A stretch of 64,000 bases of DNA from Serratia liquefaciens ATCC 27592 (GTDB taxonomy: Bacteria > Pseudomonadota > Gammaproteobacteria > Enterobacterales > Enterobacteriaceae), in the NCBI RefSeq assembly GCF_000422085.1, contig NC_021741.1, forward strand, positions 4,278,001 through 4,342,000, in the 5' to 3' direction. The position numbers were made by a program, and so were the translations under genes. Shown here one piece after another: positions 1 through 64,000 of the stretch (positions are counted from its first letter, which is position 1; the number at the start of each line of letters is the position of its first letter). The notes below the pieces were generated by a model that was given only the letters and a program-made list of their open reading frames with translations, was not told where the DNA came from and searched no databases.

Positions 1-730
1 TACTTTCATCCATCTCCTGGCCATACAGGTTCATGCCAGCTTCCAGACGCAGCGTGTCACGCGCGCCCAGCCCGGCTGGCTTAACGCCTGCCGTCAGCAG
101 TTGCTGCCAGAAATCCGCCGCCTGCTCTTTCGGCAGGGCGATTTCATAACCCGCTTCGCCGGTATAACCGGTGGTGGCGATAAACAGATCCCCTGCCTGC
201 ACGCCGAAGAAAGGCTTCATGCCTTCAACCGCGTTTTTTTGTTCCGGGGTGAATAAGGTAGCCGCGCGTTCTTTGGCCTGCGGGCCCTGCACTGCAATCA
301 GCGCCAGATCGTCACGCACCGTCAGCGTTACGCCATACGGCGCTGCGTGCTCTTCGATCCAGGCCAGGTCCTTGTCGCGTGTGGCGGAGTTCACCACCAG
401 GCGGAAATAGTCTTCAGTAAAGAAGTAAACGATCAGGTCGTCGATTACGCCGCCGGACGCGTTCAGCATGCCGGTGTACAGCGCTTTGCCAGGCTGGGTG
501 AGCTTGGCGACATCGTTCGCCAGCAGGTAACGCAGGAATTCACGGGTACGGGCACCGCGCAAATCAACAATGGTCATATGGGAGACGTCGAACATACCGG
601 CATCCTGACGCACGGCGTGGTGCTCATCGATCTGGGAGCCATAATGCAGCGGCATCATCCAGCCATGAAAATCTACCATGCGCGCACCGCACGCCACGTG
701 CTGGTCGTACAGTGGGGTTTGCTTTGCCAT
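1..730 (-). CDS. gcvT: Glycine cleavage system T protein (aminomethyltransferase), C-terminus outside window
   Basis: GcvT moves the aminomethyl carbon from the lipoylated H protein to tetrahydrofolate, releasing ammonia and 5,10-methylene-THF. About 243 codons are present, from the start to the window edge, so roughly the last third (family about 365 residues) is missing. The N-terminus [20 protein letters not shown] and later stretches such as [18 protein letters not shown] and [14 protein letters not shown] are typical of the family. The ATG at 728-730 follows a GGGAAAAG ribosome site. ubiI lies upstream on the same strand, as in E. coli, where gcvHP follow gcvT. A 549-bp leader separates the two genes, so gcvT probably has its own promoter. 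Confidence 0.97.
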
Positions 731-1279
731 CTTTTCCCTCATTCCACTCAGAAGCTGAAGATAGGGTGCTGCTACGCAATACGTCAGATTATGGCTCGTG
801 GCCGGATTGCGTGGCGCACTGACTGCCCAACAGAAACGCTGCGTCGAAATTGACAAAAACTGCGGCAAATCGCCGCGACGCAAACGATACCTTTGCCCTG
901 ACGTTATCACCGAACGACCACATTAACCATAAGTTAAAATAGGCTGGACGGCGTTCTGCGCCAGTAAAAAGCTGGGCTAGTGTGCAGAGTTTTAAACTGG
1001 AAAACTGCGCTTTAAGGCACAAAACCAACAATTAGAGCACCAAAAATCCGAAGTTATATAACAAACCCACGGCCAGAGACGGAATTTCGACTTTTGATAA
1101 CCGGTTATGGAATTAGAAAAAGTAATGGTAAAAACAGCCTGAAATTAGATTATTTCAAATGAAGGGTTATATAAGGAAAAGCTATGGGCATAAGGCGCAG
1201 ATCTGCGCCTTTGGAGAGCGATAACGCTACGGGGAAACAAGACAGAAAGACCGGCAAACCGGTCTCTCTCAGGCGGTGA
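731..1279 (-). promoter_or_regulatory. Long control region upstream of gcvT with three CTAAT elements
   Basis: This 549-bp gap between ubiI and gcvT has no convincing gene. On the minus strand the pentamer CTAAT occurs at 1031-1035, 1112-1116 and 1144-1148, and the surroundings are A/T rich. In E. coli, GcvA recognises CTAAT-containing sites far upstream of gcvT and Lrp binds the A/T-rich DNA between them, so the same control is likely here. A perfect 20-bp palindrome, AAGGCGCAGATCTGCGCCTT, lies at 1192-1211 with no clear T-tract; its role is unknown. Confidence 0.5.
1248..1265 (-). terminator. Candidate terminator after ubiI
   Basis: On the minus strand AGACCGG-TTTG-CCGGTCT forms a 7-bp stem 14 bases past the ubiI stop codon and is followed by a T-rich stretch (TTCTGTCTTG). 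The T-tract is broken, so termination may be partial. Confidence 0.55.
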
Positions 1280-2482
1280 TCAGGCCAGCCAATCCGGCAG
1301 ATCGTTCAGGCCCATAGCCTGGCGCACCAGCTTCGGCTTCACGCCCGGCAGGCTGTCAGCCAGCCGCAGCCCGACATCGCGCAGCAACTTCTTCGCCGGG
1401 TGATTGCCGTCAAACAGTTCGCGGAACCCTTGCATGCTGGCCAGCATGACCGCTGCACCGTGTTTGCGACGACGCTCATAGCGGCGCAGATACAGGTGTT
1501 GACCGATGTCCTTGCCCTGACGTTGCAGGCGGCGCAATTCGGCGATCAGCTCGGCGGCGTCCATAAAGCCCAGGTTGACCCCCTGGCCAGCCAACGGATG
1601 TACGGTATGGGCAGCATCGCCCACTAATGCCAGACGGTGTGCAGCAAAGCTACGCGCATAGCGCCCGGTCAACGGGAAGGTCTGGCGTTCGCTTTCCAAC
1701 TGGCAGGCGCCAAGGCGCAGATCGAAGGCCATCGCCAACTCACGGTTAAACTGCTCGGGCTCCAGTTGCCTGAGGCGTTCGGCCTCTTCAGGAGCAACCG
1801 ACCAGACGATGGAGCTTAAATGCGGATCGCTGAACGGCAGAAATGCCAGAATGCCGTCGCCGTGGAATACCTGACGCGCCGTCGCCAAATGCCGCTCTTC
1901 GGTGCGAATGGTGGCCACCAACGCATGATGGCGGTAGTCCCAGAAGGTCAACGGGATATCGGCATGCTGACGCAGCCAGGAGTGAGCGCCGTCGGCGCCG
2001 ATCACCAGCCGGGCGGTCAGCATGCGGCCGTCCTCAAGGGTGATAAACGCGTCGTTTTCGCCCCAGGCTACCTGTTTGAGCGCCGCCGGGGTAATCAGCG
2101 TGACATCGCTCAGGCTTGCCGCCCGTTTCCACAACGCCTGCTGGATCACCGAGTTTTCAATGATGTGGCCGAGGTGGCTGAAGCCGCATTCGTCACCGCG
2201 GAAGGCAATCTTGCCGAAGCTGTCGCGATCCCACACTTCCATCGCGTTATAGGCACTGGCGCGCAGATTGAGGATCTCGTCCCAGACGCCAATATGCTGC
2301 AGCAGGCGCTCGCTGGCGGCGTTGATGGCGGATACGCGCAGTGCCGGCTGTGGCGACGGCGGTGTCATATCCGGTTGCTGATGCTCCAGCACCGCAACGC
2401 GCAGGCTGCTGCCCTGCAATCCGCAAGCCAGTGCCAGCCCCACCATACCGCCACCGGCGATAACCACGTCAAATGATTGCAT
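1280..2482 (-). CDS. ubiI: FAD-dependent 2-octaprenylphenol hydroxylase
   Basis: UbiI (formerly VisC) performs the C5 hydroxylation of the ubiquinone ring precursor as part of the soluble Ubi complex. The 400-residue product has the UbiH/COQ6 layout: an N-terminal FAD dinucleotide fold (IAGGGMVGLALA near residue 10), a central GADGAHSW segment and the C-terminal GDAAHTVHPLAGQGVNLG signature near residue 310. The frame stays open 21 codons further upstream, but the ATG at 2482 fits family starts and has AAGGAA ahead of it. It follows ubiH by 86 bp on the same strand, in the E. coli order pepP-ubiH-ubiI. Confidence 0.95.
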   Translation of the reverse strand: MQSFDVVIAGGGMVGLALACGLQGSSLRVAVLEHQQPDMTPPSPQPALRVSAINAASERLLQHIGVWDEILNLRASAYNAMEVWDRDSFGKIAFRGDECGFSHLGHIIENSVIQQALWKRAASLSDVTLITPAALKQVAWGENDAFITLEDGRMLTARLVIGADGAHSWLRQHADIPLTFWDYRHHALVATIRTEERHLATARQVFHGDGILAFLPFSDPHLSSIVWSVAPEEAERLRQLEPEQFNRELAMAFDLRLGACQLESERQTFPLTGRYARSFAAHRLALVGDAAHTVHPLAGQGVNLGFMDAAELIAELRRLQRQGKDIGQHLYLRRYERRRKHGAAVMLASMQGFRELFDGNHPAKKLLRDVGLRLADSLPGVKPKLVRQAMGLNDLPDWLA

Positions 2483-2568
2483 GCTGCTCAATTTCCTTAA
2501 ATGACGCGCTGCGCAGTGATTGCCCAGCGCTTTTGGGCGCAACACGCTGCGCCGCTACTGATTATTGC

Positions 2569-3747
2569 CTAGCGATCTACCCATCCCAAAGTCCGCTTGG
2601 CAAAGGCATCACGCACCGCCGGCAATTGGGCCATCGCCATCAGACCGAGATTACGTCCGACCACCAAAGGACCGTAACGGTTGGCGAACAGCCGGATCAA
2701 ACCGTCGGTGACGCCAATCGTCGCTTGCTGATCCTGCTGGCGGCGTTGTTGATAACGGCTTAACAACGCATAGCCACCGGGATCTTCTCCGTCCTGCTGT
2801 GCCTGGGCCAGCGTTTCCGCCAGCGACATCACGTCGCGCAGGCCAAGGTTGAACCCCTGACCGGCGATCGGATGCAACGTCTGGGCGGCATTGCCCACCA
2901 GAGCCAGCCGATGGCTGACGTGCTGATTAGCGGTCAATAGGCTGAGCGGATAGCTGTGGCGCTTACCGGCACGCAGGATCCGCCCCAATCGCCAGCCGAA
3001 CGCCTGCTGCAATTCACTGATAAAGCGTGCATCGTCCCACGCATCAACCTGTTCACGATCTTCGCGTGCATGGCACCACACCAATGAGCTACGCCCCTGG
3101 GACATTGGCAACAGCGCCAAAGGCCCGTAGCGGGTGAAACGCTCAAAGGCACGCCCTTGCGGATGCACTGCCGTGGTTACGTTGGCGATGGTGGCAAACT
3201 GCGGATAGTCACTTTGCTGCCATTGCAGATTACAGGCCTGTGCCAGCGCCGAGCGCGAGCCGTCCGCTGCCACCAGCAATTTTCCACTGATACGCCGACC
3301 ATTATCCAGCAATACCTCGGCCTGCTCCGCCGTGCGCACCACATCGACCACTCTGGCCGGACAATGCAGCGTGACGCCGGGTGCCTTGGCCAGCAACGCA
3401 AACAACCGTTGCCCGGCGTCGTGCAGTTCAATCACCTGCCCTAGCGCGTCAACCTGATAATCTTGCGCGTACAGATTAACGAACCCGGCGTGACCGCGAT
3501 CGCTGACGTGTACCTCGGTGATGGCAGTCGCACAATCGCGCAATGCCGGCCAAACGCCGATACGCGTCAACTGTTGGCAGGTGCCCTGCGCCAAGGCAAT
3601 GGCGCGGGCGTCAAACCCCGGATGGCTACGATCGTCCGGTCGGGTGGCTTCGACCAGATCAACCGCCATTCTTCCCTGAGTGAGTGATGAAATGGCCAGC
3701 GCCAAGGTCGCGCCCGCCATGCCGCCGCCAACAATAATTACGCTCAT
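2569..3747 (-). CDS. ubiH: 2-octaprenyl-6-methoxyphenol hydroxylase
   Basis: UbiH is the flavin monooxygenase that hydroxylates C1 of the ubiquinone precursor. The 392-residue product begins with a dinucleotide-binding fold (VGGGMAGATLALA), has the central AADGSRSAL motif and the C-terminal GNAAQTLHPIAGQGFNLG signature. The Asn in that last motif, where UbiI has Asp, is also present in E. coli UbiH as I recall it. Its ATG is only 4 bp after the pepP stop codon, so the two genes are probably translationally coupled. It is a paralogue of the downstream ubiI. Confidence 0.96.
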   Translation of the reverse strand: MSVIIVGGGMAGATLALAISSLTQGRMAVDLVEATRPDDRSHPGFDARAIALAQGTCQQLTRIGVWPALRDCATAITEVHVSDRGHAGFVNLYAQDYQVDALGQVIELHDAGQRLFALLAKAPGVTLHCPARVVDVVRTAEQAEVLLDNGRRISGKLLVAADGSRSALAQACNLQWQQSDYPQFATIANVTTAVHPQGRAFERFTRYGPLALLPMSQGRSSLVWCHAREDREQVDAWDDARFISELQQAFGWRLGRILRAGKRHSYPLSLLTANQHVSHRLALVGNAAQTLHPIAGQGFNLGLRDVMSLAETLAQAQQDGEDPGGYALLSRYQQRRQQDQQATIGVTDGLIRLFANRYGPLVVGRNLGLMAMAQLPAVRDAFAKRTLGWVDR

Positions 3748-3751
3748 GCCG

Positions 3752-5065
3752 TTACCTTGCCGCCGCCATCAGTGCTTCGATGGCGTCAGCGTCTTTCACT
3801 ACGCTGGCGGTCAGGTTTTCATTACCGTTGGCAGTGATCACAATGTCATCTTCAATGCGAATGCCCATGCCGCGGTACTCTTCCGGCACGTCGGCATCCG
3901 GCGCGATGTACAGCCCTGGCTCGACGGTAAACACCATGCCCGGCTCCAGCGTGCGGTCGCGGTTTGGCGTGCCGTAATGCCCGACGTCGTGCACATCCAG
4001 CCCCAGCCAGTGGCCAAGTCCATGCATGTAGAACTGACGATGGGCCTGTTCGGCAATCAGCTGCTCCACTTCGCCCTTCAGGATCCCCAGCTCCACCAGC
4101 CCGGTGATCATGATGCGTACCACCTCATCATTGACCTCACGGATACTGGTACCCGGTTTGAACAGCTCTAGGGCACGCGTCAGCGATGCCAGCACGATGT
4201 CATACACCGCGCGCTGCGGCCGGCTGAACTTGCCGTTGACCGGGAAGGTACGAGTGATGTCGCCCGCGTAGCCTTTATACTCACAGCCGGCGTCGACCAG
4301 CACCAGATCGCCATCGCGCAATTCACTTTCATTTTCGGTGTAGTGCAAAATGCAGGCGTTGTCACCGCCGCCGACAATGGTGTTGTAAGACGGATAACGA
4401 GCGCCAAAGCGGGTAAATTCGTGATGAATTTCCGCTTCAAGCTGGTATTCGAACATGCCGGGACGGCATTTCTGCATCGCGCGGGTATGGGCCAGCGCGC
4501 TGATTTCACCGGCGCGGCGCATGATCGCCAGCTCTTCAGACGATTTGAACAGGCGCATTTCATGCACCCACGGACGCCAGTCGGTCACGGTCGCCGGTGC
4601 CTGAAGATTCTGGCGGAAACCCTTACGCAGCTTGTCCAGCGCATCGAACAGGATTTTATCGGCGTAGTCGTATTGGCCCTGCCCGTGGTAAACCACGTCC
4701 AGGCCATTGAGCAGCAGGGGTAATTGATCGTTGATTTCATCGAACGGCAGCGCGCGGTCCACACCCAGTTTCGCCGGAGCCGCTTCTTGCCCCAGACGAC
4801 GGCCAAACCAGATTTCCGCCGTCAGGTCGCGCACCCGGTTGAACAGCACGCTGTGGTTGTGCGTCTCGTCGCTCTTGACCAGAATCAACACCGAACCCGG
4901 TTCGTTGAAGCCGGTCAGATACCAGAAATCGCTGTTCTGACGGTAGGGATATTCGGTATCTGCACTGCGCGTCACTTCCGGCGCAGAGAAAATAATTGCC
5001 GCGCTGGCCGGAGCCATTTTAGCCAACAGCGCCTGACGGCGGCCGTTGAATTCCTGCTGAGTCAT
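3752..5065 (-). CDS. pepP: Xaa-Pro aminopeptidase P
   Basis: PepP is a cytoplasmic di-manganese aminopeptidase that removes an N-terminal residue preceding proline. The 437-residue product has the N-terminal creatinase-like domain and the C-terminal pita-bread fold. The metal ligands are visible: the Asp pair in VDAGCEYKGYAGDITR, His in MHGLGHWLGLDVHDVG, Glu in TVEPGLY and Glu in IRIEDDI. The frame could also start one codon earlier at GTG (5068), but the ATG at 5065 is better spaced from AGGAGA. It lies 61 bp after ygfB and just before ubiH, as in E. coli. Confidence 0.96.
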   Translation of the reverse strand: MTQQEFNGRRQALLAKMAPASAAIIFSAPEVTRSADTEYPYRQNSDFWYLTGFNEPGSVLILVKSDETHNHSVLFNRVRDLTAEIWFGRRLGQEAAPAKLGVDRALPFDEINDQLPLLLNGLDVVYHGQGQYDYADKILFDALDKLRKGFRQNLQAPATVTDWRPWVHEMRLFKSSEELAIMRRAGEISALAHTRAMQKCRPGMFEYQLEAEIHHEFTRFGARYPSYNTIVGGGDNACILHYTENESELRDGDLVLVDAGCEYKGYAGDITRTFPVNGKFSRPQRAVYDIVLASLTRALELFKPGTSIREVNDEVVRIMITGLVELGILKGEVEQLIAEQAHRQFYMHGLGHWLGLDVHDVGHYGTPNRDRTLEPGMVFTVEPGLYIAPDADVPEEYRGMGIRIEDDIVITANGNENLTASVVKDADAIEALMAAAR

Positions 5066-5126
5066 CACCTTCTCCTGAAATCAATCTGCCTGTGCTCACG
5101 GCCGCTAAGGACGTGAAATCGGGTGT

Positions 5127-5705
5127 TTAGTGCAAGGTCGGTTTGGCATTTTCCGGCGCCGTCGGCTTATGGCGGGTAAATTCGGTGTGGCACAAAATGG
5201 CCGCCACACGCACGTACTCCACCACTTCCTCCAGAGAGTGCTCAAGCTCTTCCTGGTCTTCGTCTTCGTCATAACCGAGCTGAGCGATATTGCGCAGATC
5301 GTCGATCGCCTCGCCCACTTCGTCTTTCACCTGCGCCAGCTTGGGTTGCATCATGCCCAGCCCCAGCAGGAAATGATTCACCCAACCGGCCAGCGCATCG
5401 GCGCGGTCAAACACGCTGACGGTTTCGCCTTCCGGCATCATCAATTGGAACATGAAGTCGTCATCTTCCAGCGTTTCACGCGTGATTTCATGAAGTTGCT
5501 GTAACGGCAGGCTCAGCGCCTGCGGGAAGGCCACGCCTTCATTGGTCAGATCGTAGACCAGCGATTGCCAGCCGGCGTCGCGGCTGCCACCGCACAGCAG
5601 GCCGCTGATCAGGCCGTGCATTTCTGCTGCGGTTAACGCCACCGCTTGCTGGTTGAGAGCAACGGTCAAAGATTGGTAACTTGGAAATGTATTCTGTATA
5701 GACAT
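5127..5705 (-). CDS. ygfB: UPF0149 family protein YgfB
   Basis: YgfB is a small conserved gamma-proteobacterial protein. In Pseudomonas a homologue has been linked to control of a beta-lactam resistance factor; its role in enterobacteria is poorly defined. The 192-residue product matches the family along its length, including [36 protein letters not shown] and the acidic stretch [18 protein letters not shown] near residue 145. The ATG at 5705 ([10 protein letters not shown]) matches E. coli; no strong Shine-Dalgarno is evident. It is the first gene of the ygfB-pepP-ubiH-ubiI run and is divergent from zapA. Confidence 0.93.
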
Positions 5706-6026
5706 GCGCATTCGTCATCGTTGGCAGGATAAGTTCGTGTTATGCTACCACCAAGGTCCGTCGCTGTACCAGATAAGCGCGACACCTCAGTGGCTAGTTA
5801 TAATCGTGATGTGTCAGAACTCACACGCTGCCGGCAGGGGACGAAATGACGCTAAATACGCATTTTGAAACCCTTTTTTGACTGGTAATGTCTGACGCAG
5901 TAGATTACAACCAGGTACTGAAAAAGGGGTTGTATCTTGGTACCGAGGTATATATAGTGGCGCCCGCTTTGGTAGGCCCGGTCAGGGCAAGCTGGGGCTG
6001 GCGCGAAATTTAGGCAGGAAGGTGGC
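5706..6026. promoter_or_regulatory. Divergent ygfB/zapA control region with a CRP-like site
   Basis: This 321-bp gap holds the outward promoters for ygfB and zapA. A TATAAT hexamer lies at 5799-5804 (plus strand). TGTGT-cagaac-TCACA at 5810-5825 matches 9 of 10 conserved positions of the CRP consensus. A second possible zapA promoter is TTGTAT (5930-5935), 17 bp, TATAGT (5953-5958). These are pattern matches only. Confidence 0.4.
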
Positions 6027-6356
6027 ATGTCTGCACAACCGGTAGATATTCAAATTTTTGGTCGCTCTTTAAGAGTCAATTGCCCGCCAGAACAACAAGA
6101 TGCGTTGAACATGGCCGCGGTCGATCTTAACGAACGGTTGCAAGATCTTAAAGTTCGCACTAGAGTCACAAATACTGAGCAGCTCGTTTTCATCGCAGCA
6201 TTGAACGTTTGTCATGAACTTGCTCAAGAACGGTTGAAAACCCGTGATTATGCGTCCAATATGGAACAACGCATTCGCATGCTGCAACAGACCATTGAAC
6301 AGGCTTTGCTTGAACAGGGTCGCATCTCTGAACGTCAGGATGCACAATTCGAATAA
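6027..6356 (+). CDS. zapA: Cell division protein ZapA
   Basis: ZapA binds FtsZ and promotes bundling of protofilaments in the Z ring. The 109-residue product has the family length. Its N-terminal globular part begins [20 protein letters not shown], and a long charged helix able to form a coiled coil (about residues 60-105) gives the tetramer. The ATG at 6027 is preceded by AGGAAGG. The 6S RNA gene starts 42 bp downstream, then fau, as in E. coli. Confidence 0.96.
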
Positions 6357-6397
6357 CTTAAGTTGCTGAAACCTCAGGTTTTGGCAATGAGTAAAAA

Positions 6398-6580
6398 ATT
6401 TCTCTGAGATGTTCGCCAGCGGGCCAGTCCCCTGAGCCGATATTTAGTACCAACAGAATGTGATGATCCGCGATCGGTGTGCATGCTCGGCCCGCCGAGA
6501 AGCCTTAAGATTGCGACAGCACGTTCACCTTGAACCATGGGTTCAAGGGTTACAGCCTGCGACGGCATCTCGGAGATTCC
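6398..6580 (+). ncRNA. ssrS: 6S RNA
   Basis: 6S RNA mimics an open promoter and sequesters sigma-70 RNA polymerase in stationary phase. The 183-nt segment matches E. coli 6S RNA closely by memory: 5' end ATTTCTCTGAGATGTTCGCC, inner GGGCCAGTCCCCTGAGCC, and 3' end GGCATCTCGGAGATTCC pairing with the 5' end to close the terminal stem. Its position between zapA and fau is the conserved one, and in E. coli it is co-transcribed with fau. Boundaries come from that alignment and may be off by a few bases. Confidence 0.95.
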
Positions 6581-6608
6581 CCCTTCCTCAGCGGTATGTG
6601 TGCTGACT

Positions 6609-7217
6609 ATGTCTTTTCAAGCCCAGTATGCCCAGCAGCGGCAAAATATCCGAAATCAAATCCGTCAGCGTAGACGCGCTCTAACGCCTGAACAACAACA
6701 ACAATCCTCCCTGCAGATAGCTGAACGCATCGCTGCACATCCACGCATCCTGGCAGCGCAGAATATCGCGGTATTTTTGTCGTTCGACGGTGAGCTAAAT
6801 ACCCGCCCGTTGATTGAACGGCTGTGGCAGTTGAGCAAGCAGGTTTATCTGCCCGTGTTGCACCCGTTCAGCAAGGGTAATCTGTTATTCCTGCATTACA
6901 CCCCTGAAACGCCGCTGGTGCACAACCGCTTCAATATTCTCGAGCCCGAGCTCGACGTGCGCCACGTGCTGCCATTGGGCTCGCTCGACGTGGTACTGAC
7001 GCCGTTGGTGGCCTTTGACAGCGCGGGCCAGCGCCTGGGGATGGGGGGTGGCTTCTACGATCGTACGCTGCAAAACTGGCAACACCGTGGCCCTTATCCG
7101 ATAGGCCTGGCCCATGATTGCCAGCAGGTCGAACAGGTGCCAGTGGAACACTGGGATATTCCGCTGCCGGAGATTGTGACCCCCGCGCAGAATTGGGTTT
7201 GGCAGATCGTTAAATAG
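6609..7217 (+). CDS. fau: 5-formyltetrahydrofolate cyclo-ligase
   Basis: This enzyme (YgfA) converts 5-formyl-THF to 5,10-methenyl-THF using ATP, recycling stored folate. The product from the ATG at 6609 is 202 residues and carries the family motifs: the basic segment IRQRRRALTPEQ near residue 15, FLSFDGELNTRPLI, and the ATP/Mg loop LGMGGGFYDRTL near residue 140. The frame stays open back into the 6S RNA, but a start there is not credible. It lies 28 bp after ssrS. No strong Shine-Dalgarno is visible, which fits expression from processed 6S precursor or coupling to that transcript. Confidence 0.93.
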   Translation: MSFQAQYAQQRQNIRNQIRQRRRALTPEQQQQSSLQIAERIAAHPRILAAQNIAVFLSFDGELNTRPLIERLWQLSKQVYLPVLHPFSKGNLLFLHYTPETPLVHNRFNILEPELDVRHVLPLGSLDVVLTPLVAFDSAGQRLGMGGGFYDRTLQNWQHRGPYPIGLAHDCQQVEQVPVEHWDIPLPEIVTPAQNWVWQIVK

Positions 7218-7219
7218 CA

Positions 7220-7243
7220 AAAGGCCGGATAAATCCGGCCTTT
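7220..7243. terminator. Bidirectional terminator between fau and serA
   Basis: AAAGGCCGGA-TAAA-TCCGGCCTTT is a perfect 10-bp stem between two convergent genes. It has an A/T tail on both sides, so it can stop transcription from either direction. Confidence 0.85.
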
Positions 7244-7263
7244 ATTCGTTACAGCACGTTCAA

Positions 7264-8502
7264 TCAGAACAGCAAGCGAGCACGGATAGTGCCGTCAATC
7301 GCCTTCATACGTTGCAACGCCGCATCGGCACGCTCGGTTTCCGCTTCAATGTCGATAACCACATAGCCGATTTCCGCACCGGTTTGCAGGTACTGCGCGG
7401 CGATGTTCACCCCTTCTTCAGCGAAGATTTGGTTAATCTGCGTCAGTACACCCGGACGGTTTTCATGGATGTGCAGCAGGCGGCTGGCGTTAGGCCCATG
7501 CGCCGGCAGGGACACTTCCGGGAAGTTTACCGCCGACAGGGTTGAGCCGTTGTCGGAATATTTCGCCAGCTTGCCGGCCACTTCGTCACCGATATTCTCC
7601 TGCGCTTCCTGAGTGGAGCCGCCAATGTGCGGGGTCAGGATCACGTTATCGAATTCACAAAGCGGTGAGTTGAACGGCTCGCTGTTGGTCGCAGGCTCTT
7701 CCGGGAAGACGTCGATCGCCGCGCCGGCCAAGTGCTTGCTGGCCAATACCTTACACAGTTCCGGAATATCCACCACGGTGCCGCGCGAAGCGTTGATCAG
7801 AATCGAGCCCGGCTTCATCAGTGCCAGCTCTTCTGCACCCATCATGTTTTTGGTTGATGGGGTTTCCGGCACGTGCAGCGTCACCACGTCGCTCATATTG
7901 AGCAAGTCTGACAGGTGGCGCACCTGCTGAGCATTGCCCAACGGCAGCTTGTTCTCGATATCGTAGAAGAACACTTTCATGCCCAGGCCTTCGGCCAGGA
8001 TGCCCAGTTGGGTACCGATATGGCCGTAGCCGATAATCCCCAACTTCTTGCCGCGCGCTTCAAACGAGCCCACGGCCAATTTTTGCCATTCGCCGCGGTG
8101 CGCTTTGGCGTTGGCGGATGGAATGCCGCGCAGCATCAGCAGCAGTTCGCCCAGCACCATTTCGGCCACGGATCGGGTATTAGAGAAAGGTGCGTTAAAC
8201 ACCGGAACGCCGCGTTTGGTCGCCGCCTTCAGATCAACCTGGTTAGTGCCGATGCAGAAACACCCTACCGCCACCAGCTTTTCTGCAGCGGCGAAGACTT
8301 CTTCGGTCAGATGCGTACGCGATCGGATGCCGACGAAGTGAGCATCGCGGATGGATGCCTTAAGCGCTTCGGTGTCTAACGCACCTTTGTGATATTCAAT
8401 GTTGGTATATCCGGCTGCCAGCAGATTATCTACCGTGCTCTGATGAACCCCTTCCACCAACAGGAATTTAATCCTGTCTTTCTCCAATGATACTTTTGCC
8501 AT
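7264..8502 (-). CDS. serA: D-3-phosphoglycerate dehydrogenase
   Basis: SerA oxidises 3-phosphoglycerate to 3-phosphohydroxypyruvate, the first committed step of serine synthesis, and is inhibited by serine through its ACT domain. The 412-residue product has a split substrate domain, the NAD fold with GYGHIGTQLGILAEGLGMK (about residues 155-175), catalytic Arg in NASRGTVVD, catalytic His in TPHIGGST, and a C-terminal ACT domain (about 338-412). The start MAKVSLEKDRIKFLLVEG matches E. coli. It is convergent with fau and downstream of rpiA on the same strand. Confidence 0.98.
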   Translation of the reverse strand: MAKVSLEKDRIKFLLVEGVHQSTVDNLLAAGYTNIEYHKGALDTEALKASIRDAHFVGIRSRTHLTEEVFAAAEKLVAVGCFCIGTNQVDLKAATKRGVPVFNAPFSNTRSVAEMVLGELLLMLRGIPSANAKAHRGEWQKLAVGSFEARGKKLGIIGYGHIGTQLGILAEGLGMKVFFYDIENKLPLGNAQQVRHLSDLLNMSDVVTLHVPETPSTKNMMGAEELALMKPGSILINASRGTVVDIPELCKVLASKHLAGAAIDVFPEEPATNSEPFNSPLCEFDNVILTPHIGGSTQEAQENIGDEVAGKLAKYSDNGSTLSAVNFPEVSLPAHGPNASRLLHIHENRPGVLTQINQIFAEEGVNIAAQYLQTGAEIGYVVIDIEAETERADAALQRMKAIDGTIRARLLF

Positions 8503-8826
8503 TTACCCGACCCTATGTTCAGACTTCAGAAGCGGCTGTTGTTAACAGCACGCATCCAACATAACAAAAATAACGCGGGCGGCAATACAAACGATTGCCC
8601 GCCCGTCAGTACAAGGCTCAGCGATGTTGGCGGTTTGTGGCAGAAAATGCCATAGGGAAAGAAATAGACAGAAGCTTTGTGGAGCTAACGCTGACAATGT
8701 GACATATGTCACCAAATTTGGCGCTTTAAAGAAAAGATATTTTAGCCAGTGAATTATGCGGTCCGCTGGGATCCAAGATCGTATTCCAGAGGGGCGCCAT
8801 GGCGACGCCCCTGCTAACACATGCGG
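8503..8826 (-). promoter_or_regulatory. serA control region with CRP-like site
   Basis: This 324-bp gap between rpiA and serA holds no gene. TGTGA-CATATG-TCACC at 8698-8713 matches 9 of 10 conserved CRP positions and sits in a perfect palindrome, GTGACATATGTCAC (8699-8712). E. coli serA is known to be controlled by Lrp and cAMP-CRP, so the site is plausible. Close to the rpiA end, a hairpin at 8790-8812 (AGGGGCG...CGCCCCT) may terminate rpiA, but it lacks a T-tract. Confidence 0.55.
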
Positions 8827-9483
8827 TTATTCGACGACTTTCACACCTTCAGGCGTGCCGACCAGCGCCACATCGGCGCCGCGGTTGGCGAACAAACCGA
8901 CGGTCACCACGCCGGCGATACCGTTGATTTTGTTTTCCAGCGCGATGGCGTCGACGATGCTCAGGTTGTGCACATCGAGAATCACGTTGCCGTTATCGGT
9001 CAGCACATTCTGACGATATTCCGGCAAGCCACCCAGCTTCACCAGTTCACGCGCCACATAGGAACGCGCCATCGGGATCACTTCGACCGGCAGCGGGAAC
9101 TTGCCCAGCACGTCGACCTGCTTGCTGGCATCGACGATGCAGATAAATTTGCGCGCGATGGCGGCAATGATTTTTTCGCGAGTCAGCGCGGCACCGCCGC
9201 CTTTGATCATCTGCATCTGGCGGTTGATTTCATCTGCACCATCAACGTAAATATCCAGAGAATCCACTTCGTTGCTGTCGAACACGTGGATGCCGAGGCT
9301 TTTCAGCTTGGCGGTGGAGGCGTCGGAGCTGGACACCGCCCCTTCGATCTGATGCTTGATCGAGCCAAGCGCGTCAATAAAGTGGGCGGCGGTAGAGCCG
9401 GTACCTACCCCAACGATGGTGCCAGGGGTTACGTAATCCAGCGCGGCCCAGCCAACCGCTTTTTTCAGTTCATCCTGCGTCAT
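8827..9483 (-). CDS. rpiA: Ribose-5-phosphate isomerase A
   Basis: RpiA interconverts ribose 5-phosphate and ribulose 5-phosphate in the pentose phosphate pathway. The 218-residue product has the full length of the family, with the phosphate loop [11 protein letters not shown] near residue 27, the catalytic DGADEIN near 81 and [11 protein letters not shown] near 95. The frame continues 21 codons upstream, but the ATG at 9483 ([15 protein letters not shown]) is the conserved start, with AGAGG 10 bases before it. It precedes serA and is divergent from argP. Confidence 0.97.
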
Positions 9484-9685
9484 AATATGTCCATTGCCTC
9501 TGTACGAAAACGTGTGCGTATTATAGGGTAAATCGCTATTTTTCACTCAGGCAGGATCACACTTCTTCACCCTAAGCCGCATTTTTAGGCGCGTCGCGGT
9601 AAAGTCGCGCGGTGATTTTCCACCTGTAAAACACCCCAGATGTGGCATAGTGCCTGTATCTATTACTGTAAGGGATATCTTTCCG

Positions 9686-10579
9686 ATGAAACGCCCAGAC
9701 TATCGAACGCTGCAAGCGCTGGACGCGGTGATCCGTGAGCGCGGCTTTGAGCGCGCCGCGCAAAAGCTTTGTATCACCCAATCGGCAGTATCCCAGCGCA
9801 TTAAGCAGTTGGAAAACCTGTTCGGCCAACCGCTGCTGGTCCGCACCGTACCGCCGCGCCCGACCGAGCAGGGCCAAAAATTGCTGGCGCTGCTGCACCA
9901 GGTCGAGTTACTGGAAGAAGAGTGGTTGGGCAACGACACCGGTATCGACACGCCGTTGCTGCTGTCGCTGGCGGTCAACGCCGACAGCCTGGCCACCTGG
10001 CTGCTGCCGGCGTTAAAACCGGTGCTGACGGACTCCCCCATCCGCCTGAACCTCCAGGTGGAAGACGAAACCCGTACTCAGGAACGTCTGCGGCGCGGTG
10101 AAGTGGTCGGCGCGGTGAGTATCCAACCGCAGCCGCTGCCGAGCTGCCTGGTAGACCGGTTGGGTGCGCTGGACTATCTGTTTGTCGCCTCGAAGGGTTT
10201 TGCCGAGCGCTACTTCCCGAACGGCGTCACGCGTTCTGCGCTGCTAAAAGCGCCGGCGGTGGCGTTCGACCATCTCGATGACATGCACCAGGCTTTCCTG
10301 CAGCAGAACTTTGATCTGTCGCCGGGCAGCGTTCCCTGTCATATCGTGAACTCATCGGAAGCCTTCGTGCAGTTGGCTCGTCAGGGCACCACCTGCTGTA
10401 TGATCCCGCATCTGCAGATTGAGAAAGAGTTGGAGTCGGGCGAGCTTATCGACCTGACACCGGGCCTGTTCCAGCGCCGCATGCTGTTCTGGCACCGCTT
10501 CGCGCCGGAAAGCCGCATGATGCGTAAAGTGACCGATGCCCTGCTGGAGCACGGTCGTCAGGTTCTGCGTCAGGATTAA
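9686..10579 (+). CDS. argP: LysR-type regulator ArgP (IciA)
   Basis: ArgP senses the lysine/arginine balance and activates argO, among other genes. The 297-residue product equals the E. coli length, with an N-terminal winged helix ([19 protein letters not shown], residues about 18-36) and a periplasmic-binding-type effector domain. The ATG at 9686 ([13 protein letters not shown]) is the conserved start; AAGGGATAT precedes it. Its probable target argO lies about 1.3 kb away, beyond yggE. Confidence 0.96.
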
Positions 10580-10823
10580 AAGGTAAAAAGGTTCGCCGCA
10601 GCGAACCTCAGATTACTAACAAAGCTGTTTTAAGTCCGAGATTCCCCGGATTTAGCGTACCGAGGGGCTATTACGGGATGCATCCCTGTATTCTCCCCTC
10701 CGGGCCGACTGGAAGTCATTCCAATTTGCTCCCGGCAAATTGGTCAACGGCCAAGGTCGTAACGACCACGTCAGCACGCTCTCGCTAATAACAGGTTTTA
10801 TCAGCAGTTTGAAAAACCTGACT
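10580..10823. other. Non-coding stretch after argP, role unknown
   Basis: An imperfect hairpin AGGTTCGC-CGCA-GCGAACCT at 10588-10607 directly follows argP and may terminate it. The next 215 bp contain several short GC-rich inverted stretches (for example GAGGGG at 10663 against CCCCTC at 10696) but no believable reading frame. It leads straight into the palindromic repeat and may belong to a larger composite element. Confidence 0.35.
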
Positions 10824-11017
10824 TATACCCTAAATAATCGGAGTTGCATCACAACAAAACCAAGGGTTTTGTTGAACAGCGCTTGCGCTGGCCCCAACGG
10901 GGCGAGGCTTTGCCGAGTAACGCGGCCAGGGCGGGAGCCCCCAGGAGCTTACTCAAGTAAGTGACTGGGGTGACCGCCTGCAGCCAACACAGATGCAACT
11001 TCAAGTATGACGGGTAT
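10824..11017. repeat. Palindromic intergenic repeat (MITE-like) abutting yggE
   Basis: A 194-bp element with imperfect terminal inverted repeats. The left end reads ATACCC (10825-10830) then AGTTGCATC (10842-10850); the right end reads GATGCAACT (10992-11000) then GGGTAT (11012-11017). Inside lie smaller palindromes such as ACAAAACC/GGTTTTGT (10855-10874) and CTTACTCAAGTAAG. Elements with these ends are common between genes in Serratia and Yersinia as I recall (similar to Yersinia palindromic elements). It stops 1 bp short of the yggE stop codon and would fold as a long hairpin in either transcript. Confidence 0.7.
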
Positions 11018-11018
11018 G

Positions 11019-11750
11019 TTACTGCGCCGTGTTGCTCTGCAGCTCGAAGACTACATCGACCTGATCGTCAAAGTGAATGCTCTGCTGTTCGTAGGTTTGC
11101 GCCACGTCGCTTTCCGCAGCGGCTCCCGCCGCTTTGTACATGCGCGCTACCGGCATCGGCTGGTAGTTGGCGACGTGATAACGAATGCTGTAAACCGGCC
11201 CCAGTTTCGCGTTAAAGCCTTTCGCCAGTGAAGCCGCCTGCTGCGTAGCGTTCTCGATGGCTTTCTGACGCGCCTGTTCGCGGTAAACATCTGGTTTGGC
11301 AACGCCCAACTCAACGGCGCGGATCTCGTTCAGGCCAGACTTCAACGCGCCGTCCAGCAGCTCGTTCAACTTATCCAACTGACGCAGAGTTACCTGCACC
11401 TGACGAACTGCACGGTAGCCTTTCAGCACCGACTCACCGGTTTTCAGGTAATCGTATTCCGGCTGGGTGCGCAGATTTGCGGCGCTGATGTCTTTCTTCT
11501 CGATATTGTTTTTCTGCAGGAAATCAAAATATTGCGCTACGCGCTCATCGACCTGCTTCTTCGCCTGTGCCGCGTCTTTAGAAGAAACGCTGACCTCGAT
11601 CGCCAGGGTGGCGATATCTGGAGTGGCGTCAACGCTTGAAGTGCCAGAGGTCACCACGTGCGGCCCTTCCGGCACTTCAGCCGCTTGCAACGCCAGCGGT
11701 AACGTCCCTAATCCAATCATTGCGGCCATAGCCAATGCTTTAAGCTTCAC
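11019..11750 (-). CDS. yggE: SIMPL domain periplasmic protein YggE
   Basis: YggE is an oxidative-stress-linked periplasmic protein of the SIMPL (DUF541) family; its molecular activity is not established. The 243-residue product begins with a signal peptide (MKLKALAMAAMIGLGTLPLA, cut probably after LQA), then the SIMPL domain with VTSGTSSVDATPDIATLAIE and the typical SAANLRTQPEYDY segment. An AGGAGACT site precedes the ATG. It is downstream of argO on the same strand, as in E. coli, but argO-yggE are 122 bp apart. Confidence 0.93.
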   Translation of the reverse strand: MKLKALAMAAMIGLGTLPLALQAAEVPEGPHVVTSGTSSVDATPDIATLAIEVSVSSKDAAQAKKQVDERVAQYFDFLQKNNIEKKDISAANLRTQPEYDYLKTGESVLKGYRAVRQVQVTLRQLDKLNELLDGALKSGLNEIRAVELGVAKPDVYREQARQKAIENATQQAASLAKGFNAKLGPVYSIRYHVANYQPMPVARMYKAAGAAAESDVAQTYEQQSIHFDDQVDVVFELQSNTAQ

Positions 11751-11872
11751 AGAGTCTCCTTGATGACAGGCTGTAACTGATTACCGGCCTTTCTCGACTG
11801 AAAACGGCCGGTTCCTTGGCATCAAACGTAGCATATCGCACGGGCTTTTGAATTCGGATTAGTGACAAATTC

Positions 11873-12490
11873 TTATAAACTTGCGCCCTGCCAGGCCAAT
11901 TGCAATGCGATGCCCCACATCACCACGCCGACCAGCGTATTGATGACGCGCTGTGCCATTTGGGTCTTCAACCAGGGTGCCAGCCAGGAAGCCAACAGCG
12001 CCAGCGCGAAGAACCAAAGAATCGAGGCGCTTACCGCCCCCAGCGCAAACCAGGAACGAACGTCCGGCGCCAACTGACCGCCCAGGCTGCCCAACACCAC
12101 AAAAGTATCGAGATAAACGTGCGGATTAAGCCAGGTTACCGCCAGCATAGTCACCACCAGCCGCCAGCGACTCTGCTTCAGTTCCTCGGCCGTTGCCAGC
12201 GCCAATTGGCGGCTGAACGCGGTGCGAAACGCCCCCCAGCCGTACCACAACAGAAAGGCAACCCCGCCCCAGGTGACCAACGCCAGCAGCAACGGCGAAC
12301 GACTCAACAACGCGCTCCCGCCGAAAATCCCCCCGCAAATCAACACAACATCGCTCAATGCGCACAGTGAGGCGACCATCAGATGATACTGACGGCGGAT
12401 GCCCTGGTTCATGACAAAAACATTTTGCGGGCCCAGCGGCAAGATCATCGCGGCGCTCAGGGCAAAGCCCTGCAGAAAGACAGCTAGCAT
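11873..12490 (-). CDS. argO: L-arginine exporter ArgO
   Basis: ArgO is a LysE-family inner-membrane exporter for L-arginine (and canavanine). The 205-residue product has six hydrophobic segments and the family stretches [35 protein letters not shown] and [20 protein letters not shown]. The frame opens 12 bases earlier at GTG (12502), but the ATG at 12490 has GAGGAA at the right distance and matches homologues. ArgP, encoded 1.3 kb away, is the expected activator. Just upstream the sequence leaves the core order: in E. coli mscS comes next, whereas here a 15-kb catabolic block intervenes. Confidence 0.95.
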
Positions 12491-12546
12491 GGTATTCCTC
12501 ACAGAAAGAGTGCGCCGGTCAGCGGCGCGTGTCGGTCAACACGCGC

Positions 12547-12575
12547 ATCATAGGAGGAAAAAATTATTAGGTGAA
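12547..12575 (-). promoter_or_regulatory. Candidate argO promoter
   Basis: On the minus strand TTCACC (12570-12575), a 17-bp spacer and TATGAT (12547-12552) form a sigma-70-like promoter 56 bp before the argO ATG. The A/T-rich DNA just upstream (12576-12600) is where ArgP would be expected to bind. Confidence 0.4.
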
Positions 12576-12612
12576 ATTGATATTTCTAATCAACTATCAG
12601 CAATGCTAATAA

Positions 12613-13431
12613 TCAGGCGGGAATGACAAAACCCAGCTCCTGAGAAATGCGCTGTGCGGTTGCCAGCACTGGCTTAATCAGGGCTTTAACGCCGATTTGC
12701 TGCAGTTTGGCGGTCGGCAACGATACCGATACCGCGTAGGGCACCCGCTGTTGAATATCAAACACCGGCGCCGCTACGCAGGACACGCCCAGCTCATTTT
12801 CTTCGCGATCCATCGCCATGCCCTGTTTGCGAATGTCGGCCAATTCCTCATACATCTTCGGTAATTCGGTAATGGTATTGCGCGTCAGCGTCTGGATCTC
12901 ATGCTGATGTGTCTGCCAGTAGTGTTCCGGATAATCACTGTTGCCGTAGGCCATAAATATCTTGCCCATCGCCGAGCAGTACAGCGGCATATGCTGACCG
13001 ATATAGGCACGAGTGCGCATCATGCCGGTGGTGGGCTCCAGCTTGTAGATCAAAATAACGTGGTCGTCTTCACGGCTGGAGAAGTTTACCGTCTCCCCCA
13101 CCTCAAGATTGAGCTGCTCCAGATGTGGTGCGGCAACGTGGATAATATTCAGCGAAGAAAGCGCTTTCTGGCCGACCGAAATGAACTTGGTGGTCAGGCG
13201 ATAGCTGCCGGGCGACGGCGCCTGTGTCACATATCCGCTGGTATGCAACCCTTGCAGCAGGCGATGGACGGTGCTTTTGTTCATGCCGGCCAACTCAGAC
13301 AGGTGCGCCAGTGGGCAGCCGTTAGGGAAGTTGCTCAGGATCTCAATCAGTTGCAATCCGCGGAACAGGCTTTGACTGCCCAGGGGTTTGTCTTTCTTGT
13401 CATCTTTCTCTTCGACAGCTTTCAAGCTCAT
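12613..13431 (-). CDS. yiaJ: IclR-family repressor YiaJ of the yia regulon
   Basis: YiaJ represses the yia operon for 2,3-diketo-L-gulonate/L-ascorbate use. The 272-residue product matches E. coli YiaJ along its length: SQSLFRGLQLIEILSNFPNG leads into the winged helix (LAHLSELAGMNKSTVHRLLQ, residues about 41-60), followed by an IclR effector domain with VNFSSREDDHVILIYKLEP, HMPLYCSAMGKI and DREENELGVSC. It is divergent from the ABC-transporter operon. The duplicated boxes at 13701-13738 and 18597-18634 are its probable operators. It reads toward argO. Confidence 0.93.
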   Translation of the reverse strand: MSLKAVEEKDDKKDKPLGSQSLFRGLQLIEILSNFPNGCPLAHLSELAGMNKSTVHRLLQGLHTSGYVTQAPSPGSYRLTTKFISVGQKALSSLNIIHVAAPHLEQLNLEVGETVNFSSREDDHVILIYKLEPTTGMMRTRAYIGQHMPLYCSAMGKIFMAYGNSDYPEHYWQTHQHEIQTLTRNTITELPKMYEELADIRKQGMAMDREENELGVSCVAAPVFDIQQRVPYAVSVSLPTAKLQQIGVKALIKPVLATAQRISQELGFVIPA

Positions 13432-13593
13432 TGCGCAATTTCTCCAGTGTCGAACCGCCGGCCAACGCCACGGCGTGGCAAACGGCCCCTTTGCCGGGAA
13501 TGTTACCCCAAGGCCCGCATCAGGTGAAGACGGAACGCCGTTTCATTGTCAGCAGCAGGTTAAAAATGCGCAACATTCTGCTAACCCCTGAAG

Positions 13594-13609
13594 TGAGTTG
13601 TACGTCACA
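13594..13609 (+). promoter_or_regulatory. CRP-like site upstream of the ABC-lactonase operon
   Basis: TGAGT-tgtacg-TCACA matches 8 of 10 conserved CRP positions. It ends 92 bp before the YiaJ box. The matching site before yiaK ends 93 bp before its own box, and that regular spacing is the main support. Confidence 0.4.
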
Positions 13610-13668
13610 ATTCCGCAAAGACATAAATAACCAATTGATTTAAAACAATAATTAAAACACCTCCGGCT

Positions 13669-13697
13669 TTGCTTTAGATTGGCGTTCGGCATATTAT
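13669..13697 (+). promoter_or_regulatory. Candidate promoter of the ABC-lactonase operon
   Basis: TTGCTT (13669-13674), a 17-bp spacer and TATTAT (13692-13697). The start point would fall inside the YiaJ box that begins at 13701, a geometry that suits repression. The rest of the 362-bp yiaJ/ABC gap is A/T rich and holds no gene. Confidence 0.5.
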
Positions 13698-13700
13698 TTT

Positions 13701-13738
13701 TGAAATTGAATTTCGCATATTGAAATTTAACGGACATA
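13701..13738. promoter_or_regulatory. YiaJ box 1 (probable operator)
   Basis: A 38-bp element made of GAAATTGAATTTC (a 13-bp palindrome), GCATATTGAAATTTAA and CGGACATA. It agrees at 33 of 38 positions with the element before yiaK at 18597-18634. Both sit at the predicted start point of transcription. IclR proteins bind such palindromes; assignment to YiaJ is inference from context. Confidence 0.7.
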
Positions 13739-13793
13739 TAAACACCAGAAAGCATAAATCCGATTGCGTATTTCACTACCAGGGGCGCATCAC

Positions 13794-15347
13794 ATGACAC
13801 CAGATAATGCGGAACAACCCATTCTAACCCTCAGCCATATCGTTAAGCGCTTTGGCGGCAACGTCGCGGTAAACGACGTCAGTCTGCAGGTGATGCCGGG
13901 TGAAGTCCTGGCCCTGCTGGGCGAAAATGGCGCCGGCAAATCGACGCTGATCAAAGTGCTGGCCGGGGTGTATCCACGCGACGGCGGCGACATTCAGTTC
14001 CAGGGCACCAGCATAGCCTCCGCCGCGGCGATAAAAAGTGACAGTCGCCAGCCTATTGCCTTTATTCATCAGGATCTCGGGCTGATCGAATGGATGACGG
14101 TAGCGGAGAACATGGCGCTGGTGATGGGATTCCCACGCCGCTTCGGCCTGATCGACTGGCGAGCCATTCGCCGCCGCGCCGCTCAGGCGCTGCAGGATGT
14201 CGGCATCGCGCTGGATCCCGACGCCAGGGTGTTCGAACTGTCGCGCACCGAGAAATCGCTGCTGGCGATCGCCCGGGCGGTGGCCGTTAACGCCGAACTG
14301 CTGGTGTTGGATGAGCCGACCGCCTCGCTGCCCGCCAACGATGTGCGTCATCTGTTTGCCGTCATTAACCGGCTGCGCGACAAAAAGGTCGGCATGATTT
14401 ACGTCACCCATCGGCTGGACGAAGTGATCGAGATTGCCGACCGGGTATGCGTCATGCGCGACGGCCGCTATGTGGCGGGCGGCAATACCGCCGACTATTC
14501 GCTGCGGGATCTGGTGCAGATGATCGTCGGTGAGGCAATGGCAGAAGATCAGCGCGAGCCCCTGCCGGAAAATCAGCCGCCGGTATTGCAGCTCAATCAC
14601 GTGGTGGTGGGCGATATCGGCCCGGTCAGCTTTAACCTGCAGCCCGGTGAAATGCTGGCGCTGGCCGGCCTGCGCGGCGCTGGCCAAGAAGAGATTGGCC
14701 GCCTGCTGTTCGGCCTGCGTCATGCCGATGAAGGTGAAATCCGCTTTCGCGACCAACCCTATAGCGCCAGTAGCCCACAACAGGCCATGGCCTGCGGCGT
14801 TTCGCTGGTGGCGGGTGACCGTACCGGCGAAAGCCTGGTGATGTCGATGAGCGTGCGTGAAAACCTGTTTATCAACCCTTGTGCCAGTGGCCACAAGCTG
14901 CTTTCCCGCTACAGCCGCCGGGCTGAAATCGGCGCCAGTTGGTGGAAAGTACAGCTGTTCGACGTGCGGCCCAAGGACGTCAATATCGATATCAGCACCC
15001 TGTCCGGCGGGAACCAGCAAAAGGTGGTGATGGCGCGCTGGATGCACCTCGGTGCCCCATTGCTGATCCTGGAAGATCCCACCGCCGGTGTAGACGTAGG
15101 GGCCCGGGCGGAAATCTACCATCTGTTAAATAAATCCCTGGCTGACGGCATCGCGGTGTTGGTGATCTCCAATGACTTTGAAGAGATCGCCCATATCTGC
15201 AACCGCGCACTGGTATTCAACCGGGGAAAAGTGGTCGGCGAGCTGAAAAATCAGCAGGTGTCATTCGCCAATTTATTGGAACTGGCCTCCGCCAGCTCCG
15301 GGGAACCCCTCGCGACAACGTTAGAATCTGAGGTAGGCCATGTCTAA
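13794..15347 (+). CDS. Ribose-type sugar ABC transporter, duplicated ATP-binding protein
   Basis: This is the RbsA/XylG-type ATPase with two ABC domains in one chain (517 residues), which powers a CUT2 carbohydrate importer. Domain 1 has Walker A GENGAGKST near residue 46 and Walker B LLVLDEPTAS; its signature is degenerate (LSRTEKSLL). Domain 2 has a degenerate P-loop (LRGAGQEEIG), a good signature LSGGNQQKV, and Walker B written LLILEDPTAG, with the usual Asp-Glu pair reversed. The ATG at 13794 has AGGGG ahead of it; the longer frame from 13764 starts at TTG. It is the first gene of a four-gene operon under a probable YiaJ box. Confidence 0.85.
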   Translation: MTPDNAEQPILTLSHIVKRFGGNVAVNDVSLQVMPGEVLALLGENGAGKSTLIKVLAGVYPRDGGDIQFQGTSIASAAAIKSDSRQPIAFIHQDLGLIEWMTVAENMALVMGFPRRFGLIDWRAIRRRAAQALQDVGIALDPDARVFELSRTEKSLLAIARAVAVNAELLVLDEPTASLPANDVRHLFAVINRLRDKKVGMIYVTHRLDEVIEIADRVCVMRDGRYVAGGNTADYSLRDLVQMIVGEAMAEDQREPLPENQPPVLQLNHVVVGDIGPVSFNLQPGEMLALAGLRGAGQEEIGRLLFGLRHADEGEIRFRDQPYSASSPQQAMACGVSLVAGDRTGESLVMSMSVRENLFINPCASGHKLLSRYSRRAEIGASWWKVQLFDVRPKDVNIDISTLSGGNQQKVVMARWMHLGAPLLILEDPTAGVDVGARAEIYHLLNKSLADGIAVLVISNDFEEIAHICNRALVFNRGKVVGELKNQQVSFANLLELASASSGEPLATTLESEVGHV

Positions 15348-16422
15348 AACATCTGTTAAATCAACGGCACTGGAGCAAAGAGTCAGCCTGTCGCAGGACG
15401 GTGCCGGCCCCTGGCTGATGCAGGTTCTCACCCGCTACGGCCTGCTGCTGCTGTGCGTTGCGCTGGTGGTGCTATTTTCGCTAATCGCACCGTCTTTCGC
15501 GTCCATGCTGACGCTGCAGGCAATCCTCTCCAGCAAAGCCAAGATTGCGCTGCTGGCACTGGCGGCGACCATCCCGATGATCGTCGGCAAAATTGACCTT
15601 AACGTCGGTTTCGGCATCGTGCTGTGGCATATCCTGGCCATCACCCTGCAGGTGGAATACGGCTTTTCGTGGCAGATGGCGGTACTGACGGTGCTGGCCC
15701 TTTCCGCTCTGTACGGCCTGCTGAACGGCATTCTGGTGGCACTGGCGGACATCGACAGCTTCGTCGCCACGCTCGGATCCGGCACCGTGCTGTATGCCAT
15801 TGCGCTGTGGCACTCCGGCGGGAGGCAGATCGTCGGCGATCTGCCGGATGCTTTCGTCGCCCTGCACCATACCGAGATCGGCGGGATCCCGATCGTCGCA
15901 TTCTACGTGCTGATCGTCGCCGTGGTGCTGTGGTTAATCACCGAACATACCCCGCTTGGCCGCTGCATGTACGCCGTGGGCGGCAATCCGGCGGCGGCAC
16001 GGCTGAACGGCATCTCGATCAATCGCTTCACCATTGGCGCCTTTATCGCCTCCAGCGTGCTGACCGGCTTCAGTGGCGTACTGATCGCCGCCGAACAGGG
16101 CGTTGGTCAGGCCAGCGTCGGCATGGACTACCTGCTGCCGGCGCTGGTCGGCGCCTTCCTCGGCAGCACCACCATTCGCCCGGGCCGGGTTAACGTCTGG
16201 GGCACCGTGGTTGGCATTGCCATTCTGGCTATCGGCATCGCCGGTATCCAACAGTTCGGCGGTGAATTCTGGGTCGAGCCACTGTTCAACGGTGCGACGC
16301 TGTTGCTGTCGATCACCCTGGCGGGCTATGCCCAACGCCGCCGGTTACTCAATCAAAAAGCGGTACAACGCAGCCCAGCCGCTACGGCTGATAAAAATAA
16401 CCAAAAAGCGATCAATCCTTAA
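15340..16422 (+). CDS. Ribose-type sugar ABC transporter, permease
   Basis: An RbsC-like inner-membrane permease of 360 residues with about nine to ten hydrophobic segments. The family stretches GKIDLNVGFGIVLWHILAI, YAVGGNPAAARLNGISINR (the EAA-like loop region) and LVGAFLGSTTIRPGRVNVWG are present. Its ATG overlaps the end of the ATPase gene by 8 bp, so the two are translationally coupled. The C-terminal tail is polar (QKAVQRSPAATADKNNQK). Substrate cannot be read from the sequence; the operon suggests a sugar acid or lactone related to ascorbate. Confidence 0.85.
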   Translation: MSKTSVKSTALEQRVSLSQDGAGPWLMQVLTRYGLLLLCVALVVLFSLIAPSFASMLTLQAILSSKAKIALLALAATIPMIVGKIDLNVGFGIVLWHILAITLQVEYGFSWQMAVLTVLALSALYGLLNGILVALADIDSFVATLGSGTVLYAIALWHSGGRQIVGDLPDAFVALHHTEIGGIPIVAFYVLIVAVVLWLITEHTPLGRCMYAVGGNPAAARLNGISINRFTIGAFIASSVLTGFSGVLIAAEQGVGQASVGMDYLLPALVGAFLGSTTIRPGRVNVWGTVVGIAILAIGIAGIQQFGGEFWVEPLFNGATLLLSITLAGYAQRRRLLNQKAVQRSPAATADKNNQKAINP

Positions 16423-16437
16423 CCAGGAGTGCACCGA

Positions 16438-17538
16438 ATGAAACGTCTTTGGATATTACCGACTACCCTGCTGCTGGCCAGCGCTGCTTCATCCGCCTGG
16501 GCCGACGCCTATCTGGATCAGGCCACGGCCGCGGTCGCCAAGGCGACTGCCAGCGTGACTCAGTGGGACGGCCCCACCAGCGGGCCACAGCTGCAAGCCA
16601 ACAAGAAAATCATCTTTATCGCTTCGGACATGAAAAACGGCGGTGTACAAGGGGTGCAGGAAGGGCTGAGCGAAGCGGCGAAAGCCGCGGGCTGGAAGCT
16701 GGAAACCCTCGACGGCGGTGGATCGGTGAAAGATCAGCTGGCCTCGCTCAATCAGGCGATTGCCCAAAAGCCGGACGGCATAGTGATCGGCGGCTGGAAC
16801 CCTAACGTCGCCAAGATCCCGCTGAAAAAGGCCATTCAACAAGGCATAGTGCTGACGGCCTGGCACGCGGTGCCAGAGCCGGGGCCAATCGCCAAGTACA
16901 ACGTGTTCTATAACGTCACCTCTGACTCTAACGAAGTGGCGCGCATTGCCGCCCAATATGCCGTGGTGCAGTCCGGCGGCAAAGCCAGCGTGCTGATCTT
17001 CACCGATTCGCTGTACCAAATCGCGCTGGACAAGGCCAACGTGATGAAAGAGGAGATCGGCAAATGCAGCGGCTGCAAGGTGGTTGAGTTTATCGATACC
17101 CCACTGGCGGACACCGTCAACCGCATGCCCGCCATGACCTTCAGCCTGCTGCAGAAATACGGCGATCAATTCCAGTATGCACTGGCGATTAACGATTTGT
17201 ATTTTGACTTTATGGCACCGGCACTGAAAACCGCCGGTAAGGGCGGTACCCATGCGCCATACAGCATTTCCGCCGGCGACGGCTCGATTTCGGCCTATCA
17301 GCGCATTCGTTCCGGCGGCAGCCAGTCGGCGACGGTGCCGGAGCCGCTTAAACTGCACGGCTGGCAACTGCTGGATGAGTTCAACCGCGCCTTCGCCAAA
17401 CAGCCACCTTCCGGCTACGTGACCCCGGCGCACCTGGTGACCCGCGACAACATCACCGCCGACGGCGGCGCCAGTAACCTGTATGACCCGCAAAATGATT
17501 ATCAGGGCCATTACAAAGCCATTTGGGGCGTGAAGTAA
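16438..17538 (+). CDS. Periplasmic sugar-binding protein of the ABC transporter
   Basis: The 366-residue product is a type-I periplasmic binding protein that delivers ligand to the preceding permease. A signal peptide (MKRLWILPTTLLLASAASS) is likely cut after AWA. The mature part has the fold's hallmarks: IIFIASDMKNGGVQGVQEG, LNQAIAQKPDGIVIGGW and the C-terminal SAGDGS segment. Starts at 16429 (GTG) and 16438 (ATG) are both open; AGGAG at 16424-16428 touches the GTG but sits 9 bases from the ATG, which is preferred. A cysteine pair (KCSGCK, near residue 205) is unusual in such proteins and may form a disulfide. Confidence 0.83.
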   Translation: MKRLWILPTTLLLASAASSAWADAYLDQATAAVAKATASVTQWDGPTSGPQLQANKKIIFIASDMKNGGVQGVQEGLSEAAKAAGWKLETLDGGGSVKDQLASLNQAIAQKPDGIVIGGWNPNVAKIPLKKAIQQGIVLTAWHAVPEPGPIAKYNVFYNVTSDSNEVARIAAQYAVVQSGGKASVLIFTDSLYQIALDKANVMKEEIGKCSGCKVVEFIDTPLADTVNRMPAMTFSLLQKYGDQFQYALAINDLYFDFMAPALKTAGKGGTHAPYSISAGDGSISAYQRIRSGGSQSATVPEPLKLHGWQLLDEFNRAFAKQPPSGYVTPAHLVTRDNITADGGASNLYDPQNDYQGHYKAIWGVK

Positions 17539-17550
17539 GCGGAGGTCAGC

Positions 17551-18411
17551 ATGAACGAACTGATGGCGGGCCCGCCGCTCGAACGCCTGTGCTCACCGGC
17601 CATTTGGGCCGAGGGGCCGGTGTGGCTGCCCGCGCAAAATGCGGTGGTGTTCAGCGATGTGAAAGGCAATCGCATGTTCCGCTGGTCGCGACAGGGGGAA
17701 CTGAGCCTGTGGCGCTCCCCGTCGCATTATGCCAACGGCAACGCACGGGATGCCGAAGGCCGCGTGGTCAGCTGCGAGCACGGACGACGCGGCATCAGCC
17801 GAACCGAAAACAACGGTGAGGTGCAAATGCTGGTCGATCGCGTTGACGGCAAGCGTTTCAACTCACCCAACGATCTGGCGGTACGTTCCGACGGCACCCT
17901 TTGGTTTACCGATCCGCCCTACGGCATTATCGGTGACGAAGAAGGTTACAAGTCGGAAAGCCAGATCGTTGGCTGTTACCTTTACTGCTTCGATCCCCGT
18001 GACGGTTCGCTGAACATCGCGGCCAGCGATCTCCAGCGCCCTAACGGCCTGGCGTTCTCGCCGGATGAGTCTCTGTTGTACGTGGCGGATATGTCGATCG
18101 TCGATTTCCCAACCCTGGGCCGCAGAGAGCTGCGGGTATATCAGGTTAACGGACGTGAACTGAACGCCGGACGCCGTTTTGCCACCGTGGCCCCCGGCTT
18201 CCCGGACGGTTTTTGTGTCGATGCGTTTGGAAACATTTTTTGCAGCTGTGCCGACGGCATACTGATCTTCGACAGTCAGGGAACACAGCTCGGTAAGATC
18301 GAAGTGCCGGAGCGGGTTTCCAACTGCACGTTTGGCGGACCAGACGGCAATGAGTTGTACATCACCGCCACCACTTCGCTGTACCGCAAGATACTGAATA
18401 CGCGAGGGTAA
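17551..18411 (+). CDS. SMP-30/gluconolactonase family sugar lactonase
   Basis: This 286-residue protein of the SMP-30/LRE family is a six-bladed propeller that hydrolyses sugar-acid lactones with a divalent metal. Motifs visible are WAEGPVWLPAQNAVVFSDVK (metal Glu near residue 21), FNSPNDLAVRSDGTLWFTDP (Asn/Asp ligands near 105), RPNGLAFSPDESLLYVAD and FPDGFCVDAFGNIFCS. There is no signal peptide, so it acts in the cytoplasm. It is the last gene of the ABC operon, 12 bp after the binding protein. In a YiaJ-controlled unit it would fit as the step that opens a lactone (for example dehydroascorbate to 2,3-diketogulonate) before YiaK; that role is inference. Confidence 0.85.
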   Translation: MNELMAGPPLERLCSPAIWAEGPVWLPAQNAVVFSDVKGNRMFRWSRQGELSLWRSPSHYANGNARDAEGRVVSCEHGRRGISRTENNGEVQMLVDRVDGKRFNSPNDLAVRSDGTLWFTDPPYGIIGDEEGYKSESQIVGCYLYCFDPRDGSLNIAASDLQRPNGLAFSPDESLLYVADMSIVDFPTLGRRELRVYQVNGRELNAGRRFATVAPGFPDGFCVDAFGNIFCSCADGILIFDSQGTQLGKIEVPERVSNCTFGGPDGNELYITATTSLYRKILNTRG

Positions 18412-18426
18412 TTAGTCATAAAGGCC

Positions 18427-18457
18427 AAAGCAGAGCGGGCAGTTACCGCTCTGCTTT
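18427..18457 (+). terminator. Terminator of the ABC-lactonase operon
   Basis: AAAGCAGAGCGG, a 7-base loop and CCGCTCTGCTTT form a perfect 12-bp stem 15 bases past the lactonase stop codon. The T-run is short. It separates this operon from the yiaK operon. Confidence 0.7.
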
Positions 18458-18488
18458 GCCACGCCTAAAACACCGCAACGACCAAAAA

Positions 18489-18504
18489 CGTGTCTGCGAT
18501 CACA
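18489..18504 (+). promoter_or_regulatory. CRP-like site upstream of yiaK
   Basis: CGTGT-ctgcga-TCACA matches 8 of 10 conserved CRP positions. CRP is known to activate the E. coli yiaK operon. Its distance to the YiaJ box (93 bp) mirrors the arrangement before the ABC operon. Confidence 0.42.
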
Positions 18505-18562
18505 AAACCACCAAGTTAATTTAACCACTTGTTTTATATAAATAACTTTCTCTTCCCTCGCT

Positions 18563-18591
18563 TTGACTTCACCTGGCCGCAGGTATAGCAT
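18563..18591 (+). promoter_or_regulatory. Candidate yiaK promoter
   Basis: TTGACT (18563-18568), a 17-bp spacer and TAGCAT (18586-18591). The start of transcription would fall within the YiaJ box that begins 6 bp downstream. Confidence 0.5.
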
Positions 18592-18596
18592 TTATT

Positions 18597-18634
18597 TGAA
18601 ATGCAATTTCGCATATTGAAATTCAAAGAACATA
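18597..18634. promoter_or_regulatory. YiaJ box 2 (probable operator)
   Basis: The second copy of the 38-bp element: TGAAATGCAATTTC, then GCATATTGAAATTCAA and AGAACATA. It differs from box 1 at five positions and lies 32 bp before the yiaK ATG. Confidence 0.7.
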
Positions 18635-18666
18635 AAACAAACAAAATGCCGTAGCGGAGAACCAGC

Positions 18667-19665
18667 ATGAGAGTGAGTTACACCGATCTGAAACAGGAAT
18701 TCAAACGCGTGCTGCTGTCGCGGGGCGTGGCGGAAGCCACCGCCGATGACTGTGCGGGCATGTTCGCCGACACCTCTGCCAACGGCGTTTACTCCCACGG
18801 CGTTAACCGTTTCCCACGCTTTATTCAGCAGTTGGACGCCGGCGATATCGTGCCGGACGCCGAACCCAGCAAGCTGTTGTCACTCGGAGCCATTGAACAA
18901 TGGGACGCGCATCAGGGTATCGGCAATCTCACGGCGCGCCGGATGATGGATCGCGCCATGCAGTTGGCCGACAGCCACGGCATAGGTCTGGTGGCCCTGC
19001 GCAATGCCAACCACTGGATGCGCGGCGGTGGTTTCGGTTGGCAGGCGGCGGAGAAAGGTTATATCGGTATCTGCTGGACCAACTCGATTGCCGTTATGCC
19101 ACCCTGGGGCGCCAAGGAGTGCCGCATCGGCACCAACCCGCTGATCGTCGCGGTGCCGGGCAACCCCATCACCATGGTGGATATGTCGATGTCGATGTTC
19201 TCCTATGGTGCTTTGGAGCTAAATCGGCTGGCGGGCAAAACGCTGCCGGTGGACGGCGGTTTCGACAACGACGGTCAATTGACGCGCGATCCTGCCGCCA
19301 TTGAAGAGAACCGCCGCATTTTGCCGATGGGCTACTGGAAAGGATCCGCGCTGTCGATCGTGCTCGATATGATTGCCACCCTGCTGTCTGGCGGATCCTC
19401 AGTGGCGGAAGTGACCGAAGACAACCGCGAAGAGTATGGCGTGTCGCAGGTCTTCATCGCCATTGAGATCGAACGCTTGATCGACGGCGCCACCCGCGAT
19501 GCCAAACTGCAGCGCATCATGGACTACATTACCAGCGCAGAACGCGACAACCCGGAGATAGCCATTCGCCTGCCGGGCCATAAATTCCCACGTATTCACG
19601 CGGAAAACATGCGTGACGGCATTCCCGTGGATGAGCGCGTCTGGGCGCGCATTCAGGCGCTTTAA
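18667..19665 (+). CDS. yiaK: 2,3-diketo-L-gulonate reductase
   Basis: YiaK (DlgD) reduces 2,3-diketo-L-gulonate to 3-keto-L-gulonate with NADH. The 332-residue product has the family length and is close to E. coli Yia[21 protein letters not shown] includes the catalytic His44, followed by [30 protein letters not shown] and the conserved PMGYWKGS. It belongs to the malate/L-lactate dehydrogenase-type (LDH2/MDH2) fold rather than the Rossmann fold. It is the first gene of the seven-gene operon yiaK-yiaL-MFS-lyxK-sgbH-sgbU-sgbE. GCGGAGAACCAGC precedes the ATG. Confidence 0.95.
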
Positions 19666-19678
19666 CAGGAGAGTCACC

Positions 19679-20149
19679 ATGATATTCGGCCATATTGCCC
19701 ATACTTCGCCGGAGCAGTACCCAGCGCCGGTGGCCAAAGCCATCGCCTATCTGCAAAGCACCGATTTCAGCGCCCTGCCCGCCGGTCGGTATCAGGATCC
19801 TGCCACCGGCTACGTGGTACAGGTGCTGGATCTGCAGACCCACCAGCCGAGCGATCTGCGACCGGAGGTACACCGGGAAAACGTCGACGTGCAGTTTCTG
19901 GTCAGCGGCACCGAATTGATCGGTGTGGCGGCAGATCGCGGTAATAACCCGATCCACCAGGATTTGCTGGCGCAGCGCGACATTCTTTTTTATCAGGACG
20001 TCGCCGATGAATCCTGGTTAACCCTGCGGCCCGGAAATTTTGCGGTATTTTTCCCGCAGGATGTGCATCGCCCGGCCTGTATTAACCAACAACCCGGCGA
20101 TATTCGCAAAGTGGTGGTGAAAATACCGCTGGCATTATTTAGCGCTTAA
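19679..20149 (+). CDS. yiaL: YhcH/YjgK/YiaL family protein
   Basis: YiaL is a small beta-rich protein of the YhcH/YjgK/YiaL (DUF386) cupin-like family, which is often found with sugar-acid pathways and is suspected to act on sugar anomers or isomers; no firm activity is known to me for YiaL. The 156-residue product has MIFGHIAHTSPEQYPAPV, RPEVHRENVDVQFLVSG and FFPQDVHRPACI, where the conserved His and Glu residues probably bind a metal. The ATG at 19679 is preceded by AGGAG. It lies 13 bp after yiaK. Confidence 0.93.
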   Translation: MIFGHIAHTSPEQYPAPVAKAIAYLQSTDFSALPAGRYQDPATGYVVQVLDLQTHQPSDLRPEVHRENVDVQFLVSGTELIGVAADRGNNPIHQDLLAQRDILFYQDVADESWLTLRPGNFAVFFPQDVHRPACINQQPGDIRKVVVKIPLALFSA

Positions 20150-20268
20150 TTAGCAGCAAACGAAAACCTGCAAAAAACACCGGTCCTCAGGCCGGTGCGG
20201 GCGCCCTTGTGCCCAACGCAAACCAAAACAATAAAGCCCGACCCTACAAAATAGCGAAAGGTGTATAG
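20150..20268 (+). other. Spacer between yiaL and the MFS gene with a small hairpin
   Basis: This 119-bp gap is the largest within the yiaK operon. It holds CACCGG-TCCTCAGG-CCGGTG (20178-20197), a short stem without a T-tract. E. coli carries the TRAP transporter genes yiaMNO at this place, so the gap may mark where a different transporter gene was swapped in. Confidence 0.3.
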
Positions 20269-21564
20269 ATGAATACAGCCTCTGTTTCCGTTAGCCGCAG
20301 CCAGGTCATTCCCAAATTACGCTGGTTGAGAATAGTGCCGCCTATTCTTATTACCTGCATCATCTCCTACATGGACCGGGTGAATATTGCCTTCGCCATG
20401 CCCGGCGGCATGGACGATGAACTCGGCATCACCGCTTCCATGGCCGGCCTGGCCGGCGGCATCTTCTTTATCGGCTATCTGTTTTTGCAAGTGCCGGGTG
20501 GCAAGCTGGCGGTGTACGGCAACGGCAAGAAATTCATCGGCTGGTCACTGCTGGCCTGGGCGGTGATCTCGGTACTGACCGGGCTGGTCAGCAATCAATA
20601 TCAGCTGTTATTCCTGCGTTTCGCACTGGGCGTCTCCGAGGGCGGCATGCTGCCGGTGGTGCTGACCATGATCAGCAACTGGTTCCCGGACAAGGAGCGC
20701 GGGCGCGCCAACGCCATCGTGATTATGTTCGTGCCCATTGCCGGTATTCTCACCGCGCCGCTGTCCGGCTGGATCATCACCGCCTGGGACTGGCGCATGC
20801 TGTTCCTGGTGGAAGGCGCGCTGTCGCTGGTGGTGATGGTGCTGTGGTATTTCACCATCAGCAACCGCCCGCAGGAAGCCAAGTGGATTTCACAGGCTGA
20901 AAAAGACTACCTGATCAAAACGTTGCATGACGAACAGCTGCTGATCAAAGGCAAGACGGTGCGTAACGCCTCGCTGCGCCGGGTGCTGCGCGACAAGATC
21001 ATGTGGCAGTTGATCATGGTGAACTTCTTCTATCAAACCGGGATCTACGGCTACACCCTGTGGCTGCCGACCATCCTCAAGGGGCTGACCAACGGCAACA
21101 TGGAGCAGGTCGGCATGCTGGCCATCCTGCCCTATATCGGCGCCATCTTCGGCATGCTGATCATCTCCACCCTGTCCGATCGTACCGGTAAACGCAAAGT
21201 ATTCGTCGCATTGCCGCTGGCCTGCTTCGCCATCTGTATGGCGCTGTCAGTGCTGTTAAAAGATCACATCTGGTGGTCTTACGCAGCGCTGGTCGGCTGC
21301 GGCGTCTTTATCCAGGCCGCCGCCGGGGTGTTTTGGACCATTCCTCCCAAACTGTTTAACGCCGAAGTGGCCGGCGGGGCACGCGGGGTGATCAACGCAC
21401 TGGGCAACCTGGGCGGCTTCTGCGGCCCGTACATGGTCGGCGTCTTGATCAGCCTGTTCAGCAAGGATGTCGGCGTTTACAGCCTGGCTGTATCGCTGGC
21501 CATCGCTTCGGTACTGGCACTGATGTTGCCGAATAAATGCGACCAGAAAGCGGGGGCCGAATAA
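20269..21564 (+). CDS. MFS transporter of the yia operon (YiaX2-like)
   Basis: This 431-residue inner-membrane carrier of the anion:cation symporter (ACS) branch has 12 predicted membrane helices. Visible family stretches are SYMDRVNIAFAMPGG in helix 1, the GYLFLQVPGGKLA segment and the RFALGVSEGGMLPVVLTMISNWF motif. In Klebsiella the yia operon carries such a carrier (YiaX2) in place of the TRAP genes yiaMNO of E. coli, which is the arrangement here. Substrate is probably 2,3-diketo-L-gulonate or a related acid (inference). AAAGGTG precedes the ATG. Its stop codon overlaps the lyxK start by one base (TAATG). Confidence 0.85.
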   Translation: MNTASVSVSRSQVIPKLRWLRIVPPILITCIISYMDRVNIAFAMPGGMDDELGITASMAGLAGGIFFIGYLFLQVPGGKLAVYGNGKKFIGWSLLAWAVISVLTGLVSNQYQLLFLRFALGVSEGGMLPVVLTMISNWFPDKERGRANAIVIMFVPIAGILTAPLSGWIITAWDWRMLFLVEGALSLVVMVLWYFTISNRPQEAKWISQAEKDYLIKTLHDEQLLIKGKTVRNASLRRVLRDKIMWQLIMVNFFYQTGIYGYTLWLPTILKGLTNGNMEQVGMLAILPYIGAIFGMLIISTLSDRTGKRKVFVALPLACFAICMALSVLLKDHIWWSYAALVGCGVFIQAAAGVFWTIPPKLFNAEVAGGARGVINALGNLGGFCGPYMVGVLISLFSKDVGVYSLAVSLAIASVLALMLPNKCDQKAGAE

Positions 21565-23042
21565 TGGAATATTGGTTGGGGTTGGACTGCGGCGGCACCT
21601 TTATCAAGGCCGGACTGTATGACCGCCGAGGTAGCGAGCTGGATATTGCCCGCCGCAATCTTGAGATTATCGCGCCACAGCCCGGCTGGGCGGAGCGGGA
21701 TATGCACGCGCTGTGGAGCACCGCCGCCGAGGTGATCCGGGAAGTCTTGGCCCGCAACGAGATTGCCGCCGGCGATATTCAGGCAATCGGCATCTCGGCA
21801 CAGGGCAAGGGCGCGTTTTTATTGGATAAACGCGGCCTGCCACTGGGCAACGCCATGCTGTCTTCCGATCAGCGCGCATTGACACTGGTGCAGGAGTGGC
21901 AAAAACAGGGCGTGCCGCAGGCGCTCTACCCGCAGACCCGACAAACGCTGTGGACCGGCCATCCGGTGTCATTGCTGCGCTGGGTCAGGCAACACCAGCC
22001 GGAACGCTATCGCCAAATTGGCAGCGTTTTGATGGCGCACGATTATCTGCGCCACTGCCTGACCGGCGAGCTGGCCTGCGAAGAGACCAATATCTCCGAA
22101 TCCAATCTTTATCAGATGGCCGACGGCCGCTATGACCCGGCGCTGGCGCAGTTGCTGGGGATTGGCGACATCATGCCCGCGCTGCCACCGATCGTCGGTT
22201 CCGCTGAAATCACCGGTCGCGTCAACGCTACCGCTGCCGCGGCCACCGGGCTGCTGCCGGGAACGCCGGTGGTTGGCGGGCTGTTTGACGTGGTGTCTAC
22301 CGCCCTGTGCGCCGGGCTGCAGGACGAAACCCGACTCAATGCGGTGATGGGTACCTGGTCGGTCACCAGCGGCATCACCGACCGCATTACCGCAGGGTTC
22401 GATCATCCCTTTGTTTATGGTCGTCATGCCGAAGCCGGCAAATACATCGTGCATGAAGCCAGCCCCACCTCCGCCGCCAACCTGGAGTGGTTCTGCCGAC
22501 AATGGGACCTGCAAGACTACGCCCAACTCAATGACTGGGTAGCGGCGTTGCCCAAGGCCGACAGCAGCCTGCTGTTCGCGCCCTTCCTGTATGGCTCCAA
22601 CGCCGGGCTGGGCCTGAGCGCCAGCTTCTACGGCCTGCAGGCTTTCCACCAGCGCGAGCACCTGGTACAGGCGATTTACGAGGGCGTGGTGTTCTGCCAT
22701 ATGACCCATCTCAACCGCATGCGGCAACGTTTCCCTGAGGCCACCGCGCTGCGCGTCACCGGTGGCCCAGCCAAGTCAGTGCCCTGGATGCAGATGTTTG
22801 CCGACGTCAGCGGCCTGCCGGTCGAACTGCCGCAGGTGGAAGAAACCGGCTGCCTGGGCGCCGCGATGGCGGCGATGGTCGGCAGCGGCGCATTCAGCGA
22901 CTTCACCGCTGCCCAACGCGAGCTGGCGCCACGTATTGAGCGGGTGTTGCCGGATGCTTCAGCAAGCGCGGCCTACGGCAAAAAACACCAACGTTATCAG
23001 GCGCTGATTGCCGCGCTGCAAACGCTGCAATCCGCACAGTAA
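21564..23042 (+). CDS. lyxK: L-xylulose/3-keto-L-gulonate kinase
   Basis: LyxK (YiaP) is a FGGY-family sugar kinase that phosphorylates L-xylulose and 3-keto-L-gulonate. The 492-residue product opens with the phosphate loop LGLDCGGTFIKAGLYD, then PQPGWAERDM, GISAQGKGAFLLD, the catalytic-Asp region TMLSSDQRA-like NAMLSSDQRA, GTPVVGGLFDVVSTALCAG and the C-terminal ATP motif RVTGGPAKSVPWMQMFADV. The match to E. coli LyxK is continuous. The start at 21564 overlaps the MFS stop codon, so the two are translationally coupled. The product of YiaK is the expected substrate here. Confidence 0.93.
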   Translation: MEYWLGLDCGGTFIKAGLYDRRGSELDIARRNLEIIAPQPGWAERDMHALWSTAAEVIREVLARNEIAAGDIQAIGISAQGKGAFLLDKRGLPLGNAMLSSDQRALTLVQEWQKQGVPQALYPQTRQTLWTGHPVSLLRWVRQHQPERYRQIGSVLMAHDYLRHCLTGELACEETNISESNLYQMADGRYDPALAQLLGIGDIMPALPPIVGSAEITGRVNATAAAATGLLPGTPVVGGLFDVVSTALCAGLQDETRLNAVMGTWSVTSGITDRITAGFDHPFVYGRHAEAGKYIVHEASPTSAANLEWFCRQWDLQDYAQLNDWVAALPKADSSLLFAPFLYGSNAGLGLSASFYGLQAFHQREHLVQAIYEGVVFCHMTHLNRMRQRFPEATALRVTGGPAKSVPWMQMFADVSGLPVELPQVEETGCLGAAMAAMVGSGAFSDFTAAQRELAPRIERVLPDASASAAYGKKHQRYQALIAALQTLQSAQ

Positions 23043-23051
23043 GGAGGCTTT

Positions 23052-23708
23052 ATGAGCAATAAACCGCGCCTGCAGCTGGCGCTCGATCACACCCGGTTAG
23101 ATGCCGCTCTGCAGACGGCAGAACGCCTGCGGCCCCACGTCGACATCATCGAGGCCGGCACCATCTTATGCATCAGCGCAGGTATTCAGGCGGTGAGCGC
23201 ACTGCGCGAGCGCTGCCCGCAACATACGCTGGTGGCCGACCTGAAAGTGGCCGATGCCGGTGGCACGTTGGCGCAACAGGCCTTCGGCCACGGAGCCAAC
23301 TGGATGACCGTCATTTGCGCCGCCCCGTTGGCCACCATGGCCAGTGCGCTGGAAGTGGCGCAACGACACCAGGGCGAGATTCAGATTGAGCTGTTCGGCC
23401 GTTGGACGTTGGAGGATGCCCAACAGTGGCGCGACCTCGGTATCCGCCAGGCGATATACCACCGTGGCCGCGACGCGCAGGCCAGCGGGCAAACCTGGAG
23501 CCATCAAGATTTGGATCTGATGAAGGCCTTGTCTGATCTGGGCATTGAATTGTCGGTGACCGGCGGAATCACGCCGACCGATTTGCCGCTGTTTAAAGAC
23601 ATCGCCGTGACCGCTTTTATCGTCGGCAGAGCGCTGGCGGAGGCTGCCGATCCGCTGGCCGCTGCCGGTCAGTTCCGCTCGGCCATTGATGACATCTGGA
23701 GAAGTTGA
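23052..23708 (+). CDS. sgbH: 3-keto-L-gulonate-6-phosphate decarboxylase
   Basis: SgbH (YiaQ) decarboxylates 3-keto-L-gulonate 6-phosphate to L-xylulose 5-phosphate with Mg2+. The 218-residue TIM-barrel product is of the orotidine-decarboxylase superfamily, with the active-site stretches [18 protein letters not shown], the DxKxxD motif in [12 protein letters not shown] and the C-terminal phosphate site [10 protein letters not shown]...[14 protein letters not shown] precedes the ATG. It lies 9 bp after lyxK and 1 bp before sgbU. Confidence 0.94.
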
Positions 23709-23709
23709 T

Positions 23710-24570
23710 ATGCGTCAGCACCCCTTGGGAATTTATGAAAAAGCCTTGCCGAAGCACCTGACCTGGCCCGAGCGGCTGGCGCTCGCCAAGGCCTGCGGTT
23801 TTGATTTTGTCGAAATGTCGGTGGATGAAAGCGACGAACGGCTGGCACGCCTGAGCTGGAGCAAGGAGCAGCGGTTGTCGTTGGTCAGCGCCATGCTGGA
23901 AACCGGCATCAGCATCCCGTCGATGTGCCTGTCCGGTCATCGCCGCTTTCCCTTCGGCAGCCATGACGATGCGCTGCGTCAGCGTGCCTTCGAGATGATG
24001 GAACAGGCGATTCAACTGGCGAAGGACGTCGGTATTCGCACCATTCAGCTCGCCGGGTATGACGTCTATTACGAGCCGCAGGACGAAAGCACTCTTGCCC
24101 GCTTCACCGAGGGTATGCAGTGGGCAGTCGAGCGCGCCGCCGCATCGCAGGTGATGCTGGCGGTAGAGATCATGGACACCGCCTTTATGAACTCCATCAG
24201 CAAATGGAAAGCCTGGGACGCCTGCCTGGCCTCCCCCTGGTTCACGGTCTATCCGGACGTCGGCAATTTGAGCGCCTGGGGCAATGACGTAGCGCAGGAG
24301 TTGGCGCTGGGCATTGACCGCATCGCCGCCATCCATTTGAAGGACACTTACCCGGTTACCGATAGCTCGCCGGGACAGTTCCGCGACGTGCCGTTTGGCG
24401 AAGGCTGCGTCGATTTTGTCGCCGTATTCCGCACCCTGAAACAGCTTAACTACCGCGGTGCTTTCCTGATTGAAATGTGGACCGAAAAAGCCGAAGAGCC
24501 GGTGGCCGAGATTGTGCAGGCCCGCCGGTGGATCGAACAGAAAATGCAACAAGGGGGTATGACATGCTAA
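23710..24570 (+). CDS. sgbU: L-xylulose-5-phosphate 3-epimerase (L-ribulose-5-P forming)
   Basis: SgbU (YiaR) converts L-xylulose 5-phosphate to L-ribulose 5-phosphate. The 286-residue product is a xylose-isomerase-like TIM barrel that opens [20 protein letters not shown]. Metal-binding stretches are [57 protein letters not shown] and FLIEMWTE. The ATG at 23710 begins directly after the sgbH stop; a longer frame from 23686 overlaps sgbH and is less likely. Confidence 0.93.
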
Positions 24571-25265
24571 CGCTGCCGCAGCTTAAACAACAGGTGCTGG
24601 AAGCCAACCTAGACCTGCCGCGCCATAACCTGGTGACCTTCACCTGGGGTAACGTCAGCGCCGTGGATCGCGAACGCGGGCTGGTGGTGATCAAACCTTC
24701 CGGCGTGGAGTATGAACACATGACCGCGGAGGACATGGTGGTGGTCGATCTCGCCAACGGGCACACCGTCGAGGGCACCAAAAAGCCCTCCTCTGACACC
24801 GCTACCCATCTGGCGCTGTACCGTGAATTCGCCGATATCGGCGGTATCGTTCATACCCATTCGCGCCACGCTACCATCTGGGCGCAGGCAGGATTGGATA
24901 TCCCCGCCTGGGGCACCACCCACGCCGATTACTTCTACGGTGCCATTCCCTGTACCCGCCTGATGACCGAAGACGAAATTGAGCATGAATACGAGCTGGA
25001 AACCGGCAAGGTCATTATCGATACCTTCCGCCGTCGCGGCATCAACCCGAACGCCATTCCGGCAGTATTGGTCAATTCACACGGGCCGTTCGCCTGGGGC
25101 AAGGACGCGCACAGCGCGGTGCATAACGCCGTGGTGCTGGAAGAAATTGCCTACATGGGGATTTTCTCACGTCAGCTAACGCCGGGCATTCACAGCATGC
25201 AACCGGCACTGCTGGATAAACATTACCTGCGCAAACACGGCAAAAATGCCTACTACGGGCAATAA
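24564..25265 (+). CDS. sgbE: L-ribulose-5-phosphate 4-epimerase
   Basis: SgbE (YiaS) converts L-ribulose 5-phosphate to D-xylulose 5-phosphate, which enters the pentose phosphate pathway. The 233-residue product is a class II aldolase/AraD-type zinc enzyme: [35 protein letters not shown] and the zinc histidines in [15 protein letters not shown] and [12 protein letters not shown]. The ATG at 24564 overlaps the end of sgbU by 7 bases and has AGGGGG before it. It is the last gene of the operon; an imperfect hairpin at 25299-25320 (CCAGGCGCC-GTTC-GGCGTCTGG) lies 33 bp downstream. Confidence 0.95.
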
Positions 25266-25440
25266 GCCGGCAACGCCTTTCAGTTATTCTTTTGGAAGCC
25301 AGGCGCCGTTCGGCGTCTGGTGAAAACCTCTCTGCCGGGTTAGCCGTTCCCCCTCCTTTGGCAAGGGGGCGGGCGGGGACAACTGACTGGCGGCCAAAAA
25401 TTCGTTATTATCCGCTCCCACTTTCCCGCCGGGCAGCCTG

Positions 25441-26139
25441 ATGTCTAAGATTATCGATACCTTTATTGCCCCGCCGTGCCATGACCAGATAGAGACGCTG
25501 TATCAGGACGAGAGTCTGGTGCTTATCAATAAACCCGCCGGGCTGCTAAGCCTCTCGGGGAAAAACCCGCAAAACCTCGATTCGGTACATCATCGGCTGG
25601 TGCAGCTATTTCCTGGCTGTACGCTGGTCCACCGCCTTGATTTCGGCACTTCCGGGCTGATGGTGATAGCGCGTAATAAAGCGATCAATGCCGCCCTTTG
25701 CCAACAGTTCAGTCAGCGTACCGTCACCAAGGTGTACAGCGCATTGCTCTGCGGGCACCTGAACGACGACGAAGGGGTGATAGATGCGGCAATTGCCAAA
25801 GACCCGGCGCTGTTCCCGCTGATGTCGATTTGCTCACTCCACGGCAAGCCCGCTCGCTCACGCTATCGCGTCGTTGAACGCACTTATCGCGAGTTGACAG
25901 ACGGGACGTTACTGCCGTTGACGCGGGTACAGTTAATCCCGGAGACCGGGCGCACCCATCAGCTGCGTATCCACTGCCAGCAGTTGGGCCATCCTATTTT
26001 GGGCTGTGACCTGTATGGCGGCCGTCTGCTGCCAGGCACCGAAGGGACGCCGCGATTGATGCTGCACGCCAGCGAACTGCATTTCGTTCATCCTGTCAGC
26101 GCAGAGAAGATCAAAGCCCACCATGCTTGCCCGTTCTGA
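25441..26139 (+). CDS. RluA-family RNA pseudouridine synthase
   Basis: This 232-residue protein makes pseudouridine in rRNA or tRNA. The catalytic loop VHRLDFGTSGLMVIARNK carries the invariant Asp (near residue 67) and the late motif is LIPETGRTHQLRIHCQQLGHP. It is RluA-like in size and lacks an S4 domain. An N-terminal extension (MSKIIDTFIAPPCHDQ) sets it apart from E. coli RluA, so I give no symbol. It stands alone in a 175-bp and a 203-bp gap between the yia operon and an MFS gene; no functional link with either is evident. Confidence 0.85.
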   Translation: MSKIIDTFIAPPCHDQIETLYQDESLVLINKPAGLLSLSGKNPQNLDSVHHRLVQLFPGCTLVHRLDFGTSGLMVIARNKAINAALCQQFSQRTVTKVYSALLCGHLNDDEGVIDAAIAKDPALFPLMSICSLHGKPARSRYRVVERTYRELTDGTLLPLTRVQLIPETGRTHQLRIHCQQLGHPILGCDLYGGRLLPGTEGTPRLMLHASELHFVHPVSAEKIKAHHACPF

Positions 26140-26342
26140 GAACAGAGTATTTTGGCCGTTTTGTCTGAAACAGAACGGCTCATCTCAGCGCATCGCTGCA
26201 AGCCGCTGGCTCTGGTGTATACTCAGACTTTCTGCACCATGCCAGCCACAGCGGCTTTGGTTCAGGCCCGTTTCAGCAAGAGCCTGACGCCTGCACAGCC
26301 CTCCAGCCAGCTCCACACAAGCCTAATTAAAGTGGAACCCCC

Positions 26343-27692
26343 ATGAGCCAAAACACCGCTCGTATCAGCGAGATCATCGACAACGCGAAAATCTCGCCCT
26401 ATCAAATCCTGATCCTTACCCTGTGTTTCCTGATCGTCCTGCTGGACGGTTTTGACACTGCCATCATCGGCTATATCGCCCCGGCGTTACGCGAAGAGTG
26501 GCAACTGCTGCCTGCCCAGCTATCGCCGACGTTTGGCGCGGGATTGTTCGGCCTGCTGCTCGGCAGCCTGATCTTCGGCCCGGTTGCCGATGCCATAGGG
26601 CGCAAGCGCGTGCTGCTCGCCTCCATACTGATCTTTGGCGGAGGCACTCTGGCCTCGGCCTATACCAGCTCAATCGAGTCGTTGACCCTGCTGCGTTTAA
26701 TCACCGGTATCGGTTTGGGCGGGGCGATGCCCACCTGCATCACCCTGAGCTCGGAATACTCGCCGGCACGTCGGCGGATGATCATGGTCACTCTCAGTTG
26801 GAGCGGTTTCACCGCCGGTCTGGCGCTGGGCGGCATCCTTGCCGGGCAGGTTATTCCGGCCTTCGGCTGGCGTGGTTTGCTGATGCTCGGCGGCATCGCG
26901 CCATTGTTGCTGTTGCCGTTGCTGGCCTGGCAGATGCCCGAGTCAGCGCGCTTTATGAGTGCCAGCCCGAAACATGCCGATAGCCTGCGCCAGGTGGTCG
27001 AGCGTATCACCGGCAAAAGTTGGGCCAGCGTGACAATTATCGATGATGAACGCCCCGCGCTGGCCAGATCGCCAATCTCCCACCTGTTCATCGAAGGTCG
27101 CGCAGTGCGCACTTTGCTGCTGTGGGTGGCATTCTTCTGCTCGTTGTTTGTATTTTATCTGCTCACCAGTTGGCTGCCGAGCATCCTCAAGGATACCGGG
27201 TACGATATCGTCCACGCTTCGCGCATCGGGGCGATGGTGCCGCTGGGCGGAACCCTCGGTGCCATCCTTATGGCGCTGCTGATGGACCGCGTCGGCCCCT
27301 ACCGGGTATTGGCCCTGTCGTACCTGGGTGCCGCGCTGGTGATTGGCGCTACCGGTTATCTGATGGGGGACGCCTATACGCTGGCGGTCACCGTATTCCT
27401 CATCGGTTTCGGCGTGGCCGGTGCGCAGAACGGCCTGAATCTGGTCTCCGCTACCCTTTACCCTACCGCCGCTCGCGTCACCGGAGTCAGCTGGGCGATG
27501 GCGAGCGGTCGCTTCGGCTCGATAGTCGGTTCAATGCTTGGCGCCTGGATGATTGTCGCGGCAGGGACGTCGGAGATGTTCTTCATCTGGCTGGCGCTGC
27601 CGGTACTGGTGGGCTCTGCCGCTATTTTCCTGCTCTACCGGCTCAGCGTGAACCGCCGCGTCCCTGTGCCAGACTCCGCGTTATCAAACTGA
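26343..27692 (+). CDS. MFS transporter, aromatic acid:H+ symporter (AAHS) type
   Basis: A 449-residue inner-membrane carrier with 12 predicted helices. The AAHS hallmarks are LDGFDTAIIGYIAPALREEW in helix 1 (the conserved DGxD/T motif), GPVADAIGRKRVLL in loop 2-3 and RLITGIGLGGAMPTCITLSSEYSP. Relatives include PcaK, BenK and MhpT, which carry protocatechuate, benzoate or phenylpropanoids. No aromatic catabolic gene adjoins it here; the nearest are in the third block 22 kb away. AGTGGAACCCCC precedes the ATG, so the ribosome site is weak. Confidence 0.85.
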   Translation: MSQNTARISEIIDNAKISPYQILILTLCFLIVLLDGFDTAIIGYIAPALREEWQLLPAQLSPTFGAGLFGLLLGSLIFGPVADAIGRKRVLLASILIFGGGTLASAYTSSIESLTLLRLITGIGLGGAMPTCITLSSEYSPARRRMIMVTLSWSGFTAGLALGGILAGQVIPAFGWRGLLMLGGIAPLLLLPLLAWQMPESARFMSASPKHADSLRQVVERITGKSWASVTIIDDERPALARSPISHLFIEGRAVRTLLLWVAFFCSLFVFYLLTSWLPSILKDTGYDIVHASRIGAMVPLGGTLGAILMALLMDRVGPYRVLALSYLGAALVIGATGYLMGDAYTLAVTVFLIGFGVAGAQNGLNLVSATLYPTAARVTGVSWAMASGRFGSIVGSMLGAWMIVAAGTSEMFFIWLALPVLVGSAAIFLLYRLSVNRRVPVPDSALSN

Positions 27693-27704
27693 TAAAACGA
27701 AAAA

Positions 27705-27769
27705 GCCGAGGCGACATCCGCAGGATGCAGCCTCGGCCGGCAATAAAAAAAGGGGCCGTGGCCCCTTTT
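27705..27769. terminator. Double terminator between the MFS gene and mscS
   Basis: Two hairpins lie between convergent genes. GCCGAGGC (27705-27712) pairs with GCCTCGGC (27730-27737) and is followed by A-rich DNA; AAAAGGGGCC-GT-GGCCCCTTTT (27748-27769) is a perfect stem with A/T flanks on both sides, suitable for both directions. Confidence 0.85.
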
Positions 27770-27782
27770 CTCTTGTTCTGCT

Positions 27783-28652
27783 TTATTCCGCTTTAGCGGT
27801 AGCCGCTTCTTCAGTGCGGTACAGATGAACATCCATCTGCGGGAACGGAATGCCGATATTGTTGGCATCCAGCGCGCGCTTGAAGTTCTCCATCAGATCG
27901 AAGTATACGTTCCAGTATTCCGCATTGGTGGTCCAGGAACGGGTGACAAAGTTCAGTGAAGATGGCGCCATCTCGTTCAAGCGTACGGTTACGCCTTTGG
28001 CGTGCATGATGCGCTTGTCGGCAGCGATCACATCACCCAACACTTTTTTCACCACGTCGATATCGGCGTTATAAGCCACGCCAACCACGATGTCTACGCG
28101 GCGGTTTGGCTCGCGGGAATAGTTGATGATGTTGCCGGCGATGATTTTGCCGTTCGGCACCACGATGGTTTTGTTGTCTGCGGTACGCAGCGTAGTGGAG
28201 AAAATCTGCACCTGGTCGACGGTACCGGCTACGCCGCCCAGATCGACATATTCACCGGCACGCAGTGGACGGAAGGCCACCAGCAGCACGCCTGCAGCGA
28301 AGTTGGACAGCGAGCCCTGCAGCGCCAGGCCGACGGCCAAACCTGCGGCACCCAACACGGCGATCACCGAGGTGGTCTGAACGCCAACGCGCCCCAGCAC
28401 GGCGATAAAGGTGAAGGCCAGAATGCCGTAACGCGCCATGGCAGACAGGAAGTCGGCAACCGTGGCGTCAATACCGCGCAGCTTCATCACCCGGCTTAAT
28501 GCATTGCTGACTACGCGTGCAATGATCGAACCGATGATGAAAATAACGATCGCCGCGACGATGTTCACCGCGTACTGAATCAATAAGTCCTGGTTCTGCA
28601 CCAGCCAGTTACCGGCACCATTAATGCCATCTACTACATTCAGATCTTTCAT
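27783..28652 (-). CDS. mscS: Small-conductance mechanosensitive channel MscS
   Basis: MscS opens under membrane tension and protects the cell from hypo-osmotic shock; it forms a heptamer in the inner membrane. The 289-residue product has three N-terminal membrane helices, the pore helix rich in Gly/Ala ([27 protein letters not shown], about residues 97-123) and the cytoplasmic beta and alpha/beta domains with [17 protein letters not shown] and [15 protein letters not shown]. In E. coli it lies next to argO; here a 15-kb block separates them, which places the insertion junction. Confidence 0.96.
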
Positions 28653-28857
28653 TCGTGTCGTCCTAACTTGTCCCTAAGGGGATAAACTCGCAAAAAAACT
28701 GACATCAGCCGTCAGTCGGAAACCACCGCCTTAGGTTAACCAACATTTCCACCGCATGCCAACCGTAAGCGTCAAAAATAGCCGAAACAGCCGCCACGCT
28801 TCTTCTATGCTGAACACAGCGCTATCGCCTTTATAACGATAAGGAACTTCATCGGTT

Positions 28858-29526
28858 ATGCACATTCCATCGTCAATCAAACACTACTGGCAGGTTCGGC
28901 CAAGGCTGCTGCTGTCCGTCGGTGCGGGCATTTTGTGCTACCTGCTGCTGCCCGCCACGCTTTCTGAGCTGCAGCGACTGATGCTCGGCTGGAACGTTTT
29001 GGCCTGGTGCTATCTGCTGTTTCTCTGGCGACTGATGCTGATCAGCACGCCAAAGCACATCCGCCAACTGGCACGGGCACAGGATGAGAGCGCCAGTATG
29101 GTGCTGGCACTGGTCAGCATCGGCTGTCTGGTGAGCATTTTATCCATTCTGTTTGAGCTGAGCACCGCCAAACAGGTCAGCGATTCGCTGAAGACGCTGC
29201 ATCTGGCGCTGACCGGCGCGACGCTGGTGGTGTCCTGGTTACTGCTGCCCACGGCATTTACCATGCACTATGCCCACCAGTTTTATCGTCAGGGTGCACA
29301 GCAGGATCCGCTGCCGCTGTTGTTTCCCGGCGACCTTAAGGAGCCTACCTATTGGGACTTTGCCTATTTCTCGTTCACCATCGCGGTGGCTTCGCAAACT
29401 GCTGACGTGGCCGTCGGTGCGGCCGAGGTGCGCAAAGTCGCTCTACTGCAATCGGTGATTTCCTTTGTTTTCAATCTGGTGATCCTGGGGCTGTCGATTA
29501 ACGTCGGCGCCAGTCTGTTGGGCTAG
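28858..29526 (+). CDS. DUF1345 family membrane protein
   Basis: A 222-residue membrane protein of unknown function (DUF1345). Five to six hydrophobic segments are visible, along with the family stretch YWDFAYFSFTIAVASQTADV near residue 165, which resembles the pore and filter region of two-helix potassium channels; that resemblance is known for the family but does not prove transport. The basic N-terminus is cytoplasmic. It is divergent from mscS across 205 bp and ends at a bidirectional terminator shared with fbaA. Confidence 0.78.
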   Translation: MHIPSSIKHYWQVRPRLLLSVGAGILCYLLLPATLSELQRLMLGWNVLAWCYLLFLWRLMLISTPKHIRQLARAQDESASMVLALVSIGCLVSILSILFELSTAKQVSDSLKTLHLALTGATLVVSWLLLPTAFTMHYAHQFYRQGAQQDPLPLLFPGDLKEPTYWDFAYFSFTIAVASQTADVAVGAAEVRKVALLQSVISFVFNLVILGLSINVGASLLG

Positions 29527-29533
29527 CAACAAA

Positions 29534-29557
29534 AAAGGCTCCCCGAAGGGAGCCTTT
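29534..29557. terminator. Bidirectional terminator between the DUF1345 gene and fbaA
   Basis: AAAGGCTCCC-CGAA-GGGAGCCTTT is a perfect 10-bp stem with a stable CGAA tetraloop and A/T tails, placed between convergent genes. Confidence 0.88.
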
Positions 29558-29582
29558 CAATATGGCTAACAGCTGACCGAGA

Positions 29583-30662
29583 TTACAGAACGTCTACTGC
29601 GTTCAGATCTTTGAAAGCCTGTTCCAGACGAGTAATCATGGAAGTCTGGGCTGAACGCAGCCATACGCGTGGATCGTAGTATTTCTTGTTCGGCTGGTCG
29701 GCGCCTTTCGGGTTGCCCAACTGGCCCTGCAGGTAAGCTTCGTTCGCTTTGTAGTACTGCAGGATACCGTCCCAGGTTGCCCATTGGGTGTCGGTATCGA
29801 TGTTCATTTTGATCACGCCGTAACCTACGGATTCTTTGATCTCTGCGTCGGTAGAACCGGAACCGCCGTGGAACACGAAGTTCAGGCTGTTGTGCGGCAG
29901 ATTGAATTTCTTGGACACGTAGTCCTGAGAATCACGCAGGATGGTCGGAGTCAGTTTAACGTTGCCTGGCTTGTATACGCCGTGCACGTTACCGAAGGAC
30001 GCTGCGATGGTGAAGCGTGGGCTGATGGCGTTCAGTTTTTCGTACGCGTAAGCCACGTCTTCCGGTTGGGTGTACAGAGCGGATGCGTCCATATGGCTGT
30101 TGTCCACGCCATCTTCTTCACCGCCGGTGCAGCCCAGTTCGATTTCCAGGGTCATACCGATCTTCGCCATGCGAGTCAGGTATTTGCTGCAAATTTCGAT
30201 GTTTTCTTCCAGGGACTCTTCAGACAGGTCGATCATGTGAGAAGAGAACAGTGGCTTACCGGTAGCCGCGAAGTGTTTCTCGCCAGCGTCCAGCAGGCCG
30301 TCCAGCCATGGCAGCAGTTTCTTCGCACAGTGGTCGGTGTGCAGAATAACCGGCACGCCGTAATGCTCAGCCATCTGGTGAACATGATGTGCACCAGAGA
30401 TAGCGCCCAGAATTGCTGCACCCTGAGGAACGTCAGTCTTCACGCCTTTACCGGCGATAAACGCGGCACCGCCGTTAGAGAACTGTACGATAACCGGAGC
30501 ACGCACCTTCGCTGCTGTTTCCAGCACGGCGTTGATGGAGTCGGTACCTACGCAGTTCACTGCTGGCAGAGCAAAGTTGTTCTCTTTAGCTACTGCGAAT
30601 ACTTTCTGAACGTCATCACCAGTGATGACACCCGGTTTTACGAAATCAAAAATTTTAGACAT
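29583..30662 (-). CDS. fbaA: Fructose-bisphosphate aldolase, class II
   Basis: FbaA cleaves fructose 1,6-bisphosphate to dihydroxyacetone phosphate and glyceraldehyde 3-phosphate, using zinc. The 359-residue product equals the E. coli length. Zinc and substrate sites are visible: VILHTDHCAKK, EIELGCTGGEEDGVDN, FGNVHGVYKPGNV, the glycine-rich FHGGSGSTDAEI and KMNIDTDTQWAT. The frame extends 29 codons upstream, but the ATG at 30662 (MSKIFDFVKPGVITGDDV) is the conserved start, with AGGACAAAGTAAC before it. It is the last gene of epd-pgk-fbaA. Confidence 0.98.
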   Translation of the reverse strand: MSKIFDFVKPGVITGDDVQKVFAVAKENNFALPAVNCVGTDSINAVLETAAKVRAPVIVQFSNGGAAFIAGKGVKTDVPQGAAILGAISGAHHVHQMAEHYGVPVILHTDHCAKKLLPWLDGLLDAGEKHFAATGKPLFSSHMIDLSEESLEENIEICSKYLTRMAKIGMTLEIELGCTGGEEDGVDNSHMDASALYTQPEDVAYAYEKLNAISPRFTIAASFGNVHGVYKPGNVKLTPTILRDSQDYVSKKFNLPHNSLNFVFHGGSGSTDAEIKESVGYGVIKMNIDTDTQWATWDGILQYYKANEAYLQGQLGNPKGADQPNKKYYDPRVWLRSAQTSMITRLEQAFKDLNAVDVL

Positions 30663-30779
30663 GTTACTTTGTCCTGTTTCGTCGGCCGTAGATGGATGTA
30701 AATCGATTTTTTCATGCCGCGCCGCATTATGCCGCGCGGTATAAAACAAACGGGCGGCTTTCGCCTCCCGTTGTCTGAA

Positions 30780-31943
30780 TTACTGCTTAGCGCGCTCTTC
30801 CAGCATCACGACCGCCGGTAACGCTTTACCTTCCACGAATTCCAGGAAGGCGCCGCCGCCGGTTGAGATGTAGGAAATCTTGTCAGCAATGCCGAACAGG
30901 TCGATTGCTGCCAGGGTGTCGCCGCCGCCTGCGATAGAGAAGGCTTCGCTGTCTGCGATAGCGCGAGCGACAATTTCGGTGCCCTTACGGAAGTTAGGGA
31001 ACTCGAATACGCCAACCGGGCCATTCCACAGAATGGTTTTGGCGTTCTTCAGGATAACGGCCAGACGCTCGGCTGAGACGTCGCCCATATCCAGAATTTG
31101 CTCGTTGTCCTGAATTTCGTTCGCCTGCTTCACTGTCGCAACCGCAGTTTCAGAAAACTCGGTCGCCACGCGCACGTCGGTCGGAACCGGAATGTCGCAG
31201 GTTTCCAGCAGTTTCTTGGCGTTGTCGATCAGATCAGGTTCGTACAGAGACTGGCCCACGTTGTTGCCCTGCGCCGCCACGAAGGTGTTGGCGATGCCGC
31301 CACCGACGATCAGCTGATCGGCGATTTTGGACAGGGAATCCAGTACGGTCAGTTTGGTGGAAACTTTAGAACCACCCACGATGGCAACCATCGGACGGGC
31401 TGGGTTGCCCAGCGCTTTACCCAGCGCTTCCAGCTCTGCAGACAGCAGCGGGCCGGCACAGGCAACAGGCGCGAACTTGCCCACGCCATGGGTGGAAGCC
31501 TGTGCACGGTGTGCGGTGCCGAAGGCGTCCATCACATACACGTCACACAGTGCCGCATATTTCTTGGACAGGGTTTCGTCGTCTTTTTTCTCGCCCTTGT
31601 TGAAACGGACGTTTTCCAGCACGACCAGCTCGCCTTCTGCAACATCAACGCCATCCAGGTAGTCTTTAGCCAGACGTACCGGGTTTTTCAAGTGTTCTTT
31701 CAGATAGTTGACAACAGGCAGCAGGGAGAATTCTTCGTTGTACTCGCCTTCGGTAGGACGACCCAGGTGGGAAGTTACCATCACGCGGGCGCCTTGTTTC
31801 AGCGCAGCTTCAATAGTCGGCAGGGAGGCACGGATACGTGCATCGGAAGTCACTTTACCGTCTTTCACTGGAACGTTCAGATCGGAGCGGATCAGAACGC
31901 GTTTACCTGCCAGATCCAGATCGGACATGTTAATTACAGACAT
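30780..31943 (-). CDS. pgk: Phosphoglycerate kinase
   Basis: Pgk forms ATP from 1,3-bisphosphoglycerate in glycolysis. The 387-residue product has the standard two-lobe enzyme: N-terminal [20 protein letters not shown] and [12 protein letters not shown] for the phosphoglycerate site, [15 protein letters not shown], then [14 protein letters not shown] and the nucleotide loop [13 protein letters not shown]. The ATG at 31943 has AGAGGGTTCACC upstream. It lies 117 bp before fbaA and 71 bp after epd. The pgk-fbaA gap carries a stem AACGGG...CCCGTT (about 30748-30774). Confidence 0.98.
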
Positions 31944-32014
31944 GGTGAACCCTCTTGGTTGATTCTCTATAAAGTTGCCTGAGCGGCGCACCGGCCAGTG
32001 CCGATGCCGCCGTA

Positions 32015-33031
32015 CTAGAAACCGCTTGCGGCCATTGCCCGTGTTGTATCCAACATCCGGTTGGCAAAGCCCCATTCATTATCACACCAGACCAAGGTCT
32101 TGATCAGGTGTTGTCCGCTGACCCGAGTCTGCGTACCGTCGACGATAGCGCTGTGCGGGTCATGGTTAAAATCGATCGAGACTAATGGTAGTTCCGTATA
32201 GTCAACTATACCACGAAAAGATCCCCGTGCGGCCATTTGCAACAGCTGGTTGACCTCTGCCACTTTCACCGCCGAACTGACGCTGACGCTGAGATCGATG
32301 GCCGTCACGTTGATGGTTGGCACACGTACGGAAATCGCTTCAAAACGATCGCAAAACTGCGGAAAAACGCGGGTAATACCGGCGGCCAGCTTGGTGTCGA
32401 CCGGAATAATCGACTGGCTCGCCGCGCGGGTGCGCCGCAAATCCTGGTGATAGGCGTCTATCACTGGCTGATCGTTCATTGAGGAGTGAATGGTGGTCAC
32501 CGTGCCCGACTCGATGCTGTAGGCATCGTCCAGCAGTTTGATCACCGGAATAATGCAGTTGGTGGTGCATGACGCATTGGACACGATGCGGTGTTCAGCC
32601 AGCAGCGTCTGATGGTTGACGCCAAACACGATGGTGGCGTCCAGATCGTTGCCGCCGGGGTGAGCGAACAACACTTTTTTCGCCCCCGCCGCCAGATGGG
32701 CCTCGCCATCCGCCCGACTGCCGTACACGCCGCTGCAGTCCAGCACCACGTCAACGCCCAGCTCGCCCCAGGGAAGCTGTTCCACCGCCGGCTGGTGCAG
32801 CAAACGAATGGTATCGTCCCCGACGGTCAACATGTCGCATTCCTGGCGAACATCCCAGGCAAAACGGCCATGGCTGGAGTCGTATTTCAGCAGGTGGGCC
32901 ATCCCCTCGGCGTTCGCCAATTCGTTGATCGCCACCACGGAAATTTCCGCTCTTCGTCCCGACTCATACAGTGCGCGTAAAACGCTGCGGCCTATGCGGC
33001 CAAAGCCGTTTATCGCTATGCGGATTGTCAT
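32015..33031 (-). CDS. epd: Erythrose-4-phosphate dehydrogenase
   Basis: Epd oxidises D-erythrose 4-phosphate to 4-phosphoerythronate for pyridoxal 5'-phosphate synthesis. The 338-residue product resembles GAPDH: Rossmann motif [18 protein letters not shown], the catalytic [13 protein letters not shown], and [13 protein letters not shown]. The stretch [19 protein letters not shown] is the Epd form of a loop that differs in GAPDH. The ATG at 33031 follows AGGAGCAGC. It is the first gene of epd-pgk-fbaA; upstream, the sequence leaves the E. coli order. Confidence 0.96.
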
Positions 33032-33354
33032 GCTGCTCCTGAAAAAGGGCCTTCTCACACCGGGCATGCTCACCCTATCTGAGATAGCGCTGATAGGTTA
33101 TCAAGCTCACTCGCATAGAGTACTTTAGCGCACCGCCTGCTGTGAATCGCCACGTCGCATTATTCCTTCCATCAGCCGCGTGTTCATCACCTTCACTCCG
33201 GCGTTTCAGTTGAATCCTGATGCAACTGAAACGCTTCAGCTGAGCATAAACCAAAGTTTTGCTAAAAGGAACAGATGCGACAGCTCGCCTGACAACTGAT
33301 CGACACTTTGCGGGAATAAAATGATCTGGCGCACACTTTTTCCTCCTCCTTGCC
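33032..33354 (-). promoter_or_regulatory. epd upstream region with a long inverted repeat
   Basis: This 323-bp gap between dmlR and epd (both minus strand) holds no gene. A perfect inverted repeat, GCGTTTCAGTTG (33201-33212) and CAACTGAAACGC (33223-33234) with a 10-base loop, lies 170 bp before the epd ATG and is followed by a partly symmetric GCTTCAGCTGAGC. With no T-tract it may be an operator or a weak dmlR terminator. Promoters of epd-pgk-fbaA should lie nearby; I cannot assign them. Confidence 0.45.
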
Positions 33355-34293
33355 CTAGCGACGCGCCAAGTATTCCGACAACAACGAGGCTTCGCCATAG
33401 TGTTGGCGGAAATAATCGCGCAAAAATTCAACCGTCACCCGCACCTTGGCCGAGGTCGCCAGGCGTGAAACGTACACCGCCCAAATATCTGCCGGCTGGT
33501 AGTAGTCCGGCAGGATATGCACCAACCAGCCATTTTCAATACTCTCCCGTACGTCCCAGAAAGAACGCAGCGCCACACCCTGTCCGTCCAGGCACCATTG
33601 ATGCACAATTTCACCGTTGTTGGATGACAGCCCGCCGGTCACCTTTACCGCCTCCTCCCCTTGTGGCCCATGAAGTCGCCACAGGCCAAAAGGATGGTCA
33701 CGCTCTTTAATCGCCAGACATGCGCGTCCGGAAAGCTCGCTCAAGGTTTTCGGTGTGCCGTAACGCTGCAGGTATTCCGGAGACGCGCACAAAATGCGTT
33801 GGTTCTGCGCCAGCTTGCGGGCAATCAGATTGGGGGCAATGTCATCACCGATGCGGATATCCAGGTCAAAACCTTCGCTGACCAAATCCACCAGCCGATC
33901 GGAAACGTCCAGCCGCAGTTCAAGCGCCGGGTATTCCAGCGCCAGCGCCGACAGTGCCGGGCCGACAAAACGCCGACCGAAGCCGAAACTGCTGACAATA
34001 CGCAACGTACCTTGCGGTGCCTGACGGGCGTCGGAAAGCTCATCCATCATTTGATCGACGTCGTTCAGAATGCGTTGTGCCCACTCGTAAATGCGCTCGC
34101 CATCTTCGGTGATCGCCACCCGGCGCGTAGTGCGGTGCAGCAACGACACGTCCAGCGCCTTTTCCAACAGCGCAATACGTTTGCTGATGAATGCCGGTGA
34201 AACGCCCAGCTCGTCGGCGGCGGCGGCAAAACCGGCGCGGCGCGCCACCAACACAAACACCCGCAGGTCACTCAGGATAGGTAGATTATTCAT
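33355..34293 (-). CDS. dmlR: LysR-type regulator, DmlR-like
   Basis: In E. coli, DmlR (YeaT) activates dmlA for growth on D-malate. The 312-residue product is a LysR regulator: winged helix RAGFAAAADELGVSPAFISK near residues 18-37, the linker helix, and a C-terminal effector domain of the CrgA-like branch (GTLRIVSSFGFGRRFVGPAL). The ATG at 34293 is used; the frame opens 11 codons earlier. It is divergent from dmlA across 100 bp that contain the near-palindrome at 34326-34344. The probable signal is D-malate or an intermediate of carnitine breakdown. Confidence 0.8.
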   Translation of the reverse strand: MNNLPILSDLRVFVLVARRAGFAAAADELGVSPAFISKRIALLEKALDVSLLHRTTRRVAITEDGERIYEWAQRILNDVDQMMDELSDARQAPQGTLRIVSSFGFGRRFVGPALSALALEYPALELRLDVSDRLVDLVSEGFDLDIRIGDDIAPNLIARKLAQNQRILCASPEYLQRYGTPKTLSELSGRACLAIKERDHPFGLWRLHGPQGEEAVKVTGGLSSNNGEIVHQWCLDGQGVALRSFWDVRESIENGWLVHILPDYYQPADIWAVYVSRLATSAKVRVTVEFLRDYFRQHYGEASLLSEYLARR

Positions 34294-34325
34294 GATTCGT
34301 GTTTTATGTTTCACCGTTTCCAGCA

Positions 34326-34344
34326 TTGATTAACAGTTAGTCAA
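34326..34344. promoter_or_regulatory. Probable DmlR operator
   Basis: TTGATTAACAGTTAGTCAA is symmetric about its central base apart from one mismatched pair, and it lies in the 100-bp dmlR/dmlA gap. It contains the T-N11-A pattern of LysR boxes. Assignment to DmlR rests on position. Confidence 0.55.
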
Positions 34345-34393
34345 TTATAGGATGGAAGGGATGTCAATCGCCCCTCTTCACAAGTGAGATCCT

Positions 34394-35473
34394 ATGAGCA
34401 AAAGCTATAAAATCGCCGCCATACCGGGAGACGGTATTGGCCAGGAAGTGATGCCGGAAGGCATTCGGGTGTTGCAAGCTGCTGCCGCGCGTTGGGATTT
34501 GTCCCTGGAGTTTGAAACCTTCGAATGGGCCAGCTGCGATTATTACCTGCAGCACGGCCAGATGATGCCGGACGATTGGTTCGAGCAACTACAAGGCTTC
34601 GACGCCGTCTATTTTGGTGCCGTCGGCTGGCCGGACAAGGTGCCGGACCATATCTCGCTGTGGGGCTCATTGCTAAAATTCCGTCGCGATTTCGATCAGT
34701 ACGTCAACCTGCGTCCGGTGCGCTTGTTCCCCGGCGTGCCCTGCCCGCTGGCAAATAAGAACCCGGGGGATATCGATTTTTACGTGGTGCGTGAAAATAC
34801 CGAAGGGGAGTACTCGTCGCTCGGCGGCCGAATGTTTGAAGGCACAGAACGCGAAATGGTGATCCAGGAGTCGGTGTTCACCCGCCACGGCGTCGACCGC
34901 ATTTTGAAATACGCCTTTGAACTGGCGCAACAACGCCCGCGCAAAACGCTCACCGCCGCCACAAAATCCAACGGAATGGCGATCAGCATGCCGTATTGGG
35001 ATGAACGCGTAGCCGCCATGGCGCAGCAGTATCCGGGCATTCGCTGGGACAAACAGCATATCGATATTCTATGCGCGCGCTTCGTGCTGCAACCCGAACG
35101 TTTCGACGTGGTGGTGGCCTCCAACCTGTTCGGTGACATCCTGTCCGATCTTGGCCCGGCCTGCGCCGGCACTATCGGTATCGCGCCTTCGGCCAACCTT
35201 AACCCCGAGCGCAATTTCCCTTCACTGTTCGAGCCGGTGCACGGTTCCGCACCGGATATTTTCGGCAAAAACATCGCCAACCCTGTCGCCATGATCTGGG
35301 CCGGCGCCATGATGCTGGACTTCCTCGGTAAGGATGAACCACGCTATCGCCAGGCGCACGACGGTATTCTCGCCGCCATCGAACAGGTTATCGCCTGCGG
35401 GCCACGCACCCCGGACATGCACGGTGACGCCACCACCCAACAGGTCGGTCAGGCGATCGCCGCCCTGCTTTAA
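34394..35473 (+). CDS. dmlA: D-malate dehydrogenase (decarboxylating)/tartrate dehydrogenase
   Basis: DmlA oxidatively decarboxylates D-malate to pyruvate with NAD+; relatives act on tartrate. The 359-residue product is a beta-decarboxylating dehydrogenase: IAAIPGDGIGQEVMPEGI at the N-terminus, LRPVRLFPGVPCPL, YVVRENTEGEYSSLGGR, and the metal Asp stretch VVASNLFGDILSDLGPA, with VHGSAPDIFGKNIANP at the NAD site. In this operon the aldehyde dehydrogenase at 38662-40110 should supply D-malate from malic semialdehyde, so the D-malate activity fits best. AGTGAGATCCT precedes the ATG. Confidence 0.9.
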   Translation: MSKSYKIAAIPGDGIGQEVMPEGIRVLQAAAARWDLSLEFETFEWASCDYYLQHGQMMPDDWFEQLQGFDAVYFGAVGWPDKVPDHISLWGSLLKFRRDFDQYVNLRPVRLFPGVPCPLANKNPGDIDFYVVRENTEGEYSSLGGRMFEGTEREMVIQESVFTRHGVDRILKYAFELAQQRPRKTLTAATKSNGMAISMPYWDERVAAMAQQYPGIRWDKQHIDILCARFVLQPERFDVVVASNLFGDILSDLGPACAGTIGIAPSANLNPERNFPSLFEPVHGSAPDIFGKNIANPVAMIWAGAMMLDFLGKDEPRYRQAHDGILAAIEQVIACGPRTPDMHGDATTQQVGQAIAALL

Positions 35474-35852
35474 CCTAAACATTCACACCATAAATGACTA
35501 TGCAGAGCGATATATATCGCTCTGCATAGTCACGTGCTAATTTTGTATTCCTCCATAAATTCTCATCGTAATTCGCTGAAAAGCCCCCGAAAAGCCACAC
35601 TAATTCTCCGGTCAAGATCACAACAAATTATTTACATACCGTGTTTTATCCCTTCACAGATACCTCAATTGTGGCAGTTGGGTAATTTGTGCACACTCTC
35701 AAATGTTAATGAAGGGTAAAAACTCATGGCATCTAGCGTGTCGAGATACCTGCCCTACGTGGTCTAACAAACGGCTTAACGCCAATCAATAAGGCCGATA
35801 AGCGTGCTGATTGCACGCAACGGCCAACCACAAATAACAGGAGTTCACTCCC
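35474..35852 (+). other. Gap between dmlA and the BCCT gene with a 38-bp perfect palindrome
   Basis: A 379-bp stretch with no gene. At 35495-35532 TGACTATGCAGAGCGATA is followed by TA and then its exact reverse complement, a perfect 38-bp inverted repeat 21 bp after the dmlA stop codon. No T-tract follows directly, though TTTTG comes 7 bases later. It may be a strong RNA hairpin that ends or protects the dmlA message. The remaining A/T-rich DNA probably holds a separate promoter for the carnitine genes. Confidence 0.6.
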
Positions 35853-37451
35853 ATGCAGAGCACGCCTAAAAAGGATGTCATGCTCATCGCGATCAGTCTG
35901 TGCAGCATCACGCTGATCGCTATCTGCCTGATGCTATTTCCAGCACAATCCGCACTGGTAGCCACCACCATTTTTAACGCGGTCACCCGCCTGTTCGGTT
36001 CGACCATTCAGGTGCTGGTACTGATGGCACTGCTGGTGGTGCTTTATCTGGCCTTAAGCAAATATGGCAATATCCGCCTTGGTGAAGGCAAGCCGCAGTA
36101 CTCCACTCTAGCCTGGGTGTTTATGTTCATCTGCGCTGGGCTGGGTTCCTCAACCCTGTACTGGGGCGTAATGGAATGGGCCTATTACTATCAAACGCCC
36201 GGGCTGAATATCGCACCACGCACGCCAAAAGCATTGGAATACAGCATCAGCTACTCGTTCTTCCACTGGGGGCTGAGCGCTTGGGCAACCTATGCCTTGG
36301 CCTCACTGATCATGGCCTATCACTTTCATGTCCGTAAAAATAAAGGCTTGAGCCTGTCCGGCATTATCTCGGCCATCACAGGTGCACGCGCCGACGGCCC
36401 TATAGGGCGAGCGGTAGATCTTATTTTCCTGGTTGCTACCGTGGGTGCATTGACTATTTCACTGGTGTTAACCGCCTCCACCTTCACTCGCGGGCTGACG
36501 GCATTAACCGGTATTCCAGATACCTTCGCAGTACAGGCCACAGTGATCCTATTGGCCGCAGTAATTTTCTGCCTCAGTTCGTACATTGGTATCGACGGCG
36601 GCATGCAACGGCTGAGCAAAATGGTCGGCTGGGGGGCGTTTATCTTCGCCGCACTGGTACTGTTGGTCGGACCGACCGAATTCACCATTAATAACACCGT
36701 TAACGCTATCGGTCTGACGGCGCAGAATTTCCTGCAGATGAGTCTGTTTACCGACCCCATGGGAGACGGCAGCTTTAGCCGCAGTTGGACAGTGTTCTAC
36801 TGGCTGTGGTGGATTTCCTATACGCCTGGCGTGGCCATGTTTGTGACCCGGGTTTCTCGCGGGCGCAAGATCAAAGAGGTGATTTGGGCCCTGCTGCTCG
36901 GCAGCACCCTCGGTTGCTGGTTCTTCTTCGGTTCGCTGGAAAGCTTCGCCATGCATCAATTCATCAGCGGGCAGTTGAACGTACCGGAGATCCTCAACGT
37001 TCAGGGCGGAGAAACGGCGGTGCAAATGCTGCTGATGTCGCTACCACTCGGCAAACTGTTCCTGGCGGGCTACCTGTTTATCATGATTATTTTTCTGGCG
37101 TCGCATATGGATGCCGTCGCCTACACCATGGCGGCCACCAGCACCCGGAATCTGCAAGAGGGGCAGGATCCCAGCCCGATGCTGCGCCTGTTCTGGTGTG
37201 TGGTGATCACGCTGATCCCGCTGTCGATTCTGTTTACCGGTGCCTCGCTCGACACCATGAAAACCACCGTTGTCCTAACCGCCTTACCGTTTCTGTTGGT
37301 GCTATTGGTCAAAACTTACGGGTTCGCCCGCTGGCTGAAACAGGACTACGCCGCGATACCGGCGCACCTGATCGACGTCAGCCGGCCGACATTGAGCACA
37401 CCGTCAGAACCTCCGGCCGTTAACCCGTTAAACAACACAACCGTCGTCTGA
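35853..37451 (+). CDS. yeaV: BCCT-family carnitine/betaine transporter
   Basis: A 532-residue inner-membrane carrier of the betaine/carnitine/choline family with 12 predicted helices. The conserved BCCT segment [20 protein letters not shown] (near residue 310) carries the Trp box for trimethylammonium binding, and [18 protein letters not shown] near residue 90 is the other signature. It matches E. coli YeaV, which also sits between dmlA and yeaW. The C-terminal tail of about 40 residues is polar. ACAGGAGTTCACTCCC precedes the ATG. L-carnitine is the expected substrate from the downstream genes. Confidence 0.9.
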
Positions 37452-37492
37452 AACACTCCCGTGGAATAAAAATAAAGAAGAGGAAGGTTATT

Positions 37493-38617
37493 ATGAGCAC
37501 AGTAATCCCCGCATTGACGTTACCCAAAGACTTCTGCGCCGATGCCCGCGAGGCGTATACCATTCCGGCTCAGTTTTATACTCACCCGGCCGCATTCGAT
37601 CATGAAAAAGAACGGGTGTTCGCCAACAGCTGGATCTGCGTGGCGCACGGCAGTGAAGTGGCGCAGCCGAATGAATACATCACCCGCGAGATCATCGGCG
37701 AAAATATCCTGGTGGTACGCGGTCGCGACAAGGTGTTGCGCGCCTTTTACAACGTTTGCCCACACCGTGGGCATCAATTGTTGTCCGGCGACGGCAAGGC
37801 CAAAAACGTCATTACCTGCCCGTACCACGCCTGGGCGTTCAAGCTCGACGGCGAACTGGCCCATGCGCGCAACTGCGAGAACGTGCATAACTTCAATAAA
37901 GACATCGCCCATCTGACGCCGGTACGGGTAGAGGAATACGGCGGATTTATTTTTATCAATATGAACCCGCAGGCCGGCAGCGTAGAAGATCAACTGCCCG
38001 GCCTGGCAGCCAAGGTGCGCGAGGCCTGCCCGGCGGTAGACGACCTGAAGCTGGCAGCACGTTTCACCACCCTCACCCCGGCCAACTGGAAGAACATCGT
38101 CGACAACTATCTCGAGTGCTATCACTGTGCCCCGGCGCACCCCGGTTTCGCCGATTCGGTGCAGGTCGATCGCTACTGGCACACCCTGCACGGTAACTGG
38201 ACGATGCAGTTTGGCTACGCGCGCCCTTCCGAGCAGTCATTCAAATTCGAGGAAGGCAAAGACGCCAGCTTCCACGGCATCTGGCTATGGCCATGCACCA
38301 TGTTCAACATCCCGCCGCTGGAAGGCATGATGACGGTGATTTATGAGTTCCCGGTCGATGCGGAAACCACCCTGCAACACTATGACATTTATTTCACCAA
38401 CGAGGAGCTGACCGCCGAACAACAGAAGTTGATCGAATGGTATCGCGACGTGTTTCGCCCAGAGGATCTGCGGCTGGTGGAAAGTGTGCAGAAAGGGCTG
38501 AAGTCACGTGGCTATCGCGGGCAAGGACGCATCATGGTTGACGGTGCGGGCAGTGGCGTTAGCGAACATGGTATCGCGCACTTCCACAACCTGCTGGCGC
38601 AGGTCTTCCAACCTTAA
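37493..38617 (+). CDS. cntA: Carnitine monooxygenase, oxygenase subunit
   Basis: CntA (YeaW) is a Rieske oxygenase that splits L-carnitine into trimethylamine and malic semialdehyde. The 374-residue product carries the [2Fe-2S] ligands Cys89, His91, Cys109 and His112, and the iron ligands His211 and His216 in NYLECYHCAPAHPGF. The residue that bridges the two centres is Glu208 instead of the Asp of most Rieske oxygenases, which is a feature of carnitine oxygenases. AGAGGAAGG precedes the ATG. It lies 41 bp after the BCCT gene; the reductase gene cntB follows after an aldehyde dehydrogenase gene. Confidence 0.92.
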   Translation: MSTVIPALTLPKDFCADAREAYTIPAQFYTHPAAFDHEKERVFANSWICVAHGSEVAQPNEYITREIIGENILVVRGRDKVLRAFYNVCPHRGHQLLSGDGKAKNVITCPYHAWAFKLDGELAHARNCENVHNFNKDIAHLTPVRVEEYGGFIFINMNPQAGSVEDQLPGLAAKVREACPAVDDLKLAARFTTLTPANWKNIVDNYLECYHCAPAHPGFADSVQVDRYWHTLHGNWTMQFGYARPSEQSFKFEEGKDASFHGIWLWPCTMFNIPPLEGMMTVIYEFPVDAETTLQHYDIYFTNEELTAEQQKLIEWYRDVFRPEDLRLVESVQKGLKSRGYRGQGRIMVDGAGSGVSEHGIAHFHNLLAQVFQP

Positions 38618-38661
38618 ATGTACAGGGGCCCCTCGGCCCCGTTAACCCATGAGGTCATCCG

Positions 38662-40110
38662 GTGAATATTTCCGATCAATCACTGTTCCGCCAGCAGGCG
38701 TTTATTAACGGCCAATGGTGCGATGCATCCAATCACGAAACCTTGCCGGTCAGCGATCCGGCGACCGGCCAACTTATAGGCCAGGTGCCGAACATGGCAC
38801 AACCCGAAGCACAACACGCCATAGCCTGCGCACAGCAAGCGCTGGCAGGCTGGCGTAGTCTGCCAGCCCAACAACGGGCACTGCATCTGCGCCGCTGGTT
38901 CGAATTGATGCTGGAGCACCAGCAGGATCTGGCGTCACTAATGACGCAGGAACAAGGTAAACCGCTGGCAGAATCGTTGGGCGAAATCCGCTATGCCGCT
39001 TCGTTTGTCGAGTGGTTCGCCGAACAGGCAAAGCGCACCAACGGCGATATCATTCCTTCACCCAGTACTGACAAGCGCCTGATGGTGATCAAACAAGGCA
39101 TCGGCGTTTGTGCCGCCATTACGCCGTGGAACTTCCCAGCGGCGATGATCACCCGAAAAGCGGCACCGGCACTGGCGGCCGGCTGCACGCTGATCGTTAA
39201 GCCCGCCAATGAAACGCCTTATTCGGCGCTGGCAATGGCGGAGCTGGCTAACCGTGCGGGCATTCCCGCTGGGGTTTTCAACGTGATCACCGGCAATTCA
39301 CAGATCATCGGTGCCGAGCTGACCAGCAATCCGCTGGTCCGTAAGCTGAGCTTTACCGGTTCCACCCCGGTTGGTCGCGTGTTGATGCGCCAAAGCGCCG
39401 ACACCATCAAAAAGGTCTCTCTGGAACTGGGTGGCAATGCGCCCTTTATCGTGTTCAAGGATGCGGATATCGACGCTGCCGTTGAGGGTGCATTAGTCGC
39501 CAAATACCGTAACGCGGGGCAAACCTGTGTTTGCGCTAACCGTTTCTATATCCACCGTGACGTTTACCCGCAGTTCACAGAAAAATTTGTCGCTCGGGTA
39601 GCGGCGCTGAAAGTGGGTAACGGCTTCGATCACGATGTGCAAATAGGTCCGTTAATCAACCGTAAAGCACGAGACAAGGTCATGGAACTGCTGAACGATG
39701 CACAAAACAAAGGGGCCATCCTACTCACCGGCGGTCATCCGCACCCGCTGGGCGGCAATTTCTTCACGCCGACGGTACTGGGGGACGTTCAAGCCGGCTC
39801 ACTCTTGCTGGAAGAAGAGATTTTCGGCCCGGTCGCACCGCTGGTGGTCTTTGACGATGAAGCCGAAGTGCTGCAACGCGCAAATGACACGATCTATGGG
39901 CTGGCGGCCTATTTCTACACGCGCGATGCTGCGCGCATCTGGCGGGTTTCGGAGCAGTTGGAATACGGCATGGTAGGCATCAACACGGGCCTGATATCCA
40001 ACGAGGTGGCACCGTTCGGTGGCGTCAAACAGTCCGGTCTGGGGCGTGAAGGCTCCACCTATGGCATCGACGATTATCTGGAACTGAAATATCTGTGCCA
40101 GGCGGTATAA
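38662..40110 (+). CDS. Aldehyde dehydrogenase, probable malic semialdehyde dehydrogenase
   Basis: A 482-residue NAD(P)-dependent aldehyde dehydrogenase of the succinate-semialdehyde (GabD) branch. Visible are ITPWNFPAAMITRKAAPALA, the coenzyme site FTGSTPVGRVLM, catalytic Glu in VSLELGGNAPFIVF and the catalytic Cys in RNAGQTCVCANRFY. It begins with GTG at 38662, with GAGG 7 bases before it; the nearby ATG at 38649 is out of frame. E. coli yeaWX lacks this gene. Its place between cntA and cntB suggests it oxidises malic semialdehyde to malate, as in Acinetobacter carnitine clusters. Confidence 0.85.
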   Translation: MNISDQSLFRQQAFINGQWCDASNHETLPVSDPATGQLIGQVPNMAQPEAQHAIACAQQALAGWRSLPAQQRALHLRRWFELMLEHQQDLASLMTQEQGKPLAESLGEIRYAASFVEWFAEQAKRTNGDIIPSPSTDKRLMVIKQGIGVCAAITPWNFPAAMITRKAAPALAAGCTLIVKPANETPYSALAMAELANRAGIPAGVFNVITGNSQIIGAELTSNPLVRKLSFTGSTPVGRVLMRQSADTIKKVSLELGGNAPFIVFKDADIDAAVEGALVAKYRNAGQTCVCANRFYIHRDVYPQFTEKFVARVAALKVGNGFDHDVQIGPLINRKARDKVMELLNDAQNKGAILLTGGHPHPLGGNFFTPTVLGDVQAGSLLLEEEIFGPVAPLVVFDDEAEVLQRANDTIYGLAAYFYTRDAARIWRVSEQLEYGMVGINTGLISNEVAPFGGVKQSGLGREGSTYGIDDYLELKYLCQAV

Positions 40111-40152
40111 CCTGTTATGCGCGGGCGCAGCCCGTGCTCTGGAGTGAATAAC

Positions 40153-41118
40153 ATGTCCAGTTATCGGATGTTTGATGTCCGCGTGATCGAAATCGAAACC
40201 ATTACCGCGCAGGTAAAGCGTTTTACTCTGGCGGACCCGATGCAGCGGCCGTTGCCGGCCTTCAGTGGCGGCAGCCATATCATCGTGCAAATGCAACAGG
40301 GGGAACAGCGCTACAGTAATGCCTACTCCCTGCTAAGCTCTCCTTTCGACTTGCAGCACTATCAGATCGCCGTACGACGCGAGTCGCCCTCGAAAGGCGG
40401 ATCCAACTTTATGCATAACAACCTGCAGGTAGGCGATACGCTGACCATAAGTACGCCGAACAATCTGTTTGCATTGGCACCGACGGCGGAACAACACCTG
40501 CTGATTGCCGGCGGCATCGGCATTACGCCGTTTATGGCACAACTGCATGAACTGCACCAGCGCGGTCAACGTTACCGGCTGCACTATTGTTTCCATAGTG
40601 AAGAACAGAATGCTTTTCAGGCACAGCTGCTGACTTCCCCCTTTGCTGAACATGTCCACTGCCATGTTTCCACCCAGGGTAGCCGTTTAGATTTGGCACG
40701 CCTGCTGGCAGACATCGAACCTGCAACCCATATTTACGTGTGTGGCCCACCGGCGTTGAACGATGCGGTATTGCAGGCGGCTTCCGCGCACGGGATTGAG
40801 AAGGCACGTCTGCACCGCGAGGCCTTTGCCGTCACTGACAGCCAAGGGAAAGCCTTTACGCTGGTGTTGGCTCGCTCAGGGATTGAGCTGGAAGTGACAC
40901 CAGAGATGACCATTCTGCAGGTGCTGGAAAACAGCAAGGCAGCGAAAGTGGAATGCCTATGCCGGGAAGGTATTTGCGGCACCTGTGAAACGCGAATTAT
41001 TGAAGGGGAAGCTGACCACCGCGATCAGTATCTGAGCGAGGAGGAACGAGAAGCGCAGCAGAGCCTATTGATATGCTGCTCAAGGGCCAAGGGGCAACGG
41101 CTGGTACTGGATTTGTAG
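40153..41118 (+). CDS. cntB: Carnitine monooxygenase, reductase subunit
   Basis: CntB (YeaX) passes electrons from NAD(P)H through FMN and a plant-type [2Fe-2S] centre to CntA. The 321-residue product equals E. coli YeaX in length. It has an N-terminal flavin domain (RYSNAYSLLSSPFD), an NAD domain (LLIAGGIGITPFMAQLHEL and YVCGPPALND) and a C-terminal ferredoxin domain with Cys ligands in ECLCREGICGTCETR and LLICCSRAKG. The ATG at 40153 has GGAGTG upstream; the earlier in-frame ATG at 40117 lacks one. It is the last gene of the carnitine operon and ends at a bidirectional terminator. Confidence 0.92.
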   Translation: MSSYRMFDVRVIEIETITAQVKRFTLADPMQRPLPAFSGGSHIIVQMQQGEQRYSNAYSLLSSPFDLQHYQIAVRRESPSKGGSNFMHNNLQVGDTLTISTPNNLFALAPTAEQHLLIAGGIGITPFMAQLHELHQRGQRYRLHYCFHSEEQNAFQAQLLTSPFAEHVHCHVSTQGSRLDLARLLADIEPATHIYVCGPPALNDAVLQAASAHGIEKARLHREAFAVTDSQGKAFTLVLARSGIELEVTPEMTILQVLENSKAAKVECLCREGICGTCETRIIEGEADHRDQYLSEEEREAQQSLLICCSRAKGQRLVLDL

Positions 41119-41125
41119 TTCAACC

Positions 41126-41150
41126 AACCGCGCCCGCCACAGGCGCGGTT
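41126..41150. terminator. Bidirectional terminator between cntB and the Fbp-type ABC operon
   Basis: AACCGCGCC, a 7-base loop and GGCGCGGTT form a perfect 9-bp stem 8 bases after the cntB stop and 11 bases after the ABC ATPase stop on the other strand. Confidence 0.75.
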
Positions 41151-41160
41151 ATTGTTGAAG

Positions 41161-42231
41161 CTAGGCCTTGGGGAAAATCCACAGGTGCTCTGCCGGCAAG
41201 GACAGCCGGCAAGGCGTCTGGCCGCGCACTTCGGTGCCATAAGCCCGCACCACGAAATCTTCAGCAACGGTGCGGAACAGGTATTCCCAACGATCGCCCA
41301 GGTACATGCTGGTCAGCAGTGGCAACTCCAGTTGGTTGCCCTGGGGATCCTCACCCAGGCGCACGCGTTCTACCCGGATCACCGCCGTGGCTTCATCGCT
41401 AACCTTTACCCCTGCGCCTGCCATGCCCCACAGCGCCCAATCTTTCCCTTCGATGCGCGCCTTGCCCTCGCTCATCTCGGTGATTTTGCCGAACAGGCGG
41501 TTATTGCTGCCCATAAACTCGGCGGTAAACAGGGTCGAGGGGGAGCCGTACATTTCCTGCGGCGTGCCCTGCTGTTCGATCTTGCCGTTGTTGAGCAACA
41601 AAATGCGATCGGAAATGGCCATCGCCTCGTTCTGATCGTGGGTCACCATCAGCGCCGACAACCCCAGCTTGATAATCAGTTCACGCAGAAACACCCGCGC
41701 CTCTTCGCGCAGCTTGGCATCCAGGTTGGATAGCGGCTCATCCAGCAGGATCACCGGCGGGTTGTACACCAACGCCCGACCAATCGCCACGCGCTGCTGC
41801 TGGCCGCCGGACAGCTGATGCGGAAGGCGTTTGCCCAGATGTCCCAGTCCCAGTTGATCCAGCACCCCTTGCACCCGCTGGGTAATTTCCGCCGTGGAAA
41901 CTTTGCGTAATTTCAGCGGATAGGCGACGTTCTCAAACACGGTTTTATGCGGCCACAGGGCATAGGACTGGAATACCAGCCCGAGGTTGCGCTCCTCCGC
42001 CGGGATCTCGCTGCGCGCAGTACCGTCATACACCTTATTGCTGCCAATGATAATGCTGCCCTGGGTTGGCTTTTCCAGCCCGGCGACCGCCCGCAACAGC
42101 GTCGTTTTACCGCTGCCCGACGGCCCCAACAGCGAAACCACCTCGCCGCGCTTGAGCTGCATCGAAACGCCTTTCAGCACCGGGTTGTCGCCGTAGGTCA
42201 AATGCAGGTTCTCTACCGAAAGTTCAATCAT
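41161..42231 (-). CDS. Fbp-type ABC transporter, ATP-binding protein
   Basis: The ATPase (356 residues) of an importer of the iron/phosphonate/spermidine type (FbpC/PotA-like). Walker [10 protein letters not shown] near residue 37, Q-loop [16 protein letters not shown], signature [15 protein letters not shown], Walker [16 protein letters not shown] and H-loop VTHDQNEA are all intact. After residue 240 comes a C-terminal TOBE-like regulatory domain ending in [12 protein letters not shown]. It overlaps the permease gene by 8 bp. No substrate can be read from the ATPase; the family covers Fe3+, 2-aminoethylphosphonate, sulfate and others. Confidence 0.87.
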
Positions 42232-43993
42232 GTAATTTCACTCCAAAGCGCAAGGCGATCCCCAGCCCCAGCACCACCAGCAGGATGTTAATGAAGGAGA
42301 GCGCGGCCACGATATCAATGGCACCCGCCGCCCACAGCGAAACCAGCATCGAACCTATGGTTTCGGTGCCTGGAGACAACAGGTAAACCCCGGTGGAATA
42401 CTCTCGTTCGAAAATCAGGAACATCAGCAACCACGAGCCGATCAGGCCGTAGCGCGACAGCGGAATAGTCACGTGACGAGTGATCTGCCCACGGGAGGCA
42501 CCGGCACTGCGCGCAGCCTCTTCCAGTTCAGGGCCGACCTGCAACAGCGTCGAGGAGATCAACCTCAGGCCGTAGGCCATCCACACCACGGTATACGCCA
42601 GCCAAACGCTGAAGATGGTGCTGCGCAAAGAACGTAGCCAGACAATCAGGTTTTCCCGCAGCCATTCGGCGACCGGCAGGGCCGATAACCAGCCCTCTTT
42701 CAACGACTTGTCCAGCCACATCGGCAGGAACAGGAACACCCACAGGAACGCCAGCCCCGCCAGCAAACCCGGCACCGCACGCGGTACCAGCACGCTGTAA
42801 TCGAGAAAACGGGTAGCACCGTCGGGTTTGCGGTGCATGGCAATGCCGATGAACAGATAACAGACTACCGCCAGAGCACCGCCGATCACCCCTATCGCCA
42901 TCGAGTTGACGATGGCTCGCAACAGGTTGGGTTGCTGCCAGATGGTGCGGAAGGTATTGAGCGACAGCTCGTCCCAGATCGAAACACCCACGCCCCAGTT
43001 GGAAATAAAGGCACGCAGCACCACGCCCACCAGTGGCACACCTATGGTCACCGTCAGCCAAAACACCACCACCGCACCGGCGACCCAGCGCCATTTGCCC
43101 AGCGGCAGCGCCCGCGCCTGCGACGCCTTGCCCTTGACGGTGACGAAACGGTTGGCGGTACGCATCAGACGGCGCTGCAACATTACCAGCGGAATGGTGA
43201 TGCAAATCAGCACCACCGCCACTGCCGCCATCAGGTGGTAAGACGGCGTGCCCAGCTTGTTGGTCAGTTGATACAGGTAGGTCGCCAGCACCAGGTTCCC
43301 TTCCGGATCGCCCAGCACCAGCATCAGGCCGAACACCTCCAGCCCGAGAAAGAACAGCAATACGCCAGCATACAGAATCGAAGGGCGTACCATCGGCAAG
43401 CTGACGGCCGTCATGACCTGCAAGGGCGAAGCGCCTGCCGTACGAGCGGCCTCCTCCACGTCGGAGCCGACGCTGCGCAAGGCCGAGGAAATATAAAGAT
43501 AAGCGTGCGGCACGTGGGTTAATCCGGCAATGACCACAATGCTGGCCATCGAGTAGATATTCCAGGGCACAAAGCCCAGCAGCGATTCCGCCCATAGCGA
43601 GAAGAAGCCGACCGGCCCGGCGGCCACCACGTAGCCAAAGCCCAGCACCATCGGTGAGACAAAGATCGGCACCAGGATCAGCGGTTCAATAAACCGACGA
43701 CCGGGCAAATCGGTTCTGACCATCAAAAAGGCCAGAATACCTCCCAGCGGAATGGCGATCACCACTAAGCCAAAGGCCAGGATAAAGCCACTTTTCAGCG
43801 CCTTGTAAAAGTCAGGATCGGTGAAAATAAACTCGAACGCCTCAAGGCTAAAAACCTTGGAGGGCGAAAAAAAAGGTGCGGAGAGAAAACTTTGAATCAC
43901 GATAAATGACAGCGGCACATAGATAACCAGCGCGGTTATCACCACCACCAAGCCACGCGGCAGGCTCTGCCACTTTCTGCGCCATGTATTCAT
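42224..43993 (-). CDS. Fbp-type ABC transporter, fused tandem permease
   Basis: A 589-residue inner-membrane protein with two tandem permease domains (FbpB/ThiP-like), about 12 helices in all. The EAA-type loops, which contact the ATPase, are visible twice: DVEEAARTAGASPLQVMTAV near residue 177 and ELEEAARSAGASRGQITRHV near 500. Domain 1 is about residues 1-280, domain 2 about 300-589. The ribosome site GGGATAG is weak. It lies 82 bp after the binding-protein gene and is translationally coupled to the ATPase gene. Confidence 0.88.
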   Translation of the reverse strand: MNTWRRKWQSLPRGLVVVITALVIYVPLSFIVIQSFLSAPFFSPSKVFSLEAFEFIFTDPDFYKALKSGFILAFGLVVIAIPLGGILAFLMVRTDLPGRRFIEPLILVPIFVSPMVLGFGYVVAAGPVGFFSLWAESLLGFVPWNIYSMASIVVIAGLTHVPHAYLYISSALRSVGSDVEEAARTAGASPLQVMTAVSLPMVRPSILYAGVLLFFLGLEVFGLMLVLGDPEGNLVLATYLYQLTNKLGTPSYHLMAAVAVVLICITIPLVMLQRRLMRTANRFVTVKGKASQARALPLGKWRWVAGAVVVFWLTVTIGVPLVGVVLRAFISNWGVGVSIWDELSLNTFRTIWQQPNLLRAIVNSMAIGVIGGALAVVCYLFIGIAMHRKPDGATRFLDYSVLVPRAVPGLLAGLAFLWVFLFLPMWLDKSLKEGWLSALPVAEWLRENLIVWLRSLRSTIFSVWLAYTVVWMAYGLRLISSTLLQVGPELEEAARSAGASRGQITRHVTIPLSRYGLIGSWLLMFLIFEREYSTGVYLLSPGTETIGSMLVSLWAAGAIDIVAALSFINILLVVLGLGIALRFGVKLHD

Positions 43994-44075
43994 AATCTAT
44001 CCCAATGGTTGTAAACATCGACCACCAAAGGGCGCGCGCCTCCCTGGCAGACGCGCGTCCGGAGCCTGTCCTAAT

Positions 44076-45164
44076 TTATTTTGCCGCGGCGGTACGCCAT
44101 TGCTTGATGTAGTCCAACCGTTTGGCCGGCTGCAGGTACTCCAACAGGCTCTCGTCCACCGGAATAGGCTTCAGCGCGTTGCCAAGCATTTTGGTCATGC
44201 CGTCGATGTCGTTTTTGCCTTCAATGTCATTACGGATAGAGGGAATATCCGCCTGGTTGGCGAGAATGCTCTGGCCCTTTTCCGACAAGACGTAGTTAAG
44301 CCAAAGTTTTGCCGCGTTGCTGTTGGCAGCCTCTTTGCTGATAAAGGACACGCGCGACAGCACCAGGGTGTAATCTTTCGGGTAAGCGATGCCCAGAGAA
44401 GGGTCAGTTTTGGCGCGGGCTTCGGCGTAGGAACCCAGAATGTTGAAACCAATCAGGTTTTCACCGGACGATACCCTTTCCATCATGGTACCGGTGGACG
44501 ACTGCACGGCCAGACCGCCTTTGGCAACGTCAGCCAGCGTAGCAAAATAGTTCGGGTCGGCCTTGAAGTCCTGCACCGACAGCATGAAGCCCAACCCTGA
44601 TTTTTCAATGTCATAGGTCGTGACTTTCTTTTTAAACTTGTCGGTTTGACTGGCGATCAGCTTTGCCAGCGCAGCGTGCGAGTCCGGCACATCCCCCTGC
44701 GGGATCAGCCGTTTGTTATAAATGAAGACCACCGGCTCATAGGTGGTGCCGTAGGCTCTCTCTTTCCAGACCGCCCACTTGGGCAGTTGGCCCTGTTCCG
44801 GCGAGGCGTATTCTTGCGCATAGTCGGTTGCCAGCTTCAGCGCGGTATCCATCGACGAACTCCACACCACGTCACCGCTGGTGCCACCCGCCGCCTGTTC
44901 GCTGATATAGCGGTTATACAGCTCGGTGCTGTTCATGTCGTTGTATTCGACCTTAACGCCCGGATACAGCGCTTCGAACCCCTGAATCAACGGTCCTGCG
45001 GCTTTGGTATCCGTGGTGGAATACACCACTACCTTGCCCTCTTTCTTCGCGCCATCCACAATTTTCTGATAGTCGGCTGGATAGCCTGCAGGGAACTCAG
45101 CGTAAGCAGGCACTGCACCCAGTACCGCCATCGCCACCACCGACGCGCCGATTCTTGTTAACAT
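44076..45164 (-). CDS. Fbp-type ABC transporter, periplasmic binding protein
   Basis: A 362-residue extracellular solute-binding protein of the FbpA-like family. A signal peptide (MLTRIGASVVAMAVLGAVPA) is likely cut after AYA. The mature part begins EFPAGYPADYQKIVDGAKKE and has VVVYSTTDTKAAGPLIQGFE, then the hinge LYNRYISEQAAGGTSGDVVW. The start ATG at 45164 has AGGAG upstream; the frame opens two codons earlier at TTG. The tandem-Tyr motif typical of Fe3+ binders is not obvious, so iron is not assured; other small anions are possible. It is the first gene of a three-gene operon convergent with the carnitine genes. Confidence 0.83.
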   Translation of the reverse strand: MLTRIGASVVAMAVLGAVPAYAEFPAGYPADYQKIVDGAKKEGKVVVYSTTDTKAAGPLIQGFEALYPGVKVEYNDMNSTELYNRYISEQAAGGTSGDVVWSSSMDTALKLATDYAQEYASPEQGQLPKWAVWKERAYGTTYEPVVFIYNKRLIPQGDVPDSHAALAKLIASQTDKFKKKVTTYDIEKSGLGFMLSVQDFKADPNYFATLADVAKGGLAVQSSTGTMMERVSSGENLIGFNILGSYAEARAKTDPSLGIAYPKDYTLVLSRVSFISKEAANSNAAKLWLNYVLSEKGQSILANQADIPSIRNDIEGKNDIDGMTKMLGNALKPIPVDESLLEYLQPAKRLDYIKQWRTAAAK

Positions 45165-45483
45165 AATCAACTCCTGGTTACATTTAATAAACTAAAAATT
45201 AACATATAGTTAATAAGTGTTCTTAAGCAACGCCGTTGATTTTTTATCTTCGTATTTTGTGAGGTTGGGCGATTTTTGGGCAAGAAAAAGCCCGGCAAGA
45301 TGCCGGGCTCAGATTGATGACAAAGTGCTTCGCAGTTAAAAATTCCGATCTGGGGACGAATAAAAACAAAGGATTATGTCTTCAGATTTACCCCAAACAG
45401 CCGAAAACCACGTTTTTCGGCTGTTTGTCATTAGACTAAGCCCGGCAAGATGCCGGGCCTGGGGTAATGCGACGCGAGATGCC
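45165..45483. other. Gap between the ABC operon and tktA: operator-like palindrome and three hairpins
   Basis: No gene is seen in these 319 bp. ATTAAC-ATATA-GTTAAT at 45198-45214 is a palindrome 33 bp before the binding-protein ATG and may be its operator. Three hairpins follow tktA (minus strand): GCCCGGCA...TGCCGGGC at 45440-45458, AAACAGCCGAAAA...TTTTCGGCTGTTT at 45395-45426, and AGCCCGGCA-AGA-TGCCGGGCT at 45289-45309. The last has TTTTTC after it on the minus strand and is the best terminator. Confidence 0.65.
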
Positions 45484-47478
45484 TTATTTCAGCAGTGCCT
45501 GCGCCTTGGCCACCACGTTATCCACGGTGAAGCCGAACTCTTTGAACAGCTGCTCTGCCGGTGCCGACTCACCAAAGGTGGTCATGCCCACGATAGCGCC
45601 GTTCAGGCCCACGTACTTGTACCAGTAGTCCGCGATACCCGCTTCCACCGCCACGCGGGCAGTGACCGCCGCCGGCAGCACGGATTCACGGTAAGCCGCG
45701 TCCTGCTTGTCGAAGGCGTCGGTAGACGGCATCGAGACCACGCGCACCTTGGTGCCCGCCGCGCTCAGCTTGTCTGCCGCTTCCACGGTGATGCCCACTT
45801 CCGAACCGGTGGCAATCAGGATGACGTCCGGCGTACCGGCACAGTCCTTCAGCACGTAGCCGCCGCGGTAAACGTTGGCCAGCTGCTCCGCGGTACGCGG
45901 CTGCTGGGTCAGGTTCTGACGCGAGAAAATCAGCGTGGTCGGGCCGTCATTGCGCTCGATGCCGTACTGCCAGGCAATCGCCGATTCCACCTGGTCACAC
46001 GGACGCCAGGTGCTCATGTTCGGGGTCACGCGCAGGCTGGCAATCTGCTCAACCGGCTGGTGTGTCGGGCCGTCTTCGCCCAGACCGATGGAGTCGTGGG
46101 TATAAACGAACACGTTGCGGATTTTCATCAGCGCCGCCATGCGCACCGCGTTACGGGCGTATTCCACGAACATCAGGAAGGTCGCGGAGTACGGCAGGAA
46201 GCCGCCGTGCAGCGCGATGCCGTTGGTGATGGCGGTCATGCCGAACTCGCGCACGCCGTAGTGGATGTAGTTACCCGCCGGGTCAACGTTCAGCGCTTTC
46301 GAGCCGGACCACATGGTCAGGTTGCTAGGCGCCAGGTCAGCGGAGCCGCCGAGGAACTCAGGCAGCACCTTGCCGAAGGCTTCCAGCGCGTTCTGCGAGG
46401 CCTTGCGGCTGGCGATGTTGGCCGGGTTGGCCTGCAGCTGCTCGACGAAGGCTTTGGCGTCGGCTTTCCAGTTGGCCGGCAGTTCGCCGTTCATGCGGCG
46501 TTTGAACTCGGCAGCCAGTTCCGGGAAGGCCTTGGCGTAGGCGGCGAACTTGTCGTTCCAGGCCGCTTCTTTCGCCTTGCCGGCTTCTTTGGCGTCCCAC
46601 TGGGCATAGATGTCCTGCGGGATTTCGAAGGCGGCATATTTCCAGCCCAGGGCTTCGCGGGTGGCGGCCACTTCGGCGGCGCCCAGCGCAGCACCGTGCA
46701 CGTCGTGGGTACCGGCCTTGTTCGGGGAGCCGAAACCAATCACGGTTTTGCACATCAGCAGGGACGGCTTGTCGGTGACCTTGCGGGCTTCTTCAATCGC
46801 GGCCTTGATGGCATCCGGGTTGTGGCCGTCCACGTGACGCACCACGTGCCAGCCGTAGGCTTCAAAGCGCTCGGCGGTGTTGTCGGTGAACCAGCCTTCC
46901 ACGTGACCGTCGATGGAGATGCCGTTGTCATCGTAGAACGCGGTCAGTTTGCCGAGCTTGAGGGTACCGGCCAGGGAACAGACTTCGTGAGAGATGCCTT
47001 CCATCATGCAGCCGTCGCCCATAAAGGCGTAGGTGTGGTGGTCGACCACGTCATGGCCCGGGCGGTTGAACTGCGCAGCCAGGGTGCGTTCGGCAATGGC
47101 GAAGCCGACGGCGTTGGCGATGCCCTGGCCCAGTGGGCCGGTGGTGGTTTCCACGCCTGGGGTGTAGCCGTATTCCGGGTGACCCGGGGTTTTGGAGTGC
47201 AGCTGGCGGAAGTTTTCCAGCTCGCTCATCGGCAGGTCGTAGCCGGTGAGGTGCAGCAGGCTGTAAATCAGCATGGAGCCATGGCCGTTGGAGAGGACGA
47301 AGCGGTCACGGTCAGCCCAGTGCGGGTTGGTCGGGTTGTGGTTCAGGTAGTCACGCCACAGGACTTCGGCGATGTCCGCCATGCCCATAGGTGCACCCGG
47401 GTGGCCGGAATTTGCTTTTTGTACGGCGTCCATGCTGAGTGCGCGGATGGCGTTGGCAAGCTCTTTACGAGAGGACAT
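45484..47478 (-). CDS. tktA: Transketolase 1
   Basis: TktA moves two-carbon ketol units between sugar phosphates in the pentose phosphate pathway with ThDP and Mg2+. The 664-residue product is one residue longer than E. coli TktA as I recall it. Visible are [20 protein letters not shown] near residue 25, the ThDP motif [15 protein letters not shown] near 153, the central pyrimidine domain with [16 protein letters not shown] and [16 protein letters not shown], and the C-terminal domain. GGAG precedes the ATG. It is the core gene that closes the second accessory block; epd and tktA are neighbours in related genomes. Confidence 0.97.
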
Positions 47479-47716
47479 GTTTTACTCCAGGTCGGATTAA
47501 AAAATCAGTCAAGTTTTCTATTTTCTCAGACTCCGCATTAAAACGGCAATCCCTAATACCAAATGAGAGCGAGTTCACAACTTATTAGCACAATTGGTCG
47601 GTTTTTCGGAATAACACTATTTTCCCGATTGTCGGCGTACACTAGTCTCAAGCGGCAAGATTTCCCTAAACTAAAATGACACGACCCCCTTGTTACTCTC
47701 ACAGGAAAATGGCTTT

Positions 47717-48469
47717 ATGAAGATCCGTACCTCTTTGATTGCATTAAGCATTGCCACTTTGGTAAGCGGCTGTCAAAACCTGAACACCGATACCCTGATG
47801 CAGTCTGGCGCGCAGGCGTTCCAGGCCGCGACGCTGAGCAATAACGACGTAAAAATCCTGAGTGATAAATCCTGCGCAGAGATGGACAGCAAGGCACAAA
47901 TCGCGCCGGCCGACAGTACCTATGCCAAACGCCTGAACAAAATCGCGGCGGCGCTGGGAGATAATATCAACGGCACGCCGGCCAACTATAAGGTCTACGT
48001 CACAAAAGACGTGAATGCCTGGGCAATGGCCAACGGCTGTATCCGCGTTTACAGCGGGCTGATGGACATGATGACCGACAATGAAGTGGAAGGCGTGCTG
48101 GGCCACGAAATGGGCCACGTGGCGCTGGGCCATACCCGCAAAGCAATGCAGGTCGCTTACGGCACCGTGGCATTGCGTACCGCAGCGGCCTCGACCGGCG
48201 GCATCATAGGGTCGCTGTCGCAGTCACAGTTGGCGGATATGGGCGAGAAGCTGGTTAACGCTCAGTTCTCCCAAAAACAGGAAAGTGAAGCCGATGACTA
48301 TTCGTTCGATCTGCTGAAACAACGCGGCATCGACCCGAACGGCCTGGTCACCAGCTTTGAAAAACTGGCTAAAATGGAGGCCGGCCGTCAGAGCAGCATG
48401 TTTGACGATCACCCCGCTTCCGAAGCGCGCGCACAGCATATTCGCGAGCGCATCGCAGCAGGCAAGTAA
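47717..48469 (+). CDS. loiP: Outer-membrane metalloprotease lipoprotein LoiP
   Basis: LoiP (YggG) is a zinc metalloprotease of family M48 held in the outer membrane by lipid; in E. coli it works with BepA. The 250-residue product has a lipoprotein signal with lipobox LVSGC (Cys19), the zinc motif HEMGHVALGH near residue 133, and the third ligand Glu in KQESEADDYSFDLL near 195. The ATG at 47717 has AGGAAAAT upstream and gives a proper signal peptide; the longer frame from 47690 does not. It is divergent from tktA and convergent with the third accessory block. Confidence 0.95.
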   Translation: MKIRTSLIALSIATLVSGCQNLNTDTLMQSGAQAFQAATLSNNDVKILSDKSCAEMDSKAQIAPADSTYAKRLNKIAAALGDNINGTPANYKVYVTKDVNAWAMANGCIRVYSGLMDMMTDNEVEGVLGHEMGHVALGHTRKAMQVAYGTVALRTAAASTGGIIGSLSQSQLADMGEKLVNAQFSQKQESEADDYSFDLLKQRGIDPNGLVTSFEKLAKMEAGRQSSMFDDHPASEARAQHIRERIAAGK

Positions 48470-48474
48470 AACAC

Positions 48475-48501
48475 AACGCCCGGCAGATGCCGGGCGTTTT
48501 T
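48475..48501 (+). terminator. loiP terminator
   Basis: AACGCCCGGC-AGAT-GCCGGGCGTT is followed by a T-run, starting 5 bases past the loiP stop. On the minus strand it also lies just after the ThDP-enzyme gene and may end that operon. Confidence 0.88.
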
Positions 48502-48508
48502 CATTTCA

Positions 48509-50149
48509 TCAGTACAATGTCTTTTGCGGTGGCCCGGCGAAGGTTAGCGGCCCAATGCTGTTCATATCCACTTCCACCACCGACGGCCCCGGATAATTAA
48601 TCGCTTCCGCCAGCACGCCGTTGAACTGCGCCGCGCTGTCCACTTTCCACGCCTTCAGCCCCATCGCCTCGGCAACCTGGGTAAATGCGGGAGTGTGCAG
48701 TTCGTTATAATACTGACGGCCGGCAAAATACTTGTCCTGAATGCCCCGCATCACGCCGTAACCGCCGTCGTTCATGATCAACAGGGTAATATTGGCCTGC
48801 TCCTGCGCCATGGTTGCCAGTTCGCCCAGGCCTAACGCCAGCCCCCCGTCCCCGACCAGCCCCACCACCTTGCGCTGCGGGTTGGCGATCGCCGTGCCAA
48901 TCGCCATTGGCAGCCCCATGCCAATCGCCCCGGCCAGCGAGTGAATGTTGCAGAGCGGCGAAATGGCGCGGAACAAACGGCTGCCCCACACGCTGCCGGA
49001 AACGGTGATATCACGCACCAACAGACCGTCCTGCGGCAACGCAGCGGCGATGGCGTCGTTCAATTTTGCATACTCTCCCGACTGCTGGCGCAGCGCACTT
49101 TCCGCCTGCTGTATCGCCGTGGCTATCTCGGCATCCCACTCGGCATTCACTTTTTCACCCGGGCTCAAACGAGCAGCCAGCGCGTTAAGCAAGGCGCCGC
49201 AGTCACCGTTGATTTGCTCGTCGGCCAGATAGTTGCGGTTGGCCGCCGCCGGATCGATATCAATTTGAACCAGCGGGCGCGGCAGCGGCAACGTCCAGGT
49301 ACGCGTCTCATTGCTGCGCAAGCGTGAACCGGCCACCAGCGTCAAATCGCACTGCGTCAGGATCGCCTCAATGCTCGGTGAGTTGTGGAACGCACGCAGG
49401 CTGCGCGGATGCCTATCAGGCAGGATACCGCGCCCATGGGTGCTGGAGATCACCACCACGCCGGCATCCGCCAGTTTGCGTACCGCATCAGCGCAGGCCA
49501 GCGCACCGCCACCCAACCACAGCAATGGGCGTTTGGCCTGTTTCACCCGCTGATACAGGCGCTCAACCGCCTCGTCACTGGCCGCCGGCAGCGGCGCAGG
49601 CGCCACGGGCTGGCTCAGCACCGAACTGGAAACCAGGCTACTTTGAATATCGATCGGGATCTCGACCGCCACCGGGCCACAAGGCACCGTCTGCGCATCG
49701 AGGATAGCCCGCTGGATCACGGCCACCGCCTGTTCCGCTGAGTTGACCCGATATGCGCGTTTGGAGCAGGCGCGCAGGAAACCCAACTGATCGCGGGTCT
49801 CATGAATGAACCCGGCGTCGGCATCCAGATAGGCCTTCTCCACCTGGCCGGTAATGTGCAGCAACGGCGTGTTGGCATTCAGCGCTTCGATCATGGCACC
49901 GACCGCATTGCCGGCCCCCGCGCCCGTGCTGGTCAAGGCTACGCCCAGACCGGAGAAACGGCCGTGGGCATCGGCCATGGTGACCGCGCCCGCTTCGCCA
50001 CGCGCCGGTACGAAACGGATGTTGCCACGTTGCCCTACCGCATCGGCAATCGGCAGATTATGAATCGAAATGATGCCGTACATCGCCGACACCTCGTACT
50101 GTTCCAGAGTCCGGGCTATCGCCTCACCAACCGTTATTTTATCGCTCAT
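48509..50149 (-). CDS. ThDP-dependent enzyme, benzoylformate-decarboxylase/acetolactate-synthase type
   Basis: A 546-residue thiamine-diphosphate enzyme with the usual three domains. The N-terminal pyrimidine domain has the activating Glu (near residue 52, ARGEAGAVTMADAHG), the middle domain runs about 190-330, and the C-terminal domain has the ThDP/Mg motif GDGGLALGLGELATMAQEQA (about 430-450) ending IMNDGGYGV. The first loop reads GIISIHNLPIAD instead of the common GxPG, so it is an atypical member. Possible roles are decarboxylation of a 2-oxo acid or carboligation. GTG/ATG choice: two ATGs in tandem (50152, 50149); the second is better spaced. It is the last gene of the nine-gene operon. 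Confidence 0.8.
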   Translation of the reverse strand: MSDKITVGEAIARTLEQYEVSAMYGIISIHNLPIADAVGQRGNIRFVPARGEAGAVTMADAHGRFSGLGVALTSTGAGAGNAVGAMIEALNANTPLLHITGQVEKAYLDADAGFIHETRDQLGFLRACSKRAYRVNSAEQAVAVIQRAILDAQTVPCGPVAVEIPIDIQSSLVSSSVLSQPVAPAPLPAASDEAVERLYQRVKQAKRPLLWLGGGALACADAVRKLADAGVVVISSTHGRGILPDRHPRSLRAFHNSPSIEAILTQCDLTLVAGSRLRSNETRTWTLPLPRPLVQIDIDPAAANRNYLADEQINGDCGALLNALAARLSPGEKVNAEWDAEIATAIQQAESALRQQSGEYAKLNDAIAAALPQDGLLVRDITVSGSVWGSRLFRAISPLCNIHSLAGAIGMGLPMAIGTAIANPQRKVVGLVGDGGLALGLGELATMAQEQANITLLIMNDGGYGVMRGIQDKYFAGRQYYNELHTPAFTQVAEAMGLKAWKVDSAAQFNGVLAEAINYPGPSVVEVDMNSIGPLTFAGPPQKTLY

Positions 50150-50201
50150 CATCTGCCTTCTTATTGTGTTCGTTGTAGGGGTTACGCACCGTCGCTCAAA
50201 G

Positions 50202-51671
50202 CTAATCGCTCCAGCGGTTCGCCTGATGGCTCAGCGCCAGGTAAAGGCTTTTCTGCTGCATATAGGCCTTGATGCCGTGCAGACCCTTTTCGCGGCCCAG
50301 ACCGCTCTCTTTGAAACCGCCGAAAGGCGTAGAAATAGAGAATGTTTTGTAGGTGTTGATCCACACGGTGCCGGTTTCCAATTGCTCCGCCAGCGCCATC
50401 GCCCGCGGGAAATCCCGGCTCCAGATCCCGGCGGCCAGCCCATACACCGAATCGTTGGCTTGCTCGATCAACTGTTGTTCGTTATCGAACGGCAGTGCCA
50501 CCAGTACCGGGCCAAAAATCTCTTCCTGGCAAGCGCGGGCACGGTTACTCAACCCTTCGATAATCGTTGGCAGGTAATAGCTGCCGCCGGCCAGCAGCGG
50601 ATCGGCCGGCGCTTCGCCGCCTATCACTACCCGGCCGCCTTCTTGCTGCGCCAGCGCCACATAATCCGCCACGCTTTGGCGATGCTTGTCGTTAATCAGC
50701 GGGCCGAGGTGCACGCCCGGCGTCAGCGGATTGCCGACCCGCAGCCCGGCCGCCAGCTCGCTCAGGCGCGCCAGCAGCGGCTGGTATAGCGAGCGATGCA
50801 CAAACAGCCGCGAGCCGGCAATGCAGGCCTGGCCGGCGGAGCTGAAAATGCCGTAGCAGATCCCGCGAGCCGCCTGTTCCAAATCGGCGTCCTCCAGCAC
50901 GATGGTCGGCGACTTGCCGCCCAGCTCCAGCGAGGTAGGGATCAGCTTCTCGGCGGCGATATGCGCCAAATGGCGACCAGTATTGGTCCCCCCGGTAAAA
51001 GAAATCTTTTTCACTAACGGGTGACGCGCCAGTGCCTCGCCAATCACCGAGCCTTTGCCCGGCAACACGCTAAGCAGTCCGGCGGGCAGGCCTGCTTGCT
51101 CAAACAGTTCCGCCAGTTTTAGCGCCATCAGCGGTGTCGCTTCGGCCGGTTTGAGGATCACCGCATTGCCCGCCGCCAGTGCGGGGGCCACCTTTTGCAT
51201 CTCACTGGCGATCGGCGAGTTCCACGGCGTAATGGCCGCGATCACGCCCAGCGGCTGATACTGGCTCAACGTCATGATCTCCGCGCTGCGCTGGGTCGGC
51301 AGTTCGCCCTCCAGCACCTCGCAGGCAGCGGCAAAGTAGCGAGCCGTCGCCGCCGCGCTGGCCACCAGCCCACGGGTTTCCGCCAGGGGTTTGCCGTTGT
51401 CGCGGGTCTGCAACTGCGCCAGCTCTTCCAGTTGCGCCATAATCAGGTTGCTGACGCGGTACAGAATGTTGGCTCGCTGATGCGGCACCAGCCCACGCCA
51501 CTCGGGGGCCCGCCAGGCGCGTTCCGCCGCGGCTACCGCATCATTGACGTCTTCAATACTGGCGGCACGCAGCCGCGCATTCACGCTGCCGTCGGCCGGG
51601 AACTGCGAGGCCATTTCATCGCCACGCCCTTCACACCAACGCCCAGCCACAAAAATCTTTAACCTTTCCAT
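50202..51671 (-). CDS. Aldehyde dehydrogenase family protein
   Basis: A 489-residue NAD(P)-dependent aldehyde dehydrogenase. Visible are ITPWNSPIASEMQKVAPALA, coenzyme site SFTGGTNTGRHLA, catalytic Glu in TSLELGGKSPTIVL and catalytic Cys in SSAGQACIAGSRLF, ending with PFGGFKESGLGREKG. It resembles enzymes for hydroxymuconic or similar semialdehydes in aromatic pathways, but the exact substrate cannot be told. It lies 49 bp before the ThDP-enzyme gene and 15 bp after the aspartate-dehydrogenase-like gene. CAGGAGCGAGT precedes the ATG. Confidence 0.87.
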   Translation of the reverse strand: MERLKIFVAGRWCEGRGDEMASQFPADGSVNARLRAASIEDVNDAVAAAERAWRAPEWRGLVPHQRANILYRVSNLIMAQLEELAQLQTRDNGKPLAETRGLVASAAATARYFAAACEVLEGELPTQRSAEIMTLSQYQPLGVIAAITPWNSPIASEMQKVAPALAAGNAVILKPAEATPLMALKLAELFEQAGLPAGLLSVLPGKGSVIGEALARHPLVKKISFTGGTNTGRHLAHIAAEKLIPTSLELGGKSPTIVLEDADLEQAARGICYGIFSSAGQACIAGSRLFVHRSLYQPLLARLSELAAGLRVGNPLTPGVHLGPLINDKHRQSVADYVALAQQEGGRVVIGGEAPADPLLAGGSYYLPTIIEGLSNRARACQEEIFGPVLVALPFDNEQQLIEQANDSVYGLAAGIWSRDFPRAMALAEQLETGTVWINTYKTFSISTPFGGFKESGLGREKGLHGIKAYMQQKSLYLALSHQANRWSD

Positions 51672-51686
51672 ACTCGCTCCTGCCGT

Positions 51687-52481
51687 TCAGGCAATAAAAC
51701 CACCGTCGATCAGACGGCGGCAGGCTTGTACCGCGCTCAGCGCCGCCAGGGTTGATGTCTTGGGATTGCTTGCCAGCGGGTTGCCGCTCAGCTCAATGTG
51801 AAACTCACCGAAATTGCCGCACACCTGCAGCCGGTGGGTATTGCGTCGGGTCGCGGGATCGACCAGCAACCGCACCCGGGTGGCGTCCATTCCCAGGCCG
51901 TTGAGCGCAATGGTCGCCGCCACATTGGCGTTCGCCGGGAATAACCGCGCCGCCTCCCGCGCCGAGCCTTCGAAAAACACCTGCGCCTCGCTTACCGCAT
52001 CGAGATCAATCAATTGCTCTGCCATACTGCCGCGCCAGCTGGCCGGACTTTTACACGCCTGATAAGTGACGCTGTCCAGACCGCCCTCACGTGCCGACGC
52101 CAAGCCGTCCATGCCCGCCACCGCACCGGACAGCACGATCACCTGGCCCCGATGCTGCCGACAGGCTTGCTGCAAACGCTGCTGCAACGCGGCATCCGCT
52201 AACGCGCCGGTAGAGATCACCGCTAAAGGCCAACCGCGCGTGACCACCGCCTCACCGAACTCCGCCACCGCCTGCTGGCTGGCGCACTCCAGCACCAGAT
52301 CCGGCTTTTCAGCACAGTGGTCGGGGTGGGTCAACGCCAGCACCTGGCCACCAAAGGCGTTGGCAATCGCCGCATGATGAGCCGCACGCGCGACAATCCA
52401 ACCAACGCTCACCCCGTCCGGCAGGCGGGACAGCACCTCTGTGGCCATTGCGCCGTAACCAATCATCATGATCTTCTTCAT
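51687..52481 (-). CDS. L-aspartate dehydrogenase-like protein (NadX family)
   Basis: A 264-residue NAD(P)-dependent oxidoreductase of the aspartate dehydrogenase family, which interconverts L-aspartate and iminoaspartate/oxaloacetate. Rossmann motif MIGYGAMATEVLSRL, then STGALAD, the active-site LSGAVAGMDGLASAREGG, FPANANVAATIAL and the C-terminal SGNPLASNPKTSTLAALSAV (conserved His/Asn/Pro region) are seen. In some bacteria the family works in NAD synthesis, but here it is in the middle of an aromatic operon, so it may act on an amino- or imino-acid from ring cleavage. AGAGG precedes the ATG. Confidence 0.83.
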   Translation of the reverse strand: MKKIMMIGYGAMATEVLSRLPDGVSVGWIVARAAHHAAIANAFGGQVLALTHPDHCAEKPDLVLECASQQAVAEFGEAVVTRGWPLAVISTGALADAALQQRLQQACRQHRGQVIVLSGAVAGMDGLASAREGGLDSVTYQACKSPASWRGSMAEQLIDLDAVSEAQVFFEGSAREAARLFPANANVAATIALNGLGMDATRVRLLVDPATRRNTHRLQVCGNFGEFHIELSGNPLASNPKTSTLAALSAVQACRRLIDGGFIA

Positions 52482-52498
52482 CTTTTCAGCCTCTGCGG

Positions 52499-53293
52499 TT
52501 AAAGATGGCGGTTAAAGCCGCCGGAGACGTCCAGCGCGGCCCCGGTGGTAAAGGACGCCAGAGGCGAAGCCAGGAACAGCAGCGCCCGTGCCGGCTCCTG
52601 CGGTTTCCCCAGGCGTTTCATCGGGATGCCGCGTCGTTCGGCAATCGCCGCCGTCCACTGCTCCCAGCTTTGATCTTTATCGCTGCGCTCGTCGAAGCGG
52701 CGGCGCCACTGGCCGGACTCCACCATGCCCAACAGGATCGAGTTGACGCGAATGCCCTTGTCCACCAGCTCTTTCGACAGCGTCAGCGTCATGTTGAGCA
52801 GTGCCGCACGCGCCGCCGAGGTGGCGATCATGTGTTCTTCCGGCTGCAAGGCCAAAAGCGAATTCACACAGGTGATGGAAGCGATATCCGAACGCTCCAA
52901 CGCCGGCAAAAATGCCTGCACCGGGTTAATCACGCCGAACAGCTTTAGCTCCGCCTCATGCAGCCAGGCGGTGCGCGGCGTTTGATCAAAATGCGCGACG
53001 AACCCCTGGCCGGCGTTGTTGATCAACAAATCTACGCCGCCGAAGCGTGCAGTCACCTGGGCGGCAAACTGCGTTACCTGCGACTCGTCCAGCACGTCGC
53101 AGCACAGTGCCAGGATCTCCGCCTGCGGAAACTCATGGCGCAGGCTGGCTTCGGCACCGGCCAGTTTGTCCGGATTGCGGCCGCAAAATGCCACCTTCGC
53201 GCCTTCCGCCAGCAGCAGACGCAGGGTTTCGAAACCGATGCCCGACGAACCGCCGGTGACCACCGCGACCCGTTTCTCAAGCTGAAAATTCAT
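52499..53293 (-). CDS. SDR family protein lacking the catalytic Tyr-Lys pair
   Basis: A 264-residue short-chain dehydrogenase-type protein. The cofactor motif VVTGGSSGIGFETLRLL, the NNAG motif in LLINNAGQGF and the Ser of the active site (CVNSLLALQ) are intact. Where YxxxK is expected, however, the sequence is IATSAARAALLN, so Tyr and Lys are replaced by Thr and Arg. It may be a binding protein, or an enzyme with changed chemistry. The start codon overlaps the hydrolase stop (ATGA). Confidence 0.85.
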   Translation of the reverse strand: MNFQLEKRVAVVTGGSSGIGFETLRLLLAEGAKVAFCGRNPDKLAGAEASLRHEFPQAEILALCCDVLDESQVTQFAAQVTARFGGVDLLINNAGQGFVAHFDQTPRTAWLHEAELKLFGVINPVQAFLPALERSDIASITCVNSLLALQPEEHMIATSAARAALLNMTLTLSKELVDKGIRVNSILLGMVESGQWRRRFDERSDKDQSWEQWTAAIAERRGIPMKRLGKPQEPARALLFLASPLASFTTGAALDVSGGFNRHL

Positions 53294-54108
53294 GGTTGAA
53301 TTGCTCCCGTAAAATCCTGCAGATAGCGGTTAAATTGCCCCGGCGCATCGAGATAGCTGGCATGCCCGGCCCCCTCAATCAGGCGCAGTGTCGCGTCCTG
53401 CTGTTGCGCCAGCACCGCCGCCGCTTCCGGTGGCGTGATCCGATCGCAGTCACCGCACCACACCTGCAACGGGCCGCGGTACTGCGCCAGATAGCGGCCG
53501 ATATCGTCGTTGGCCAGCATCCAGGCGGCATTGAGAAAACCCTCGGGATCCAGCTGCTGCATGCCGTTGCGTACCCAGGCAATATCTTGAGGATCCGCAC
53601 CTTCACGCAGTAACGCCGCCGCCCGCTGCTCGCCGTAGCCCTGCGGCCCAAGCTGCTCAATCAGCTGTTTTCTCTGGCTATAAACCTGTTGGCGTTTCTC
53701 CAGCGGTGCGTTGGCGTAGCCCTGCGCCGGATCCGCCAACACCAGCCCACATAATCCGTCGGGATAACCGGCAGCATAGGCGCTACCGATCAAGGCGCCG
53801 AGCGAGTGACCGACGATCAGCGGTTGCTCCAACTGCAAGTGCGCCACCAGCGCCGCCAGCGCGGCGGCGTAGGCGGCGGCATCCGGCTCGCTGACCGTCA
53901 GCGGCAGGCTGCCGCCGTAGCCTGGGGCGTCCCAGGCCAGCAAGCGATGACCGTCGGCCAGCCCCGAGTCATTGAACTGCTTGATCCACGAGGCCGAACC
54001 GGAACTGATGCCGTGCAGCAACACCACCGGGCGACCGTGACCCGCCTCGCGCCAGCTCAGGGTAAACTCCCCGCAGCGCGCCTGCTGACGTTGCGCCAGG
54101 CCGTTCAT
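53290..54108 (-). CDS. Alpha/beta hydrolase, possible meta-cleavage product hydrolase
   Basis: A 272-residue alpha/beta-hydrolase with a full triad: nucleophile Ser in VGHSLGALIG, Asp in VWCGDCDRITP and His in EGAGHASYLDAP; the oxyanion segment is LLHGISSGSASW. Carbon-carbon bond hydrolases of meta-cleavage pathways (such as DmpD/MhpC) have this layout, and its operon has an extradiol dioxygenase, so that role is likely but not proven. It starts with the ATG at 54108 that shares a base with the cupin stop (TGATG); the longer frame overlaps the cupin gene. It overlaps the SDR start by 4 bp. Confidence 0.85.
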   Translation of the reverse strand: MNGLAQRQQARCGEFTLSWREAGHGRPVVLLHGISSGSASWIKQFNDSGLADGHRLLAWDAPGYGGSLPLTVSEPDAAAYAAALAALVAHLQLEQPLIVGHSLGALIGSAYAAGYPDGLCGLVLADPAQGYANAPLEKRQQVYSQRKQLIEQLGPQGYGEQRAAALLREGADPQDIAWVRNGMQQLDPEGFLNAAWMLANDDIGRYLAQYRGPLQVWCGDCDRITPPEAAAVLAQQQDATLRLIEGAGHASYLDAPGQFNRYLQDFTGAIQP

Positions 54109-54632
54109 CAGTTGCGTTTCACTTTGGATAACGGGTGATCCGCCGGGTAGGTCGGGGTTTCCGGTTTGGCGGTACCGAGCATCACGCACATCAATGCCTC
54201 TTCTTCGCCGTGGTTGAACAACCCACGGTAGACTCCGGCCGGCACCGAGATCAGATCGCGCTCTTTCAGCTTGGTTTCGTAATACTCGCTACCGTCCTGG
54301 ATCATCAGCGTGATGCTGCCCTTCAGCATAAAGAACACCTCTTCCACGTCATCGTGCAGGTGCAACGGGCCCTCGCACTTCGAAGGCAGCACCATGGTGG
54401 AGAAGGTGAAGTTGCCTGCCGGAATGGTATTGGTGTCGCTGGCTACCCCGGTGGCGCCGGTACCGATGTAGCGCATCTGCGCACGGCGGTATTTCGGGTC
54501 GTAATCGGCCTGGAACTTCAACGCGTTCCAGTCATATTTACGGCCTTCAAAGCGGGCGATACGCGATTCCACCCAATGCTCAATCGATTGATCCTGCGGC
54601 TTGACGCCAGCTTGCTTCTCAACCTGGGACAT
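54108..54632 (-). CDS. Cupin domain protein
   Basis: A 174-residue single-domain cupin. The first cupin motif is GPLHLHDDVEEVFFMLKG (near residue 87), with the His-x-His and Glu metal ligands in place; the second is SVPAGVYRGLFNHGEEEA, in which a Tyr stands near the usual final His. It could be a small ring-cleaving dioxygenase, an isomerase, or a binding protein. The N-terminal 50 residues (HWVESRIARFEGRKYDWNAL) are not typical of known cupins. GAGGAG precedes the ATG at 54632. It lies 33 bp after the MFS gene. Confidence 0.8.
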   Translation of the reverse strand: MSQVEKQAGVKPQDQSIEHWVESRIARFEGRKYDWNALKFQADYDPKYRRAQMRYIGTGATGVASDTNTIPAGNFTFSTMVLPSKCEGPLHLHDDVEEVFFMLKGSITLMIQDGSEYYETKLKERDLISVPAGVYRGLFNHGEEEALMCVMLGTAKPETPTYPADHPLSKVKRN

Positions 54633-54665
54633 GTTGTAACTCCTCTGTTGAATCAAACGGTTAAA

Positions 54666-55928
54666 TCAATACTTCTTCAGTAACGGCAGCAGAATGATGC
54701 AGCCGATCAGGGCCATCACCACCAGGAACAGCAAGCCGTTATCCATGTTGCCGGTGGCGGCGATCAGCGCCCCCATCAGCACCGGTGCCAGCGCACCGGC
54801 AAAATTGCCCAATCCGTTAAAAATACCGCCGGCGGTGGCGCTGACCTTGCTGCTGGTGGCTTTCGCCAGCAGGGCAAAGATGTTTGGCGCACCGGCCCCC
54901 CACATAAAGGTGCTGAAAGCCATGGCGGCGATCACGCTGTAAGTGCCCTGCAACTGCAGCACCACGGCCAGCCCCAGCCCGGCGCCGCACAGCGAGACAA
55001 AACAGGCCAGTGCGCGACGATCCAGCTTGTCCGACAGCCAGGCGCCGACCACTTCGCCCAGCAGCATGGCGATAAACGGCAGCGATGACAGATAACCGGC
55101 GTGCTCCAGATGAATACCTTTGCCCTTGATCAGGTAGCTCGGCAGCCAGCCGTTCATGCCCCACAGGTAGGTCAGGAAGGCGATGTTAAACAGGCAGATC
55201 ATCCAAAAATGCGGGTTGCGCAGCAGCTCATGGCGATGCAGTTTACGTTCGGCAATAGCCGGTTTGGAAACGCTAGCCGCCGCGGGGCGTGACACGTTGA
55301 GATGACGCATGCCGAACAGCACCAGCAGCATCACCGGCAGCGTCAGGAACGCCATAAAGAAGAAGGTGGTCTGCCAGTCAAAGGTGTTAAGGATGTACAG
55401 CGTAACCGGGAAGCCGAGCGCGGCGCCCAATGGCGTACCCAGCAGCCACAACATGGTGGCGCGTGCCTGCAGGCGCTGCGGGAAGGCCTGGCGAATGATG
55501 GCGTAGGCCATTGGCAGCAGCGGACCTTCGGCAATGCCGAGGAAAATGCGCAGCGTCATCATGCTGTGATAAGAGCGTGTCATGCCCATAAGCACCATCA
55601 GTACGCCCCACACCACCATCATGCCAATCAGCACCTTGACCGGGTTCAAGCGGTCGCCAATTCCGCTCAGCAACATCGAAGAGATGCCGTAGGAGAACAA
55701 AAACGCGCTCATCAGCAACCCCAGCCGCGCCGGGTCAAAACTGATGCCCAGCGCCTGCTGGAATTCAGTATCGGAAAACAGTGCCGCGATGCTGATCTTG
55801 TCGAAAAACGCCAGCAGCACGCAGGCAAACAGCGCGATGGGCACCGACCAGCGCACTCGTTGCTGCGGATTTTCGGCAACAGCATCCCCCACCCGTTCAG
55901 CGCGGGCGTCAATCTCTTGCGTAGTCAT
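54666..55928 (-). CDS. MFS transporter of the aromatic block (ACS-like)
   Basis: A 420-residue inner-membrane carrier of the major facilitator superfamily, with 12 predicted helices. ALFACVLLAFFDKISIAALF is helix 1, with an Asp typical of the ACS branch (DRVN-like, here DKIS), followed by GISSMLLSGIGDRLNP and RIFLGIAEGPLLPMAYAII. It lies in the operon between the reductase and the cupin genes and probably brings in the aromatic substrate or a related organic acid. CGGGAGCGTTTC precedes the ATG, and the reductase stop is 24 bp upstream. Confidence 0.87.
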   Translation of the reverse strand: MTTQEIDARAERVGDAVAENPQQRVRWSVPIALFACVLLAFFDKISIAALFSDTEFQQALGISFDPARLGLLMSAFLFSYGISSMLLSGIGDRLNPVKVLIGMMVVWGVLMVLMGMTRSYHSMMTLRIFLGIAEGPLLPMAYAIIRQAFPQRLQARATMLWLLGTPLGAALGFPVTLYILNTFDWQTTFFFMAFLTLPVMLLVLFGMRHLNVSRPAAASVSKPAIAERKLHRHELLRNPHFWMICLFNIAFLTYLWGMNGWLPSYLIKGKGIHLEHAGYLSSLPFIAMLLGEVVGAWLSDKLDRRALACFVSLCGAGLGLAVVLQLQGTYSVIAAMAFSTFMWGAGAPNIFALLAKATSSKVSATAGGIFNGLGNFAGALAPVLMGALIAATGNMDNGLLFLVVMALIGCIILLPLLKKY

Positions 55929-55952
55929 GAAACGCTCCCGAGGTTACGGGCG

Positions 55953-57164
55953 TTATTTCAACGCCATCAAAGAAAACTCCGCATCCGCCAACTGCTGCGG
56001 TTCCAACACGCGCCCACTGGCCAGCCAGCGTTTGCCCAGCTTGATGGTACGAGCGTCGTTAAACGCCACCATTTGCACCAACTGACGATCGGCATTTAAC
56101 GTAAAGAACACCTGCGATTGCGGCGTGCGCCGCACCACATGGTGCACGCCACCGGTCGGCACGCCGAGGATCTGGATATTGGCATCGTATTGATCCGACC
56201 ACAGCCAGGCCACGTCATCGTAAGGGGCGGCAAAGGCGTCCAGCATCGCGCAAGCGGTGCTGATCGCCTGATTCTGCGCATAGGCCCAGGACTGCAGGCA
56301 CAGGCCCAGCGTCGGGTGACGCGCCACGTCGCCGGCGGCGAAAATCGCCGGGTGGCTGGTGCGCCCCTGGCCGTCAACCACGATCCCCACGTCAATCTTC
56401 AGCCCGGCCCTGCGCGCCAGTTCCAGATTCAACTCGACGCCGATCCCCACCACCACCAGATCAAACGGCTGAGGATCGCTGACGCCGCTGCCGATCCAGG
56501 CGCTACCGTCACGATCTTCCAACTGAATGTCACCGCAGCCGCAGTGCAGGGTCACGCCCTGCTGTTGATGCAATTCCAGCAGCGCCTGGGAGACATCCGC
56601 GCCAACACTGCGCATGCACAGCGCCGGCTGGCGTTCAAAGACCGTCACGTCAGCACCGAGGCGCCGCGCCGAAGCGGCAATCTCCAGCCCAATCCAGCCA
56701 CCACCGACGATCGCCAGTCGACGGCATCCTTGCAGCGCCTGACGCAGCTTCGCCGCATCATCCCAGGAACGCAGCGTCATCACCCGAGGGTGACTGGCCC
56801 AACGGGTGTCCGGCAGGCGCGGTCGGCCACCGGTGGCAATCAGCAGTTGATCAAACTGCAGCTGCCGACCGTCGCTGAGGCTGACGATTTGTTTTTTTGC
56901 ATCAATGGATTCGGCACGTAACGGCCGGCACCAGTTGAGATTCAACCCGGTGACCACCTGTTCGCTGAACAGTCGGCTGAGCGGCGCTTCGCCGTCCAGC
57001 AACGCCGCCTTGGAAAGCGGCGGACGTTCATAAAAGTCATAGGGTTCGTCGCTGATCACCGTCAGCCGGCCCGCATAGCCACGATCGCGCAGCGTTTTCG
57101 CCGCCCAACCGCCGGCCTGGCCACCGCCGATAATGACGATCCCCGCCGCTTCTGGCTGGCTCAT
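55953..57164 (-). CDS. FAD-dependent ferredoxin reductase of the Rieske oxygenase system
   Basis: A 403-residue NAD(P)H:ferredoxin reductase of the BphA4/ThcD type. The FAD fold is IIGGGQAGGWAAKTLRDRGY near residue 12, followed by ERPPLSKAALL; the NAD fold is IVGGGWIGLEIAASARRLGA near residue 155, and IFAAGDVAR closes the FAD site. It probably passes electrons to the Rieske ferredoxin at 61217-61534 and so to the oxygenase at 59842-60885. The start ATG at 57164 overlaps the VOC stop by 4 bp (ATGA). The frame continues 21 codons upstream but that would overlap the VOC gene. Confidence 0.87.
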   Translation of the reverse strand: MSQPEAAGIVIIGGGQAGGWAAKTLRDRGYAGRLTVISDEPYDFYERPPLSKAALLDGEAPLSRLFSEQVVTGLNLNWCRPLRAESIDAKKQIVSLSDGRQLQFDQLLIATGGRPRLPDTRWASHPRVMTLRSWDDAAKLRQALQGCRRLAIVGGGWIGLEIAASARRLGADVTVFERQPALCMRSVGADVSQALLELHQQQGVTLHCGCGDIQLEDRDGSAWIGSGVSDPQPFDLVVVGIGVELNLELARRAGLKIDVGIVVDGQGRTSHPAIFAAGDVARHPTLGLCLQSWAYAQNQAISTACAMLDAFAAPYDDVAWLWSDQYDANIQILGVPTGGVHHVVRRTPQSQVFFTLNADRQLVQMVAFNDARTIKLGKRWLASGRVLEPQQLADAEFSLMALK

Positions 57165-58102
57165 AGCGCCTCCGGTTTTTTCTGCTGGCGGCGCGTATCG
57201 TGGTCGATCCCCCCTTCCACCGCCCACTCGGTGAACGACACCAGCGAGTGTTCCAGCTCGCGCGGCTGCCAGTTTTCAGTCAGATAGTCATCGTTGGTGT
57301 AGTACTCAAACGCGCCGCCAGTCGGGCTGTTGACGTACCAGAAATAGGCTGAGGAAATCGGATGGCGACCGGGGCCGATAAAGGTGCTCCACTTCTCTTT
57401 GTTCATAGCAATACCGCCGCCGATCACCTCGTGGATGTCGCGCACGGTAAAAGCTACGTGATTCAGGCCACGTGGACGATTCGGCAATTTCAGCAGGAAC
57501 AGGTTGTGATGCCCGCCGCGCGCCTGAGTGCGCAGGAACACTGCTCGATCGATATAGCGATCCGAGACCTGGAAGCCCAGTACCTCACGGTAGAAACGTT
57601 CGGTGGCGGCCAGATCTTCGACAAAGAACACCACGTGGCCAATATTGATCGGCTGTGCCTGCGCATATACCGGGCTGGGCTGATCGATGCGGCGCACATC
57701 ACCCCATTGGTTGATTGGTGATACCGGTAAATCGACTCCGCGCTGTTGGCTGACGCTAAAGCGCAGCGTCATACCGTTCGGATCGATACACTCCAGCTCT
57801 TCCCCCACCTGACGGAAGCCCGGCATCTGCGCCAACAGCGGCTGCAAAGCGGCCAATTCCGCCGGGCTGCCCACGCCCCAGGTCATGCGGCGCAGAGTCG
57901 AACCGCCCTCAAACGCCGCCGGCAAGGTCTCGCTCTGCAACGGATGCAGCACCACGCGCGCCCCACTCAGGGTGGTGAATTCACGTTGACGTTCGCCCCA
58001 GTGCTGTTGTGCCGCCTGCAGGCCGAAGTCCTGCATGAATTTTTCGCAGGTTGGCAGATCTTCGACGCCAAATTCCAGTTTTTCGATTCCGATTACGCTC
58101 AT
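57161..58102 (-). CDS. Extradiol ring-cleavage dioxygenase (VOC family)
   Basis: A 313-residue type I extradiol dioxygenase-like protein with two VOC (glyoxalase-fold) modules. In the C-terminal module all three iron ligands appear: His in INIGHVVFFVED (near residue 150), His in RGLNHVAFTVRD (near 218) and Glu in GGAFEYYTND (near 270). The N-terminal module (EKLEFGVEDLPTCEKF) lacks them, as in BphC/XylE relatives. It probably opens the ring of a catechol made by the oxygenase and SDR of this block. GTGAGGC precedes the ATG. It is the first gene of the second operon, after a 168-bp gap. Confidence 0.86.
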   Translation of the reverse strand: MSVIGIEKLEFGVEDLPTCEKFMQDFGLQAAQQHWGERQREFTTLSGARVVLHPLQSETLPAAFEGGSTLRRMTWGVGSPAELAALQPLLAQMPGFRQVGEELECIDPNGMTLRFSVSQQRGVDLPVSPINQWGDVRRIDQPSPVYAQAQPINIGHVVFFVEDLAATERFYREVLGFQVSDRYIDRAVFLRTQARGGHHNLFLLKLPNRPRGLNHVAFTVRDIHEVIGGGIAMNKEKWSTFIGPGRHPISSAYFWYVNSPTGGAFEYYTNDDYLTENWQPRELEHSLVSFTEWAVEGGIDHDTRRQQKKPEAL

Positions 58103-58270
58103 TGTTGTGCCTCACGTTCTCGCTGAATGCGGTTTTCAGGCATGACAAACCCCGGCCCCTGTTTGCCATGAGCCTTATCCCTGCCTGATTCATTGGTAGG
58201 GGACGAATACAGTCGCCCCGATTAATGCGAACGCAGCTTGCAGCCCCCTACGAAAACAAGGGGTTGTCAG
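58103..58270 (-). other. Gap between the IclR gene and the VOC gene with two hairpins
   Basis: No gene is seen in these 168 bp. On the minus strand two imperfect hairpins occur soon after the IclR gene: CCCCT-TGTTTTCGT-AGGGG (58246-58264) and GGGGCGA...TCGTCCCC (58200-58220). They may partly terminate the first operon, and a separate promoter for the VOC operon probably lies downstream. I could not define it. Confidence 0.4.
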
Positions 58271-59065
58271 TTAGCCGACGTTAGCCTGCGGCGGCGCGCC
58301 CAGAAAGCCGGAGATTTTCTCTGCGGCGTCACGCACTTCCATACGCAGCCGTTCGCGATCTGCTTTTGGGATCTCATCGAACGGCACCATAATGCTGACC
58401 ACGGCCTCGACCCGCTGCTCGCGGTTAAAGATTGGATAGACGATCGAAGAGATACCATGGCGGAAAAACGACTCGCCAATCACATAGCCGCGCGCCTTAT
58501 CCTGCTGCACCATCTGCCACAGCGCTTCACGATCTGCCGGGGTCCCCGGACCGCTGCCCGGCAGTTGTTCCTGCGGATAGAGCTGGTCGAATTCGTCGCG
58601 GGTAGCGCTGGTTAGCAGCATGCGGCCCAGTGAGGTTTGGTGCACCGGCAGGCGGGTGCCGACGCTGACCTGATTGATTTGCGAACCGGCGGCGCTGACG
58701 CGGGCGATGTAGATCACGTCGCGCTCATCACGGATCGCCAGATGACTGCTGCACTGGCTGCGATCGCGCAGTTGCTCTATCACCGGCTGACCGGCCTGGG
58801 CAACGTCCAGAGAAGCGATATATTCAAAGCCGAGGCGCAGCACTTTGATGCCCAGCGCAAAGGTGTTGGTCCGTGGGTTGCGCTCCAGAAAACCCAGATG
58901 CTCCAGAGTTTGCACCACGCGATAGGCGGTAGCCTTTGGCATGTCGACCAGGCGATGCAATTGGGCAAAAGTCATTTCCTTATGCTGCTCGCCAAACGCC
59001 AGCAACAGTTGTAACCCGCGATCCAGTCCTGGGATCAGATATTTACACGCTTGATCGTCCGCCAT
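58271..59065 (-). CDS. IclR-family regulator of the aromatic block
   Basis: A 264-residue IclR regulator with an N-terminal winged helix (MTFAQLHRLVDMPKATAYRV, residues about 31-50) and a C-terminal effector domain: IYIARVSAAGSQINQVSVGT, LPVHQTSLGRMLL, ARGYVIGESFFRHGISSIVYP. The Arg and His in the last segment are common in the ligand site of aromatic-sensing members such as PcaU and PobR. AGGAGCAGC precedes the ATG. It lies 24 bp after the SDR gene, at the end of the operon, and probably binds the palindrome at 61557-61580. Confidence 0.85.
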   Translation of the reverse strand: MADDQACKYLIPGLDRGLQLLLAFGEQHKEMTFAQLHRLVDMPKATAYRVVQTLEHLGFLERNPRTNTFALGIKVLRLGFEYIASLDVAQAGQPVIEQLRDRSQCSSHLAIRDERDVIYIARVSAAGSQINQVSVGTRLPVHQTSLGRMLLTSATRDEFDQLYPQEQLPGSGPGTPADREALWQMVQQDKARGYVIGESFFRHGISSIVYPIFNREQRVEAVVSIMVPFDEIPKADRERLRMEVRDAAEKISGFLGAPPQANVG

Positions 59066-59089
59066 GTGCTGCTCCTGGCTAAAGGTTGA

Positions 59090-59845
59090 TTAGTTAAAAA
59101 CAAAGCCGCCGTTAACCGGCAACAGTTGGCCGGTCACGAAATTCGCCAACGGCGACAGCAGGTAGAGCACCGAGCCATTAACGTCGTCAGGGTGCTGTGC
59201 CCCGGCCAATGCACGCCCTTGTTCGTACAGTTGATGACGCTCGGCGGGCACGTATTCGGTGGCCTCTACCCGCGTCAGTCCCGGTGCGATTGCGTTCACG
59301 CAAATCCCCTGCGGACCCAGTTCACGCGCCATTGAGCGGGTCATGGAGATGATCGCTCCTTTGCTGGCCACGTAAGCCATCAGGCGCGGTGCGCCCCACA
59401 GTGCGGTATCCGAAGCCACGTTAACGATCTTGGCATGTGGGGTTTGCGCCAACAGGGGTACCGCTGCCTGACTCACCAGCCAGGTACCGCGTACGTTGAC
59501 CTGCATCACCCGATCCCACAGATCGATATCGTATTCCATCATGGTTTTGCCACCGACGCCGGTAGCCAGCGCGGCGTTGTTCACCAACCCGTCGATCGCA
59601 CCGCCTTCGGCAATGGCGTTGAATGCCGCGCTGATCGACGCCGGTTCGGCCAAATCGATCACCTGCGTTTCAACCTGTGCGCCCTGCTCGCGCAGGTTCG
59701 CGGCGCTGTCTGCCAGTTCATCCGCCAGAATATCGCACATCACCACTCTGGCACCGGCCTCGCTGATGGCTGCGGCGAAACTCCGCCCCAGCCCGCGCGC
59801 CGCGCCGGTCACCACAATGCGTTTTCCCGTCAGCAAGCCGTTCAC
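59090..59845 (-). CDS. SDR oxidoreductase, probable dihydrodiol dehydrogenase
   Basis: A 251-residue short-chain dehydrogenase with a full catalytic set: VVTGAARGLGRSFAAAI at the cofactor site, NNAALAT, Ser in VNVASDTALWG and Tyr-x3-Lys in AYVASKGAIISM. It is the natural partner of the adjoining Rieske oxygenase and may oxidise its cis-dihydrodiol product to a catechol; other alcohol substrates cannot be excluded. The start codon is GTG (59845), with GGAGG 9 bases before it, overlapping the oxygenase stop codon (GTGA). Confidence 0.86.
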   Translation of the reverse strand: MNGLLTGKRIVVTGAARGLGRSFAAAISEAGARVVMCDILADELADSAANLREQGAQVETQVIDLAEPASISAAFNAIAEGGAIDGLVNNAALATGVGGKTMMEYDIDLWDRVMQVNVRGTWLVSQAAVPLLAQTPHAKIVNVASDTALWGAPRLMAYVASKGAIISMTRSMARELGPQGICVNAIAPGLTRVEATEYVPAERHQLYEQGRALAGAQHPDDVNGSVLYLLSPLANFVTGQLLPVNGGFVFN

Positions 59846-60885
59846 TGCGCCGCCTCCAGCTCACTGAGCTTCGCCAGCTGCTTCTGCGCTTCTTTTTGCA
59901 TCATGCGGCGCAAGCGAGACAACCCCACATCATGCTGATACAGATACTCGCGGCCACGCGCGTTCGGGGCCATATTTTCCAGCACGATACGATCCTGCTC
60001 CAGTACGTCCCAGTGCAGCGATTCCAGGCGGTTGCGATACATAAAGCGCCACATGTCACGCTGCCAGTCTTTCACCTTACGGATACGCCAGAAGAACACC
60101 CGGCAGTGATCCTTATCTTCCGGCACCACCATGCCGATGATCCAGAAGTGACCACCCGGCCCGAAGCGCTTTTTGTACGGGATCGACAAACGCATCCAGT
60201 AGGCGCCGCTGCTGCCAAACTCCACCCAGTCAAAGTTAACGCCGATCTGACCATTCTTCTTAAAGATGAAACCGTTGTCGGTCGGCTCCAGCGCCATGTC
60301 CGCCTTGCGATCCCCTTCCGCCATCGAGTGCGAGGACGAATGCAGGTAGGTGCCGTGCATCGGATCCATCACGTTTTCCAGCGCGTACTGGTAATTGCAG
60401 TCCCAACTGGCGGTGCACAGGAAGTTGCTGTAGGCCGCTTCGTCAGCCAGTTCCGGCGGGAAGGTCAATTCAGCCGGCTCTTCATCCGCCGTCACGCCGA
60501 AATAGAGGAACACCGCACCGTAGGCCTCTTTGGCTGGGTAAGAGCGCAGGCATTTCTGCCCCACCAGCGGACAACGATCGACCGCCGGCACGTCTTTGAC
60601 CGTACCGTCGCCGCCCACTTCCACGCCGTGATACCAGCAGGCGATGCGATCGCCCAGGTTCCAGCCCATGGAAAGGCGCGCACCGCGATGCGGGCAGCGA
60701 TCTTCCAGCGCATGGATCGCGCCGTCGCCGTCGCGCCACACCACAATCTGTTGCTCCAGCCGCGTAATGCCCACCGGGTTATTGCCGATTTCCCAACTGG
60801 CCAGCACCGGATACCACATGCCGCGCAGCCCCTGGTCGAGATAGTCCTGTAAGGTTTGTGCGGAGGATGTTGTGTTTGCTGTCAT
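59842..60885 (-). CDS. Rieske non-heme iron oxygenase, catalytic (alpha) subunit
   Basis: A 347-residue ring-hydroxylating oxygenase. The Rieske centre is DRCPHRGARLSMGW (near residue 62) with Cys-x-His, and IACWYHGVEV (near 87) with Cys-x2-His. The mononuclear iron site is NVMDPMHGTYLHSSSH (near 192), giving Asp-x3-His-x4-His. The C-terminus (QKEAQKQLAKLSELEAAQ) is a charged helix. Length and layout resemble phenoxybenzoate/vanillate-type oxygenases, which have no separate beta subunit, and none is seen here. GGGAG precedes the ATG. The substrate is unknown, probably an aromatic acid or ether. Confidence 0.88.
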   Translation of the reverse strand: MTANTTSSAQTLQDYLDQGLRGMWYPVLASWEIGNNPVGITRLEQQIVVWRDGDGAIHALEDRCPHRGARLSMGWNLGDRIACWYHGVEVGGDGTVKDVPAVDRCPLVGQKCLRSYPAKEAYGAVFLYFGVTADEEPAELTFPPELADEAAYSNFLCTASWDCNYQYALENVMDPMHGTYLHSSSHSMAEGDRKADMALEPTDNGFIFKKNGQIGVNFDWVEFGSSGAYWMRLSIPYKKRFGPGGHFWIIGMVVPEDKDHCRVFFWRIRKVKDWQRDMWRFMYRNRLESLHWDVLEQDRIVLENMAPNARGREYLYQHDVGLSRLRRMMQKEAQKQLAKLSELEAAQ

Positions 60886-60905
60886 TGTCTTCTCCCGGAT
60901 GCTGC

Positions 60906-61214
60906 TCAGAAACCGTTAACGTGAAGGAATTCGCGGAACGCCGTCTCATTCCACGGCTGGCCATTGCGATCGAACAGGCGACGCTGATTCAGGGCGCTAA
61001 CGATCTGCTCCAGCTCTTCTGCACCCTGATCGAAGATCTCTTCCAGTGCCGTGACCAACTCGGTCTCGAAACCGTCGGGTACGCGAGCGCGGGTTTGCCA
61101 GATGACGTTCTGAAATTGGCCCGGCTGATGGATTTGGCCATTGCCGCCTTCGCGCGCCGGGATCACCTGTTGGGTGTCCGGCAGCCAGGGATTGAAATCG
61201 GTGATGTGCTGCAT
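60906..61214 (-). CDS. Small protein with a recombinase-like helix-turn-helix pattern, in the Rieske operon
   Basis: A 102-residue soluble protein of unknown function, with no recognised catalytic motif. The N-terminal half (MQHITDFNPWLPDTQQVIPA) is rich in Pro and polar residues. The C-terminal part LEQIVSALNQRRLFDRNGQP followed by WNETAFREFL has the LN-x(n)-R-x-G-x-PW-x-L pattern also found in the DNA-binding end of large serine recombinases. It lies between the oxygenase (20 bp) and the ferredoxin (2 bp) genes, so it is probably an accessory to the oxygenase, not a recombinase. GGAGGAG precedes the ATG. Confidence 0.7.
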   Translation of the reverse strand: MQHITDFNPWLPDTQQVIPAREGGNGQIHQPGQFQNVIWQTRARVPDGFETELVTALEEIFDQGAEELEQIVSALNQRRLFDRNGQPWNETAFREFLHVNGF

Positions 61215-61216
61215 GA

Positions 61217-61534
61217 TTACTCCTCCGCAATAAAGGTGATTTGGATTTGATTGTCGATCACCCGGGTGGCATAGGTTTGCAGATCGCGGCCGCCTGGCTC
61301 ACGCAAGCATTGGCCGGTACGTACGTCGAACAATGCTTCGTGCAACGGGCATTCGACCTTGCCGTCATCAACAAACCCCTGGCTGAGCAAGGCATAGGCA
61401 TGTGGGCAAACGTCTTCCAGCGCGTAATAGTTGCCGTCGATCAGATACACCCCGACCTCTTTCCCTTCCACGTTGGCGGAGAAAGGAAAATCTTCTTTCA
61501 CCTGAGACACTTCACACACTTTCGTCCAGCTCAT
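61217..61534 (-). CDS. Rieske [2Fe-2S] ferredoxin
   Basis: A 105-residue Rieske ferredoxin of the BphA3/NirD-like type that shuttles electrons from the reductase to the oxygenase. The cluster ligands are Cys-x-His in EDVCPHAYALLSQG (near residue 43) and Cys-x2-His in VECPLHEALFDVRTG (near 62). There is no signal peptide, so it is cytoplasmic. It is the first gene of the operon ferredoxin - small protein - oxygenase - SDR - IclR. The ribosome site AGAGGAC is 8 bases before the ATG, and the IclR-type palindrome ends only 23 bp upstream. Confidence 0.9.
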   Translation of the reverse strand: MSWTKVCEVSQVKEDFPFSANVEGKEVGVYLIDGNYYALEDVCPHAYALLSQGFVDDGKVECPLHEALFDVRTGQCLREPGGRDLQTYATRVIDNQIQITFIAEE

Positions 61535-61556
61535 TGCTTTTGTCCTCTATCTGATT

Positions 61557-61580
61557 GTTTCATATATGAAACTCAGTTTC
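61557..61580. promoter_or_regulatory. IclR-type operator palindromes before the Rieske operon
   Basis: GTTTCATATATGAAAC (61557-61572) is a perfect 16-bp palindrome; GAAACTCAGTTTC (61568-61580) overlaps it and is symmetric around its centre. GAAAC/GTTTC arms are typical of IclR-family operators. They lie just downstream of the predicted start of transcription, where a repressor would block RNA polymerase. The regulator is probably the IclR protein at 58271-59065. Confidence 0.7.
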
Positions 61581-61595
61581 TTATTTAATACACTC

Positions 61596-61623
61596 ACTAT
61601 AAGTCTGGTGAAACTTTCGTCAA
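61596..61623 (-). promoter_or_regulatory. Candidate promoter of the Rieske operon
   Basis: On the minus strand TTGACG (61618-61623), a 16-bp spacer and TATAGT (61596-61601). The predicted start, near 61589, is 9-32 bp ahead of the palindromes. The spacer contains a further GTTTCA half-site. Confidence 0.6.
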
Positions 61624-61929
61624 GAGAGCAAAGCGGCAATTGTTAATGGAAAGTTGTTTAAACATGACAAATGCGGGAAGGATCACGAAAAAATGCACCG
61701 ATATGAAAAACTGATGAAATCTGTGCTTTCTATCACTAATTCATGGATAAAAAGACGTTGATCTGGCTGATGCAATGCGAGTAAAAGTGCTATCTCGCTG
61801 TCTGAAACACCCTTTTTGATAACAATAAATTTACATAAAAACGACTCAAACCTGCTTTTCACCACTGTGAAATCAGCGGGTTAGTTTACTGCTGTCTAAA
61901 TTCGTTATTCGCCCGCCAAAGGAGCGTAC
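61624..61929 (+). promoter_or_regulatory. Upstream region of the divergent MFS gene
   Basis: The rest of the 395-bp divergent gap. It is A/T rich and holds no gene. The promoter of the MFS gene at 61930 must lie here, but I see no clear hexamer pair and no second copy of the IclR-type palindrome. Confidence 0.3.
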
Positions 61930-63177
61930 ATGGAGCGCATTGTGCAACAACGTCAACGCTGGTTCGGGGTAGTGGCCCTGCTGTTTCTGATCGTCATCGC
62001 CTATGCCGATCGGGTCAATATTGCCGTGATGCTGGTCAACCCCGACTTCTTGCAACACTTTCAGCTCGACGGTAACCGTGCGCATCAGGGCATGCTGATG
62101 ACGGTGTTTTTGCTCGGTTACGGGCTTTCCGCCATGCTGCTGACGCCCTTTCTGGAAACCCTGATGGGCTATCGCCGCGCGCTGACGCTCAGCATTGTGC
62201 TCTGGGCGCTACTGACTGCCGCCTCACCGCTGGCGGGGTCGTTATTGCTGCTGTTTGCGGTACGCGCACTGCTTGGCGTCAGCGAAGGGCCGCTGTTCTC
62301 ATTGAAAACCATGTACATCGGCGATCACTTCGCCGCCGATGAGCGCGGTAAACCCAATGCCGTCAGCACATTGGGTGTTTCCCTGGGCCTGGTGATAGGC
62401 TTTCCGCTGGTCAGTTTCCTGATGGCGCACTTCGGCTGGGCGGTCTCTTTCTATCTGCTGGCGCTGATCAACCTGCTGCTGGGGCTAGCGCTGGTGCGTC
62501 TTTTTATCCATCCGCGCTCGTTACCGCTGAGCGCCGTCGATCCTCAGCCGATTCTGAGCCGTGTCTGGCACACCTTCGCCCTGGCCTGGCATACCCCGAT
62601 GCTGGGTTGGATCATGCTGATCGAGATCGCGACCCTGAGCTACCTGTGGGGCTCCAGTTCCTGGCTGCCGGCTTACCTGACCGACGAGAAAGGATTCTCC
62701 ATCAAACAGATGGGCTGGATGGCTTCGCTGCCGTTTATCGTCAGTATCGCCTCCAAATATCTCGGCGGCGTGCTGCTTGACCGCATTCGCCCCTATCAGG
62801 CACCGTTGATTTTCGCCTTTGGCGGTGCGGCAACTGCGTTGTGTATCTATGGCGTGATGCACAGTCATCAGCTCGGCTGGATTGCTTTCTTCCTGCTGGC
62901 GGCCAATGCCTGCTGGGGGGCTCAGGGGGCGGCGATCCCAACCCTGTTGCAACATTATGCGCAGCCGCAGGCGGTCGGCAGCGCCTACGGACTGATTAAC
63001 GGCATCGGCAATATGTTCTCGGCGTTTGTGCCGGTGATTATGGGCATGGTCATGGCTAGCCAGGGCAAGGTGTCTTCAGGATTTGCGGTGCTGATGGTGT
63101 CGCAGCTAGTGACGCTGTTGGCGGGCTGTGTGCTGTTTGGCCGGATGCGGATGACGCGAGAAGCCAGGCGGGCGTAA
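61930..63177 (+). CDS. MFS transporter divergent from the Rieske operon
   Basis: A 415-residue inner-membrane carrier of the ACS-like MFS branch, with 12 predicted helices. VIAYADRVNIAVMLVNPDF in helix 1 carries the DRVN motif typical of the branch; ALLGVSEGPLFSLKTMYIGD and GSAYGLINGIGNMFSAFVPV follow. It is paralogous to the MFS protein at 54666-55928 (similar WGxxxWLPxYLxxxKG stretch). GGAGCGTAC precedes the ATG. Its position opposite the Rieske operon suggests uptake of the same substrate, but the link is by location only. Confidence 0.85.
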   Translation: MERIVQQRQRWFGVVALLFLIVIAYADRVNIAVMLVNPDFLQHFQLDGNRAHQGMLMTVFLLGYGLSAMLLTPFLETLMGYRRALTLSIVLWALLTAASPLAGSLLLLFAVRALLGVSEGPLFSLKTMYIGDHFAADERGKPNAVSTLGVSLGLVIGFPLVSFLMAHFGWAVSFYLLALINLLLGLALVRLFIHPRSLPLSAVDPQPILSRVWHTFALAWHTPMLGWIMLIEIATLSYLWGSSSWLPAYLTDEKGFSIKQMGWMASLPFIVSIASKYLGGVLLDRIRPYQAPLIFAFGGAATALCIYGVMHSHQLGWIAFFLLAANACWGAQGAAIPTLLQHYAQPQAVGSAYGLINGIGNMFSAFVPVIMGMVMASQGKVSSGFAVLMVSQLVTLLAGCVLFGRMRMTREARRA

Positions 63178-63226
63178 AGCAGTCGGGGCGCACATGCACC
63201 CCGAACCGTATTTATGTTACCGGGCC

Positions 63227-64000
63227 TCAGCGCCCTTTCTTTTTACGACCCGGCTGAGCAAAGCGCTTGCGCGCAGGCGCGCTGTTGCTGGGTTTGTCGG
63301 CGCTTTTCGCCCCGCCGCCGGCCGGTTTTTTCACTGCCGGTTTGGCTTTCTTCGCCGGTTTGGCCTCCGAAGTGGAACCCTCTATCGACTTAAACAGTTC
63401 GACCAGTTCGTCGTCGGTTAAATCACGCCATTCACCCGGTGGCAAACCTGCCATGCTCACATTCATGATGCGAGTGCGTTCCAGCTTGGTGACCTCATAG
63501 CCGAAATGCTCGCACATGCGGCGAATTTGACGGTTCAGCCCCTGTACCAGCACGATGCGAAACACAAAGGGCGCTTCTTTCTTCACTTTGCATTTTTTCG
63601 TCACCGTACCCAGCATTGGCACGCCGGCACCCAAACCACGGATAAAGTCGTCGGTGACCGGTTTGTTGACCGTCACCCGGTATTCTTTTTCATGATCGTT
63701 GCCCGCACGCAGGATCTTGTTCACCAGATCGCCGTGATTGGTGAGGAAGATCAGCCCCTGCGAGTCTTTGTCCAAGCGTCCGATCGGGAAGATACGGGTG
63801 CTGTGGTTGACGAAATCGACGATATTGTCTTTCTCGCCCTCTTCGGTGGTACTGACGATCCCGACCGGCTTGTTCAGCGCGATAAAGATCAGGTTGTCTT
63901 CGTTACGAGGTTCAATCAGCTGACCGTTGACCTTGACGACGTCCCCTGGGAATACCTGATCGCCAAGCGTAACGCGCTTGCCATTGATAAAAACGTTGCC
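63227..64000 (-). CDS. rluF: 23S rRNA pseudouridine(2604) synthase RluF, N-terminus outside window
   Basis: RluF makes pseudouridine at position 2604 of 23S rRNA and also acts on tRNA-Tyr. The 257 residues present (family about 290) start inside the S4 domain ([20 protein letters not shown]) and lack the true start. The catalytic motif [20 protein letters not shown] carries the Asp, and [20 protein letters not shown] is the late motif. The Lys/Ala/Pro-rich tail ending GRKKKGR is typical of RluF. It is convergent with the MFS gene and marks return to core genes, although rluF is not next to loiP in E. coli. Confidence 0.95.

What the first reader, a model, noticed from the sequence alone, without database searches (positions are those of the whole stretch)
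48509..61534. Fourteen-gene aromatic meta-cleavage cluster of unknown substrate
Two adjacent operons on the minus strand encode a Rieske oxygenase, ferredoxin and reductase, an SDR with an intact active site, an extradiol VOC dioxygenase with all three iron ligands, an alpha/beta hydrolase, an aldehyde dehydrogenase, a ThDP enzyme, an aspartate-dehydrogenase-like protein, a cupin, a second unusual SDR, a small HTH-like protein, an MFS carrier and an IclR regulator. The core reads as oxygenation, dihydrodiol oxidation, ring opening and hydrolysis. But the usual lower-pathway genes (2-hydroxypentadienoate hydratase, aldolase, acylating acetaldehyde dehydrogenase) are missing and unusual ones take their place. 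I do not recognise it as any named pathway.
Basis: partly seen in the sequence, partly recalled or inferred. Interest (0 to 1): 0.78.

Follow-up and report, generated by a model that had tools for sequence, protein, structure and literature searches.

The report
Kynurenic-acid breakdown gene cluster
A conserved set of bacterial genes with no assigned job most likely lets Serratia and many relatives feed on kynurenic acid, a tryptophan product that acts on the brain and immune system, and probably supplies the missing genes of a pathway known only from 1960s chemistry.

Summary
In detail: fourteen minus-strand genes lie at 48509-61534 of a Serratia chromosome, with the families and catalytic residues described. 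Thirteen occur in one order in 73 of 73 testable loci from several gammaproteobacterial orders and Neisseriaceae, and rearranged in Burkholderiales. Nine persist through rearrangement: Rieske oxygenase, HTH_62, SDR1, extradiol dioxygenase, ThDP enzyme, aldehyde dehydrogenase, cupin, alpha/beta hydrolase, aspartate dehydrogenase.

The set fits the classical kynurenate pathway (7,8-dihydrodiol, 7,8-dihydroxykynurenate, 8,8a cleavage), which uses a 2-oxoacid decarboxylase and aldehyde dehydrogenase instead of hydratase and aldolase. The link to kynurenate comes from relatives, not this genome. In one, tryptophan dioxygenase (TDO) sits 2 bases from the cluster with a formamidase homologue behind it. 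Among 197 TDO-bearing genomes of one family the cluster is in 7 of 11 without kynureninase but 18 of 186 with it (p = 5.5e-5, uncorrected for phylogeny). In 4 of those 7 an aromatic aminotransferase lies near TDO, against 0 of 21 controls.

No enzyme was assayed; the final ring-opening steps are inferred from chemistry. No gene assignment for this pathway was found in the open-access library searched. Novelty: new variant of a known kind.

The parts
61596..61623 (-). promoter-like site TTGACG-16-TATAGT of the ferredoxin-first operon
   Evidence: 10 of 12 matches; 3 promoter-like sites found in 58000-62100 against 1.9 expected, so weak alone
61557..61572 (.). 16-bp perfect palindrome GTTTCATATATGAAAC, candidate operator for the cluster's IclR regulator
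   Evidence: GTTTC-N6-GAAAC within 300 bp upstream of the ferredoxin gene in 64 of 67 Enterobacterales loci and 0 of 28 others; one exact copy in the own genome plus one 1-mismatch site; reversed control pattern 1; binding not tested
61217..61534 (-). Rieske-type ferredoxin of the oxygenase
   Evidence: PF00355; best NCBIfam AndAb, below cut-off
60906..61214 (-). HTH_62 small protein, partner gene of the oxygenase; role unknown
   Evidence: PF20552; kept in rearranged copies; AlphaFold: low-confidence N-terminus, three helices
59842..60885 (-). Rieske oxygenase, proposed kynurenate 7,8-dioxygenase
   Evidence: PF00355 + VanA_C; nearest solved carbazole dioxygenase 3e-21, 2-oxoquinoline 8-monooxygenase 1e-11; iron sites 92/92
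59090..59845 (-). SDR1, proposed dihydrodiol dehydrogenase
   Evidence: PF13561; Ser-Tyr-Lys kept
58271..59065 (-). IclR-family regulator
   Evidence: PF09339/PF01614; between SDR1 and VOC in 63 of 73 loci
57161..58102 (-). VOC extradiol dioxygenase, proposed 7,8-dihydroxykynurenate 8,8a-dioxygenase
   Evidence: nearest solved homoprotocatechuate 2,3-dioxygenase; iron ligands 103/103
55953..57164 (-). FAD ferredoxin reductase (start chosen at the ATGA overlap; longest ORF starts at 57227)
   Evidence: Pyr_redox_2 + Reductase_C; HcaD-like, below cut-off
54666..55928 (-). MFS carrier, proposed uptake
   Evidence: PF07690
54108..54656 (-). cupin, proposed pyridine-ring-opening dioxygenase
   Evidence: PF07883; H99, H101, E105, E106 71/71, R144 where the second-motif His usually lies; weak hits to acireductone and quercetin dioxygenases
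53290..54108 (-). alpha/beta hydrolase, proposed enamide hydrolase (longest ORF starts at 54189)
   Evidence: PF00561; triad 70/70
52499..53293 (-). SDR2 with Ser-Thr-Arg instead of Ser-Tyr-Lys; possibly side-chain C=C reductase
   Evidence: NF005468 over cut-off; motif; absent from 6 of 15 complete f21 copies
51687..52481 (-). aspartate dehydrogenase
   Evidence: NF009828 403 bits, cut-off 177; 2dc1 8e-33; His216 96/96
50202..51671 (-). aldehyde dehydrogenase
   Evidence: PF00171; Cys/Glu 99/99
48509..50152 (-). ThDP enzyme, proposed 2-oxoacid decarboxylase
   Evidence: NF005470 826 bits, cut-off 495; Glu53 98/99

Best explanation
The cluster encodes uptake and full aerobic degradation of kynurenate (4-hydroxyquinoline-2-carboxylate), the 'quinoline' branch of bacterial tryptophan catabolism. 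Proposed steps: (1) Rieske oxygenase with ferredoxin and reductase forms the 7,8-cis-dihydrodiol; (2) SDR1 oxidises it to 7,8-dihydroxykynurenate; (3) the VOC enzyme cleaves C8-C8a to 5-(3-carboxy-3-oxopropenyl)-4,6-dihydroxypicolinate; (4) the side-chain C=C is reduced, by SDR2 or by another reductase where SDR2 is absent; (5) the ThDP enzyme decarboxylates the 2-oxoacid; (6) ALDH oxidises the aldehyde to 5-(2-carboxyethyl)-4,6-dihydroxypicolinate; (7) the cupin cleaves C4-C5 of the pyridine ring with O2; (8) the alpha/beta hydrolase splits the enamide into 2-oxoglutarate and iminosuccinate; (9) AspDH reduces that to aspartate. Carbon closes: C10 = CO2 + C5 + C4. IclR probably represses at the palindrome just downstream of the promoter. 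Shown: gene content, order, active sites, and the genomic link to TDO, formamidase and an aminotransferase in relatives. Inferred: every reaction, most weakly steps 4 and 7-9. In this Serratia the kynurenate would come from outside.
For: Gene set fits the recalled pathway and lacks hydratase/aldolase. Same 13 genes, one order, 73 of 73 testable loci. Adjacency: in genome G614 a TDO over its cut-off lies 2 bases from the cluster's reductase with a KynB homologue (62%) behind it. Phyletic pattern in 299 genomes of family f21: among TDO+ genomes the cluster is in 7 of 11 KynU- and 18 of 186 KynU+ (p 5.5e-5). Operons: all 7 lack kynU around TDO; 4 of 7 have an aromatic aminotransferase there, 0 of 21 controls. 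G702 keeps KynB-KynU-TDO and lacks the cluster; same-genus G630 has KynB-TDO and the cluster. Glutamate and alanine are reported products of kynurenate in pseudomonads (PMC11354673 passage).
Against: No activity, growth or metabolite data. In the window's genome there is no kynurenine link: its TDO sits with aldolase-, dehydrogenase- and CitE-like genes (read by eye) and kynureninase is below cut-off. TDO is within 10 kb of the cluster in only 3 of 57 cluster genomes searched (33 have a TDO). 18 cluster genomes of f21 also have KynU, including two of the same genus (g319) as kynU-free G526, and 5 lack TDO. The association is not corrected for phylogeny and the seven genomes are in six genera. 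The cupin lacks the usual third metal His, and SDR2 is missing from some copies.
Confidence: 0.8

Rival explanations
1. The main substrate is a close quinoline carboxylate (xanthurenate or quinaldate); kynurenate is a minor substrate or only an intermediate.
For: Three beta-type copies, all of one layout, have Mo-hydroxylase genes near the cluster (L114, L125, L122/L144), and five loci have a FAD monooxygenase near or in it; the one compared with solved structures is nearest 6-hydroxynicotinate 3-monooxygenase.
Against: An 8-hydroxy substrate would not need the dihydrodiol dehydrogenase SDR1. The Mo-hydroxylase of G309 is nearest 4-hydroxybenzoyl-CoA reductase, not quinoline 2-oxidoreductase. 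TDO, KynB and aminotransferase point to kynurenate.
Confidence: 0.12
2. The cluster degrades another aromatic or bicyclic compound, and the TDO/kynureninase association is a phylogenetic accident.
For: Most cluster genomes have no TDO nearby; the association covers six genera only; no functional data exist.
Against: Independent lines agree: adjacency in G614, the kynU-free operons, the within-genus switches g308 and g326, and a gene set matching a known chemistry.
Confidence: 0.07
3. Kynurenate is the substrate, but the second ring is opened without O2 (reduction and hydrolysis giving glutarate and aspartate); the cupin is an isomerase or accessory.
For: The cupin lacks a third conserved metal His; its low-confidence model matches 3,4-ketoisomerases as well as quercetinase, all weakly.
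Against: Glutamate as historical product fits 2-oxoglutarate better than glutarate; nearest solved sequences are O2-using dioxygenases, weakly.
Confidence: 0.35

Closest known systems
Kynurenate ('quinoline') pathway of Pseudomonas (Hayaishi, Taniuchi and others, 1960s; recalled, with a passage citing Horibata 1961 in PMC11354673)
   Same: Order of chemistry: dihydrodiol, dehydrogenation, extradiol cleavage, side-chain decarboxylation and aldehyde oxidation; glutamate-family products
   Different: Known as reactions; I found no gene assignment, so identity cannot be checked by sequence
Kynureninase/anthranilate route (kynB-kynU-kynA; PMC9162365 and PMC4938989, passages)
   Same: Starts from the same TDO and formamidase
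   Different: kynU is absent from the TDO neighbourhood of seven cluster genomes, four with an aromatic aminotransferase
Classical meta-cleavage pathways (catechol, biphenyl, hydroxyphenylpropionate)
   Same: Rieske oxygenase, dihydrodiol dehydrogenase, VOC dioxygenase, alpha/beta hydrolase
   Different: No hydratase, aldolase or acylating dehydrogenase; ThDP enzyme, cupin and AspDH instead
Carbazole 1,9a-dioxygenase and 2-oxoquinoline 8-monooxygenase oxygenases
   Same: Nearest solved relatives of the oxygenase include both (3e-21 and 1e-11)
   Different: Only the N-terminal part aligns well; dicamba and ketosteroid oxygenases score in the same range
E-2-(acetamidomethylene)succinate hydrolase (vitamin B6 degradation, 3kxp)
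   Same: An alpha/beta hydrolase that cleaves the product of an opened pyridine ring (recalled); distant relative, 1.3e-8
   Different: Esterase and BphD entries score higher
Characterised aspartate dehydrogenases of K. pneumoniae, Delftia and R. eutropha (PMC5554190, passages)
   Same: Reported identities (42%, 65% to ReuAspDH) match those among cluster AspDHs (44%, 62-67%); K. pneumoniae record L254 has AspDH inside the cluster
   Different: The published sequences themselves were not compared

Membership tests
Kynurenate (quinoline) degradation pathway | Genes for ring dioxygenation, dihydrodiol dehydrogenation and extradiol cleavage | tested here: met
   Families and active sites; substrate specificity not shown
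Kynurenate (quinoline) degradation pathway | 2-oxoacid decarboxylase and aldehyde dehydrogenase for the side chain | tested here: met
   ThDP enzyme and ALDH; reaction not shown
Kynurenate (quinoline) degradation pathway | Genomic link to kynurenine supply (TDO, formamidase, aminotransferase) | tested here: met
   Met in relatives, not in the window's own genome
Kynurenate (quinoline) degradation pathway | Activity on kynurenate and growth on it | not testable with these tools
   No experiment possible
Classical meta-cleavage pathway | 2-hydroxypentadienoate hydratase, aldolase, acylating acetaldehyde dehydrogenase in the cluster | tested here: not met
   None among family rows shown for the 14 genes
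VOC extradiol dioxygenases | Two His and one Glu iron ligands | tested here: met
   103 of 103
Cupin dioxygenases | Metal ligands of both cupin motifs | tested here: inconclusive
   First-motif H99, H101, E105 invariant; second-motif His replaced by invariant Arg144
L-aspartate dehydrogenase | Curated family score and conserved catalytic-region His | tested here: met
   NF009828 over cut-off, His216 96 of 96, 2dc1 match
IclR regulator with its own operator | Palindrome at the regulated promoter that follows the regulator gene across genomes | tested here: inconclusive
   64 of 67 versus 0 of 28 loci; binding not tested

The most novel reading that the evidence does not exclude
Beyond giving genes to the upper kynurenate pathway, the cupin + alpha/beta hydrolase + aspartate dehydrogenase module is a new way to open a pyridine ring: oxygenolytic C4-C5 cleavage of a 4,6-dihydroxypicolinate, enamide hydrolysis to 2-oxoglutarate and iminosuccinate, and trapping of iminosuccinate as aspartate, with HTH_62 as a dedicated small partner of the oxygenase. 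It would make a widespread group of gut-associated, environmental and opportunistic bacteria a sink for a host neuro- and immunoactive metabolite.
Probability: 0.4. Interest if true: 0.88.

Novelty: new variant of a known kind. Interest (0 to 1): 0.8.

Why it matters
Kynurenate degradation was worked out chemically about sixty years ago (recalled), yet I found no genes assigned to it. If right, several orphan activities gain sequences, genes now filed as 'VOC family protein' or 'thiamine pyrophosphate-binding protein' gain a function, and aspartate dehydrogenases studied as biocatalysts gain a physiological role. Kynurenate is bioactive in animals, so a conserved degradation route in Serratia, Klebsiella, Enterobacter and Acinetobacter would be a testable bacterial sink for it. 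A single growth test with an oxygenase mutant decides the main claim.

Tried and rejected
Considered and set aside. (a) The TDO of the window's own genome as kynurenine source: it sits beside aldolase-, dehydrogenase- and CitE-like genes (read by eye), so it is not used as support. (b) The Marinobacterium TDOs, about 6.7 kb upstream of the ferredoxin gene: long form, the one scored against TIGR03036 is below cut-off, and a permease and an amidohydrolase lie between; kept as weak support. (c) Mo-hydroxylases as proof of a quinoline substrate: nearest solved relative is 4-hydroxybenzoyl-CoA reductase. (d) Distant VOC hits of 31-37% identity, five contexts read (L126-L130): no cluster. (e) The cupin fold search: model confidence 63, weak matches. 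(f) A class-wide sample gave the VOC only in the own genome, 1 of 369, and a phylum sample 21 of 397 at E<=1e-30, of which 11 are 48-100% identical: distribution is patchy. (g) In the Novosphingobium plasmid copy (L115) no SDR1 orthologue was seen in the fetched stretch; an SDR gene is cut by its edge.

Literature: ten searches of an open-access library, mostly listings of the top 15-30; subscription papers are largely absent, so 'not found' means only that. Passages were seen of PMC5757984, PMC11354673, PMC4938989, PMC9162365, PMC5554190, PMC3534580 and PMC10543884; no paper was read whole. Recalled, from no call: pathway intermediates and EC numbers, Serratia marcescens 2CC-1 on quinaldate, the P. 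acidovorans quinoline pathway, kynurenine aminotransferase activity of aromatic aminotransferases.
Full report
OBSERVATION. The window lies in a Serratia chromosome: its VOC protein is 96-98% identical to those of S. liquefaciens, S. plymuthica, S. proteamaculans and others; the own genome has 5.28 Mb in 2 contigs. Fourteen minus-strand genes lie at 48509-61534, between loiP (47690-48469 +) on one side and an MFS gene (61930-63177 +) and rluF on the other. Of 25 genomes of the genus searched, own included, 21 carry the VOC at 91-100% identity; the four without are the 1.5-3.6 Mb genomes.

CONSERVATION. The scan of named genomes found 148 relatives and kept the best 80. 73 of the 80 had enough flanking DNA; all 73 hold Fd, HTH_62, RO, SDR1, VOC, FdR, MFS, cupin, ABH, SDR2, AspDH, ALDH, ThDP in that order (script count 71; the other two have one extra MFS hit upstream). 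IclR lies between SDR1 and VOC in 63 of 73. Hosts include Serratia, Yersinia, Enterobacter, Klebsiella oxytoca, Raoultella, Citrobacter, Providencia, Erwinia, Acinetobacter, Aeromonas, Marinobacterium, Zobellella and Neisseriaceae. In Caballeronia plasmids the set is rearranged and in Novosphingobium resinovorum pHR1a it is split and rearranged, without a seen SDR1. A K. pneumoniae record holds the intact cluster under generic names. In 18 genomes of the unnamed family f21 (probably Burkholderiales, judged from layout and similarity), 15 copies were complete enough to check and all 15 have RO, HTH_62, SDR1, VOC, ThDP, ALDH, cupin, ABH and AspDH; three were cut by ends (G490, G546, G528); SDR2 is absent from 6 of the 15 (G630, G526, G504, G476, G671, G554).

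ACTIVE SITES (window counted; fewer rows where an ORF could not be extracted). VOC H156, H215, E266 103/103. SDR1 S145 102/102, Y158 and K162 100/102 (the other two read T and R as in SDR2, probably misassigned). SDR2 S145 104/104, T158 99/104, R162 100/104. ABH S129, D249, H276 70/70. Cupin H99, H101, E105, E106 71/71; R144, at the place of the usual second-motif His, is also conserved. AspDH H216 96/96. RO C64, H66, C83, H86, N171, D174, H177, H182 92/92. ThDP E53 98/99. ALDH C283, E249 99/99.

WHY KYNURENATE. Cleaving the 8,8a bond of a 7,8-dihydroxyquinoline leaves a pyridine with a -CH=CH-CO-COOH side chain. That chain calls for C=C reduction, 2-oxoacid decarboxylation and aldehyde oxidation, not hydratase and aldolase. 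This is the recalled bacterial kynurenate pathway. The end of its known part, 5-(2-carboxyethyl)-4,6-dihydroxypicolinate, is listed as a tryptophan-pathway metabolite in PMC10543884 (passage). In that compound N1-C2(COOH)-C3-C4 is the aspartate skeleton and C6-C5-CH2-CH2-COOH the 2-oxoglutarate skeleton. This would explain an aspartate dehydrogenase, an amide-splitting hydrolase and an O2-using cupin, and also the glutamate and alanine reported from pseudomonads (PMC11354673, passage). This paragraph is inference.

TEST 1, ADJACENCY. TDO (PF03301) was sought in 30 and 27 cluster genomes: 33 of 57 have a hit, and in 3 it lies within 10 kb of the cluster; in the rest it is far away or on another contig, which draft assemblies cannot always settle. 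In G614 the TDO (752039-752899 -, TIGR03036 430 bits, cut-off 390.7) is 2 bases from the end of the cluster's VanB-like reductase (751062-752036 +), and a KynB homologue (62% to a KynB over cut-off; itself not family-tested) follows on the same strand. G614 also has a kynureninase gene elsewhere. The other two are Marinobacterium species with a long-form TDO about 6.7 kb upstream of the ferredoxin gene, beyond a permease and an amidohydrolase: weaker evidence.

TEST 2, PHYLETIC PATTERN. One sample of 299 f21 genomes was searched three times: VOC at E<=1e-70 in 30, kynureninase at E<=1e-40 in 193, TDO at E<=1e-15 in 197. Of 11 TDO+ KynU- genomes 7 carry the cluster; of 186 TDO+ KynU+ genomes 18 do (Fisher p 5.5e-5). 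Leaving out three genomes with weak TDO hits after looking (G542, G596, G646) gives 7 of 8 (p 1.9e-6); the eighth, G709, has its TDO on a 5.3-kb contig, so kynU may be missed. The seven lie in six genera. In genera g308 and g326 the kynU-free member (G615; G630) has the cluster and the kynU-bearing ones in the sample lists (G515, G689; G702) do not. Against: in g319 two kynU-bearing genomes (G624, G695) also have the cluster, and 5 cluster genomes have no TDO (G467, G476, G593, G671, G725). No correction for phylogeny was made.

TEST 3, OPERON CONTENT. In stretches of 13-14 kb around TDO all seven kynU-free cluster genomes lack kynU. Four have cyclase-type KynB (three tested, TIGR03035 over cut-off). 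Three have a match to an alpha/beta-hydrolase that I read as the other formamidase type; its best curated family is a lipase below cut-off, and one of the three is only 35% identical, so this is weak. An aromatic amino acid transaminase lies there in 4 of 7 (three tested, NF006719 over cut-off; the fourth 72% identical), beside a second TDO copy in 2 of 18 KynU+ cluster+ genomes, and in 0 of 21 KynU+ cluster- controls (6 of 25 versus 0 of 21, p 0.025). RidA: 3 of 7, 2 of 18, 0 of 21 (p 0.054). Controls were the 20 strongest TDO hits without the cluster, two near contig ends (G668, G491) skipped, plus G702; not a random draw. G702 has KynB-KynU-TDO where G630 has KynB-TDO. Kynurenine transamination gives kynurenate (established knowledge), so these operons could make the proposed substrate.

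REGULATION. GTTTCATATATGAAAC at 61557-61572 lies between a promoter-like site (61623-61596 -; weak) and the ferredoxin start. GTTTC-N6-GAAAC occurs within 300 bp upstream of the ferredoxin ORF in 64 of 67 Enterobacterales loci (missing in L044, L049, L072; L049 has little upstream DNA), mostly at 31-49 nt, and in 0 of 28 other loci. The own genome has one exact copy and one with a single mismatch; the reversed control pattern gave one. Binding was not tested.

OPEN. No activity is shown. The substrate could be a close quinoline carboxylate. SDR2, cupin, hydrolase and AspDH are placed by chemistry alone. HTH_62 has no known role: the model has a low-confidence start and three helices. In this Serratia kynurenate would have to come from outside (inference).

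KNOWN OR NEW. None of the listings seen assigns genes to kynurenate degradation. PMC9162365 (passages) describes kynurenine use by Acinetobacter through KynU, a different cluster. PMC5757984 (passages) lists A. baumannii genes A1S_0956-0958 (aspartate dehydrogenase, betaine-aldehyde dehydrogenase, acetolactate synthase large subunit) as raised with mucin; the order matches AspDH-ALDH-ThDP here. PMC5554190 (passages) characterised AspDHs whose mutual identities fit cluster members. Hence: a new variant of a known kind, probably the missing genes of a known pathway.

Noticed in passing
L139 9200-16541 (own genome C1, about 3.204-3.212 Mb): The genome's own TDO sits in a row of genes resembling an aldolase, an acylating dehydrogenase and CitE, perhaps a biosynthetic operon.
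   Followed up: partly
L112 25873-28936 (Caballeronia NK8 pNK84): A second ferredoxin-HTH_62-oxygenase set, here followed by a ThDP gene, about 10 kb from the full cluster.
   Followed up: no
L136 8626-11074; L137 14424-15590: Long-form TDO (388-418 aa) near the cluster in two Marinobacterium species; in one it overlaps a class V aminotransferase-like gene with no curated family.
   Followed up: partly
L152 7134-8291, L194 14488-15624, L114 24052-25188, L144 9983-11119, L082 5054-6205: A FAD monooxygenase recurs near or inside non-enterobacterial copies; the L152 protein is nearest 6-hydroxynicotinate 3-monooxygenase. It might widen the substrate range, for example to xanthurenate.
   Followed up: partly
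L114 20533-23140, L125 17125-19783, L144 2670-6335: Two different types of Mo-hydroxylase lie near the cluster in three copies of the Cupriavidus-like layout.
   Followed up: partly
window 45376-47541: The 721-aa plus-strand ORF has no Pfam or NCBIfam match; the overlapping 664-aa minus-strand ORF 45484-47478 is probably the real gene.
   Followed up: no
L254 (K. pneumoniae 2020C07-038, 692-kb linear record): Intact cluster in a clinical Klebsiella record filed as a plasmid, with an IS5-like element about 1.5 kb beyond the ThDP gene.
   Followed up: no
window 52499-53293: SDR2 keeps Ser but has Thr and Arg for the catalytic Tyr and Lys, conserved across orders; the chemistry of such an SDR is an open question.
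   Followed up: partly
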